Source: a virus. From it: a DNA stretch of 34,979 bases. Below the pieces are notes generated by a model. That model made no database searches. It was not told the DNA's origin and was given only the letters and a program-made list of their open reading frames with translations. Position numbers and translations under genes: made by a program. Shown one piece after another: positions 1 to 34,979 of the stretch. Within the stretch, counting starts at the first letter, position 1, and each line of letters starts with the position of its first letter. Location: the IMG/VR virus record IMGVR_UViG_3300030044_000053, positions 1 to 34,979 of that record; one strand, 5' to 3'.

Positions 1-559
1 CGCCGGGAGGCGCAACGCTGGTAGTAGGCGCGGTATCCGCAGGCGCAGGACTTGATGGAGCGGTGTTCGCCGTTACAGAGGAAGCGGGAGCGGCGGGAGA
101 GGAAGTCGCAGGCGCAGATGGCGCGGGCGCAGATGGCGAACTCCCGCCAATCCCCACACCTTCATCCCCAGAAGCCGCAGCGTCCGAGCCAATGCCATTA
201 ACGCCAAGACCGCTAGTTGACGGCGCGTTGCCGCCCGATACTCCAGCAGGCGCGGAGCCGCCTCCAATAGGGTTTTGCACGGCAGCGTTTATTGGCGCGG
301 GAGAAGATGGAGAAGCGGACGGCGCTTGCGTCGAAGCCGCAGCCGTAGGCAACGTCGGGTTTGGGATAGCGTTGCCATTCGGCGTAAACGGACTTGCGCC
401 CGGCTTGATCGGGATTGTCGAAGCCGTTGGCACAGTCCATGACGGGATTTGAACCATGCCATAGCCGGGGAGATAGACCGATCCGCCAGGGGCGCGTTTG
501 ATCCTCTTGGCGATCATGATGGCTTGGCGCATGGCCTTGTCAGGATCAGTCGGGAACAT
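1..559 (-). CDS. Ala/Pro/Ser-rich phage head-region protein, partial (3' end beyond left edge)
   Basis: The frame starts at an ATG at 559 inside the last codons of the portal gene and stays open to the left edge, giving at least 186 residues. The N-terminus (MFPTDPDKAMRQAIMIAKRI) is an ordinary helix. From about residue 45 it becomes low complexity, rich in Ala, Pro, Ser, Thr and Gly, so it is probably disordered. The 14-bp overlap with the portal gene implies co-translation. The position directly after the portal fits a scaffolding, head-completion or linker protein, but no family is recognised and that role is inference. An open frame of 129 codons on the other strand is a by-product of the skewed codon use. 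Confidence 0.75.
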   Translation of the reverse strand, partial: MFPTDPDKAMRQAIMIAKRIKRAPGGSVYLPGYGMVQIPSWTVPTASTIPIKPGASPFTPNGNAIPNPTLPTAAASTQAPSASPSSPAPINAAVQNPIGGGSAPAGVSGGNAPSTSGLGVNGIGSDAAASGDEGVGIGGSSPSAPAPSAPATSSPAAPASSVTANTAPSSPAPADTAPTTSVAPPG

Positions 560-2972
560 TGGGCTTACCCTTCGCCTTGCTCATGGCCTTCAGCTTCTCA
601 CTTTCCAGCGAGCCCTTCGCATCCCGATCCGCAACCTTATGCTCTCCATCAAACGCCATATCGCCCTGATGCTGCGCCAAATCCACCGCCTTGTGCATGT
701 TCTCATGCTGTTGCGTGCTGTTGTGGATCATAATCTCTTTCGCCAAATTCATCGTCGCCAAATGCTCGGCACTCGAACGGTCTGCTTGCTCATTCCTGGC
801 GCGCAACGCCAAATCCGCCTGATCCACGTCGGCAAGCTTGGCCTTCGTATGGGCGTCCATCAAAGCTGTTTTGGCCTTGACGATATCGAGCGGCTGCGTC
901 CCGCCGTCTCCCTTGCCCATATCCATTTGCAGACGAGACTTTTCAAGGTCAATCTTACCCTTGACCTCATCCGACTTGGCTTGAGCCATAATGCCCTTTG
1001 CCTTCGCCTCGTCTAGTTTGGCCTGACCCTCTTGCTGCATCTTGGTAAGCTCTGGCGGCGGCTGACCCATCGCGCTCGGGGGAGCCATGAACTGTTCGGG
1101 ATTGCTAAAGCCTAGCGCCTGAATACAAGCCCGGTCAATCGCAATCGGATCGTACAGCGAAGGCGATTGAGCCTGCAATTCTTTCAGCGCCGCCAACTTC
1201 ATAAGACGCTGTATCTGAGACGCCGTGTTCGGATCGGCTTGCGGAACCAAATTGCAATCGTCCAAAGCTTGTAAGAACGTATCCTCATCCCACTTGCGCG
1301 TCGGCTTCCTATTTTTCTGCCAGAAGCTTTCGGGATGCTCTCGGAAGCACTCAGCCAAGAGTTGCAATTCCGTCGCCTGCGAGGCGTGCATCCGCTTATG
1401 AACGCTGTTCAAAATCTTGGTTGCGCCTTCGATCAACGCAAGCGTGGTTCCCACCGGAGCATCAGATTTGCCTTCTCCGACCGGCATTTCCGCCGTTCCG
1501 CCGACGCGCTGGCCTGTTTCGACCATGTTTTCAATCAACGCCATCAACGAAGGCGCGGACTGCATATTGTAGGGAAGCGGCATTACCGCTTCATTGATCG
1601 GCAGTCCATTTGTTTTGACCTTGGCCGCGCCGCCTGGAGGAACGCGAAGAATGTTTGTGTCTTGCCTCATTCCCATATCGGCGATCAAAAAGCCGGGGAA
1701 GTTGGCATACATGCCCAAGTCCAACAACTCACGCCAAGCGGCTGTTACCGCCATAGTCGTGTTGCCAAGAATGTTGAGCAGGCCAATATCGTAGAAGCCA
1801 AAACCGGGAACGAACGTATATTTAACGAACGTGTCTTTCGCTTCCGGCAGTTCCTTCGTGTCCTCATCGAAATTGCGGACAATCGCCAAAATCTCTTTCG
1901 TCGAAACATCAATCGTCACGCGATACGGAATTTCCAATCCCGTGATCTTGCCTTTAGATTTGTGTTCAAAACTAAGAATATCAAGCTCGCAATAGCACTC
2001 GTAAATTTCACGATCCCGATCATCGGGACGCATTGATGTTTCTGTTACGCCCTGCTGCGCCATCTTCTCGCGCTTGACCGCATCGCGCTCTGCCATCATC
2101 GGCGTATGCAAATCTATATCGCGATAGACGCCTAGAATTTGCAAACGCTTGACGGTCGAAGGCTTCATCATCACGCGATGAGTTACGCGCTTGGCGTTGC
2201 GCAAATCTGTCGCGTCATTGTTGACGATCAAATCCTCTGCGTCCACATGCTCACTGACAGGGCGATTGCGGAGTGGGCAGGAATAGACTTTCTTGAACGC
2301 CGTGCCGCCAAAGCCGAGCATCAGCAACATGCGGTCTGTATCGGGGTAGTATTCTGTAGCCGTGACTGTTAGATAATGATTGAAGTCTTTTTCAAGCGCG
2401 TTCGCCAGCGTGTCTTGGTTGACGGTTCCGTTATTGCTATCATCGCGGATTTTAGCCGGCCCGTCAGTCGGAAGCATTTCGGATCGGGCGTTGGCCTGAA
2501 ACCTAAGCACGGCCTCTTGCAAAAGGGGATGGCGAACTTTGCTCATTCCTTCGACGGGAGCGCCGTCTGCTGGCTGAGACCCGCCTGGGCTTTCCAGACT
2601 TAGCCCGAGCAGGCGAATACCTTTTGCGCGTTCCTCGATCCAATCCTTGCGGCTTGTAATATCGTCCTCGATACCGCGCATTAAGTCTTCGGCGATGCGC
2701 CCTAGTTCGAGTTTGTCGATATCGTCAACTAGGTTATCGAACCATCCAATTTTGCGCTTGGGTTCATCGTTGATCGGCTTGCCGTCCAGGCTGATCGTTA
2801 TCGAGCCGTCCGCGTGTTCGATCTTGATGACGTTGCCGTTGTCATCAACGATAGGCTTATCGCCGCCATTATCTCCGGTTTCCTCGATGATAACGTCAGG
2901 GCCGAGGTCTGGAGTTTGCGGTTGAGGAAACGGTGATCTGATATTTGGCGATAGGCCGGGAGTTAGGGACAA
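546..2972 (-). CDS. Portal protein (head-tail connector), P22-like size
   Basis: This 808-aa protein follows the large terminase, as portals do, and its size matches P22/Sf6-type portals (about 700-800 aa). Portals form the dodecameric ring through which DNA is packaged and ejected. The first 75 residues are acidic and Pro-rich. The core (about 100-580) has portal-like features, for example FNHYLTVTATEYYPDTDRML and the GFGGTAFKKVY segment. From about 630 to the end the protein is long charged helix (many K, E, D, Q, A), like the helical barrel of P22 portals. The start is a TTG at 2972 preceded by AGGA at suitable spacing; the next in-frame Met lies far inside. Portal identity is confident; the barrel comparison is inference. 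Confidence 0.85.
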   Translation of the reverse strand: MSLTPGLSPNIRSPFPQPQTPDLGPDVIIEETGDNGGDKPIVDDNGNVIKIEHADGSITISLDGKPINDEPKRKIGWFDNLVDDIDKLELGRIAEDLMRGIEDDITSRKDWIEERAKGIRLLGLSLESPGGSQPADGAPVEGMSKVRHPLLQEAVLRFQANARSEMLPTDGPAKIRDDSNNGTVNQDTLANALEKDFNHYLTVTATEYYPDTDRMLLMLGFGGTAFKKVYSCPLRNRPVSEHVDAEDLIVNNDATDLRNAKRVTHRVMMKPSTVKRLQILGVYRDIDLHTPMMAERDAVKREKMAQQGVTETSMRPDDRDREIYECYCELDILSFEHKSKGKITGLEIPYRVTIDVSTKEILAIVRNFDEDTKELPEAKDTFVKYTFVPGFGFYDIGLLNILGNTTMAVTAAWRELLDLGMYANFPGFLIADMGMRQDTNILRVPPGGAAKVKTNGLPINEAVMPLPYNMQSAPSLMALIENMVETGQRVGGTAEMPVGEGKSDAPVGTTLALIEGATKILNSVHKRMHASQATELQLLAECFREHPESFWQKNRKPTRKWDEDTFLQALDDCNLVPQADPNTASQIQRLMKLAALKELQAQSPSLYDPIAIDRACIQALGFSNPEQFMAPPSAMGQPPPELTKMQQEGQAKLDEAKAKGIMAQAKSDEVKGKIDLEKSRLQMDMGKGDGGTQPLDIVKAKTALMDAHTKAKLADVDQADLALRARNEQADRSSAEHLATMNLAKEIMIHNSTQQHENMHKAVDLAQHQGDMAFDGEHKVADRDAKGSLESEKLKAMSKAKGKPNVPD

Positions 2973-2977
2973 CTGTT

Positions 2978-3274
2978 TTATCCTAAGTACAATACATCAG
3001 AAGGTGTACGCTCACGCATTTCTATTTCATTCAGATATTCCAAGAATCTACGCATAGTGTCCTTTAAGAACCTTGGCTTAGTCCCCTTGGGAAACTTCCT
3101 ATGGCTTGCCGATACCTTTATCAGCTCGTCCAAATCAGGATCGTCGGGGAACTTTTCACGCCATTCGTCCACATCTTCTCGCGTCAAGGCAACCCATGAT
3201 CGGTCAAACCCCGGCGGCGGGGTTTGAAGACCAAAGAAAATAACAAGTTGAAGACTTTCTCTAGTCTTGCTCAT
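2978..3274 (-). CDS. Small phage protein between terminase and portal
   Basis: A 98-aa protein beginning MSKTRESLQLVIFFG, just downstream of the large terminase and ending 5 bp before the portal start. It is charged and mostly helical, with no membrane segment or recognised domain. The frame is open further upstream (to 3313), but the ATG at 3274 is preferred because a GAGGAA lies immediately before it; the spacing is tight, so the start is uncertain. The terminase stop lies just inside its upstream end. Small genes at this position in related phages are often head-joining or unknown proteins. No function is assigned. Confidence 0.65.
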   Translation of the reverse strand: MSKTRESLQLVIFFGLQTPPPGFDRSWVALTREDVDEWREKFPDDPDLDELIKVSASHRKFPKGTKPRFLKDTMRRFLEYLNEIEMRERTPSDVLYLG

Positions 3275-3278
3275 TTCC

Positions 3279-4922
3279 TCATACTGCATACAAAGGAGGG
3301 GGAGAACGCCCAATATGTCTCATACTCTCGCCAATCTCCGCAAGACGCTCTGGCGCTCTCGTAAGCAAACCCGCATCGCGAAGAAACCTAAGCGCCTGTG
3401 AACACGTATCGACAAGATCGTCATGCTTTCCCTTTGGAAAGGTCCGAACCTGACTAATCACCATCTCAGCCCATTCTTTATCCGGCGCATGAACCGTGCC
3501 ATCGGCGAAGATATGCTGCACACTATACAGCCGAGACAGCTTGTCGCCGCCCTTCGGATCGATCAACTGCACGCCAAATTTTTCGTGTCCGACCGCTCGG
3601 CGAAGCTCTTGCGCAAGACTTATCCCCGCCGCCTTGCTTTCGACGAGTAGCAAATCGACCGCAAACCGCTTGCAGTCTTTCGAGACTTGCAAAACCAAAT
3701 CAGGGAACTCAAGCCTCTTTTGCCATGCGTAGAGCATGATAACTTGCGGGGTTTTCTCGCCATACTCGCGCGGCTCAAGCTCACTCAATCTACCATATCG
3801 ACTTGAGGCTTGCGTCGCAACCGCTGTCCGCTCAGACGAAAACACGCCCCAAATCGTCATCGCGCTAAAGTCGTTTTCCTGCTTGGTCGTGTAGGCGGTA
3901 TCGAGCGAGGCGCAGACAAAATCCAGCGGCGGATATTTGTCCTCTGTCCAAAGCTGCCACCATTCGTCCTTGATGACGCCGCCACCGCGAGGCGCAGGCT
4001 CTTGGGCGAACTGCGCGGCTGCACCATATGGTCCTAGCGAAGCCTCATCACGATTTACTACGTCGAGCGGAAACCGCTCTGGGAAAAACAATTCGCCCTC
4101 GACCTCGCGCGGATCGCACGTTCCCAACAGCGTCGGGCCAGCTCGGCGCGGATCGAACCGCATCGGCAACATCACATGATCCCAAAGGCCGGGCGTCTTT
4201 TTGTTTAACTCGTCTAGGATGACGCCAGATATGTCTCCTTCGTGAAGGCGCTGCATAATGCAAATAATCACGCTTTTTATCGGATCGTTAAGGCGCGTCG
4301 GGATGGCTTCAAGAAAGTTGTTCACTTCCGATTGCATCGAAACTTCTGACGTGGCGCTCTCGACCGAATGAGGATCGTCAATCATCACGTAATCGGCTCG
4401 AATGCCTGTCAGCGAGCCAATGGCGGTTGCAATGCGAAAGCCCGTCGCCTCGTTGGCAAAGTTCAGCTTGCCGCGTTGATCCTGACTGATCTTGACCTTA
4501 TCGCCCCAACGAGCTTGAAACCAATCCGACGTAACCAGCGTCCGCATTTTGTAGGCGTCGCGAGCGGAAAGATTTTCAATCTTATGAGCCGCGCAAAGAA
4601 AACGCATGTGCGGCTTGTTTCGCGGCCCCCAAACCCAGGCCGGAAAGAACACGTTGAGCAGGAGGCTTTTCATACCGCCTGGCGGCAGATTGATTAGCAG
4701 GCGGTTATATGGCCTCCCGTTGACTTCTACGCCTTCGTCAATCGCCTCCAGGTGTTCGGCGATCATGTCCAAATGCCAGTTGTGGACATAAGGCGCGGAC
4801 GGTTCTAGGACGTGCCATGCGCGTTTGATGAAGTAGACGAGCGATCTTTCGCATCGGTCGCGTTCTAGGTCGAATAGCATTCGGGTTGGATTGACGCCGA
4901 ACGGAAGTTCAATCTTGGACAA
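3279..4922 (-). CDS. terL: Terminase large subunit (packaging ATPase and nuclease)
   Basis: A 547-aa two-domain packaging motor. The ATPase domain has a Walker A at about 79-86 (LPPGGMKS), a Walker B with catalytic acids at about 179-186 (VMIDDPHS) and a coupling region near 218-226. The RNase H-like nuclease domain has its acidic residues at D341 (SLDTAYTTK), E428 (LLLVESK) and D501/D502 (KHDDLVDT). It drives ATP-dependent DNA translocation through the portal and cuts the concatemer. It sits downstream of the small terminase and upstream of the portal. An upstream in-frame stop restricts the start to TTG 4922 or ATG 4880; TTG is used here because it preserves the short overlap with the preceding gene. 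Length is typical for Terminase_6-type proteins. Confidence 0.93.
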   Translation of the reverse strand: MSKIELPFGVNPTRMLFDLERDRCERSLVYFIKRAWHVLEPSAPYVHNWHLDMIAEHLEAIDEGVEVNGRPYNRLLINLPPGGMKSLLLNVFFPAWVWGPRNKPHMRFLCAAHKIENLSARDAYKMRTLVTSDWFQARWGDKVKISQDQRGKLNFANEATGFRIATAIGSLTGIRADYVMIDDPHSVESATSEVSMQSEVNNFLEAIPTRLNDPIKSVIICIMQRLHEGDISGVILDELNKKTPGLWDHVMLPMRFDPRRAGPTLLGTCDPREVEGELFFPERFPLDVVNRDEASLGPYGAAAQFAQEPAPRGGGVIKDEWWQLWTEDKYPPLDFVCASLDTAYTTKQENDFSAMTIWGVFSSERTAVATQASSRYGRLSELEPREYGEKTPQVIMLYAWQKRLEFPDLVLQVSKDCKRFAVDLLLVESKAAGISLAQELRRAVGHEKFGVQLIDPKGGDKLSRLYSVQHIFADGTVHAPDKEWAEMVISQVRTFPKGKHDDLVDTCSQALRFLRDAGLLTRAPERLAEIGESMRHIGRSPPPLYAV

Positions 4923-5145
4923 GCTTCACAGCCGCATTTCGTTTAGTCTTAACCCTGAGATTGTATGTCGGATCGTTTCGCCAATACGATTCCTTAGCCG
5001 GATGAACCGTGCCATCTGGCATAAACTTTTTAGCGCAATAGGATTGAACCCATTTATGGCTAACCATGCGCTTCGCAACGCTATCGTAAAGCGGCATGTT
5101 TGGATCGCGCCAGTCTAAGCGAGTGTCAGGTGGAAGTCGGCGCAA
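4909..5145 (-). CDS. Small phage protein, possible 3' half of a frameshifted gene
   Basis: A 78-aa frame beginning at TTG 5145, overlapping the TerL start by 14 bp. The sequence (LPPDTRLDWRDPNMPLYDSV, then a YWRNDPTY segment) looks like a genuine soluble protein. The frame is open upstream of the TTG to about 5180 without an ATG, and that extra stretch (WGLLDLRRLPPD) also looks protein-like. The upstream frame 5126-5224 may supply the real N-terminus through a +1 shift or one-base indel at a GGGG run. Function unknown. Confidence 0.6.
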   Translation of the reverse strand: MRRLPPDTRLDWRDPNMPLYDSVAKRMVSHKWVQSYCAKKFMPDGTVHPAKESYWRNDPTYNLRVKTKRNAAVKLVQD

Positions 5146-5224
5146 ATCTAACAGGCCCCAGAATGTGATGCAAGGCGGTAGCTAATGCGGCTAGAGATAC
5201 GCGGGAGAGAAGGGCGGATTTCAT
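5126..5224 (-). CDS. 32-aa frame with hydrophobic N-terminus, overlapping both neighbours
   Basis: The ATG overlaps the stop of the upstream gene as TGATG, a classic re-initiation arrangement. The product starts MKSALLSRVSLAALATALHH, which resembles a short signal or membrane sequence, and ends after 32 codons at 5126. It may be a stand-alone tiny protein, or the true N-terminus of the protein encoded by 4909-5145, because removing one base from the GGGG run gives ...HILGLLDLRRLPPD in a continuous frame. There is no independent evidence for either reading. Confidence 0.45.
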   Translation of the reverse strand: MKSALLSRVSLAALATALHHILGPVRFAPTST

Positions 5225-5502
5225 CACACTCCCCAATTCTTCGGATCGAACGGATCATGCTTTGGCTCAAAGCTATCAGGGCCAGATGGCTCGGCAGTTT
5301 CAAACGTATTGCCTTCGCCATAGACCACGACCGCATTGCGACGAACTTCCTCTGCCGTTTTATCGCCGCCCACCATGAAACCAGGACCGACTGCCGACAT
5401 TGTAATCACCTCTTGCGTAGGCTTTCCGTACATATCCCAGCCGGTCAATACATATTCGCCAGTCATATGCCTCAGGAGCATATCACGAATCTCTTTACTC
5501 AT
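5224..5502 (-). CDS. Conserved-looking small phage protein (92 aa)
   Basis: MSKEIRDMLLRHMTGEYVLT starts after a strong GGGAGG ribosome-binding site about 8 bp upstream. The protein is soluble, acidic and ends with a DPFDPKNWGV tail; there is no membrane segment. It overlaps the preceding 52-aa gene by ATGA and the following 32-aa frame by TGATG, so it belongs to the chain of small genes between the two terminase genes. No domain recognised. Confidence 0.75.
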   Translation of the reverse strand: MSKEIRDMLLRHMTGEYVLTGWDMYGKPTQEVITMSAVGPGFMVGGDKTAEEVRRNAVVVYGEGNTFETAEPSGPDSFEPKHDPFDPKNWGV

Positions 5503-5657
5503 TTCTCTGCCTCCCTCAAGACAGACCGCAGTCGAAAGATCATCGGCCTGCCAGCAACCGCGCTACCGAGGCCGTGCGTGTTTGCGATTGCCGGCGTCGC
5601 GAACGAGACGGCAATCGCTAAGGCGAGATAGTTCACGGAAACGGCGCGAATACTCAT
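5499..5657 (-). CDS. 52-aa putative secreted or membrane-anchored small protein
   Basis: The frame starts at ATG 5657, overlapping the upstream stop as ATGA, and ends in the TGA overlapping the next ATG. The N-terminus (MSIRAVSVNYLALAIAVSFA, followed by TPAIANTHG) has a short basic start, a hydrophobic core and an A-x-A-like site, as in a Sec signal peptide. The mature part would be about 27 residues and basic. Overlaps at both ends argue that it is real although very short. A role at the cell envelope is only a guess. Confidence 0.6.
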   Translation of the reverse strand: MSIRAVSVNYLALAIAVSFATPAIANTHGLGSAVAGRPMIFRLRSVLREAEK

Positions 5658-5860
5658 CCGACGCTCCCAGATATTGCGCCAGTCGGCATACGAAATCGAA
5701 AGCGTTTCGATTTGCTCGACAAAATCTTCCCGATGATAAAAGCCTGTTCTTTTTTCAGACCATCAACGGTCATTTTGAAACCGTTAGGGCCACGAACGCA
5801 CCAAGCGCCAGGACCAGCATCATGATCTCGCGAACAAAAATACGGGTCTACGTCACTCAT
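5654..5860 (-). CDS. Small cysteine-containing phage protein (68 aa)
   Basis: MSDVDPYFCSRDHDAGPGAW, then CVRGPNGFKMTVDG: a compact protein with two Cys, a Gly/Pro-rich beta-like first half and a basic C-terminus (SSKSKRFRFRM). It ends in an ATGA overlap with the 52-aa gene. No clear ribosome-binding site precedes ATG 5860, so coupling to the gene upstream (stop at 5868) is likely. No known domain is recognised. Confidence 0.6.
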   Translation of the reverse strand: MSDVDPYFCSRDHDAGPGAWCVRGPNGFKMTVDGLKKEQAFIIGKILSSKSKRFRFRMPTGAISGSVG

Positions 5861-5867
5861 AGGTAGT

Positions 5868-6128
5868 TCACGGATTAGGCGCAGCAGGCGCGGGCGTCAA
5901 AGCCGCGATCTCCGCATCCACCTTCGCGCCTTCGGCCTGGATGGTCGCCTTGATCGCATCGAGCGCGGTCGGATCAGCGCCAGCAGCTTGAGCCGCAGCC
6001 TGAGCCGCCGCAACCTGAGCCTGCAACGCCGCGAGCGTCGCCGGAATGCCCTGGACAATTGCGATCAGCGCGTCGATTTTGGTATCTTCGGCCGCGACGG
6101 CGGCAGCGATATCGGATGCAGTAGCCAT
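5868..6128 (-). CDS. Ala-rich coiled-coil protein with possible second, membrane-anchored start
   Basis: The main start (ATG 6128, 86 aa) has an AGGAG 7 bp upstream and gives MATASDIAAAVAAEDTKIDA followed by long Ala/Gln-rich heptads ending in TPAPAAPNP. It is probably an all-helical oligomer. The frame is also open to an ATG at 6191 that overlaps the TerS stop as ATGA; that longer form adds about 21 residues with a hydrophobic segment (MIYDILTLIGVVAILI). Both starts may be used. Similar Ala-rich coiled coils occur near phage head genes; function unknown. Confidence 0.7.
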   Translation of the reverse strand: MATASDIAAAVAAEDTKIDALIAIVQGIPATLAALQAQVAAAQAAAQAAGADPTALDAIKATIQAEGAKVDAEIAALTPAPAAPNP

Positions 6129-6187
6129 TAGTTTCTCCTGTCGAATTAGAATTGCCACAACGCCGATTAGCGTTAGGATATCATATA

Positions 6188-6715
6188 TCATTCCTCGTGC
6201 TCGATCACAGGGCCGCCCAACTGCGCCACAGTCTCACGCAACGCTCCCTCCAACGCATCAAGCTGTTCGTCCGTCAACGTAGAAATGTCAAGCTTGCGCG
6301 TATGTTCCACCTTGACCGTGGACGTGCTTTCAACCGTGGTTTTGTCGCCATATTTCTTAGGAGACATGCGGCCCAGAACCCATTTGCGGGCATCCAATCG
6401 GATTTGCGTGCGCCTGATCGCCTCGCCGTTTTCCTCATATCCGACCGCGCCTTTGCCCTCTCGCTCCATCCAATCGTTTATGGCATTGTCCGATATATCA
6501 AGCATTTCATCAAAGATGGCGTCAGCTTGGGCTTCCCGCGCGCGTGCATACTGCTCACGGAAATTGTGGTTTGCTGGATTTCCGAGCCATCGCATGACAG
6601 CGGAAACGCTCGGCATAAACTCGTCTTTGCAGATTGATCGTAGGCTTTCGCCGTTCGCAATCCGATCACATATTTCGTCTGCAATTATGTCTGTGTAATC
6701 AGATTTACGCGGCAT
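6188..6715 (-). CDS. terS: Terminase small subunit (Sf6-type)
   Basis: A 175-aa DNA-recognition subunit of the packaging terminase. The N-terminal helix-turn-helix (about 8-50: IADEICDRIANGESLRSICK, then MPSVSAVMRWL) fits the Sf6 gp1 family. The signature RAREAQADAIFDEMLDI (about 59-75) and the C-terminal DARKWVLGRMSPKKYGDK (about 107-124) match that family closely. The central helices would form the oligomeric ring, and the acidic tail (about 145-175) probably contacts TerL. Its stop overlaps the next possible start as ATGA. Confidence 0.88.
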   Translation of the reverse strand: MPRKSDYTDIIADEICDRIANGESLRSICKDEFMPSVSAVMRWLGNPANHNFREQYARAREAQADAIFDEMLDISDNAINDWMEREGKGAVGYEENGEAIRRTQIRLDARKWVLGRMSPKKYGDKTTVESTSTVKVEHTRKLDISTLTDEQLDALEGALRETVAQLGGPVIEHEE

Positions 6716-6863
6716 GGTTCCACGGGTCGCCTACAATCGCTTGCGGAACTGCATATTTATGCGCAACGCGCCACCAGAAGCCATATGCTCTGAAATAATG
6801 CGGCTTGTACGTTGGATTTGGCCTACAAGCCGGCGCGACAAAATATCCAAACTGTCCGGTCAT
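6705..6863 (-). CDS. 52-aa aromatic-rich small phage protein
   Basis: ATG 6863 to TAA 6705, overlapping the TerS start by 11 bp in another frame. The product (MTGQFGYFVAPACRPNPTYK, then PHYFRAYGFWWRVAHKYAV) is unusually rich in Phe, Tyr, Trp and Pro. It fills what would otherwise be a 157-bp gap in a tightly packed operon, which is the main argument that it is real. The ribosome-binding site is weak (GTGAG). Function unknown. Confidence 0.5.
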   Translation of the reverse strand: MTGQFGYFVAPACRPNPTYKPHYFRAYGFWWRVAHKYAVPQAIVGDPWNHAA

Positions 6864-6872
6864 AAGATTTAC

Positions 6873-7085
6873 TCACGGATCGAACGGAAAAGAAAGACGG
6901 TCATCATTGTGCGACATAGCGCACGCGAGAGTATCCGACATGGAAACCACGATATTATCTCCACGCAATCTATCATTTTCCTCTCTCAAAGATTTAATCT
7001 CCGCATGCAGAGCTTCGACAGTTTGCGCGAGAAGTTCGTAGCTTGCGCGATAATCACGCGCTGGAGTTGATAGCATCAGGTTCAT
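6873..7085 (-). CDS. Small coiled-coil protein (70 aa)
   Basis: The start at ATG 7085 is chosen over an upstream ATG (7112) because GAGGGA sits 8 bp before it. Residues about 10-45 form a leucine-rich coiled coil (LLAQTVEALHAEIKSLREEN). The gene starts inside the 3' end of the preceding one (32-bp overlap). It lies two genes upstream of TerS. No function is recognised; it may be a small regulatory or structural adaptor. Confidence 0.65.
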   Translation of the reverse strand: MNLMLSTPARDYRASYELLAQTVEALHAEIKSLREENDRLRGDNIVVSMSDTLACAMSHNDDRLSFPFDP

Positions 7086-7569
7086 TTGTTTTTCCCTCGA
7101 TAGGTCTAACATGACCGCCTGCGATACGTTTAGCCTTACGCGCCCATTCTGCGGCTGTTTCTTCGTCGAGAACGCGGGCTATTTCGCGATAAGTTCGGCG
7201 ATGAGATGGCAACACCCAGTTTGGGATTTCAATCGATCTTGCGTGCATACTTGCGTACCAAGCACTTTTACGCTGTCCTTCAAGTTCAGGATTGTTCCGT
7301 CTTGCAATACATCTTTCGGAATAAGCTTTTAGAGCCGCTTCGGAATATTTAATTCGAGGCTCAAAGCCTTCGACGATATGCCATACAAGTTTTTTCTTAC
7401 CGGCTATATTTACTAATGTTGGATGTTCGGTTGATACGACTACGCCTGATTTTTTCATTTTATACAACATTAAACAAACTAATTTATACGGCTGATTTAC
7501 GATTACGCTGATTTCTGCGGAAGTTGTTGCGCCGCCTCGAATGGCGGAAAGGACTTGATCGCGCGTCAT
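7054..7569 (-). CDS. Winged-helix DNA-binding protein upstream of terminase
   Basis: A 171-aa protein. Residues 1-50 form a winged helix (MTRDQVLSAIRGGATTSAEI, then YKLVCLMLYKMKKSGVV), a layout shared with the 116-aa protein at 19010-19360. The rest is basic, with a SRRTYR-like stretch, and ends in an acidic tail. ATG 7569 lacks a good ribosome-binding site. An 8-codon frame (MTAELRLS) from 7592 ends in a TGA overlapping this ATG and could couple initiation. It may regulate late genes or take part in packaging; specific role unknown. Confidence 0.7.
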   Translation of the reverse strand: MTRDQVLSAIRGGATTSAEISVIVNQPYKLVCLMLYKMKKSGVVVSTEHPTLVNIAGKKKLVWHIVEGFEPRIKYSEAALKAYSERCIARRNNPELEGQRKSAWYASMHARSIEIPNWVLPSHRRTYREIARVLDEETAAEWARKAKRIAGGHVRPIEGKTNEPDAINSSA

Positions 7570-7617
7570 GATAGGCGCAATTCGGCTGTCATGGTAAGCC
7601 TGTTTTTCACAAATTTT

Positions 7618-8205
7618 TCAGTCATTGTCAATTGTCCTTCGAGGCGTCGTTTTGAAATGATTAGCGAGCTTGTAGAGGGATTTCAGCGCGAGGTCGCGTT
7701 CGGATGATGCAGGGTCGCGATCTTCAATGGTTAGGCGATCCATAATTCCGATTGCAATTCTGGAATTTAATGCGTGTTCGGCGTCTTTTCGGCGTTGGAT
7801 GGCGAGTGCGTTTGCGGCGGCGATTTGATCTTCGGTTTTGCCTTCGCCGGTTCCGGGGCCTCTATCGGGAACGTTGAGATCGAGGGATTGCTGATAGGCT
7901 CGGGTCATTTCGTGCCAGAGGTTGCCCGCGAGCCATAGCGGCGTTCCCAGTCCGCTGCAATATCGCCCTAGGGCTGTACCCGCCCGCTCGCTACGCGGGT
8001 CGCTGACGCCCCTTCTGTGCGGCTGGGCTAGGACGACAGCCAGCGTCTCGACTTCGGTCTGTGCGGCCTCCGCAGAGGCATTGAAACGTTCGTGCGAAAA
8101 TCCCGAAATTCGAGTTTGGGTTGGCCGATCCGGGTTGGATCGTCGGACGATGTGGCGTGACCGCTCGCCTGGGCGGCAGATGGTGATGTTTGGACTGGCG
8201 CTCAT
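7618..8205 (-). CDS. Phage protein of unknown function, first gene of the packaging operon
   Basis: A 195-aa protein starting MSASPNITICRPGERSRHIV. ATG 8205 has AGGAGA 8 bp upstream, while the frame extends a few codons further without one. The middle (about 70-110: ERAGTALGRYCSGLGTPLWL) and the helical C-terminus (ERDLALKSLYKLANHF) suggest a folded helical protein. It lies directly downstream of the AT-rich gene-free block, so it is probably the first cistron of the leftward late transcript. No catalytic motif is seen. Confidence 0.7.
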   Translation of the reverse strand: MSASPNITICRPGERSRHIVRRSNPDRPTQTRISGFSHERFNASAEAAQTEVETLAVVLAQPHRRGVSDPRSERAGTALGRYCSGLGTPLWLAGNLWHEMTRAYQQSLDLNVPDRGPGTGEGKTEDQIAAANALAIQRRKDAEHALNSRIAIGIMDRLTIEDRDPASSERDLALKSLYKLANHFKTTPRRTIDND

Positions 8206-8684
8206 GAGGGCGTCTCCTAGCACGAATTGAGACTGTCCGATTTCGTGGGATGAGGCAAGCGCAGCTAATAATTAAGGCCGAATGAAAAATTAAGCCGAAC
8301 TGCCCCTCGAAAGCTTCCTTCCTTAGACACACTTTTTGAAGCCTATAGACGTGAACATAATATGAACATACTCAAAAATAGGAGTAGTAATGGAATATAG
8401 GAATATATACTTATAAACACATTTTTGTATGAAAAATCAATAATTTGTACAGTTTTTCTAAAGCGGAATATAGCTAATTGTTTTAGGAACAAACTCCTAT
8501 GTTTGCAATGTAAACATATTCGTTAGACCACTCGCGGGAACTTAGAATGGAAAATAGGTCTGCTATATCACGCGATTGGTAATTATCTAATGCAATTAAT
8601 TAGTCAAAATCAATGGGTTGCAATGATTTGTTCACTCTTAAGAAAAATTTGCTCAGGCACTTTTTCAGTTGTAACATCAACGAT
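8206..8684. promoter_or_regulatory. AT-rich gene-free block, probable late control region
   Basis: About 480 bp without a convincing gene, far richer in A and T than the flanks, between two leftward genes. It holds short direct repeats: TGAACATA twice about 11 bp apart near 8352 and 8363, and GGAATATA three times near 8391-8471. It also holds several possible sigma70-type promoters. No tRNA-like or strong terminator-like structure was recognised. Its position before the packaging operon makes it the natural site for the late promoter and perhaps a replication origin; both are inference. Confidence 0.5.
8580..8607 (-). promoter_or_regulatory. Possible leftward sigma70-like promoter
   Basis: On the minus strand a TTGACT (8602-8607) is followed by an AT-rich spacer of about 16 bp and TAATTA near 8580-8585. 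It points toward the packaging operon at 8205. The -10 match is poor and the whole block is AT-rich, so this may be chance. Confidence 0.25.
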
Positions 8685-9059
8685 TTAATGACTTTGCGAT
8701 GATGTTGGCGTATTTTTGAGCCTGTAGCGATGGACGGGACGGCCATATCCGAGTGGAGAAATAGACTGAACCTCGATCAAACCGTCCGCGACGAGCTTAT
8801 CGACCGCCTTCTTTAACGCCGATGCGTTCATCCATCGGAGGGTGCGCAACACCTCAGATCGCGTTATCTCGCCCTTATTACTGATAAGGATAAAGACGGA
8901 TTCCACCTCCATAAAAGGAGTATTTTTCTGTTTTTCAATAAAAGCAAACCCCAAGTCATTGCATAGCTGTTTCGCCGCCTCCCTCCCAAAAATGGCGCGG
9001 CATTCCGCAATGAGCATAACTTTTGTTTTAGTGTCCAAACTTTTGTAATCTTCTGTCAT
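8685..9059 (-). CDS. Winged-helix transcriptional regulator (124 aa)
   Basis: ATG 9059 is preferred over 9086 because AAGGAGA lies 9 bp upstream. Residues about 50-100 form a winged helix (SVFILISNKGEITRSEVLRT, then ALKKAVDKLVADGLIEV, with a YGRPVHRYRL wing), like MarR/DprA-type regulators. It is divergent from the five-gene plus-strand island at 9208-10783. An inverted repeat (9099-9124) lies in the shared control region, so it probably controls that island, its own gene, or the late operon downstream. It could alternatively act in trans on other phage promoters. Confidence 0.7.
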   Translation of the reverse strand: MTEDYKSLDTKTKVMLIAECRAIFGREAAKQLCNDLGFAFIEKQKNTPFMEVESVFILISNKGEITRSEVLRTLRWMNASALKKAVDKLVADGLIEVQSISPLGYGRPVHRYRLKNTPTSSQSH

Positions 9060-9098
9060 GGCGATTGTCTCCTTTTTACAGGTCAATCTCTACCATAA

Positions 9099-9124
9099 AA
9101 AAATATCGCAAAGAAGATATTTTT
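9099..9124. promoter_or_regulatory. Perfect 9-bp inverted repeat, operator candidate
   Basis: AAAAATATC (9099-9107) and GATATTTTT (9116-9124) are exact inverted copies separated by 8 bp, in the 148-bp divergent region between the winged-helix regulator and the plus-strand island. The spacing suits a dimeric DNA-binding protein. The stem is almost pure A/T, which argues against an efficient terminator. Confidence 0.5.
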
Positions 9125-9137
9125 ACGAAAAAAACGC

Positions 9138-9166
9138 TTGACCTCCACCGCAGACGGGGTTAGACC
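9138..9166 (+). promoter_or_regulatory. Candidate promoter for the plus-strand island
   Basis: TTGACC (9138-9143), a 17-bp spacer and TAGACC (9161-9166), starting 14 bp from the inverted repeat and about 40 bp upstream of the first ATG (9208). The -35 is good and the -10 is moderate. Its position before a co-directional gene group supports it. Confidence 0.45.
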
Positions 9167-9207
9167 GTTATTCATCGGACGAATTTAAGGAGAGAGGAAC
9201 CTTAGCC

Positions 9208-9387
9208 ATGAAAACCTACACCATAACCGACATTGACGGTTCAAATCCCCGCCAAGTCACATTGGATGAATTCATGGCTATTCATCGTGCCAATGTCGCG
9301 CGCGTCTCCCCCATAGCCAATGCGTTTCGCAGAGGAAATCTGAAAGAAACAGAAGCCACACAAAATCGCGTCAAATCTGGAAGGTAA
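9208..9387 (+). CDS. 59-aa small protein, first gene of plus-strand island
   Basis: MKTYTITDIDGSNPRQVTLD starts 21 bp after an AGGAGAGAGGA-like purine run. Residues about 17-30 are helical and the C-terminus is basic. It is the first gene after the candidate promoter at 9138 and is followed 6 bp later by the next gene. No domain recognised. Its N-terminus resembles the short phage proteins that begin with a beta strand and an x-x-D-x-D turn, but that is not a family assignment. Confidence 0.65.
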   Translation: MKTYTITDIDGSNPRQVTLDEFMAIHRANVARVSPIANAFRRGNLKETEATQNRVKSGR

Positions 9388-9393
9388 GAACCC

Positions 9394-9633
9394 ATGATGA
9401 ACCTAATCGACTACTTCGCCGACATCGAATTTCGCCTATACCAAATCGAACAGGACTTAAAAGGAGGAACCGCCATCATCGACGCCAGCGACTTATCCGG
9501 CAAGGAAAAGACCGACGCCCTGGCCGATTGCGCCCGCGCCCTGCACCATGTCATCCGAGCGCACGCTAACGCGCAAGGCGTGACACTTACCGCCATGTTT
9601 CCGAATATCGCCGAATTGGTAGAAGGAGTTTGA
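9394..9633 (+). CDS. 79-aa helical small protein of plus-strand island
   Basis: MMNLIDYFADIEFRLYQIEQ is followed by predicted helices throughout and no membrane segment. The start is either of two adjacent ATGs (9394 or 9397), with AAGG about 9 bp upstream. It is co-directional with, and just upstream of, the repeat protein at 9636. Function unknown. Confidence 0.65.
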   Translation: MMNLIDYFADIEFRLYQIEQDLKGGTAIIDASDLSGKEKTDALADCARALHHVIRAHANAQGVTLTAMFPNIAELVEGV

Positions 9634-9635
9634 AC

Positions 9636-10337
9636 ATGCTTACAACAACCCTAAAACGCATTCGCGCGCATGGCCCGTGCGGGGACGGATGGAGAAAACT
9701 TCTAACCGGGCTTGGCAAAACATCTGCGGATGATGAACCCCTTCCATACGCCGAAATCCTACGCATCAACGGCTTGGATGACGCGATATGGTGTTGCCGA
9801 GCCGAACCGCAACACGCACGCGAATGGAGATTGTTCGCGGTATGGTGCGCGCGTCAGGTGCAGCATTTGATGACTGACGAACAGTCGATTGCGGAAATTG
9901 ATGTAGCGGAACGACACGCTAACGGCGACGCGACAGATCGAGAATTATATGCTGCGGATGCTGCTGCGCGGGATGCTGCGTGGAATGCTGCGCGGAATGC
10001 TGCGTGGGCTACTGCGGATGCTGCTGCGCGGGCTGCTGCGTGGGCTACTGCGGAGGATGCTGCGTGGAATGCTGCGCGGAATGCTGCGTGGGCTACTGCG
10101 GATGATGCTGCGTGGAATGCTGCGTGGAATGCTGCGTGGGCTACTGCGGATGCTTCTGCGCGGGCTGCTGCGTGGGCTACTGCGGATGCTGCTGCGCGGA
10201 ATGCTGCGTGGGCTACTGCGGATGCTGCTGCGCGGGCTGCTGCGTGGGCTACTGCGTGGAATGCTGCGTGGAATGCTGCGGAGGATGCTGCGGAGGATGC
10301 TCAATCTAAAAAGTTTCTCGAAATAGTCGGAGGATAA
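9636..10337 (+). CDS. Ala/Trp tetrapeptide-repeat phage protein
   Basis: A 233-aa protein with ATG 9636 placed 7 bp after AAGGAG. Residues 1-100 form a small domain with an RAHGPCGDGWRKLL motif and a conserved-looking DDAIWCCRAE segment. From about 105 to 220 nearly every fourth residue boundary repeats as [W/R/D]-[N/A/D]-A-A, a 12-bp period. An N-terminal H-G-x-C-x-x-G module followed by A-A-W repeats is a recurring architecture in phage and bacterial proteins, some of which I recall annotated as 'putative immunity protein' (Imm-5-like). The repeats are probably helical. Anti-superinfection or other accessory function is a guess. The repeat DNA is open in other frames, but this frame has the folded N-terminus and ribosome-binding site. 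Confidence 0.8.
   Translation: MLTTTLKRIRAHGPCGDGWRKLLTGLGKTSADDEPLPYAEILRINGLDDAIWCCRAEPQHAREWRLFAVWCARQVQHLMTDEQSIAEIDVAERHANGDATDRELYAADAAARDAAWNAARNAAWATADAAARAAAWATAEDAAWNAARNAAWATADDAAWNAAWNAAWATADASARAAAWATADAAARNAAWATADAAARAAAWATAWNAAWNAAEDAAEDAQSKKFLEIVGG
9946..10300 (+). repeat. 12-bp-period coding repeat array
   Basis: About 29 tandem units of a degenerate 12-mer (core GCTGCG-TGGAAT or GCTACTGCGGAT) with a 36-bp higher order (WATA-DAAA-RxAA). Because 12 is divisible by 3 and stop codons are absent, several other frames on both strands are also open, giving spurious Leu/Arg-, Cys- and Ser/Arg-rich frames. Copy number should vary easily through slippage. Confidence 0.9.
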
Positions 10338-10340
10338 ATT

Positions 10341-10469
10341 ATGTCAAACGAACTCACTCCATCCCTATCCGGACTGATCGCCGCGTTCGCATGGGACATT
10401 GCCGAGCTTATGCTTGCGTTGTGCGCGGCGTGCGGAATTGGCGCTGTTATCGCGTGGTGGCTGCTGTGA
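10341..10469 (+). CDS. 42-aa single-pass membrane protein
   Basis: MSNELTPSLSGLIAAFAWDI is followed by one hydrophobic helix ending in VIAWWLL. ATG 10341 follows GGAGG at good spacing. The stop overlaps the GTG of the next gene as GTGA, so the two are translationally coupled. It lies inside the plus-strand island. Candidates are a small membrane-acting accessory protein or a holin-like peptide; neither is demonstrated. Confidence 0.65.
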   Translation: MSNELTPSLSGLIAAFAWDIAELMLALCAACGIGAVIAWWLL

Positions 10470-10783
10470 GCGCCGGCCATACGCCGGGGCCGTGGCGCTT
10501 CGAGTTGGCAATCGGACCGCATGGCCAGAAATGTTATCACACCATAAAATGCAACGAATACGATTATGTAGCTTCAACTTGGGGGAAACCACATGAGGCC
10601 AACGCCCGCCTAATCGCCGCTGCGCCCGAACTGCTGGCGGCGCTGAAGGAACTACTGGAATCATACGAAAGACAAATGCATTCGGAATACGATTTCCCAG
10701 GTAGCCCTTGGAGTGCAGAAAGGGACAATGATACAGAAGCTTTAAATGCAATGAAGGCCATCGCCAAAGCCGAAGGGAAATAA
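10466..10783 (+). CDS. Phage protein with HTPGPW and ANARLIAAAPELL motifs
   Basis: A 105-aa protein starting at GTG 10466 (GTGA overlap). An HTPGPWRFE N-terminus leads into a beta-rich part, then ANARLIAAAPELLAALKELL, a combination very common in small proteins of tailed phages of Proteobacteria. The frame extends upstream without a start in context, so the overlapping GTG is chosen. Function is unknown for the family as I know it. The gene converges with the PrimPol-helicase, with 1 bp between the stops. Confidence 0.75.
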   Translation: MSAGHTPGPWRFELAIGPHGQKCYHTIKCNEYDYVASTWGKPHEANARLIAAAPELLAALKELLESYERQMHSEYDFPGSPWSAERDNDTEALNAMKAIAKAEGK

Positions 10784-10784
10784 T

Positions 10785-12986
10785 CTACCCCTTCCACCTA
10801 AAACTAACGAGAGGCCGGCCTACCCCTTTGGTTTCCTGCCTCTCGACAATTCCGGCCCCCGCCAAATGGTTTGTGATATTCTCAAGATCGCGCCCATTTA
10901 TATGCCGGATGGCGCGCAGCAATTGCGACCTAGTGATAACTCCAGCATCTCGAATTTCTTTCTTAACGTCGTTTAGCTCGGCTTCATATCCTGACTTAGC
11001 CATCATATTCTCAGCCGCGTCGCTCATGGATTTTGCGCTCGATACCGCCCAAGCCGCGCCCCATTGCATGTCCACAAGTTCAAGCTCGGCATAAGCGCCG
11101 GCTCGGCTGACCGCATGGATACCACCTAGACGGATCGAATATTCGTACACACGGCCCCAGAGGTCGCCGTACTTGGCTTCCGTCACAACCTCATTGACCT
11201 GTTTTTTGAAAGCCTTCACCGCATCCCGCACGCCATACGCCCATTCGAGCTTGCGCTCGGGAACTTCGACGTTCGGCGAGAACACGCCAAGTACATTACC
11301 CAAGCTACCGCCAAGCGCCGGAACAATCCCATGCAAGCAATCAATTACAATCTGCGGAACTGGTATTGTCTCTATATCCTCGTCCTCATCACAACGAGGC
11401 GCAGCTTCCGCGATCAGAAATCGGTTCATAAAGCCGTCCGCAGCGTCCGCATTCTGCAAGGTCGCGTAGAACTTCTCAGGCGTGGATGCACCTAGGATCG
11501 TCAGGGACGGGCTCCTGACAGGCACGGAAGCCGACTGTGCCCTATGCGTCGTCATGAAGGCGTCCTTGCCCATTGTTCGCGACCATAACTCCAGCAAAAG
11601 CGGCTTGATGGCCTGTTCATGGGTTGAAGATCGCCGGTGCGAAATCCGGCTCATCAAATTTGCGCCGAGTTCGTCAATAATCGCGACACAGCACGGGTTA
11701 TCCACCATCATGCTTTCAAATCCCGAAACAGCAAAAGACTTCCCGGACTGACGCAGCGACGGCATGCCAGCCGCCTTGAAAATCTCCCCAGGCGCGGACA
11801 ATGGGCGATCCTTGCCGACGCCTGTTTTGGCGAGCATGGCTATGTAAAGGTTCATCGCCGTCGCAGATGCGGAATAGAGATGGCGTCCGCAAATGGTCGA
11901 TATGATCGCGGTTGCGGCGGCTACGGCTAACGGACGATTTGGCATAGGACTTGTCGCCAAAATCCAATTGGCGATTTCGGAAAGCAGACCGACAGGCTTT
12001 GCCCAATCGACGGACGCGCCAAGATCGATGACGACGGGATCGGGCTTTTTGGCGCGAGCGCCCGACATGGCGGCGGCGGCTTCTACAACCGTGACGGGGA
12101 CCTCTATATCGCGTTCCGGCTTCTGGCGAGGCTGTAGGCGTCCCTTGGACAACCCGGATCGGATTGTGGCGTTCGTCGCCGGCCATCCGTCCTCGCGCGC
12201 TAGGCCGCATGCCAAGGCCGCGTTGCGAAGCGCCGAGACAATATCGGCCTCTTGAAGATACCCGCCGCCCACGAGCTGGCCGAGCGAGAATGCAGCCTTG
12301 TTGAGCGTGTCGTTTCGTCCGCCCTTGCCGCAGGATGCGACCTCGCGCGTTTCGGCGTCGAGCGCCGCTTGCGCCCATGCTTCGATAGCCCGCGTTGGCG
12401 CGCGGATCGGCACCACGGATGACGGCTGGAAATCAACCGGAACAGGCCCACCAAGCGCCTCGATTAGCGCGACGGCGAATGTCTGTTCGACCTCGCTGGA
12501 AACCTCTGGCAGATCGGCAAGCGAAAACGTCGCCGGCGTCTCGCCTTCCCAATCAAACTCTGACCCGTCAGGATGAACGCCAAAGGCGACGAATTGCTGG
12601 CCTGCGCCAAGAACCTCAACCTTGCCAGCCGTTGTCTTGATGATACGCTTTGGCCCAGATCCTCGATAGACGAGAAGACGGCGCGGGGAATTGGAACGAA
12701 ACCGGATGAGCGGAGTTGATCCAAGTAGCTTGATTGAAAGCGCAACGGCTTTTTGCGCCGCGTCGGGATCGTCTATGTCTATGTCTATGGCGCGAATTGT
12801 AGAACAGTTTATGCCCGTGTTGCGCGTGATATGCGCGAGCGGAGGAACGCCACGAATAAGCGTCCACGCGCGATTGATTGGAGCCTTTTCGTTCGTCTTG
12901 ACCGGGACGGGCTGAAATCCATGAGCGTATATCGCGCGCCGCAACGCCGTAATAGGATCTTCCGGTTCAAGTGGGAGCGCGACCAT
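10785..12986 (-). CDS. PrimPol-type primase fused to a superfamily helicase (phage replication protein)
   Basis: A 733-aa replication protein. Residues about 10-180 match a bifunctional primase/polymerase domain (archaeo-eukaryotic primase fold), with the metal-binding acidic run at about 67-76 (IDIDIDDPDAA) and a downstream FVAFGVHPDG strand. Residues about 330-630 are a P-loop ATPase like DUF3987 or D5-type helicases: Walker A at 385-394 (LAKTGVGKDR), Walker B at 432-440 (CCVAIIDEL). A winged helix closes the protein (about 665-733). It would prime and unwind phage DNA. It ends the long leftward replication operon. No family B or A DNA polymerase is seen nearby. Confidence 0.88.
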   Translation of the reverse strand: MVALPLEPEDPITALRRAIYAHGFQPVPVKTNEKAPINRAWTLIRGVPPLAHITRNTGINCSTIRAIDIDIDDPDAAQKAVALSIKLLGSTPLIRFRSNSPRRLLVYRGSGPKRIIKTTAGKVEVLGAGQQFVAFGVHPDGSEFDWEGETPATFSLADLPEVSSEVEQTFAVALIEALGGPVPVDFQPSSVVPIRAPTRAIEAWAQAALDAETREVASCGKGGRNDTLNKAAFSLGQLVGGGYLQEADIVSALRNAALACGLAREDGWPATNATIRSGLSKGRLQPRQKPERDIEVPVTVVEAAAAMSGARAKKPDPVVIDLGASVDWAKPVGLLSEIANWILATSPMPNRPLAVAAATAIISTICGRHLYSASATAMNLYIAMLAKTGVGKDRPLSAPGEIFKAAGMPSLRQSGKSFAVSGFESMMVDNPCCVAIIDELGANLMSRISHRRSSTHEQAIKPLLLELWSRTMGKDAFMTTHRAQSASVPVRSPSLTILGASTPEKFYATLQNADAADGFMNRFLIAEAAPRCDEDEDIETIPVPQIVIDCLHGIVPALGGSLGNVLGVFSPNVEVPERKLEWAYGVRDAVKAFKKQVNEVVTEAKYGDLWGRVYEYSIRLGGIHAVSRAGAYAELELVDMQWGAAWAVSSAKSMSDAAENMMAKSGYEAELNDVKKEIRDAGVITRSQLLRAIRHINGRDLENITNHLAGAGIVERQETKGVGRPLVSFRWKG

Positions 12987-12990
12987 TTCA

Positions 12991-13338
12991 CTAGTGGAAC
13001 CTTCTCGTTATATCGCGAATAGCCGTCTCATATTCCTCAATCACCTTATGCAAAAAATCATACCACTCCTTCTCACTCATCTTGTTAAAGTCGGACTTAC
13101 CCAATCTTTCGAGATATTCGCCAATGCCAGCCGATGCGTTGTAAACGCCTTCACAACGCATTTTCTTTCGGCCTGCATCGCTCATGTCCGCGAACGATTT
13201 ACCGACTGGCGCGCAAACGTCGCATCGAAAGACGTGACGTTGCGTTTTAGGTCCGATTGATTGACCCCAATCCGTCCAACCGAGACAGATCGCGCATAGA
13301 TGCTGACCGTGTAGGGTTGGATGAGGATATTGGCGCAT
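12991..13338 (-). CDS. Zinc-motif phage protein, DUF6511-like C-terminus
   Basis: A 115-aa protein starting MRQYPHPTLHGQHLCAICLG. ATG 13338 immediately follows the stop of the preceding gene; the longer upstream frame lacks a suitable start. Two Cys pairs (CAIC and CDVC, about residues 15-48) probably bind zinc. The C-terminal half (IGEYLERLGKSDFNKMSEKE, then EWYDFLHKVIEEYE) resembles the DUF6511-type proteins found in alphaproteobacterial phages; that resemblance is from memory. Function unknown. It lies between a helicase and the PrimPol, so it may be a replication accessory. Confidence 0.7.
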   Translation of the reverse strand: MRQYPHPTLHGQHLCAICLGWTDWGQSIGPKTQRHVFRCDVCAPVGKSFADMSDAGRKKMRCEGVYNASAGIGEYLERLGKSDFNKMSEKEWYDFLHKVIEEYETAIRDITRRFH

Positions 13339-13339
13339 G

Positions 13340-13543
13340 TCACTTATTGCGCTCGGCGAGCATTGCGTCGGCAAAGAGGTATGCCTGCTTGACGATAGAG
13401 CCGTCTTCAGGATTCGCAAGCAAACCAACAAGCGCCTGCCCCGCGAAGAAATCGCGTAGGCTCATGCCGGGGAGGCGGTCCATGCCCCAATTAGCCCTGT
13501 CTACTGGAAACGCCGGTCCGCCATCGTCTTTTTCCTCGCTCAC
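13340..13543 (-). CDS. Small phage protein with GGPAFP and GMSLRDFFAGQAL motifs
   Basis: A 67-aa protein: an acidic start, DDGGPAFPVD, then GMSLRDFFAGQALVGLLA and a helical end. This pattern is widespread among small early proteins of tailed phages and has no assigned activity that I know of. It overlaps the helicase stop by ATGA (13540-13543) and sits inside the replication operon. Confidence 0.75.
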   Translation of the reverse strand: MSEEKDDGGPAFPVDRANWGMDRLPGMSLRDFFAGQALVGLLANPEDGSIVKQAYLFADAMLAERNK

Positions 13544-15138
13544 GCTGCTCTCCTTTGCAGTTTCACGCCAACAACATCAAAAAACTTACCGTTAGGACGG
13601 ATTTGAATAGCCTCAACCTGTCCAAGCTCGCCAAAGCGCGCAATCCCTTCCTCTGCTGTGATCGGAACCGGATTTTTCCCGCCCATCCTGTTCCACCACG
13701 AAACAGCTTTCGAGCGCGGATAACCATCGTGACCAAGGCATACCCATTCCCGCTGTGTCGTTAGACCGCAGAAATACTCAACCCGCATTGACGTAGGCGA
13801 ACCTAGTTTTTCATGCAGAAACGCCTTCATGGATTGAACGTTGATCCACGTCGGAGCGCCAGTTGACAAGATCGAATGTTCGGAATCCGCCCGAACGCCA
13901 TGCTTGGGTAGCTTGTCCTCGTCATGCCTGAAACTGTGACCGCACACAGGACATTCGAGCGCACCAAGATAAAGCAACGTCTGGCAATCGGGACATTCCT
14001 TGGCCCGCACGCTTTCCTTTTCTTCGCCTTTTTTCGTTGCGGATCGAACGCTGATTTTATCGACGGGACCATGCCGCATAATGTTGCGAGCGAAATCTAA
14101 AATCAAACAATCCGTCTTGCCATCAGCTAATCTAGTCCCTCTCCCAAGCATTTGCACATAAAGCCCAGGACTGAGCGTCGGTCTCAAGAGTGCAATCATA
14201 TCGACGTTCGGCGCGTCGAATCCAGTCGTAAGCACGGAACAATTTGTAATGCATTTGATGCTACCGGCCTTGAGCGCATTTAGAATACGGTCGCGCTCGC
14301 CTTTCGGCGTATGACCTGAAACCATTTCGCACGAAATATCGTGTCTGCGTATTTCATCCCGGACATGCTCGGCGTGTTCAACGCCCGTACAGAAAGCAAT
14401 CCACGCGCGCCGGGATGCGCCATAATCAATTATCTCTTGGACAGCGGCCTTTGTCACGAAATCCTTATCGACGGCGACTTCCAACTCACGCGCGACAAAC
14501 TCCCCGCCTCTAACATGCACGCCAGAAACATCAATCAAGGTCGCCGTAGCCTTGGAAATCAGCGTCGAAAGATAGCCGTCACGGATGGCTTTGCCGATCC
14601 CATATTCGTAAACTATTTTTGAGAAAATGCGCCCTTCGCCTTCGTCCAATCGACCCGAGCCGGATCGGTAAGGCGTAGCTGTAAAGCCCGCAACACGCAT
14701 GTCAGGAACCAACTCGCGAGCGCGCGTCAGGAATGTTTGATACATTCCTTCGCCATCTTTCGGCACAAGGTGCGATTCATCAATCAAAACTAGGTCGCGA
14801 GGCCCGATGTCGGATTTGTAGACGGATTGGATCGAAGCGAACAAAATCTGACTATGCCTGTCCCGCTTGCCAAGTCCGGCGGAATTGATCCCGATAGGAG
14901 CGCCCGGCCACGCCTTGATCATAGCCATAGCGTCCTGAGACACAAGCTCGCGGACGTGGACGAGAACGACCACGCGCAAGCTAGGCCATTCCTGAAGTAG
15001 ACCCTTTATCAGTCCTGCCATAGTGAGACTTTTTCCGGTCCCGGTAGCCATTTCTACGAGCGGATTTTCGCCGCCGTTGCGCCAGTATCTACGCACGGCT
15101 TCGATAGCGTCGGATTGATAGGATCGAAGTTCGGTCAT
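13540..15138 (-). CDS. Superfamily 2 DEAD/DEAH-box helicase with zinc ribbon
   Basis: A 532-aa protein with the full SF2 motif order: Q-like RSYQ at 5-8, Walker A at 30-37 (MATGTGKS), DESH at 120-123, FTATP near 154-158, and a motif VI-like QMLGRGTRL near 338-346. A four-Cys zinc ribbon (CPDC and CPVC) follows at about 383-402, then a C-terminal domain with TRP-rich strands. It resembles phage and RadD-type helicases that unwind or remodel branched DNA in replication and recombination. Overlaps at both ends with tiny genes indicate co-translation. Specific substrate unknown. Confidence 0.9.
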   Translation of the reverse strand: MTELRSYQSDAIEAVRRYWRNGGENPLVEMATGTGKSLTMAGLIKGLLQEWPSLRVVVLVHVRELVSQDAMAMIKAWPGAPIGINSAGLGKRDRHSQILFASIQSVYKSDIGPRDLVLIDESHLVPKDGEGMYQTFLTRARELVPDMRVAGFTATPYRSGSGRLDEGEGRIFSKIVYEYGIGKAIRDGYLSTLISKATATLIDVSGVHVRGGEFVARELEVAVDKDFVTKAAVQEIIDYGASRRAWIAFCTGVEHAEHVRDEIRRHDISCEMVSGHTPKGERDRILNALKAGSIKCITNCSVLTTGFDAPNVDMIALLRPTLSPGLYVQMLGRGTRLADGKTDCLILDFARNIMRHGPVDKISVRSATKKGEEKESVRAKECPDCQTLLYLGALECPVCGHSFRHDEDKLPKHGVRADSEHSILSTGAPTWINVQSMKAFLHEKLGSPTSMRVEYFCGLTTQREWVCLGHDGYPRSKAVSWWNRMGGKNPVPITAEEGIARFGELGQVEAIQIRPNGKFFDVVGVKLQRRAA

Positions 15139-15323
15139 TTGTTCGCCTTCTCCCCTAATTCAATCTTCAACGTTCGTATTTCCTCGGAGATCACGTCCAA
15201 CCAATAGATAAAACGCGCTCGCTGAGCCGGGCTATCGCACGGAGCCGCCGACAACCTGACGGCGATCTTGGCTATCGTGTCCGCACATAGCAGGACGGCG
15301 CGGTTGTGATCGGTTATGCTCAT
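15135..15323 (-). CDS. Small helical phage protein (62 aa)
   Basis: MSITDHNRAVLLCADTIAKI and the rest are predicted fully helical and amphipathic. ATG 15323 overlaps the stop of the exported protein upstream as ATGA, and its own stop overlaps the helicase start. It has no separate ribosome-binding site, so it depends on translational coupling. Function unknown. Confidence 0.65.
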   Translation of the reverse strand: MSITDHNRAVLLCADTIAKIAVRLSAAPCDSPAQRARFIYWLDVISEEIRTLKIELGEKANK

Positions 15324-15730
15324 AAGCCGCCAGGAGGAATTATGCCGCAATAGAACACAATCTCAGCGCCGCTTTCTGTTTTCAATAGACGATCCGTGTT
15401 GTGATATTCGTGATAATTCTCGACGGTCTGAGGATCGTCTTTGTAGCAAAGATGCGCTTCGTGCGTTTCGCCTTCTTCTACCTGATCGCCGGGAATAGGC
15501 GTAAACTGTATTCGATCCGTTGGGACACGAACCCAATCGCCAGAGTTGGTGCGAAACTCGAAATTGCCGCCGCGCTCTCGATATATCGTGCGCCAGCAAT
15601 CGCGTGATGCGCCTGCATCCGGCCCTCCGCAACACGGCAAGGTTCCATCCTTCATGCGCAGATTTGTATAAATGTCATGCGCGCTTGATGGAGTTGATAA
15701 GAGAATTAGAATTAGGACGGCGCGTTTCAT
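15320..15730 (-). CDS. Exported cysteine-rich protein with CCGG motif
   Basis: A 136-aa protein with a clear signal peptide (MKRAVLILILLSTPSSAHD; cleavage after about residue 17). ATG 15730 overlaps the upstream stop (ATGA) and is preceded by GGGGA. The mature part has six Cys (PCCGGPDAG, DCW, LCY, FYCG), suggesting disulfides in the periplasm, and a WVRVPTDRI strand. I recall similar 'HDIYTNL...PCCGG' periplasmic proteins in Bradyrhizobium-type genomes. An exported protein inside a replication operon is odd and suggests a lysogenic-conversion or envelope role; that is inference. Confidence 0.75.
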   Translation of the reverse strand: MKRAVLILILLSTPSSAHDIYTNLRMKDGTLPCCGGPDAGASRDCWRTIYRERGGNFEFRTNSGDWVRVPTDRIQFTPIPGDQVEEGETHEAHLCYKDDPQTVENYHEYHNTDRLLKTESGAEIVFYCGIIPPGGL

Positions 15731-15921
15731 CTTGATTTCCCCGCCCACTTGATAACGTCATCAGCCAATCCAACAAACTCTGACGGAAGCGCCCTTTCCA
15801 ATTCGTCGAGAAGATCAACAAATCGACGCCTGTTTAGCGCGATAATTGCCGCTCTAAATTCCTCTGGATCAAGATCGTGCTCTGTGATTTCGTCGCATTC
15901 CTTGCAGAAGGATGTAGCCAT
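15727..15921 (-). CDS. Small protein with CxxC near N-terminus (64 aa)
   Basis: MATSFCKECDEITEHDLDPE is followed by a helical, acidic remainder. ATG 15921 follows the methyltransferase stop by 1 bp with GGCGGTG upstream; the longer frame to 15972 would lie inside the methyltransferase gene. The single CxxC could be half of a zinc site in a dimer. Co-transcribed with the methyltransferase. Function unknown. Confidence 0.65.
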   Translation of the reverse strand: MATSFCKECDEITEHDLDPEEFRAAIIALNRRRFVDLLDELERALPSEFVGLADDVIKWAGKSR

Positions 15922-15922
15922 G

Positions 15923-16822
15923 TTACACCGCCGATAGAAGATCGTTGATTGGTCCGCGTTGCTCAGCTTCAACTAGGTTTTTCACAGCCTGACGGTAGTA
16001 CGCCGGCTTAAGCTCGGTCCCTATGAATTTCCGTCCCATGCCTAGAGAAACCGCGCCTTCCGATCCAATTCCGAGAAATGGCGAGTACACCACGTCGTCG
16101 CGGTTTGAATACAGCGTTAAACATCGCTCGATAACGTCCAACTGCAATGGACAAAGATGGCGCTCGTCCTTATCGTCTCGCGCGACTTTGACATTGAGAA
16201 CATTGGTTTGGTTGATCGTCCGCCACACTGGCGAAGCGATTTCCTGCCATGTCGTGACAGGATAATGGTTAGGATCGTGCAAAACAGGTTCGGGCGTCTT
16301 TGACGTTGCCCCGTCCACAGGCTTGCGAAATATCATCATGTAATCAGGCATTCCAACCCGGCATCGCGTCGCGTCCGTTCGGAACGTTTTGTAAAGCAGT
16401 CCATGCGCCTTGGTCCGTTGCATTTCCACAACCGGATCTTTCCAGATCGTGATGCGACTGTGATAATCCCAACCCTCATCTTGGTGGACTTCACGAATAA
16501 CGGAGGGAAGATCGAACAGGCCGATCACGCCGTCTTTCGACTTGGTTGTCGGTATATCCGAGCAATGGACGGCTGAAATTCTACCCTCTTTTGTCGCGCG
16601 AAATATCTCTTTGATTAGAAACCGATAGGTTTCCTTGAATTCATCGTAGCTAGCGACGTTACCCATGTCGCGCTCGCTGTCGGAATAAACAAACAAATGA
16701 GCAAACGGTGGAGAATAAACACTGAAATCAATCGAATCGGACGGCATTCCTGCCGTCCACTCGACGGTATCAACATTGTATGCCGCAAACCGATCCGAAA
16801 CGTGCTGATCGAATACATTCAT
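15923..16822 (-). CDS. Site-specific DNA methyltransferase (beta-type, SPPF motif)
   Basis: A 299-aa amino-methyltransferase acting on N4-cytosine or N6-adenine. Catalytic motif IV is SPPF at 37-40 and the SAM-binding motif I (FLGIGS) is at about 249-254, followed by FIGTEL. Motif IV before motif I is the beta arrangement. SPP[Y/F] is commoner in N4-cytosine enzymes, but phage N6-adenine enzymes with it exist, so the target base is unresolved. No restriction endonuclease is adjacent, so it is an orphan enzyme, probably masking phage DNA from host restriction or altering regulator binding. The ribosome-binding site is weak. Confidence 0.87.
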   Translation of the reverse strand: MNVFDQHVSDRFAAYNVDTVEWTAGMPSDSIDFSVYSPPFAHLFVYSDSERDMGNVASYDEFKETYRFLIKEIFRATKEGRISAVHCSDIPTTKSKDGVIGLFDLPSVIREVHQDEGWDYHSRITIWKDPVVEMQRTKAHGLLYKTFRTDATRCRVGMPDYMMIFRKPVDGATSKTPEPVLHDPNHYPVTTWQEIASPVWRTINQTNVLNVKVARDDKDERHLCPLQLDVIERCLTLYSNRDDVVYSPFLGIGSEGAVSLGMGRKFIGTELKPAYYRQAVKNLVEAEQRGPINDLLSAV

Positions 16823-16847
16823 GTTGACACCATATGTTTGAGTAGCT

Positions 16848-17111
16848 TTACGCGGCGTCGGCGCTCTTTTTCCCGCGAGGAACGCCGAGATTAGCGCGCG
16901 GCCAAACCCTCAGGTAAACCTCGCGGACTGCCTCGCGGAGCAAAGCAACTTCGGGATTTCCGGGATTGTCAATCGCGTCCTCGATGTCTTCGGCGCTAGC
17001 CTCACCCAACGTAGTCAGGTGCACGCCCCAAATATGCTTCTTGGCGTCCTCCTTATTTTTGTGCGTCACGCCGTCAGCGGTCGTGACAGTCTTCGTAACC
17101 GTAATGCTCAT
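16848..17111 (-). CDS. Small phage protein (87 aa)
   Basis: MSITVTKTVTTADGVTHKNK is followed by EDAKKH and a helical C-terminal half ending in a basic tail (PRGKKSADAA). AGGA lies 8 bp before ATG 17111. The 'T-x-DG-x-x-[HF]-x-x-x-x-x-A' start recurs in small phage proteins of unknown role. It lies between the SNF2-like helicase and the methyltransferase and is probably co-transcribed with them. Confidence 0.7.
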   Translation of the reverse strand: MSITVTKTVTTADGVTHKNKEDAKKHIWGVHLTTLGEASAEDIEDAIDNPGNPEVALLREAVREVYLRVWPRANLGVPRGKKSADAA

Positions 17112-17169
17112 TGATCCATTCCTGTTTTGGTTGCCTACATTATCCGCCGATCATTGATCGTCGAATTTC

Positions 17170-18567
17170 CTAAATCCACTTCGGAATCGATGCTTCCATT
17201 TGCGGACGATAGTTTGAAAGGACTTCACTCGACCTATGCGCGCGCGCCATTGCAGCCGACATTTCCGCCTTCATGTATTCGTGGTCGCCGCTCTTGCGCG
17301 AAACCACGTCCCATATCGACGCTTCCGTATCTGCACATATGACGTGAACCTCTACGGCGCGTTTTTGTCGAAATCGCCAGCATCTACGAATTGCCTGATA
17401 ATAGTTTTCGTAGCTGAAGCTCAACCCCATGAACGCCATGCGAGCGCAATGTTGCCAATTAAGCCCATATCCTGCGATACTCGCTTTAGTAAGCATGGTT
17501 AGTGATTGACCGGTTGTAAAAGCGTTTAATCTGTCCTCTTTCACGTCAGGCGACATATTTCCGCGAACTTCGTTGATGTTAGGCATAAGCTCGCGCAAAG
17601 CATCTGCGTCGTAGTTCGTATCGCACCATACAATCCAAGGTTCGTCAGGCTCTCGCGCCATCAACTCTGCAACTTTAATTGCCCTCTCGTTTTTAGTCAA
17701 TCGTTTCTCTTTGTGGATTGATGTTGCGGACGTATCAGGAATGCGAAACAATCGAATTTGACCGTCTTTTTCCGCACCGGAATCCTGAGAGCGATCCGCC
17801 GCCACGATATGCTTGTGAACGTTGAGCGGAGGCATTTCAAATCCAATATCGGAAAACCCAAGATCGGATGGCTTTGACAAACATCTCGACCACGACGCTA
17901 CCCAATCCCAGAATATTTGCGTCGCGTGACCCTTTAGCCGCCACGTTCCCGTGTCCGCGCTATCGTGCAGAAACCATCTAACAAGCATCTGCGACTGAGA
18001 CAGGACGCTAAGAAATTCCGAGTGCTGACCCAACTCCATATGATCGTTCGGCGCTGGCGTCGCCGAGCAGCACAAACGAAATGGCGTGTTTTTGAATGTA
18101 TCTATTAACTTGCGCGTCGTGACGCCAGAGAACGATTTAAGAATTGAGCTTTCGTCGAGAATGACGCCGCCATAAGCATCAGGATCAAATCTTTCCAATC
18201 TGTCATAATTGGTAATGACGATTTGCGGCGTCTCTGGCGGAACTCCAGTTCGGCTGACTTTCGCCTCTACACCGACCCGTTCCGCTTCTGCCAAATGCTG
18301 ATGCACAACGCCGAGCGGCGCGAGCATGAGAACGGGCTTATTTGTTTCCTCGACGACGCATCGCCCCCATTCCAAAGCTATAAAGCTTTTGCCAAGTCCG
18401 GTATCTAGGAAACATGCAGATCGTCCCGCGCGAAGCGCGAACTGCGTGCATGATTCCTGATAATCAAACATGGATGAGTTCAGTTTTGGCGTTCGGCTTA
18501 TTCCTGTCGGAATAGCCGCAATCCGTTTGGTCGAAATCAGTTTGCGATATTCAGACAAATCATTCAT
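17170..18567 (-). CDS. SNF2/DEAD-like superfamily 2 helicase
   Basis: 465 aa from ATG 18567, which overlaps the GcrA-like stop as ATGA; the frame is open 21 codons further upstream inside that gene. Motifs: DTGLGKS (Walker A, 55-61), VILDESS (motif II, 135-141), LCCSATP (motif III, about 190), and in the second RecA fold GYGLNWQHC and QAIRRCWRFRQ (motif VI). This is the compact phage SNF2-type translocase/helicase. It lies two genes upstream of the DNA methyltransferase, a pairing seen in several phages. A role in DNA remodelling during replication or modification is plausible but not shown. Confidence 0.87.
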   Translation of the reverse strand: MNDLSEYRKLISTKRIAAIPTGISRTPKLNSSMFDYQESCTQFALRAGRSACFLDTGLGKSFIALEWGRCVVEETNKPVLMLAPLGVVHQHLAEAERVGVEAKVSRTGVPPETPQIVITNYDRLERFDPDAYGGVILDESSILKSFSGVTTRKLIDTFKNTPFRLCCSATPAPNDHMELGQHSEFLSVLSQSQMLVRWFLHDSADTGTWRLKGHATQIFWDWVASWSRCLSKPSDLGFSDIGFEMPPLNVHKHIVAADRSQDSGAEKDGQIRLFRIPDTSATSIHKEKRLTKNERAIKVAELMAREPDEPWIVWCDTNYDADALRELMPNINEVRGNMSPDVKEDRLNAFTTGQSLTMLTKASIAGYGLNWQHCARMAFMGLSFSYENYYQAIRRCWRFRQKRAVEVHVICADTEASIWDVVSRKSGDHEYMKAEMSAAMARAHRSSEVLSNYRPQMEASIPKWI

Positions 18568-19013
18568 TGCCGCGTCCCCAGTTTCGTATGACCCGCGCAA
18601 TAATTCTTGCCTGACTTTGGCGCTCCGCAATACCGAAATTCATCCGAGAGGGGATCGCCAAGCGGCCAATGACAATCGAAGTCGCCAATCTCCCATATGG
18701 TTTTTGGGTTAGATTGAATGACGACAGGTTCCGGCTTTGGCTCATCGGGAATGATGACGGATTTTGGCTTGAAAACCACCTTCTTGGTAGCTTTCGGAGG
18801 CTTTGTGGGTTTCGGTTCCTTCTTGATATAATCTTTTCCAACGCAGTCAAACCTAATTTTGCCTTCAACGGAACCAAATGAAATTCCATTGCGAGCCGCC
18901 GCGCCAGATACGGCGCATCGCGAACAACCTAGTTCAACGGCGACCTTTCCCGACGAATGCGTCTTGGAAAGCGTTCGTAGCTGTTCGATGCGTTCTTCCG
19001 TCCAGAATTTCAT
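18564..19013 (-). CDS. GcrA-family cell-cycle regulator homologue
   Basis: A 149-aa protein with both conserved ends of alphaproteobacterial GcrA. The N-terminal DNA-binding helix-turn-helix is at about 4-45 (FWTEERIEQLRTLSKTHSSG, then AVSGAAARNG), and the C-terminal module is at about 113-149 (DCHWPLGDP, FRYCGAP, YCAGHTKLG). The linker is long, basic and Pro/Lys-rich (about 63-100). Cellular GcrA binds sigma70-RNA polymerase and activates promoters that often carry methylated GANTC sites. A phage copy near a DNA methyltransferase may redirect host or phage transcription; this is inference. It is divergent from the canonical motif at some positions. Confidence 0.85.
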   Translation of the reverse strand: MKFWTEERIEQLRTLSKTHSSGKVAVELGCSRCAVSGAAARNGISFGSVEGKIRFDCVGKDYIKKEPKPTKPPKATKKVVFKPKSVIIPDEPKPEPVVIQSNPKTIWEIGDFDCHWPLGDPLSDEFRYCGAPKSGKNYCAGHTKLGTRQ

Positions 19014-19360
19014 AGCTCAACCTCATGGCAAAGACGCCAGAAATAAATACGTCCGCCGCGATTGTCTCTATTCGCCTGACCGCACCGCTCGACGACACCC
19101 TGTTTCACCATCTGACACAATAGCGTTGACACAACTCTCATTTTTATGCCCGTGATGCTAACTATTTCCGCAGTTGTGAGTGGTCCATTTGTGAGCGCGG
19201 TCAAGATCGGACCTCGACGATGACGCCTGACAGATACGCCAAGCCTTTTGGCGTGCCTGGAAACTGTAGATTGATCTACGTTTAGATCACTCGCAATTTG
19301 TTTTCCTAGCATCCCTGCGGACAGCATTTTAGGAATATCATCGTAATTCGGATTCATCAT
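19010..19360 (-). CDS. Tandem HTH/winged-helix DNA-binding protein
   Basis: A 116-aa protein with two DNA-binding units: a resolvase-like HTH at about 15-42 (LGKQIASDLNVDQSTVSRHA) and a winged helix at about 50-95 (LTTAEIVSITGIKMRVVSTL, then VKQGVVERC). The start overlaps the upstream nuclease stop as ATGATG. It is followed by the GcrA-like gene with a 4-bp overlap, giving two consecutive regulators in the replication operon. It has a winged-helix layout similar to the 7054-7569 protein. Target unknown. Confidence 0.75.
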   Translation of the reverse strand: MMNPNYDDIPKMLSAGMLGKQIASDLNVDQSTVSRHAKRLGVSVRRHRRGPILTALTNGPLTTAEIVSITGIKMRVVSTLLCQMVKQGVVERCGQANRDNRGGRIYFWRLCHEVEL

Positions 19361-20277
19361 TTGTCTCCGTCAATCCATTCGTTACCGTATGACATTTTGT
19401 AAACAATCTTTTCGCCAGCGCGAACGTCAATTTGTTCGCCTGGAACCAAAGCAGGAATGAACCTATGTTCCTCGCATCCTGTTTGCTGAGCCTTGTAATC
19501 GCGTTGCGTCTTGTTTTTCTCGCACGTCAAGCTTTCGGGATTGACCGTACCATATATACACGTCCGACAATTGACACGCGGAAAAGCGCCTTCGTGGCAG
19601 ATCGAAAGCGACGGGCAGTACAGGCACGCAAAAGCCGCCTTGGCGTTCGGATCATCATGCAAACGTGCGGGAGGTTCCGCCAGATTGGCGATGCGCTCAA
19701 TCCTAGCCTCTGTCTGCATACAGAAAACAGGATCGTAATGCACCCGCTCAAGGTGGCGTTCGTCGGTGTCTTTGTTGACGCACCAATACGCTCCGCGTGT
19801 CAGGCTGAGCGCGTGCATGTAAAGTTGCAACTGCGCGTGATGCTCCGGTATAGCCTTGGCGACGCCGTGTTTGACGACCGCGCGGAATTTTTCGGCTTTC
19901 AGGCTTTTGCATTCGACAACATGCTCTGTTTTTGGAGCTTCAACTAAGCCCGTCGCGGTCGCATCGGTACGACCTCGCAGAAATCCTCCCGCCAACGTGA
20001 CCTTTTTCTGATAATGTCCGAACGTCACGCCGATGTTGGCGAGATCGTCAAGCAACCGATCTTCCCATTTCAGGCCAGTTGTCAATCGAGACGCACCGGC
20101 TCCGTCAAAAGGATTTGATGGAGCGGCCCAATGAAGTTTGTACCAGATGGCGCGGTCGCATGGGTTTATGGCGTCCGACATGGACACGCCCGCGCTATCT
20201 CCCAAACTAGCGCCGCGAGCTAAGAATGCGTAGACGGCTTCTACCGTGTGCGGAAATGGCGGCGGGATTTCAGCCAT
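19357..20277 (-). CDS. PD-(D/E)XK exonuclease, Cas4/RecB-like, with Cys clusters
   Basis: A 306-aa phage nuclease. Core motifs are GRTDA (about 102-106), VVECKSLK (about 119-126, the ExK element) and QLQLYMHAL (motif IV region). A Cys at 40 (NPCDRAIWY) plus a later CLYCPSLSIC cluster match the iron-sulfur arrangement of Cas4/AddB-like nucleases. A second Cys set (CRTC and downstream Cys) follows near the C-terminus and may bind zinc. It would resect DNA ends for the recombination system next door. Its ATG lies inside the last codons of RNase H. Confidence 0.85.
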   Translation of the reverse strand: MAEIPPPFPHTVEAVYAFLARGASLGDSAGVSMSDAINPCDRAIWYKLHWAAPSNPFDGAGASRLTTGLKWEDRLLDDLANIGVTFGHYQKKVTLAGGFLRGRTDATATGLVEAPKTEHVVECKSLKAEKFRAVVKHGVAKAIPEHHAQLQLYMHALSLTRGAYWCVNKDTDERHLERVHYDPVFCMQTEARIERIANLAEPPARLHDDPNAKAAFACLYCPSLSICHEGAFPRVNCRTCIYGTVNPESLTCEKNKTQRDYKAQQTGCEEHRFIPALVPGEQIDVRAGEKIVYKMSYGNEWIDGDK

Positions 20278-20281
20278 TGGC
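20267..20281. repeat. 15-bp gene-boundary repeat, copy 1 (3' side of RNase H)
   Basis: ATTTCAGCCATTGGC, identical to 20798-20812. It covers the RNase H stop and the ATG of the Cas4-like nuclease. Confidence 0.85.
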
Positions 20282-20794
20282 GAGCGCCCGCGCGGCTCGT
20301 TCTGTTTTCATTGCCGCTTTAGCCAACTGATCGCACTTGCGGTTGACCCAATGACGCCCATTACCAGCCGTGTGTCCGCGAACATGGCGTAATGTAATTT
20401 TTACGTTTAACATATCACAAATATTACGAATATGTGCAATTGCGGCGCTGACGTTTTGCGTTGGATTTATTTTAGGGATGGACAGTGGGGATGAATTTTT
20501 ATGCGCAGAAATTGTGGCGCATGGCACTAATCTAACAATCCATCCCAAAGCTATAGTTGCGTCTGATTGTATCATGATATCACTGATGCCATCGAGCATA
20601 CCTGATTTAACGGCAACATGAAGGCCATTTGCAATTGCGTACAATTCAGCCTCACCAGAATTGTTAGGTGACGCCTTTAGTGCGCCAGACCAGCTCTGAG
20701 ATACTGGCGACGTGTCAGACTTTGCCCAGGCGGCCCAACCGGATGCTCCGGTCTGTCCGCATAGGCTGGCGTCAGTGATAATGGTTGCTTTCAC
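20270..20794 (-). CDS. Ribonuclease H-like protein (RNase HI fold)
   Basis: 174 aa with the RNase HI active-site order: D8 (IITDAS), E48/E50 (SGEAELYAI), D78 (IQSDA) and a late acidic residue after RHVRGHT (about D158, KCDQLAK). It degrades RNA in RNA-DNA hybrids, removing primers or R-loops. The start is GTG 20794, right after TGA-AAT-ACA in the same frame as the upstream 53-aa gene. A 15-bp gene-boundary sequence flanks the whole gene (20267 and 20798), suggesting insertion as a single unit. Confidence 0.85.
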   Translation of the reverse strand: MKATIITDASLCGQTGASGWAAWAKSDTSPVSQSWSGALKASPNNSGEAELYAIANGLHVAVKSGMLDGISDIMIQSDATIALGWIVRLVPCATISAHKNSSPLSIPKINPTQNVSAAIAHIRNICDMLNVKITLRHVRGHTAGNGRHWVNRKCDQLAKAAMKTERAARALANG

Positions 20795-20797
20795 TGT

Positions 20798-20812
20798 ATT
20801 TCAGCCATTGGC
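20798..20812. repeat. 15-bp gene-boundary repeat, copy 2 (5' side of RNase H)
   Basis: The second identical copy, 531 bp away. It includes the stop of the 53-aa gene and an orphan ATG-GCT-GAA-AT that mimics the start of the Cas4-like gene. Confidence 0.85.
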
Positions 20813-20962
20813 TGTTTCTTTGTCCTCTAAGAAAATTTCAACGTGAAGGTTATCAGGGTCAATTTTAACTCTAGCAATACGTTTGCCGGTTCTCCTTTCT
20901 AAGATTTCTAATGCGTCAAAAATATCAGATTCCGCGTCCTCAATGTCGTCTCGTTCACTCAT
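20801..20962 (-). CDS. 53-aa acidic small protein upstream of RNase H
   Basis: MSERDDIEDAESDIFDALEI is followed by ERRTGKRIARVKIDPDNLHVE: an acidic helix and then a beta hairpin. ATG 20962 overlaps the stop region of the next upstream frame. It ends ANG-stop, as RNase H does, through the shared boundary repeat. Function unknown; the compact fold suggests a regulator or adaptor. Confidence 0.7.
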   Translation of the reverse strand: MSERDDIEDAESDIFDALEILERRTGKRIARVKIDPDNLHVEIFLEDKETANG

Positions 20963-21074
20963 CAAAGCCTCCACAGAAACAAATTAGGCCACTCTCGCAG
21001 ATGCCACGCGGATTGGTCAGGACTGAAAAGAGCCTTGGCGCGAAACGCACAGAAGTTGACCGATTATCGGGCAT
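20955..21074 (-). CDS. Possible 39-aa protein with unclear start
   Basis: The frame from ATG 21074 gives MPDNRSTSVRFAPRLFSVLT and ends in a Cys-rich CESGLICFCGGFDE. Its stop overlaps the next gene's start region. The frame is open further upstream to 21155, and that stretch also reads like protein (DCGDRPPIWVVSSFS), but it contains only a GTG and rarer start codons. Either a non-ATG start is used or only the short form exists. Low certainty. Confidence 0.35.
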   Translation of the reverse strand: MPDNRSTSVRFAPRLFSVLTNPRGICESGLICFCGGFDE

Positions 21075-21187
21075 CCACACGTTCGCCGATTCTTTTCGTG
21101 AGAAGGAGCTAACGACCCAGATAGGAGGCCGGTCCCCGCAATCTGCCAGTGTTATTTAGATGCGCCACCTCTGGCTGGGCGATCCGA

Positions 21188-21736
21188 TCAAAACGGAATA
21201 TCGTCATCCGCCGATGCCGCCGCACGGCCTGCGGCTGCATTTCGCCCCCACGGACGCGATGCTGCGGGCGCTGACGGCTTTGCGGGAGTTGCGGCTTGTC
21301 TCGGCGCGGGACGACTGGCAGGCGTTTGGGGAACGCTGGAAATCGCCTTGTATGTCTTGACCTCGTTTTTGTCGCCGTAAACCTCATCTTTCTTGATGAC
21401 GACCTTGACCATGAACGGCTTGTAATGAAGGTCCGAGCTTTCTCGCGAGGGCGGCGTATTTGTCGCCAGGAAGATGTCAGCCAAGGCGCGTTGGGCGATG
21501 GCCTGCGCCGTTTCGTTCGTATGCTGGATGCAAAGTTGCACCCACAACTTACGATTTATGAACGCGCCTTCCACTACGTCGAGCGTCAGCTTGAGCAAGG
21601 TTCCGTTACCCGCTTTCGTCGAAGCGATTTCGGAATCCGTGATTTGAACTTGGTAGTTTCCCGCCGGTAACGGATCGCCGTTGAACTCGGATGCGGGGAT
21701 GGTTTCGGCGTCAAATACCTCACCTAGATCGGCCAT
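21188..21736 (-). CDS. DUF669-family single-strand DNA-binding-like protein
   Basis: A 182-aa protein beginning MADLGEVFDAETIPASEFNG, a typical DUF669 start, then LPAGNYQVQITDSEI and KAGNGTLLKLTLDVVEGAF in an OB-fold-like region (1-135). A disordered Ala/Pro/Ser linker leads to an acidic DDDIPF tail, the SSB-type C-terminal tip that recruits partners. A strong AAGGAG precedes ATG 21736. With the ATPase at 21954 and the VRR-NUC nuclease it forms a recombination module. Confidence 0.85.
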   Translation of the reverse strand: MADLGEVFDAETIPASEFNGDPLPAGNYQVQITDSEIASTKAGNGTLLKLTLDVVEGAFINRKLWVQLCIQHTNETAQAIAQRALADIFLATNTPPSRESSDLHYKPFMVKVVIKKDEVYGDKNEVKTYKAISSVPQTPASRPAPRQAATPAKPSAPAASRPWGRNAAAGRAAASADDDIPF

Positions 21737-21741
21737 TTTGG

Positions 21742-21948
21742 TTACTCCTTGGATGCGGGTTTTGTTCGCGACGTAAAACGCTTGACCTTGACGCTATCAC
21801 CATCAAGATCAAATATCGGATCATCAGGGGGTCGTGAGCCTTTTCCGCACGCGACCCATTCCTCGATATAATCTTTTAGATCGCTGATGCTGGCTCCATG
21901 TGGCCGATCTAAACTGACGACAAATTCAATTAAATTGTTTTTGGGCAT
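21742..21948 (-). CDS. Small phage protein (68 aa)
   Basis: MPKNNLIEFVVSLDRPHGAS is followed by ISDLKDYIEEWVACGKG and a basic C-terminus. The strand-helix beginning resembles small regulatory or nuclease-inhibitor folds, but no family is recognised. It sits 5 bp from both the ATPase gene and the SSB-like gene and is presumably co-transcribed. Confidence 0.7.
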   Translation of the reverse strand: MPKNNLIEFVVSLDRPHGASISDLKDYIEEWVACGKGSRPPDDPIFDLDGDSVKVKRFTSRTKPASKE

Positions 21949-21953
21949 TCGGG

Positions 21954-22763
21954 TTAATCCTTAGAGTTGGGAACAACGATAGCAGGCAGATAAGGCGCGA
22001 GCGCCGCATAGCCCTCACCACGCTTGAACATGATTTTCTCAGGCATGTTGTATCGATTTTTCGCCACGAAGCTTGGGCGCTGTTCGGTATAAATCCACCG
22101 CGTACCGCCGCCGACGCCCTTAGTTTCTTTCTTAATGTATGTTGTTCCTTGAAGCTTCACCGCCTTAGCATCTTCAACCTTAATGCTGGCCTCTTGATTG
22201 ACAAAGAAGATAGCATCCATTTCATCTTGAAACAAGCCGAGTGCTCTCTTGTGCAATCGAATATCGTAACGACTATACGATGATGTCTGCGGATCGTCGA
22301 AGCGTTCAATCGTCGAATGGGCTATATGGATAGTTGTCATGCCGCGTTCGTGTCGAAGTTTGGCGCATGTCGATAGATAATCCATCCATAGGCTATCTGC
22401 CGCGACATAGCTTTTCCCAAAACCGGGAGTTTCCATATTCTCCCATTTGTTTTCTTCGCATGTATATCGCCAGACGAGCTTTTCCATCTTGTCGATACTA
22501 TCAATCACAACCGTCTTGAAATCGTGCGGCTCGTAAAGAAGCGCGTCAAGCGCCTGCATCACTTCGACAAAAGACGTAATTGGCTCATCGCCAAAGCTGG
22601 TCAACTCAAGATCGCCTGACGTTCCGTCTTCCGTCTGAATGAACACCGTATCCGGAAACTCGGCTCCTAAAGTTGTTTTGCCAAGCCCAGGAGGGCCGTA
22701 GATTAGGACGCGCGCGGGCTTGTTCGCCGTGACGCGCCGCAAGGTTGATAGACTGACAGCCAT
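21954..22763 (-). CDS. Sak4-like RecA-type ATPase (AAA_24), annealing recombinase
   Basis: A 269-aa protein with Walker A at 23-31 (GPPGLGKTT) and Walker B near 84-92 (TVVIDSIDK), followed by HIAHSTIERF and an arginine-finger-like region. This is the P-loop phage family often called Sak4 or AAA_24, which acts with an SSB-like partner in single-strand annealing recombination. AGAGG lies 8 bp before ATG 22763. The adjacent DUF669 protein supports the pairing. RecA-like strand exchange is possible but less likely at this size. Confidence 0.83.
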   Translation of the reverse strand: MAVSLSTLRRVTANKPARVLIYGPPGLGKTTLGAEFPDTVFIQTEDGTSGDLELTSFGDEPITSFVEVMQALDALLYEPHDFKTVVIDSIDKMEKLVWRYTCEENKWENMETPGFGKSYVAADSLWMDYLSTCAKLRHERGMTTIHIAHSTIERFDDPQTSSYSRYDIRLHKRALGLFQDEMDAIFFVNQEASIKVEDAKAVKLQGTTYIKKETKGVGGGTRWIYTEQRPSFVAKNRYNMPEKIMFKRGEGYAALAPYLPAIVVPNSKD

Positions 22764-22775
22764 CTGATTTGCCTC

Positions 22776-23132
22776 TTAGGAGAATTTAACAGTCGGATCG
22801 ATCACGCCGCGATTTTGCAGCAATCGAACAGCTTCGATAGTAGAATATTCAACCATTGTAGCCATTCCGTTATGAGCTAGACGCGGTATCAATTCCTTCT
22901 GCGCTTTTGAAAGCCGCCCATCTGGACGCTTCAATTCAAGAAAAAATGACTTGCCCAACGCCCCGCAAAAGAAATCGGGAACGCCAGGAATACCGCCCAT
23001 TTCCTTGAACCTAACGCGCTCTTTTGGACCTCGTATCGCTTCGTTCGCGATATGAAACATCACGGTATCGGGCATTTTATAGGCTTCGTAGATCGCCCAT
23101 ACCCGCTTATGAATGTCGTCTTCGTAGATCAT
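22776..23132 (-). CDS. VRR-NUC domain nuclease
   Basis: A 118-aa stand-alone VRR-NUC (PD-(D/E)XK) domain: G-x-PD at D53 (GIPGVPDFF), E66 and K68 (FFLELKRPDGRLSKAQ). Small phage members cleave branched DNA such as Holliday junctions. Length is typical for single-domain phage forms. The start overlaps the preceding stop as ATGA. It belongs to the recombination module and would process intermediates made by the annealing ATPase. Confidence 0.87.
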   Translation of the reverse strand: MIYEDDIHKRVWAIYEAYKMPDTVMFHIANEAIRGPKERVRFKEMGGIPGVPDFFCGALGKSFFLELKRPDGRLSKAQKELIPRLAHNGMATMVEYSTIEAVRLLQNRGVIDPTVKFS

Positions 23133-23488
23133 TGGTCTAGGCTTTCTTCGCCAGCCAGATAATCAGCCGCGCGAACAAGTAGACGGCCCAATGGCGTCTT
23201 TGGCGAGACTTCGGCACGCTCTTGTTTGTATAAACTGCGTTGCCTATCATCATATGCGGCCCCCAATGTAGCATAGTGTTCCACACTAATTGATTTTGGT
23301 ATTCTATAACGAAGGTTCCACAAAACGCTACGCGGAATTTTTATCTTCGACGCGACGCGGCTCATAGCCTGTCCATAATCTCCAGGGAAACGACTTTCGG
23401 CGCGCGTCAATGCGTGAGCCCATTCTCGCGCTTCATTGACATACGCACCGGCCGCCATTTTTCCACTCAGCAAGTCGAGTTTGACCAT
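23129..23488 (-). CDS. Phage protein with HTH-like centre, alphaproteobacterial type
   Basis: A 119-aa protein. ATG 23488 has AAGG about 9 bp upstream (a TTG two codons earlier is also possible). Sequence includes AREWAHALTRAESRFPGDY and IPRSVLWNLRYRIPKSISVE, a pattern I associate with early phage proteins of rhizobia-like hosts. The IPRSVLWNLRYR part looks like a recognition helix, so it may bind DNA. It is the second gene after the terminator at 23735. Function unknown. Confidence 0.7.
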   Translation of the reverse strand: MVKLDLLSGKMAAGAYVNEAREWAHALTRAESRFPGDYGQAMSRVASKIKIPRSVLWNLRYRIPKSISVEHYATLGAAYDDRQRSLYKQERAEVSPKTPLGRLLVRAADYLAGEESLDQ

Positions 23489-23556
23489 TTGCAAAGACCT
23501 TTCGAGTACGTTTGCCCCGACCGAAAGGAGAACTTATGAGCTTGAACTCTTTTCAC

Positions 23557-23712
23557 TCAAACCCGATCCCGTGGCGCGCTCTTTCCCGCGCGATGATGTG
23601 CCGAGAGCGAAAGATTGCTCGATCTAGTCGGCGCTCGAAATCTAGCCCACGCGATGACGAACACGACATCGATCAGCAAGCAAACGCACAATCCAATCAG
23701 AACGTAATGCAT
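23557..23712 (-). CDS. 51-aa membrane protein, first gene after terminator
   Basis: ATG 23712 follows AGGAG by 8 bp and gives MHYVLIGLCVCLLIDVVFVI, one transmembrane helix, then a basic tail. A frame on the opposite strand (63 codons from 23536) also has a good AGGAG, but its product is low-complexity and hydrophilic and it runs against the operon, so the membrane protein is preferred. Function unknown. Confidence 0.6.
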   Translation of the reverse strand: MHYVLIGLCVCLLIDVVFVIAWARFRAPTRSSNLSLSAHHRAGKSAPRDRV

Positions 23713-23734
23713 AGTCGTCACTCCTAAGTTGGAG

Positions 23735-23766
23735 AAAAGTTGGCGCGATCTTTCAACCGCGCCAAC
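23735..23766 (-). terminator. Rho-independent terminator after the HTH regulator
   Basis: A perfect 9-bp GC-rich stem, GTTGGCGCG (23739-23747) with CGCGCCAAC (23758-23766), and a 10-nt loop. Read leftward it is followed by TTTTC (from the AAAA at 23735-23738). It ends the regulator transcript 22 nt after the regulator stop and 23 nt before the next leftward gene's ATG. Confidence 0.8.
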
Positions 23767-23787
23767 AAGTCATAGGGAGGAAACGCC

Positions 23788-24024
23788 CTATACCAGGGCC
23801 TTCGGCAAGGCTATTGCCGAAGCTTCTGTGTCGGTCGCTAGACCGGCGAAATCGTTAGGCATGACACTTCCGGCAGTGGCCTCCGCGATGCGGCGCATAA
23901 GACCAGGCGAAGGCCACTGCTTCCCCAACTTGATTTTATTGACCGTCGCTTGCGAGCATCCGAACAGGATTGCCGCTTGCGCTTCGGTCAATTCGGCTTG
24001 CGCCATATAGTCGGATAGTTTCAT
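23788..24024 (-). CDS. Small HTH repressor, Cro/YdaS-like
   Basis: A 78-aa XRE-class regulator with an HTH at about 12-35 (LTEAQAAILFGCSQATVNKI, then KLGKQW). The ATG at 24024 has no ribosome-binding site but lies at the predicted transcription start of a strong promoter (-35 TTGACA, -10 GATCAT), implying a leaderless mRNA, as for lambda cI from PRM. It is divergent from the plus-strand early promoter, so it probably controls the lysis-lysogeny or early switch, or it is a Cro-type regulator. No larger CI-like gene is nearby. Confidence 0.75.
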   Translation of the reverse strand: MKLSDYMAQAELTEAQAAILFGCSQATVNKIKLGKQWPSPGLMRRIAEATAGSVMPNDFAGLATDTEASAIALPKALV

Positions 24025-24031
24025 GGCGCGA

Positions 24032-24060
24032 ATGATCCGACAAACTAAAATTCGTGTCAA
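24032..24060 (-). promoter_or_regulatory. Strong leftward promoter of the HTH repressor
   Basis: TTGACA (24055-24060, minus strand), a 17-bp spacer and GATCAT (24032-24037). The expected start is about 24025, one base from the repressor ATG (24024). Confidence 0.65.
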
Positions 24061-24104
24061 TGATTATTTTCGTTTTGGACGCAAAAAAATATTCGGAAAG
24101 CCTA

Positions 24105-24133
24105 TTGACGGGAATAATTCGCCGTGAGAATAT
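24105..24133 (+). promoter_or_regulatory. Rightward early promoter
   Basis: TTGACG (24105-24110), a 17-bp spacer and GAATAT (24128-24133). A perfect 9-nt palindrome, GAATAATTC (24112-24120), lies in the spacer and is a candidate operator for the divergent HTH repressor. It drives the run of plus-strand genes from 24162 to 30938. Confidence 0.6.
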
Positions 24134-24161
24134 GCATCTATCGAAAGCGATGGAGGCGAAG

Positions 24162-24353
24162 ATGGAAAAGAAAATTGCCGCTCTGAAAGCCGCTTACGCA
24201 GCCAAGAATGGCGCGAAGCTCCGCAGGGCCGCCGAGGCGGTTGTCGCTCACGACCGCAAGCATCCTTTCGCTTCTCTCTGCGGTGGCATCGAGGCTTGCG
24301 AGACAGTCCGTCTCGCCAAGCGGATTGTCGAAGCTCCCGCACTCCCGTTCTGA
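24162..24353 (+). CDS. 63-aa basic small protein, first gene of early operon
   Basis: ATG 24162 has a GGAGG 5 bp upstream; earlier in-frame ATGs overlap the promoter -10 and are unlikely. MEKKIAALKAAYAAKNGAKL gives a positively charged helix, followed by a C-terminal part with CGGIEAC. It could bind nucleic acid by charge, but no family is recognised. Confidence 0.65.
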   Translation: MEKKIAALKAAYAAKNGAKLRRAAEAVVAHDRKHPFASLCGGIEACETVRLAKRIVEAPALPF

Positions 24354-24363
24354 GGATACGGCC

Positions 24364-24492
24364 ATGACCAAGTTCCGTTGCTACCGCGCCTCATCAGACG
24401 AAACCCGCATTTTCGACACCCGCGACGAGGCTTTGCGCTTCTGCCTTCGCGAAGGTGACTTGAACCGCCTCTGGACGCTGGAGGTGATCTGA
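24364..24492 (+). CDS. 42-aa small phage protein
   Basis: MTKFRCYRASSDETRIFDTR is followed by DEALRFCLREG and ends WTLEVI: a strand-turn-helix-strand pattern of a compact domain. GAGGA lies 7-8 bp before ATG 24364. The next gene starts 2 bp after its stop. Function unknown. Confidence 0.6.
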   Translation: MTKFRCYRASSDETRIFDTRDEALRFCLREGDLNRLWTLEVI

Positions 24493-24494
24493 TC

Positions 24495-24731
24495 ATGCCA
24501 ATGAGCGCCCCCACATTCTGCCAGACGTGCGGCGCGCGGGATGACGCGACAGAGCGCGGGCTTTCATATGACCACATAGCGGTCATGAACGCCCTAGAAA
24601 TGTTCGTTACTCAGTGGAACGCATTCGGGCCAAATTCTGAGGCAGGCGACGCTTTCAAGAAAGTTAGAGCCGCCGCCGTGAAAGCTCTTGGAACAGACGC
24701 CCCGAAATACAGGGCCGATCTTTTCAAATGA
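24495..24731 (+). CDS. Zinc-motif small protein with CxxCGARDDATERGL start (copy A)
   Basis: A 78-aa protein. An N-terminal CQTCGARDDATERGL module is shared with the gene at 25200, including 23 identical bases; the remainder is helical and unrelated to the partner. The Cys pair could bind zinc together with another chain. GGAGGTGATC precedes ATG 24495, and ATG 24501 is a possible alternative. Function unknown. Confidence 0.7.
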   Translation: MPMSAPTFCQTCGARDDATERGLSYDHIAVMNALEMFVTQWNAFGPNSEAGDAFKKVRAAAVKALGTDAPKYRADLFK

Positions 24732-24739
24732 TCCAACTA

Positions 24740-24756
24740 GGCGCGGTTTGCGCGCC
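24740..24756 (+). other. GC hairpin between small early genes
   Basis: GGCGCG (24740-24745) and CGCGCC (24751-24756) form a 6-bp stem with a 5-nt loop in the 42-bp gap after copy A of the zinc-motif gene. No U-tract follows, so it is probably an RNA processing or stability element, or simply cassette debris. Confidence 0.3.
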
Positions 24757-24773
24757 ACAACACCGGGGATGAC

Positions 24774-24980
24774 ATGGAAGACGACTACGGACCGATCCGG
24801 GGCGCTCGCGATGTTTGGGCCTTCACGGAACACACGCCCCGCGACCGCGCCATCTGCCGCAAAGACACCACTACCGACGCCGATATTCAGCGGATTATGG
24901 CGCGGCGGACGCCGACCCTGCCGCTTTCCGCCGAAGTCCGCGCCGCAGCCCGCGCGCGCGCCGATCAACTCCCGCATTGA
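24774..24980 (+). CDS. 68-aa small phage protein
   Basis: MEDDYGPIRGARDVWAFTEH is followed by TPRDRAICRKDTTTDADIQR and a basic C-terminus. ATG 24774 has a GGGGATGA-type site upstream. It lies between the two zinc-motif genes. No domain recognised. Confidence 0.55.
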   Translation: MEDDYGPIRGARDVWAFTEHTPRDRAICRKDTTTDADIQRIMARRTPTLPLSAEVRAAARARADQLPH

Positions 24981-24990
24981 GGATCATGCC

Positions 24991-25194
24991 ATGTACGATA
25001 ATCTCACTCCCGATACGGTCGCCGACCTTGTGGCGACGCTGCGCTATCTGCGCCGCCAGTACGAAATCAACGGGCGACTTGACGGACTGAATATGCGGCA
25101 CGTCGAGAAGTCTCTGGCGCGCGTGGAAATTGAGGTGATGGTTCAGCGCGCGTTCGCCCATGCCGCGCGCATCGCGATCCCGGCTACGGAGTAA
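24991..25194 (+). CDS. 67-aa helical small phage protein
   Basis: MYDNLTPDTVADLVATLRYL is followed by RRQYEINGRLDGLNMRHVEK, predicted all-helical. ATG 24991 follows GAGGATCATGCC, which echoes the GAGGATACGGCC before the gene at 24364. The reading frame extends upstream without an independent start. Function unknown. Confidence 0.6.
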   Translation: MYDNLTPDTVADLVATLRYLRRQYEINGRLDGLNMRHVEKSLARVEIEVMVQRAFAHAARIAIPATE

Positions 25195-25199
25195 TCGGC

Positions 25200-25469
25200 A
25201 TGAGCGAGCAATACACCTACTGCCCGACATGCGGAGCGCGTGATGACGCGACAGAGCGCGGGCTGGCGTTTGATGTTGTTGCTTTGCAGGAACGCGAACT
25301 GCGGTATTTCCGCGCTCTCACTGAGATCACCGCGTTTGCTCCACTAACCAAGCCGGAAGATTTCGGGAACACCGGCAACTGCGACGACGCTGCCTACTAC
25401 GCCAGATACAGCGCCTATTACCACTGCGGACAGGTTGCGAAGATTGCGCTTACGGGAGAACAGACATGA
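25200..25469 (+). CDS. Zinc-motif small protein with CxxCGARDDATERGL start (copy B)
   Basis: An 89-aa protein: YCPTCGARDDATERGLAFD, then a longer helical part with Tyr-rich DAAYYARYSAYYHCGQ. It shares its first ~25 residues with the gene at 24495 and diverges after. Its stop overlaps the next ATG (ATGA). The Cys/His content suggests metal binding. Function unknown. Confidence 0.7.
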   Translation: MSEQYTYCPTCGARDDATERGLAFDVVALQERELRYFRALTEITAFAPLTKPEDFGNTGNCDDAAYYARYSAYYHCGQVAKIALTGEQT

Positions 25470-25711
25470 TCCGGCCGACTGCAAAACACAGCAAAGAGGG
25501 ATGGAGTTTTAACGAGTTTTGGCGTCGTTTGAACGACACAATGCGTCATGCCGGACATGCGCCATCCGACCATGAGGAAGCCGTCGTTTCCTACAACGTT
25601 GGGGAAACTGTTGAGGAAGCTGCGGCACGGATTGGCGCTCGCTATCAGGAAGTTCGTGACGGAGTTCGCCCGCCAGTAAGCGCATTTCAGGACGTGGGAG
25701 GCGAACCATGA
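25466..25711 (+). CDS. 81-aa small phage protein
   Basis: MIRPTAKHSKEGWSFNEFWR starts at an ATGA overlap with the zinc-motif gene, and its stop overlaps the next gene in the same way. It is mainly helical, with ETVEEAAARIGARYQEV in the middle. Tight overlap on both sides supports translation. Function unknown. Confidence 0.65.
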   Translation: MIRPTAKHSKEGWSFNEFWRRLNDTMRHAGHAPSDHEEAVVSYNVGETVEEAAARIGARYQEVRDGVRPPVSAFQDVGGEP

Positions 25712-26043
25712 GCCGCTGGTCAACCCACTACGCCACCATCTACCCGCAAGTTTCGTTGCAGGATCGCGACACGCTCGAACTTGTAGCCCGCGTGAAGTTC
25801 AAGTTTCTCCCTGGGTCGCCGGAAACGCCGCCTTGCTATTCCCACGGCGGATTGCCTGCCGATGGATGCGAAGTTGATGCGGTCGAAGTCGTCGGGCTTG
25901 AAATGGATTTCGGGGGCGGCAAACTCGAACCATTGCCGCTGACGAAAGGGCTTTGCGATTGGATCGTGGACACTATCGACAAAGACACACTCGCGGTAAG
26001 CGCACAAGAAGATTTCGATATTGAACGAAGCAACGCATACTAA
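25708..26043 (+). CDS. 111-aa acidic small phage protein
   Basis: MSRWSTHYATIYPQVSLQDR is followed by beta-rich sequence (VARVKFKFLPGS; VEVVGLEMDFGGG) and an acidic helical end. It looks like a compact alpha/beta protein. The ATGA overlap with the gene before it implies coupling. The boundary sequence just downstream (26046-26061) recurs after the following gene. Function unknown. Confidence 0.65.
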   Translation: MSRWSTHYATIYPQVSLQDRDTLELVARVKFKFLPGSPETPPCYSHGGLPADGCEVDAVEVVGLEMDFGGGKLEPLPLTKGLCDWIVDTIDKDTLAVSAQEDFDIERSNAY

Positions 26044-26045
26044 CA

Positions 26046-26061
26046 GGAGTAACTCAGATGG
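26046..26061 (+). repeat. 16-bp start-site repeat, copy 1 (before DUF7666-like gene)
   Basis: GGAGTAACTCAGATGG, including ribosome-binding site and ATG; identical to 26759-26774. Confidence 0.88.
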
Positions 26062-26765
26062 AAAAAACAATCAAATCAATCAAAGGGTTTGATAAAAACT
26101 TGTCATGCCGTGGTTTCAAATTCGAGGCTGGCAAGTCATACGAAGTCACTGGCGACATAAAAGCGTGTCAAAATGGCTTCCACGCATGCCCAACTGACGA
26201 ACACCCACTTTCGGCGTTTGAATATTATTCGCCGGCAACATCGGTATTTCATGACGTCGATCAGTCAGGGAAAACCGACAAAGACGGCAACAAAATCGCA
26301 TCCGCCAAGATCACAATCAACGCGGAAATCTCACTCGGCGACTTGACAAAACGCGCGGTTGAATGGGTTTTTAAGCGAGCGAAGTGGTCGGAAGGCCCGG
26401 TCGCAACTGGCCATAATGAAGGAGCTACGGCAAGCGGCGATCATGGCGCGGCCACGGCAAGCGGCGATCATGGCACGGCTACGGCAAGCGGCTATCAGGG
26501 CGCGGCCACGGCAAGCGGCGATCAGGGCGCGGCCACGGCAAGCGGCTATCAGGGCGCGGCTACGGCAAGCGGCAATCAGGGCACGGCTACGGCAAGCGGC
26601 CTGGGCGGGAAGGTCAAGGGCACCGCCGGCAACGCGATGTTCGCCGTCGAGCGAGACGATAATTTCAACATCGTCAGCGTCGCGTGCGGGATAGCCGGTA
26701 AAGACGGCGTGCCGGCTGATGCGTGGCTCGTCTGCAAAGACGGAAAACTAACTATTTCGGAGTAA
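26058..26765 (+). CDS. DUF7666-like protein with 9-residue ATASG repeats
   Basis: A 235-aa protein. Residues 1-115 carry a GFDKNLSCRGFKFEAGKSYE start and an ACQNGFHAC motif typical of the DUF7666-like domain found in phages and mobile elements. Residues about 118-180 are seven 9-residue units of the type G[D/Y/N][H/Q]G[A/T]ATAS (27-bp period). A distinct C-terminal cap follows (GNAMFAVERDDNFNIVSVAC). The repeats probably form a beta-solenoid-like stack. An identical 16-bp start-site sequence lies before this gene and before the next one. Function unknown. Confidence 0.8.
   Translation: MEKTIKSIKGFDKNLSCRGFKFEAGKSYEVTGDIKACQNGFHACPTDEHPLSAFEYYSPATSVFHDVDQSGKTDKDGNKIASAKITINAEISLGDLTKRAVEWVFKRAKWSEGPVATGHNEGATASGDHGAATASGDHGTATASGYQGAATASGDQGAATASGYQGAATASGNQGTATASGLGGKVKGTAGNAMFAVERDDNFNIVSVACGIAGKDGVPADAWLVCKDGKLTISE
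26409..26597 (+). repeat. 27-bp coding tandem repeat, seven units
   Basis: Seven in-frame 27-mers starting GGC and ending GGCAAGC. The first unit is degenerate; the rest differ at a few positions (GAT/TAT/AAT, CAT/CAG, GCG/ACG). The close similarity of units suggests recent expansion or gene conversion. Confidence 0.92.
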
Positions 26766-26774
26766 CTCAGATGG
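26759..26774 (+). repeat. 16-bp start-site repeat, copy 2 (before ParB-like gene)
   Basis: The identical 16 bp at the next gene start. The repeat also contains the stop codon of the DUF7666-like gene. Confidence 0.88.
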
Positions 26775-27571
26775 CCGCCAGAGACGAATTTGCGCGCGGA
26801 CAAACGACGGTCATGATCGATCCGCGCCGTGTCAGGATCAAAGCCGGATTGAATATCCGCGACATGACAACGGAAGCTTTCAAAGCCGGCATTGAAGAAC
26901 TGGCAAATTCAATTGAAACGCAAGGATTTCTCAACTCGCATCCTATCGAATATAGCAAGGATGATGAAGGCTATTACGTCACGGCAGGCCACCGGAGATT
27001 GCTCGCCAGCCTGCGAGTTATCGAGCGCGGCAACGTCGAACTATTCGCCATCCCGGCGCTTCCCGAGGCCAAGGGAACCAAATTAGTTGACCGCGATATA
27101 AACCTGATTATATCCAACAATGGCGAGCGATTGACGCTCGCGGAAGAAGGCGAAGGATTTAAGCGCCTCATGGGTCACGGATTGACGATCCAACAAATTT
27201 CACAGCGGTGCGGCAAATCCATAACTCATATCAACAATGCTCTTGATTTTTTATCCGCTCCCGCCGAAGCTCACGCATTGGTTGGACAGGGGAAAGTTTC
27301 GGCGACGCTGGCGGCAAAAACAATTCGCAAGGAAGGCGCTAAAAAGGGCGTCGAGACGTTGCAAAAAGCCGTCGAGACGGCGACCGCATCGGGAAAGGCT
27401 AAAGCAACCGAACGGCATATCGAGCCGCGTATTGCCACGACGTTCGATCCTGGCCCGGCGTGTATCGCGCTAGTTGAGCGGCTTGCCAAAGAGAGCGACG
27501 AAAACGTATCTCAGGCTTTTGCATATTTTATCGTCGAAGCGCGCGAAATCATTTCCAAAATATCGGAGTGA
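26771..27571 (+). CDS. ParB/Srx-fold protein (ParB-like)
   Basis: A 266-aa protein with a ParB N-domain (about 13-110, including GHRR at 73-76, the CTP-binding patch) and an HTH at about 138-158 (LTIQQISQRCGKSITHINNA), then a helical C-terminus. ATG 26771 has GGAG 8 bp upstream. No ParA ATPase or parS-like array is seen, so plasmid-style partition is unlikely. Phage ParB-like proteins can be nucleases, regulators or CTP-dependent DNA clamps; the exact role is open. Confidence 0.8.
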   Translation: MAARDEFARGQTTVMIDPRRVRIKAGLNIRDMTTEAFKAGIEELANSIETQGFLNSHPIEYSKDDEGYYVTAGHRRLLASLRVIERGNVELFAIPALPEAKGTKLVDRDINLIISNNGERLTLAEEGEGFKRLMGHGLTIQQISQRCGKSITHINNALDFLSAPAEAHALVGQGKVSATLAAKTIRKEGAKKGVETLQKAVETATASGKAKATERHIEPRIATTFDPGPACIALVERLAKESDENVSQAFAYFIVEAREIISKISE

Positions 27572-27576
27572 AGGCT

Positions 27577-27792
27577 ATGCTATCTCACCCGCTTACCAAC
27601 GATGACAAAATGGCTATGCTCAATCGCGCCCTGCCGCTTTGTCCATTAGAGGCGCTACAATACACGCCATTGGCGCGAACGTGGTTAGTTCGTCACGGCG
27701 TTCCGGTTTACGAAATTGGGGCAACTTTGGTTTTGCGCGCCATACATGATGAGTTTGATCGCAGGGTGCATCTGTCTGTAGGAGAAGGTTGA
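27577..27792 (+). CDS. 71-aa small phage protein
   Basis: MLSHPLTNDDKMAMLNRALP is followed by a helical, slightly basic protein ending in HLSVGEG. ATG 27577 has GGAG 8 bp upstream; a GTG at 27568 overlapping the ParB-like stop is the alternative. The stop overlaps the next ATG. Function unknown. Confidence 0.65.
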   Translation: MLSHPLTNDDKMAMLNRALPLCPLEALQYTPLARTWLVRHGVPVYEIGATLVLRAIHDEFDRRVHLSVGEG

Positions 27793-28085
27793 TGACCGAC
27801 TATCTGATCGAAGCCTACAACACCGAAATGTCCGAGATACAAAATCGCGAAATTCAGGCATTGTTTGAAGCGCTGGAACTTTATGTTTCTGCGCAGACAT
27901 ATGCCACGCATCAAGCCGTGCGCGAGCGTTTCAACGCAGGCGTAAGGCTGGCGGCAGCGATGTCGCAACGCGACCATGAGTACCACAATGGGCGCACTCC
28001 CGCACCAGAGGATCAGAAACCTGAGCCCGATACCGTTCTTACGTTTCCGTCTATCGTGACGCGCCAGCGTAGCGAAGTGATGTAA
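27792..28085 (+). CDS. 97-aa helical small phage protein
   Basis: MTDYLIEAYNTEMSEIQNRE and the following ~60 residues are strongly helical, followed by a Pro-rich tail. The ATG overlaps the previous stop (TGATG), so it is probably translated by re-initiation. No family recognised. Confidence 0.65.
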   Translation: MTDYLIEAYNTEMSEIQNREIQALFEALELYVSAQTYATHQAVRERFNAGVRLAAAMSQRDHEYHNGRTPAPEDQKPEPDTVLTFPSIVTRQRSEVM

Positions 28086-28111
28086 TCAACATATCAGTTA
28101 GGATATCTATC

Positions 28112-28276
28112 ATGTTCACATACGGCAAATTCACCGTGTCGATGATTTCCGCCGAGCAGGTAGTCCGCCGCGTTCTACTCGAAGCAAAGCGCACAGGCGA
28201 CGATACATTCGCCGCGCAGTTATTGCCAGAAATGCTCAGCGCCGCACAGGACGTTCAGGGGAGGCGGCTGCGATGA
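28112..28276 (+). CDS. 54-aa small phage protein
   Basis: MFTYGKFTVSMISAEQVVRR is followed by LLEAKRTGDDTFAAQLLPEM, mainly helical. The ATG at 28112 follows GGATATCTATC, a weak site. Its stop overlaps the MazG-like gene as ATGA, supporting its reality. Function unknown. Confidence 0.55.
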   Translation: MFTYGKFTVSMISAEQVVRRVLLEAKRTGDDTFAAQLLPEMLSAAQDVQGRRLR

Positions 28277-28542
28277 GCTACCCCGTGGTATTGAACGCTA
28301 CAGAAGCAAGGGCCATTGAGTTTGCCAATGAACTTGAACGCGCCCGGATAAAGTTTGCCAAGATGGCATCCGCCCACGAAGGCTACGCCATCATCGCAGA
28401 GGAATTTGACGAACTTTGGGATATCGTCAAACAGAAACAAACGCAGCGTGATTATGCGGCGTTGCGCAAGGAGACGGTCCAACTCGGCGCAATGGTCCTC
28501 GCGTTTCTAGTGGAAATCGTTGACGAGGGGAACCGACGATGA
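28273..28542 (+). CDS. MazG-like all-alpha protein
   Basis: An 89-aa protein. EGYAIIAEEFDELWDIVKQK and a later RKETVQLGAMVLAFLVEIV are typical of small phage proteins related to MazG-type nucleotide pyrophosphohydrolases, in which the EE-x-x-[E/D] helix binds Mg2+. The motif here (AEEFDEL) keeps three acidic positions. Possible roles are dNTP pool sanitation or (p)ppGpp hydrolysis; the similarity is from pattern only. Overlaps both neighbours. Confidence 0.6.
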   Translation: MSYPVVLNATEARAIEFANELERARIKFAKMASAHEGYAIIAEEFDELWDIVKQKQTQRDYAALRKETVQLGAMVLAFLVEIVDEGNRR

Positions 28543-28748
28543 CCACCTACGAACGCGGCGAGCGCGTGAAGCCGATCTCCCCGAACCGCAGCGACGCCCC
28601 GGACCCTTCGATACGCATTGGCCGCGACCGATGGCCGCCGTCGCGGGACGGCGCAGCCCTGGCGACGGAACTGGCGCTGCTGCCGCTGGCGTTGGCGCTC
28701 AACGCGGCGGGCGTGTTCGTGGAGCTTTGGTTCAGGAGGCGACCGTGA
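28539..28748 (+). CDS. 69-aa small membrane protein
   Basis: MTTYERGERVKPISPNRSDA is hydrophilic, then a hydrophobic helix (ATELALLPLALALNAAGVFV) leads to a basic RRRP end. It starts at an ATGA overlap and its stop overlaps the next GTG. GC content here is visibly higher than in the middle of the window. Function unknown. Confidence 0.6.
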   Translation: MTTYERGERVKPISPNRSDAPDPSIRIGRDRWPPSRDGAALATELALLPLALALNAAGVFVELWFRRRP

Positions 28749-28924
28749 CCCCAACCGCCGCTGACAATCTACTCCTACTCGCCGGAGCGCTCGCGGGCGG
28801 CGGCATGGTTGCGCTGGTCTGGATTTGGTCAACCGATCCGGTGAACCGCGACGGGCGCTACGCCACGGCGCTCTTGGTCGTCATCGTCATTATCATCGCT
28901 TACTTCGTGAGGTTCCTGCCATGA
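28745..28924 (+). CDS. 59-aa two-helix membrane protein
   Basis: Starts at GTG 28745 inside a GTGA overlap. VTPTAADNLLLLAGALAGGG continues through two hydrophobic helices separated by a polar loop (STDPVNRDGRYA). The long upstream frame has no plausible start. The two consecutive tiny membrane proteins (28539 and 28745) may work together. Its stop overlaps the 11-codon remnant at 28921. Confidence 0.6.
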   Translation: MTPTAADNLLLLAGALAGGGMVALVWIWSTDPVNRDGRYATALLVVIVIIIAYFVRFLP

Positions 28925-28940
28925 CCCACCCCACCGATCC
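28920..28940 (+). repeat. 21-bp gene-start repeat, copy 1 (before tad2)
   Basis: Matches 29210-29230 at 20 of 21 positions. It starts CATGACCCACCCC and ends CGATCC. Confidence 0.88.
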
Positions 28941-28956
28941 TATCAAAGGAGTGTAA
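28921..28956 (+). pseudogene. 11-codon orphan start of the gene at 29211
   Basis: ATG-ACC-CAC-CCC-ACC-GAT-CC (MTHPTDP) copies the start of the gene at 29211 (MTHPADP) and then diverges to a stop at 28956. It looks like the stranded 5' end left when tad2 entered between the membrane-protein gene and the 29211 gene. An alternative is a short leader peptide coupling translation into tad2. Confidence 0.5.
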
Positions 28957-28959
28957 ATC

Positions 28960-29214
28960 ATGAATATCGGAGAAGCAGTGGCGGCAATGAAGCAGAACTA
29001 CCGCGTTCGTCGCGCCGGTTGGAACGGCAAAGGGATGCACATTTACCTGGAGGACGATTTAGAAAGCACAATCGAGGGGCGCAATCCGCGCCTTCGTGAC
29101 GGGCGCATGTATCATTCGTACATCGTGCTTCTGACAGCGGGAGGGACGTTCCAGCCCGGCTGGAACGCATCGACGCCGGACCTGTTGGCGGATGATTGGG
29201 AGATAGTAACATGA
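28960..29214 (+). CDS. tad2: DUF2829 / Tad2-type Thoeris anti-defence protein
   Basis: An 84-aa protein matching the DUF2829 family: MNIGEAVAAMKQNYRVRRAG, WNGKGMHIYLE, then YIVLLTAGGTFQPGWNAS and LLADDWEIV. Characterised members (Tad2) sequester the cyclic ADP-ribose-type signal made by ThsB and so block Thoeris abortive infection. Length and all conserved blocks fit. It has its own AAAGGAG 8 bp before ATG 28960, and a near-identical 21-bp gene-boundary sequence brackets it. Binding specificity for a given signal isomer cannot be told from sequence. Confidence 0.85.
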   Translation: MNIGEAVAAMKQNYRVRRAGWNGKGMHIYLEDDLESTIEGRNPRLRDGRMYHSYIVLLTAGGTFQPGWNASTPDLLADDWEIVT

Positions 29215-29230
29215 CCCACCCCGCCGATCC
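29210..29230 (+). repeat. 21-bp gene-start repeat, copy 2 (after tad2)
   Basis: The second copy, forming the functional start of the gene at 29211. Confidence 0.88.
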
Positions 29231-29576
29231 CGTTGCCGCCATGCGAGAGGCGGGCTGGTCAGTTGCAGTTCATAATGACTACCGGCTCAACGGCGAGCGG
29301 ATGACGTTCTGGTTGTGGACGCATCCAAGCGGACAGTGGGTCAAAGGGGAAGGCGAGACAGACGAGGTTGCGCTTGGAGAGTGCTTACGCGCCATCCCCA
29401 TCCCCGCCGCCCAGCCAGACCCCCGCGACGAGGCGCTGCGGCTCGCGCGGGAGGCGTTGGAAATAATCGCGGGTCGCCGCCAATGTATCGACAACCTTAT
29501 GGGAAATACTGACGTAGCACTAGCCGCCCTCGCCGCCATCGACGCGCTGAGGCGCGAAGCGCCGTTGAAGGAGTGA
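29211..29576 (+). CDS. 121-aa phage protein downstream of tad2
   Basis: MTHPADPVAAMREAGWSVAV, then a Trp-rich middle (MTFWLWTHPSGQWVKGEGET) and a helical C-terminus (DEALRLAREALEIIAGRRQC). ATG 29211 overlaps the tad2 stop (ATGA). The C-terminal helix pattern is common in small phage proteins. Function unknown. Confidence 0.65.
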   Translation: MTHPADPVAAMREAGWSVAVHNDYRLNGERMTFWLWTHPSGQWVKGEGETDEVALGECLRAIPIPAAQPDPRDEALRLAREALEIIAGRRQCIDNLMGNTDVALAALAAIDALRREAPLKE

Positions 29577-29581
29577 TGGGG

Positions 29582-29983
29582 ATGAGCGAGCTAGAAATTC
29601 ACGCGGTTCCGAAGAACCTATACTACCACGAAGTCGCTTACGTGCGTGGCCTTAAAGCTCGCGCCGAGAAGGCGGAACGCGAACGGGATGAGGTAATAAC
29701 CGCCGCGAATGCTCGCATTGCGGAGTTGGAGAAGGACGCCGCGCGTTGGCGCGCGCTGGTCACAACGTTCGGCCCAGAAATGGACGTCTCCACTCCGCAC
29801 CGTCCGCACACCATGCTGATCGCCATCGACACAGAGGGGTGCGAGGTCCGTGAGGATGGGAATCTTGATTTCAAAGAAACGCTTGAGCGCGCGTTGGACG
29901 ACGAAATTAAGAGACAATCCGCCGCCGCCGCCGCCGCCGCCGCCTCCGCCGCAGACCTCCGCAAGGCGGGAGATGGGATATGA
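29582..29983 (+). CDS. Coiled-coil phage protein with poly-Ala run
   Basis: A 133-aa protein. A coiled coil (about 22-60: RAEKAERERDEVITAANARI) is followed by a folded part and a C-terminal SAAAAAAAASAAD stretch encoded by (GCC)8. AAGGAG lies 8 bp before ATG 29582; ATG 29576 is an alternative. Its C-terminal DLRKAGDGI region shares 14 bp (CCTCCGCAAGGCGG) with the end of the gene at 30441. Function unknown. Confidence 0.65.
   Translation: MSELEIHAVPKNLYYHEVAYVRGLKARAEKAERERDEVITAANARIAELEKDAARWRALVTTFGPEMDVSTPHRPHTMLIAIDTEGCEVREDGNLDFKETLERALDDEIKRQSAAAAAAAASAADLRKAGDGI
29921..29944 (+). repeat. (GCC)8 trinucleotide repeat
   Basis: Eight perfect GCC codons encoding poly-Ala inside the coiled-coil gene. 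This tract is prone to slippage. It also creates a long open Pro- or Gly-rich frame in other frames, which is not a gene. Confidence 0.9.
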
Positions 29984-30042
29984 CAGGCATTCCCCACGGA
30001 CCCATCCCCATGACAGCGCCAGCCACAAGGACGATAGACTGA
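29980..30042 (+). CDS. Possible 20-aa linker peptide ORF
   Basis: ATG 29980 overlaps the preceding stop (ATGA), and its TGA overlaps the next ATG (TGATG). MTGIPHGPIPMTAPATRTID has no recognisable feature. It may simply keep ribosomes moving from the coiled-coil gene to the gene at 30042. Confidence 0.35.
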   Translation: MTGIPHGPIPMTAPATRTID

Positions 30043-30302
30043 TGAGCGAACAATCATACGAACTCGGCGAACTGCTTTACAGACATCTCGCGACTGAGAT
30101 TGATGAAGCGGAACTCGCGATCAGAATCATGGAGCGCGCTCTGATGATGAAGCGGAGCGACGGCAAGATTTCGCGCGACCTATTGGCAGAGTCGCGAGCG
30201 CTTATCGTTGCGAGCGGAGACGATTTCCCGTTTGACGACATGGCGCGCATCGCAATCGAGTATTTCCGCGAGTGCATCGAGAAGGGACATCGGCCCGCAT
30301 GA
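30042..30302 (+). CDS. 86-aa helical small phage protein
   Basis: MSEQSYELGELLYRHLATEI is followed by DEAELAIRIMERALMMKRSD, an all-helical acidic protein. The start overlaps the 20-codon frame and the stop overlaps the decayed HTH gene (ATGA). Function unknown. Confidence 0.6.
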   Translation: MSEQSYELGELLYRHLATEIDEAELAIRIMERALMMKRSDGKISRDLLAESRALIVASGDDFPFDDMARIAIEYFRECIEKGHRPA

Positions 30303-30469
30303 CCCCGCCAGCCTATTCGCCCCGCGATCTGGCGGAACACTGGCAATGCTCGGAGCGCCATGTGCGCAACCTTAATACGAAAAGGACTTAGCCGAGTGGG
30401 AACGGAAAGCCCCTCATCATTTGCAGCAAGGATGCGCCCCATGACAGACACACCCACACCCGGATTTGA
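30299..30469 (+). pseudogene. Decayed helix-turn-helix (AlpA/excisionase-like) gene
   Basis: The first 30 codons (MTPPAYSPRDLAEHWQCSER, then HVRN) match the start of AlpA/excisionase-type HTH proteins and then hit TAG at 30391. In the +1 frame the expected continuation LIRKG appears, as if one T was inserted near 30372. Back in the first frame after the stop, SGNGKPLIICSKDAP looks like the family's C-terminal strand. Two compensating indels plus a stop indicate a dead gene. A 30-residue functional peptide cannot be excluded. Confidence 0.6.
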
Positions 30470-30938
30470 TTTGGAGAGGATGCGAGACGCGGCGAAGAGG
30501 GCGACGCCGGGGCCTTGGACGCGCGAGAAACCGCCTGTAGGCGATGGGGGATTTCGCGAGGGATGCGCTGTCGCCGCGACCTATGGCCGGCAGACAATCT
30601 ACGCCAACCCGCCGGGAGGGTCATTCCCGAGTTTCGATGCTGACCATATCGCCGCGTCCAACCCCGCCTCCGTCCTCGCGCTGATCGCCGCCTATGAGGC
30701 AGAGAAGGAACGGGCGGATGAGAATTTCAAAGATGCAAAAGCCTATTCTGATGCGGCTAAGATGTGGCGTGATGAATGTGAGCTTGAGCGTGGGCATGTT
30801 TCCCATTTACGCGCCCAACTTGGCGCGATCACCGACCAGCATGCCGCGCACGGATGGCGGACGGCAGATGACGCGGCAATGCGCGTTGAGCGCGACGCCC
30901 TCGCCGAAAACCTCCGCAAGGCGGTCACTAAGGCTTAG
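30441..30938 (+). CDS. Ea22-like phage protein with ATPGPW motif
   Basis: 165 aa from ATG 30441 (AAGGA 8 bp upstream). RATPGPWTREKPP is followed by DADHIAASNPASVLALIAAY and a coiled-coil end, the usual layout of Ea22-like early phage proteins of unknown role. It shares the x-TPGPW theme with the gene at 10466. It is the last gene of the rightward operon and its 3' end overlaps the converging gene by 11 bp. Confidence 0.75.
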   Translation: MTDTPTPGFDLERMRDAAKRATPGPWTREKPPVGDGGFREGCAVAATYGRQTIYANPPGGSFPSFDADHIAASNPASVLALIAAYEAEKERADENFKDAKAYSDAAKMWRDECELERGHVSHLRAQLGAITDQHAAHGWRTADDAAMRVERDALAENLRKAVTKA

Positions 30939-31203
30939 CCTGCGACCAAAACTGATGCACGCCCCAGCCAATCCCAGCCGCTAGGGTCACGACAATCGAC
31001 GCCATAACGGCGAGTGTCTTCCTGATCCCGCTCCACTCGTTAAGCGCAACAGTCCATTCGTTCGACCGATCAATGAGGGCGTCCAAGCTCTTGTCGGTGC
31101 GCTGCATAAATTCGTTGTGCCGGCGCTCGTGGTCGCCGAACTTTTGTTCGAGTAGGGCGATTCTCATCCGAAGATCCTCCAAGACCTCAACCCTATCTGC
31201 CAC
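30928..31203 (-). CDS. Coiled coil plus C-terminal membrane helix (XhlA-like lysis-region protein)
   Basis: A 91-aa protein: MADRVEVLEDLRMRIALLEQ begins a coiled coil to about 55, then a transmembrane helix (LAVMASIVVTLAAGIGWGVH) and a short end. This topology resembles hemolysin XhlA-type proteins in lysis cassettes. It is the last gene of the leftward lysis group and converges with the early operon. Role in lysis is inferred from shape and place. Confidence 0.65.
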   Translation of the reverse strand: MADRVEVLEDLRMRIALLEQKFGDHERRHNEFMQRTDKSLDALIDRSNEWTVALNEWSGIRKTLAVMASIVVTLAAGIGWGVHQFWSQAKP

Positions 31204-31215
31204 GGTTGCGGCCCC

Positions 31216-31437
31216 TTAGTTTGCGACGGGAGCGAAGCAGACTATGCCGCCCCACCAGAAGTGGCAGGCTAGGAACCCAACCACCAGCCCCGCCACAAAC
31301 GGCAACGGGGGCCACGCCGCCGAGAAGTCCCATACGGTGCGGCTAAGGGTCTGGCGTCCTGTGCGCAGCGCATAAGCCTCGAAGCAGCCGAAGCTCACCG
31401 CGATGAACACCACCCATCCTACCCAGAATAGCTCCAT
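31216..31437 (-). CDS. Two-helix membrane protein, holin candidate
   Basis: A 73-aa protein: MELFWVGWVVFIAVSFGCFE is helix 1, a polar loop with TGRQTLSRTVWDFSAAWPPL, and helix 2 (FVAGLVVGFLACHFWWGG). The size, two helices and lysis-gene neighbourhood suit a class II holin, but the loop is conserved-looking and the family is generally annotated only as a membrane protein. Confidence 0.65.
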   Translation of the reverse strand: MELFWVGWVVFIAVSFGCFEAYALRTGRQTLSRTVWDFSAAWPPLPFVAGLVVGFLACHFWWGGIVCFAPVAN

Positions 31438-31438
31438 T

Positions 31439-32056
31439 CTACGGGGTCCCGGTTGCGCTTGGGGTCGGCGTTGCGGCCGGTGTCAGTAGTGGCGCGACCG
31501 TCGTCGTTGACGCGGGCGAGGGCGTCGGCACCGCATACCCCGCCGGCTGCGTGCCGAGGGTCACACTCGGGATCTTCGCGCATAGGGTCTGCAACGTGAT
31601 CGGCGGGGGCACGCCCAACCCCATTTGTGCGATGCCGCCCAGCAAATCCCCCGAGACGGTCTGACATGCGCTCGTCTGACATAGCGCCTTCGCTGCCGAT
31701 GTCGCCAATCGCAGAGCCTCGGCGTCACTGGCCGCCTTCAGAGTCAGCGGGATCGGGTGCGCCTTCAGCACGCCGACAAACGTCTCGGCAGCTTTCCAAC
31801 ACGCATACCCGGTCCAGTCCTGCAATGCTGGGTTTTGAATCGCCAACGTCTCGGCGGCAGTGAGATCTCCGCCTACCCAATTTGCGATGTCCGTGAAGAC
31901 GTTCGAGCCCCCGATCAGACTGCCTCCAGGCTTCACGCCATCGACAGTCACCCCATTGGCATTCGCCGCATTCTGCTTCAGCAGGTTTCCAAGCGGGTCT
32001 GCCGCGGCAGACGTCATGATCGCAAGGCCGATCGCCACGCTGATTAGGGTTCTCAT
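31439..32056 (-). CDS. Exported protein of the lysis cassette
   Basis: A 205-aa protein with a signal peptide (MRTLISVAIGLAIMTSAAAD, cleavage near residue 19). GAGG precedes ATG 32056, which overlaps the upstream stop. The mature part has four Cys (YACW, ALCQTSACQT, TLCAK) and ends in a Pro/Thr/Ser-rich tail (TPSPASTTTVAPLLTPAATP). It probably acts in the periplasm; a spanin-like function is a possibility but it lacks an obvious coiled coil. Confidence 0.7.
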   Translation of the reverse strand: MRTLISVAIGLAIMTSAAADPLGNLLKQNAANANGVTVDGVKPGGSLIGGSNVFTDIANWVGGDLTAAETLAIQNPALQDWTGYACWKAAETFVGVLKAHPIPLTLKAASDAEALRLATSAAKALCQTSACQTVSGDLLGGIAQMGLGVPPPITLQTLCAKIPSVTLGTQPAGYAVPTPSPASTTTVAPLLTPAATPTPSATGTP

Positions 32057-32292
32057 TTCGGGTACCTCGGATCTTGATAGCCTTGCGGCGCGACGACGGT
32101 GGCGTTCTCTGGCACCTTCTTCATATTCCAGTGCATCCACACACCGACCGCCAAGAACCCCAGGTCAACGAGGTCCGTCGCAAGCGCGGCGATGGAATCC
32201 GCCCCAAGGTTCTGATGCAGCGCCCCCGCCATACCGGACAGCGCCATAATGGCGATCTTGATTGCTAGTGACTTCTGCTCGTCAGTGTTCAT
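32053..32292 (-). CDS. Putative holin-like membrane protein (79 aa)
   Basis: MNTDEQKSLAIKIAIMALSG is followed by a short loop and a second hydrophobic helix (LVDLGFLAVGVWMHWNM), then a polar tail. It resembles small phage holins of the Pam3-gp28-like type; that comparison is tentative. AAGGAG lies shortly before ATG 32292. Confidence 0.6.
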   Translation of the reverse strand: MNTDEQKSLAIKIAIMALSGMAGALHQNLGADSIAALATDLVDLGFLAVGVWMHWNMKKVPENATVVAPQGYQDPRYPK

Positions 32293-32314
32293 TTCCGTTC
32301 TCCTTTCAGTCTTA

Positions 32315-32434
32315 CTACTTGCCGCCGCGCCACATATAGGCGACGACGATCATCACTGCGCAGACGCAGCCGCCGCCGATCACGATGCAGGCCGCGAAAT
32401 AGGCGGCGGCGAAGGCGTCGGGGATCGGAGGCAC
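32315..32434 (-). CDS. 39-aa single-pass membrane protein
   Basis: GTG 32434, 7 bp after AAGGA, gives VPPIPDAFAAAYFAACIVIG and a transmembrane helix continuing to VVAYMWRGGK, with a TAG-TAA double stop. It fills the gap between the lysozyme-like gene and the holin candidate. Function unknown; small lysis-timing proteins are a possible comparison. Confidence 0.55.
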   Translation of the reverse strand: MPPIPDAFAAAYFAACIVIGGGCVCAVMIVVAYMWRGGK

Positions 32435-32438
32435 GGCG

Positions 32439-32903
32439 TCATCCTTGGGTTGCTAACCAAACCTCGATCTGCCCCGCTATGGAGACGCGGCGATCGACCG
32501 CCCCGCCGGCCGATGCGCGCTCAAACCCTCCGGCCCACGCCCGCGTCGCGTCCGCGCCATTCGTGGCGATGTTCAGCGCGTTCAACGTCACGGCATTGGC
32601 CGGCATGGCGAGCGCGAACAGTACCGCATCGACATGCCGGGCGAGATCGGGCTCTGTGCGAATGTCGATCCCGAGAGCGCCCGCAATCGGCTCGCCGTAG
32701 AACTGCCATTTGAGCTGCCACGGACCAAAGCTCTGCCCGTGATCTCCGACGATGACGGGCTTCCAAGCCGATTCCGCGTAGCCGTTGGCGAGCGCCGCCA
32801 CGATGAACGGATTGGCCTTCTCATGCGCTCGGAAGGCGTCAACGATGGTCCGTGCGCGGCTCCATGACGAATCGGTCGGATGCGGGAGGATGATCGGGGT
32901 CAT
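32439..32903 (-). CDS. Lysozyme-like muramidase (phage tail lysozyme / lytic transglycosylase fold)
   Basis: 154 aa from ATG 32903, which overlaps the amidase stop. The lysozyme-like centre has NGYAESAW with candidate catalytic E44 and GDHGQSFGPWQ at 53-63, the pattern of tail-lysozyme and transglycosylase folds. There is no signal peptide or SAR segment, so release depends on a holin. With the neighbouring amidase it gives two peptidoglycan-cleaving activities. Confidence 0.75.
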   Translation of the reverse strand: MTPIILPHPTDSSWSRARTIVDAFRAHEKANPFIVAALANGYAESAWKPVIVGDHGQSFGPWQLKWQFYGEPIAGALGIDIRTEPDLARHVDAVLFALAMPANAVTLNALNIATNGADATRAWAGGFERASAGGAVDRRVSIAGQIEVWLATQG

Positions 32904-33664
32904 GCGTGTTTGCTCAGGTAGTCCGCGATGGCGGCAATGCTCGCCGCTCCGATCTGTCCATCCACAAACAGATGCGCCCCGCGTGCATTCAGGAAAGACT
33001 GCACCCACGACGCCCGCTCTGTCGGGTCGGCTGGCGGTGCCGCCGGCAGTGGATCAACCCGAGACGCGCCGCCGTGCGAAGGCTCAAGCGGGACGTTCAT
33101 CGCAGGCGCTACCGCGCTTGGCCTAGGAGCCCCGTGGAGCGCCCATTCTGGCAAAGGAGAGGGGAGCGCCTTGTACGCCGCCACTACCGTGTCCATGAAC
33201 CCCCGCCATTCGGGGCTATTGACGCCGAAGCAATCCACATGGCCGCCGCCCGATGCGCCGAGGTCGTGATGCTGGCAAACCCCGCGCCCCTGTCCGCCCT
33301 GAGCCCATAGCGGCGGAATCGAATAGGCCGCGCAAAGCCACGCCACGATCTGCGCCGCCGCCTGCACGGTCTGCGGAGCCATTCCCTGCGCCGACACGCC
33401 CTCGATTTCCAAGCTCACGCCTGCCGAGTTGAACGCGCATTGCGCCCATGCTTTCTGCCCGAGCGGCACGAGTTGCGAAACTTCCGAGCCGTCCGCCTTC
33501 ATGACCAAATGCGCCGATGCATTCGCTTGAGGAGAGCATAGCCACGCGACCGATCCCGCATAGCTGCCCTCAGTCCGATGAACAATTACGAGGTCATGCC
33601 GGATCGGCGTCGCGGAGAAGTTGGGCGATGGTCTCTGTTTTACGGGCGGAAGGATCATTGTCAT
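32900..33664 (-). CDS. N-acetylmuramoyl-L-alanine amidase with peptidoglycan-binding end
   Basis: 254 aa from ATG 33664 (GAGG 9 bp upstream). The amidase_2 fold spans about 20-150, with zinc-ligand candidates H29 (VIVHRTEG), H132/H133 (CQHHDLG) and the HVDCFG segment (142-147). After a Pro/Ala linker, a C-terminal peptidoglycan-binding-like domain follows (VQSFLNARGAHLFVDGQIGA). It hydrolyses the bond between MurNAc and the stem peptide at host lysis. It is 25 bp downstream of the tail-spike-like gene. Confidence 0.85.
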   Translation of the reverse strand: MTMILPPVKQRPSPNFSATPIRHDLVIVHRTEGSYAGSVAWLCSPQANASAHLVMKADGSEVSQLVPLGQKAWAQCAFNSAGVSLEIEGVSAQGMAPQTVQAAAQIVAWLCAAYSIPPLWAQGGQGRGVCQHHDLGASGGGHVDCFGVNSPEWRGFMDTVVAAYKALPSPLPEWALHGAPRPSAVAPAMNVPLEPSHGGASRVDPLPAAPPADPTERASWVQSFLNARGAHLFVDGQIGAASIAAIADYLSKHA

Positions 33665-33689
33665 TTTAGGTTGCCTCAGTTGCGGCGTA

Positions 33690-34979
33690 TCAATACGTTC
33701 CGAGCGGACCTGGAGGCGTAAATGTCCAGCCGTTCCATCCGTTCGCGCCGACGTTGTTCGCGGCGTTATCGACCAGCGAAAGAGCCGTTCCGCCATTTGG
33801 CGCGGGCTTGAACACAAACGGATTGCCGACGAAGTTGATGGAGCCGCCGGTCTGTGTCAGCCATGTGTGTCCGGTCGAAGGCGAGCCCCCGTCCAGCATC
33901 GTGTTAGCGATGAAAAGATTGCCCCCTGTCTGGCTGACGAACGACGACGCCGAACCTACAATACCGTCCCACAAATATCCGCCGGAAATGGAAAGCGACC
34001 CGGACGACAGCGAAATAGCCGTCTGCGTTAACGGTAGATAGATGTTAGATATAAGCACACGACATGCCGGGTTCGCGGCAACTGACAGCGGAGTCCCGGC
34101 CGATCCTGCACTCTTGGTCGAATACAGCCGACCGATCTGCGCCCAAAAGCAATTTGCAACCGACAGGTTCGCGTTATTGCCGTCGAGCATGATATCGCCG
34201 AAGTTGGCGAAGGAAAATGTGCTTGTGAGATTTACCTTGCCGGTCCAAGACTGAATATGACCGAACGCGCCGCCATCCGTCGCGCCGATGTTCGCGGCCA
34301 CGGTCGCGCCGTCGTAGAAAACATTTTGCAGCGCATAATAATTTGGGGCCGGCGATGGGTTGACGTTGGCCGCGCCGAAATTCCAAAACTCGTAGTCATC
34401 GAACTGCGGAAAGTTGTGGATGCCGTCAACGTCCAGCCCGATATTGAATGCGGACGCCAGCGCATAGCCCATGTGCGCGGTAGACGTTCCGTGCAAATAG
34501 ATGCCGTTCCATGCCTGCTCAACAAATATTTCGTCAAGGTATGGATTGCGGACGTTGTAGCCGTAGATCGCCCAAGGATATTTGCACGGCGACGACCCTG
34601 GTGTATTGCCTGAGCATGATCCGAGCGGTGCAAATGCCGCCCGTGGCGAAGCGAAGTTTACGCTTTCGCCAGATGCGATAGCTGCGCCGATAGGCGACGA
34701 CAGCGTGATTGTTGAGCCGACAATGTTTGTAACTGTCACATAGTTGCTTGGGTAGGCTCCATAATTGCCCCACGGGAGTGCTGCGGGGTTGACGGGATCG
34801 GCGGCGTACATGCCAACAGCAATCTGCCCGGTCGCACCCGATATCGTCAGCGTCGAGCTTCCCGCCACAGCGGCTGTAGCCTTTGCCGTAACGTCTGGCG
34901 GGAAATGTTCGTAAACCCGCAGACGCTTGAGACACGGCCTCGCGAGATTGTTTTGCGAAGTCGCGATGAGTGTGATGAC
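33690..34979 (-). CDS. Tail fibre/tail-spike-like protein, partial (5' end beyond right edge)
   Basis: An open frame of 429 codons running in from the right edge. It is rich in Gly, Ser, Asn and Thr with repeating short beta segments (IAVGMYAADPVNP, GGYLWDGIVGSAS, QTGGNLFIAN, QTGGSINFVGN), as in right-handed beta-helix tail spikes and pectate-lyase-like folds. No catalytic signature is visible in this part. It would bind or degrade host surface polysaccharide. An apparent start at 34868 is only an internal GTG. Confidence 0.75.
   Translation of the reverse strand, partial: VITLIATSQNNLARPCLKRLRVYEHFPPDVTAKATAAVAGSSTLTISGATGQIAVGMYAADPVNPAALPWGNYGAYPSNYVTVTNIVGSTITLSSPIGAAIASGESVNFASPRAAFAPLGSCSGNTPGSSPCKYPWAIYGYNVRNPYLDEIFVEQAWNGIYLHGTSTAHMGYALASAFNIGLDVDGIHNFPQFDDYEFWNFGAANVNPSPAPNYYALQNVFYDGATVAANIGATDGGAFGHIQSWTGKVNLTSTFSFANFGDIMLDGNNANLSVANCFWAQIGRLYSTKSAGSAGTPLSVAANPACRVLISNIYLPLTQTAISLSSGSLSISGGYLWDGIVGSASSFVSQTGGNLFIANTMLDGGSPSTGHTWLTQTGGSINFVGNPFVFKPAPNGGTALSLVDNAANNVGANGWNGWTFTPPGPLGTY

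Follow-up and report, generated by a model that had tools for sequence, protein, structure and literature searches.

An orphan gene start in front of a Tad2-like gene of a tailed phage, a probable scar of single-gene exchange

Why should a frame of only 11 codons stand directly in front of a tad2 gene and begin almost exactly as the gene behind tad2 begins? The locus belongs to a 34,979-base virus record of an uncultured tailed phage (the window, by which we mean the whole stretch of DNA analyzed) that encodes a portal, terminase, primase, helicases, a Cas4-like exonuclease, and a Sak4-like annealing protein. Small genes, many of them chained via ATGA overlaps, lie on the + strand between 24.3 and 31 kb. 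An initial annotation had proposed that tad2 was inserted into this chain as a single gene; here we ask which parts of that proposal hold and which other histories could have left the same arrangement.

A repeated gene start on both sides of tad2

The sequence CATGACCCACCCC[A/G]CCGATCC occurs in two direct copies that flank tad2, identical at 20 of 21 positions and spaced 290 bases apart (Table 1). Copy 1 opens the orphan frame (ATG ACC CAC CCC ACC GAT CCT ATC AAA GGA GTG TAA) and copy 2 opens the 29211 gene; as first described, each ATGA holds the stop of a preceding gene, that of the 28745 gene at the first copy and that of tad2 at the second. The two regions are alike only within the repeat, with similarity stopping at both of its ends. 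Allowing up to three mismatches, these are the only two sites in the window, where the next-best 20-mer matches the repeat at 14 of 20 positions, and none of 100 dinucleotide shuffles of the window gave any such pair. When the 23 + strand gene starts of the region were compared, anchored at the start codon, the score of this pair (18) was reached in 0.05% of column-preserving permutations. The duplicated start is therefore real, far above both shuffles and permutations. The ribosome-binding site of tad2 lies six bases past the repeat.

Table 1. Coordinates of features at the tad2 locus and at a second flanked gene
Feature	Position	Strand	Description	Basis
Gene-boundary repeat, copy 1	26046..26061	+	GGAGTAACTCAGATGG, at start of 26058 gene	Permutation
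Gene-boundary repeat, copy 2	26759..26774	+	GGAGTAACTCAGATGG, at start of ParB-like gene (26771)	Permutation
Upstream gene	28745..28924	+	59 aa, two hydrophobic stretches; TGA inside ATGA of orphan start	
GAGG	28909..28912	+	Shine-Dalgarno-like, 8 nt before orphan ATG	Sequence
Start repeat, copy 1	28920..28940	+	21 bp, CATGACCCACCCCACCGATCC	Repeat scan, shuffles, permutation
Orphan mini-ORF	28921..28956	+	MTHPTDPIKGV, 11 codons + TAA	Sequence
AAGGAG	28946..28951	+	Shine-Dalgarno of tad2	Six bases past repeat copy 1
tad2	28960..29214	+	84 aa, Tad2-like family PF11195	Pfam, solved chains, dN/dS
Start repeat, copy 2	29210..29230	+	21 bp, CATGACCCACCCCGCCGATCC	Repeat scan, shuffles, permutation
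Downstream gene	29211..29576	+	MTHPADPVAAMREAGWSVAVHNDYR..., 121 aa, chimeric small phage protein	Start and linker common to L003 gene
Coiled-coil gene	29573..29983	+	Patches in common with next gene of L003	DNA comparison

The tad2 product matches PF11195 over the entire profile (1-73 of 73; 80.6 bits against a cut-off of 25; E = 1.2e-22) and seven distinct solved Tad2/AcrIIA7 chain sequences with phmmer E values of 1e-11 to 4e-9. The likeness to known Tad2 proteins (PDB: 8sme, 8wjd, 8v3e) is full length and includes the GWNGKGM and C-terminal DW motifs. Judged by its sequence, the protein is certainly Tad2-like, and the anti-defense identity given to it in the initial annotation stands as a prediction from Pfam and the solved chains. 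Tad2 (PF11195) is a sponge for signaling nucleotides of Thoeris and CBASS (PMC12043709), presumptively its function here too, and nothing in the present findings changes what is known of Tad2 itself. Unlike the known cases, this phage also adds a second, diverged Tad2-like gene, located about 1.3 kb to the left of window base 1 in a sibling contig, G003 (L066:16807-17049, - strand; 35% identity; PF11195 E = 8e-24); genes like it lie near the terminase in relatives farther removed, L014 and L077 among them. The GC content of tad2 (0.565) is below that of its direct neighbors but differs little from the window mean (0.544), and so does not prove a foreign origin. The upstream gene has no Pfam match above cut-off and no IMG/VR relative.

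Removing one 290-bp unit in silico restores a perfect ATGA overlap through which the 28745 gene runs into the 29211 gene, as expected for an insertion, although not proof of one. Direct repeats of 21 bp around about 270 bp could also suggest target-site duplication by a transposon-like element carrying tad2. We rejected this reading as very improbable: the unit ends lack inverted repeats, tad2 is the sole gene inside with no transposase beside it, and a random target would not be expected to begin, as the repeat does, with a start codon.

The tad2 locus had also been called the clearest one-gene insertion footprint in the window. It is unusually clear, but another single gene (26058-26765) is flanked in the same way by GGAGTAACTCAGATGG, which occurs exactly twice, with 16 of 16 positions identical (permutation P = 0.003). 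The geometry is that seen at tad2, a single gene between two copies of the next gene's start region. Hence the tad2 case is not isolated, which favors recombination over a special leader. Elsewhere in the region, two genes have N-terminal DNA in common (24512-24571 and 25214-25273; TCGARDDATERGL, 83% over 60 bases) and differ in their bodies. A likeness of 30006-30027 to the start at 30441 fell within short-repeat noise and was discarded.

Mobility of tad2 and the frame in front of it

The nearest tad2 relative in IMG/VR lies on the contig of a different phage, L053, with 92% protein and 79% DNA identity. A dN of 0.081 against a dS of 1.68 indicates that Tad2 has been kept by purifying selection and that the two genes separated long ago. 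The DNA match is confined to 28960-29220, beginning with the tad2 start codon and reaching six bases beyond the stop, and the flanking genes are unrelated between the two phages. Homology limited to tad2 between unrelated flanks shows that the gene moves as a single, exact coding sequence. A lysozyme-like gene (32439-33008, - strand; 71% identity) is the only other clearly common gene of the two phages. In both, the last codons of tad2, TGG GAG, which encode part of the conserved DWE motif, supply the next gene with a GGAG Shine-Dalgarno, and the tad2 stop overlaps the next ATG. With these built-in elements, tad2 could easily be placed before any gene starting with ATG. If the exchange reading set out below is right, tad2 is one more counter-defense gene that passes between unrelated phages as an exact coding sequence.

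Had the orphan frame been a conserved leader of tad2, the insertion reading would have lost its ground, as the initial annotation itself noted. The frame is absent before 11 more distant tad2 genes (L054-L064), and in L053 its place is taken by a different, 16-codon mini-ORF that also overlaps as ATGA, MTHAMMFLRMIWGMQI. That mini-ORF begins with ATGACCCAC, as do the two window copies; among 267 ORF ends with ATGA in nine phage contigs, only these three continue as ATGACCCAC, a coincidence of about 1 in 265. The window and L053 leaders have nine bases in common, beyond which they are hardly more alike than unrelated leaders. The common ATGACCCAC hints that tad2 could have brought a short start with it; as a weak hint, and not as conservation, this speaks against the direction of events first proposed.

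A mini-ORF that precisely bridges the gap between the upstream stop and tad2 could instead have been kept as a functional coupler, whatever its origin: ribosomes would restart at its ATG after the upstream stop, read 11 codons, and terminate 3 bases short of the tad2 ATG, thereby coupling tad2 to the operon. The GAGG ahead of its ATG fits such a role, as do the different mini-ORF in the same position in L053 and a further bridging mini-ORF at 29980-30042 (MTGIPHGPIPMTAPATRTID), which precisely joins the stop of one gene to the start of the following one. Against it, tad2 owns a strong AAGGAG that makes coupling unnecessary, the peptide is not conserved, and the RNA structure around the mini-ORF is nothing unusual (z = +1.0). 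We regard retention as a coupler as quite unlikely.

A duplication-type insertion, if it took place, predicts a locus in which one copy of the 20-mer runs into CGTTGCCGCC without tad2. The tad2 junction is covered by one contig. The near-identical siblings in IMG/VR, five contigs with a 100% identical terminase, all end at window position 26600 or earlier, short of the tad2 junction; the longest, G003, stops at 26600 inside fiber-like repeats. Scanning IMG/VR for the 20-mer, the terminase, and the proteins of the upstream, downstream, and ParB-like genes gave no relative covering the junction. At the DNA level, 28001-30200 had no match in the phage collection, and the 29211 protein had none among 385 genomes sampled within the class of a Sphingomonas MAG (L109). 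Arthrobacter phage matches to the downstream start were set aside, since they fall midway in an unrelated protein.

The same start on a gene with another main domain

Only one other IMG/VR contig carries the 20-mer: L003 (IMGVR_UViG_3300045771_000019), where it opens a gene, MTHPTDPASVMRDVLAERERQ..., that immediately follows a tRNA-like stretch (judged by eye). The main domain of this gene is widespread and unrelated to that of the 29211 gene; in 79 other relatives it is preceded by other N-termini, and among the relatives of this domain the MTHPTDP-type start is found in the L003 contig only. The start is therefore exchangeable and does not belong to the 29211 gene alone.

The likeness continues past the start. 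Both genes have MR after it and a linker, IPxPxAQPD, and the coiled-coil genes that follow match at 32 of 34 nucleotides (29660-29693) and at 44 of 56 at the gene end (29928-29983), so that the two phages have four short patches in common, in the same order, inside a two-gene cassette. The common start, linker, and downstream patches describe a two-gene cassette with swapped bodies and shared short joints in two differing phage genomes. A recurrent gene-end sequence (CTCCGCAAGGCGG..., LRKA) is found at the 3' ends of different genes at window 29928-29983 and 30893-30924, as well as at L003 2223-2277 and 2473-2495, where it runs into ATGA.

These patches also bear on whether MTHP[A/T]DP starts could simply arise by chance in GC-rich genomes. 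Seven such 20-mers occur in 257 billion bases of bacterial genomes, mostly in open frame and mutually unrelated; as relatives of the repeat they were rejected, being in unrelated proteins or unlikely to be starts. At that frequency, chance is far too rare to place two within 290 bases, and L003 has the following MR, the linker, and the next-gene patches in addition. Independent origin is extremely improbable.

The orphan copy matches the L003 start at 20 of 20 positions and the 29211 start at 19 of 20. Being closer to L003, it may be what is left of some other gene that was lost: an MTHPTDP-start gene that stood before a resident tad2 and lost its body by deletion, with no insertion at all. 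A probable truncated gene start (MTPPAYSPRDLAEHWQCSERHVRNL...) nearby, at 30299-30391, would be a second case of this kind. A single-base difference is thin evidence, the body of such a gene would have to be entirely gone, and the 30299 stump is weak against helix-turn-helix models (Pfam E = 0.03), so we consider loss of a neighbor unlikely. The 30299-30391 frame itself overlaps as ATGA, reads MTPPAYSPRDLAEHWQCSERHVRNLNTKRT, and resembles a truncated, frameshifted helix-turn-helix gene start.

The proposed exchange and comparison with known mosaicism

With moderate confidence, we favor the reading that, in this operon of ATGA-chained genes, a single gene was exchanged at a shared start and the orphan start is the resulting scar. 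We observe directly the repeat, the movement of tad2 with gene-exact ends, and the exchangeable start; from these we infer the event, its direction, and its enzymes. On the left, tad2 would have been joined just behind the opening 20 bases of a gene that began with ATGACCCACCCC, probably by an illegitimate joint. When a gene in such a chain is displaced, its first bases have to remain, since they contain the stop of the gene before it. The right-hand joint would have fallen at this same start, or rebuilt it, and thereby put the tad2 stop back over the next ATG; it probably formed by homology within the shared start. Plausible agents are the phage's own Sak4-like annealing recombinase (21954-22763) and exonuclease (19357-20277). 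As a by-product, the mini-ORF may now hand ribosomes from the upstream gene to tad2.

The exchange could have run in two ways: in one, the start of the 29211 gene itself was duplicated; in the other, tad2 took the place of a second gene that began in the same way. The one diagnostic base by which the orphan and L003 differ from the 29211 start firmly favors neither duplication nor loss. The one-gene insertion of tad2 as first proposed remains plausible but unproven; the clean ATGA after removal of the unit and the gene-exact homology to L053 speak for it, whereas the repeated start is found in L003 as well.

If the scar reading is right, an orphan start lying over the stop of the previous gene would be a sequence-only signature of recent single-gene gain. 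A broader and doubtful extension is that portable, ATGA-overlapping gene starts serve as docking joints for one-gene cassettes in phages of this ecological group. Counter-defense genes like tad2 would then be plugged in, each leaving an orphan start, and searching for such starts could reveal recent insertions of single genes.

Several known systems resemble the locus in part. The start-associated sequences of cluster K mycobacteriophages are 13 bp long (GGGATAGGAGCCC), sit ahead of the start codon with the Shine-Dalgarno as a part of them, and are present in many copies per genome (PMC3203893). They are likewise short repeats at the starts of non-structural genes in one orientation, but the tad2 repeat has two copies and its reading begins at the start codon: its first base lies one base before the ATG, and it contains no Shine-Dalgarno. 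In domain mosaicism of phage proteins (PMC10684548), unrelated bodies are joined to interchangeable segments, as here, whereas the segment shared here is merely about 7-12 residues. A further parallel is with the conserved boundary sequences of mosaic phages (the term appears in PMC3029335 and PMC3233612, among others): these too are short sequences at gene borders, associated with different genes, recombination joints, and single-gene exchange. The tad2 repeat differs from them in lying within the first codons and in being duplicated around one gene. Only two phages, that of the window and L003, are known to carry it, and it borders different genes in the two, with the L003 start matching at 20 of 20 positions. 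Most likely, then, the tad2 locus is an instance of known phage mosaicism, ordinary gene shuffling that left an unusually clear footprint.

Follow-up and report, generated by a model that had tools for sequence, protein, structure and literature searches.

Gene content and sequence of the locus

The DNA under analysis, henceforth the window, is a stretch of 34,979 nucleotides from a virus record. The Tad2-like gene, its signals and its neighbours are the following:

28960..29214, + strand: intact ORF for a Tad2-like protein of 84 aa, P0001 (Pfam, PDB sequence matches, model)
28945..28951, + strand: ribosome-binding-site-like AAAGGAG, 8 nt ahead of the ATG (consensus match only)
24054..30938, + strand: about 21 packed small ORFs, the Tad2 gene included (hand count of the ORF list)
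26058-26765: DUF7666 protein (Pfam)
26774-27571: ParB-like protein, ParB HTH (Pfam)
30438-30938: Ead/Ea22-like protein (Pfam, 27.6 bits with a cut-off of 27)
29211..29576, + strand: next ORF, 121 aa; its ATG overlaps the Tad2 stop codon
28920..28940, + strand: 21-nt direct repeat of family D12, copy 1 (CATGACCCACCCC...), directly ahead of the Tad2 gene
29210..29230, + strand: copy 2 of the same repeat, 20/21 identical, where the next gene starts

The ORF starts with ATG at 28960 and stops with TGA at 29212-29214, exactly where a sequence-only reading of the window had placed a candidate Tad2 gene. Its product matches the Pfam family PF11195 (Tad2-like, formerly DUF2829) over positions 1-73 of 73, with an E value of 1.2e-22 and a score of 80.6 bits against a curated cut-off of 25. 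The claim that the DUF2829 blocks are complete and the length normal was borne out as well (84 aa in P0001, 89 aa in SPO1 Tad2).

A homologue from another phage contig, L002, shares 90% amino acid identity with P0001, and 199 of 252 nucleotides are identical. Because 40 of the 53 nucleotide differences fall at third codon positions, and dN (0.081) is far below dS (1.68), the gene is under purifying selection and not a chance ORF. When the 7.7 kb of L002 taken for comparison were matched to the window by blastn (E ≤ 1e-5), a single match was detected, at 28960-29220, which is the gene plus six bases. The compared DNA common to both phages is therefore this gene alone, as expected for an exchangeable single-gene cassette, which the P0001 gene may be. 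In PHROGs, the best matches of P0001 were two families annotated as function unknown, aligned at profile positions 110-195 of 211 and 89-171 of 172; the Tad2 domain is thus often the C-terminal portion of a longer protein. Altogether, the identification of P0001 as a Tad2 protein is sound, and the protein belongs to an already known family.

The sequence-only reading had counted about 20 small genes around the Tad2 gene, a fair estimate, and had regarded them as early genes and candidates for other counter-defence functions. The early character of the block would follow from its position. When ten neighbours were compared with Pfam, three scored above the cut-off (DUF7666, ParB HTH and Ead/Ea22), none of which is named as anti-defence, and no anti-defence function was named for 18 window ORFs searched against PHROGs, two of them overlapping versions of one stretch. 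Apart from the three Pfam families, the window ORFs compared with Pfam and PHROGs yielded no function by name, and for the 121-aa ORF neither database gave a match at E ≤ 0.01. Hence, the case for the neighbours as counter-defence genes is guilt by association, a purely positional argument.

The 21-nt repeats that flank the Tad2 gene might mark the insertion of a cassette. This is put forward as no more than a possibility because other small genes share starts too (repeat families D3 and D13) and no empty site was found: when such a site was sought through relatives of the next gene, one relative was detected (L014, 33%), and no Tad2 was found in L014. The 60-nt stretch described below and repeats D12 and D13 suggest that small genes of the block share their 5' ends. 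Promoter-like and terminator-like sites were no commoner than in shuffled sequences (3 compared with 3.4, and 7 compared with 9.5).

Other repeats were also observed. Two small ORFs, at 24512-24571 and 25214-25273, share a 60-nt stretch (83%) that encodes CGARDDATERGL. The DUF7666 protein contains 27-nt repeats, with a 9-aa unit of the ATASG type, at 26376-26627; their number is unsure because G003, a contig of the same phage, breaks there. An alanine- and tryptophan-rich repeat protein with NAAWATAD-type units lies at 9630-10337.

Fold, pocket region and family placement

A search of PDB sequences with P0001 (E ≤ 1) retrieved eight distinct sequences, seven of which were Tad2/AcrIIA7 (8kbi, 8wjd, 8v3e, 9eib, 9kzr, 8sme and 8wje); the eighth was unrelated (E 0.72). 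A monomer model made with AlphaFold2 from a 75-row alignment had a mean pLDDT of 89.5 and a pTM of 0.77, the weakest residues being 31-50. All 24 PDB matches found by Foldseek at E ≤ 0.001 were Tad2/AcrIIA7 chains, with a best E value of 2.4e-7 and TM-scores, normalised to query length, of 0.70-0.86. Structural comparison with VIA-align gave Z values of 11.3-12.6 for ten Tad2 entries, and the next fold, unrelated, scored 5.0. Structure prediction, which had been proposed as a check on the candidate, thus recovered the Tad2 fold, with confident matches to solved Tad2 structures only, and the model shows P0001 folding as a Tad2 protomer.

The 75-row alignment included 58 of 80 loci of the viral collection, the others being dropped by eye as near-duplicate or distant, and 3 of the 6 loci of a tblastn set that included Methylobacterium terricola, where the rest were dropped likewise; two rows, L089 and L169, differ at the end only. 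P0001 keeps the seven residues that are invariant in these chosen rows, P0001 itself among them: R18, G20, W21, N22, W68, D79 and W80. The designation as candidate Tad2 therefore held for family membership, fold and conserved residues, as judged by PF11195, the PDB matches, the model and the alignment.

According to the available text of PMC12043709, Tad2 pockets sit between protomers, and their walls are formed by the beta1-beta2 loop, the beta3-beta4 loop, strand beta4, the beta4-alpha3 loop and helix alpha3. The first pocket-lining stretch of P0001, AGWNGKGM, is typical of the family, and the WNGKGM loop is intact. The stretch after W68 is atypical: it reads NASTPDLL, compared with LASQ(T/A)D in most relatives. 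When the named elements are mapped onto the P0001 model, this region appears to be pocket-lining. In the alignment, 66 of the 75 rows have Q72, and the residues of P0001 are uncommon: N69 occurs in 10 rows and T72 and P73 in 6 each. The full NASTPDLL motif is present in five rows, two of which are one sequence. At the position equivalent to 72, SPO1 Tad2 (which binds gcADPR) and SptTad2 have Q, and MoTad2 (His-ADPR) has V. Given T72, P73 and N69 in a loop and helix described as pocket-lining, the ligand of P0001 may differ or may have been lost. With so few cases, the changes at positions 69, 72 and 73 are a lead on ligand specificity and not a test of it.

A tree of 78 rows was built from few columns (90), and 18 of its 74 inner branches are open. 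In this tree, P0001 falls into one group with L002, a Methylobacterium terricola locus and a Verrucomicrobia MAG contig (99/97), and a Proteobacteria MAG contig lies one step outside (99/90). The M. terricola locus has the same sequence as viral contig L089. The three characterised proteins in the tree, SPO1 Tad2, MoTad2 and SptTad2, all fall outside the P0001 branch, SPO1 being a long branch whose place is unsure; HgmTad2 was left out of the tree.

Comparison with known relatives yields a mixed picture. SPO1 Tad2 (gp34.65; 8sme/8smf/8smg) resembles P0001 in fold, in the invariant residues and in the spacing of two tryptophans (47 and 46 residues), and in the SPO1 record its gene, too, is one of a series of small genes. 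However, the aligned identity is 35%, the pocket wall reads PSQTD instead of ASTPD, and the protein sits elsewhere on the tree. MoTad2 of Myroides odoratus (8v3e, and 9eib with hisADPR) is similar in fold and spacing (47 and 46) and, like P0001, has a residue other than Q at the site that corresponds to position 72 (V in MoTad2, T in P0001), yet it also shows 35% aligned identity and a separate place on the tree. HgmTad2/AcrIIA7 and SptTad2 (8kbi-8kbk, 8wjd) share the fold and rank first in both Foldseek and VIA, the VIA rank being a tie because their Z values are within 1 of other Tad2 entries; unlike P0001, they have a central segment 13-19 residues longer. Another candidate Tad2-like protein from a phage that infects an alphaproteobacterium is P015 of Sinorhizobium phage AP-20-A, described in the available text of PMC13299392; it has 97 aa, compared with 84 aa in P0001, and the likeness is one of description only.

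Tad2 homologues are plentiful in the viral collection, where at least 571 were confirmed among at least 600 candidate stretches. Among named phages, 188 of 50,697 records matched P0001 by tblastn (E ≤ 1e-5), all with less than 60% identity. Seven of these matches are Rhizobium phage records, and a Tad2 match in Rhizobium phage RHph_N2_6 (MN988543.1) is annotated as DUF2829; despite these records, PMC13299392 (June 2026), in its available text, claims the first Tad2-like domain in a rhizobiophage.

An apparent second Tad2 gene in the same phage population

Other contigs of the same phage were found through its terminase. The features that bear on this comparison are listed below:

3279..4922, − strand: terminase large subunit, the query that led to other contigs of the phage
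546..2972, − strand: portal protein (SU10-type)
G003 16801-17070 (−) = L017:16172-16441 (+): P0002, a further Tad2-like protein of 89 aa, encoded beyond the window
L028:6402-6989 and 6986-7324, 3' of the terminase: Tad2 pair, the first N-extended and diverged (WSGR, not WNGK)
L029:11780-12487, 3' of the terminase: N-extended Tad2, 235 aa

Five viral contigs (G001-G005) carry a terminase 100% identical to that of the window. The longest, G003 (44,962 bases), is 100% identical to the window over 27-21681 and 99.5% identical over 21682-26600. It extends beyond the left end of the window and carries a second Tad2 gene there, about 1.8 kb 3' of the end of the portal gene (G003/L017). The product, P0002, for which a 42-row alignment was made, matches PF11195 with an E value of 9e-24, and its model has a pLDDT of 84.1; again, the PDB matches at E ≤ 0.001, 24 in number, consist entirely of Tad2/AcrIIA7 chains. 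The gene is found in three of the five contigs (G002, G003 and G004), and the other two, G001 and G005, of 4.8 and 5.9 kb, end before its place is reached.

P0001 and P0002 are 39% identical and belong to separate supported groups that lie far apart in the tree. The origin of the two genes by recent duplication was therefore rejected. The same phage population thus appears to carry a second, distantly related Tad2 gene by its particle-building genes. As no single contig spans both loci, the case for one phage with two Tad2 genes depends on the roughly 26.6 kb that G003 and the window have in common. The stretch 28500-29600 had no match in six records of other contigs of the phage, an absence that is uninformative because the longest contig, G003, ends inside a repeat near window position 26600.

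Tad2 domains were detected in other terminase loci too. A Tad2-domain ORF is present in 15 of 45 such loci, near-duplicates counted, and the 30 loci without one include many that are short. The order of genes in L028 is terminase, N-extended Tad2, Tad2, one more ORF and portal; in L029, the Tad2 gene sits between the terminase and an ORF whose start resembles the L028 portal. A PF11195 search of 46 records, 34 of which came from the 45 terminase loci, gave matches in 24, five of them with two or more hits. All five belong to the terminase group of the window, one (G012) has two terminases, and they are probably near-duplicates of one lineage. In named phages, P0002 as query (E ≤ 1e-3) detected 297 Tad2 places in 295 records. 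Two copies per phage are rare yet precedented, since Staphylococcus phage SpaA1 has two places. A search of open-access literature from 2022 on found no account of two Tad2 copies, which is weak evidence of absence.

A published study, in its available text, reports that Thoeris senses phage capsids (PMC12578639), and it would consequently be well timed for a phage to encode a sponge among its head-packaging genes. The major capsid protein of the phage could not be named; a 318-aa candidate has no Pfam or PHROG match. One speculation, to which we give a rather low probability, is that the phage deploys two Tad2 sponges, unrelated by recent duplication: an early one encoded by an exchangeable single-gene cassette of the NASTPDLL branch and a late one encoded within the terminase-portal module, possibly directed to different signals. 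The late sponge would then be made when the capsid proteins that can trigger Thoeris appear, and the ligand of the NASTPDLL branch may be a signal that is new for Tad2.

Host, signal and mode of action

No isolate phage near-identical to window positions 22000-34979 was found, nor was any relative of the window terminase detected in GTDB genomes. In named phages, the best terminase match is a phage from a spring (53.7%), followed by phages of Paracoccus, Roseobacter and Rhizobium, and also of Aeromonas and Shewanella. Because these matches are mixed, an alphaproteobacterial host is at best probable. Among named cellular organisms, Methylobacterium terricola has the nearest relative of P0001 (59%, tblastn). 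Among 298 genomes of the family of M. terricola, SIR2-associated STALD was detected in two and ThsA_Macro in three (one partial match); four of these five effector loci were inspected, and all four have an adjacent ThsB_TIR gene. In 385 genomes of its class, STALD was found in one and ThsA_Macro in two (one partial match). Neither STALD nor ThsA_Macro was found in the M. terricola genome itself. The search for Thoeris in likely hosts, advised along with the candidate, was thus positive for the family of M. terricola and negative for M. terricola; by STALD and ThsA_Macro counts, Thoeris is available but rare in the groups sampled.

The best-supported mechanism, and probably the correct one, is that P0001 is a phage Tad2 sponge for the Thoeris signal; the case is built on sequence, model and analogy. 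P0001 would be expressed early in infection, as suggested by the position of the small-gene block, and by analogy with solved relatives it would assemble as a homotetramer with two pockets between protomers. The tetramer would hold, not degrade, an ADP-ribose-type signal made by the host TIR (ThsB) protein. With the signal held, the Thoeris effector would stay off and the infected cell would not be shut down. Which signal is bound (gcADPR, His-ADPR or other) cannot be told from the P0001 sequence.

The central segment bears on signal choice. The GWN tryptophan is separated from the second landmark tryptophan by 46 residues in P0001 and by 47 in SPO1 Tad2 and MoTad2; the values for the 75 rows extend from 31 to 69, with a median of 50. 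In cyclic-dinucleotide binders, the same spacing is 59 (SptTad2) and 65 (HgmTad2, derived from chain positions in the PDB sequence match), so the long central insertion of the HgmTad2/SptTad2 type is absent from P0001. The available text of PMC12043709 ties the cyclic-dinucleotide site of Tad2 to the long insertion, and P0001 probably lacks that site. The available text of PMC11722364 reports that SPO1 Tad2 does not bind 3'3'-cGAMP. Because of its short central segment and the behaviour of SPO1 Tad2, P0001 would be expected to act on Thoeris-type signals only.

These observations weigh against the idea that P0001 is a Tad2-fold sponge for another nucleotide signal, be it a cyclic dinucleotide of CBASS or a so far undescribed ADP-ribose conjugate, and that it acts on a non-Thoeris defence. 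That relatives bind cyclic dinucleotides (8wjd with cGG; 8kbk with 1',2'-cADPR and cGG), that the NASTPDLL wall is unusual and that Thoeris is rare among the sampled groups would all fit; however, the central segment is shorter than in the cyclic-dinucleotide binders, and SPO1 Tad2, with its similar spacing, fails to bind 3'3'-cGAMP; we regard this explanation as unlikely.

Another possibility is that the Tad2 fold has been turned to a different phage role, for example gene regulation, without sequestering a signal. A match to phrog_643, 'transcriptional regulator' (1.5e-6), points in this direction, and in relatives Tad2 domains adjoin terminase and portal genes, also in N-extended forms. This role is nevertheless quite improbable for P0001, whose conserved residues are intact and whose stronger PHROG matches (phrog_1048, phrog_872 and phrog_30130) are all annotated as function unknown. 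Least credible is inhibition of type II CRISPR-Cas in the manner of AcrIIA7: the PDB entries 8kbi, 8kbk and 9kzr of the HgmTad2 line carry that name and Escherichia phages Louie and Huey label a P0002 homologue 'anti-CRISPR protein', but this name stems from the HgmTad2 line, whose central segment is longer, and solved structures of the fold hold nucleotide signals, as stated in the PDB titles.

Signal sequestration by a Tad2 sponge thus remains our preferred interpretation. Beyond membership in a known family, the uncharacterised branch and the second copy add some interest. The P0001 branch is supported, excludes the three characterised members of the tree and shows an altered motif in what is described as a pocket-lining part of the protein; for these reasons, P0001 may serve as a small test case for the residues that determine the Tad2 ligand. 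In turn, a second Tad2 gene lies beside head-packaging genes in this phage and in some of its terminase relatives, an arrangement that points to counter-defence possibly being timed to coincide with structural protein production.
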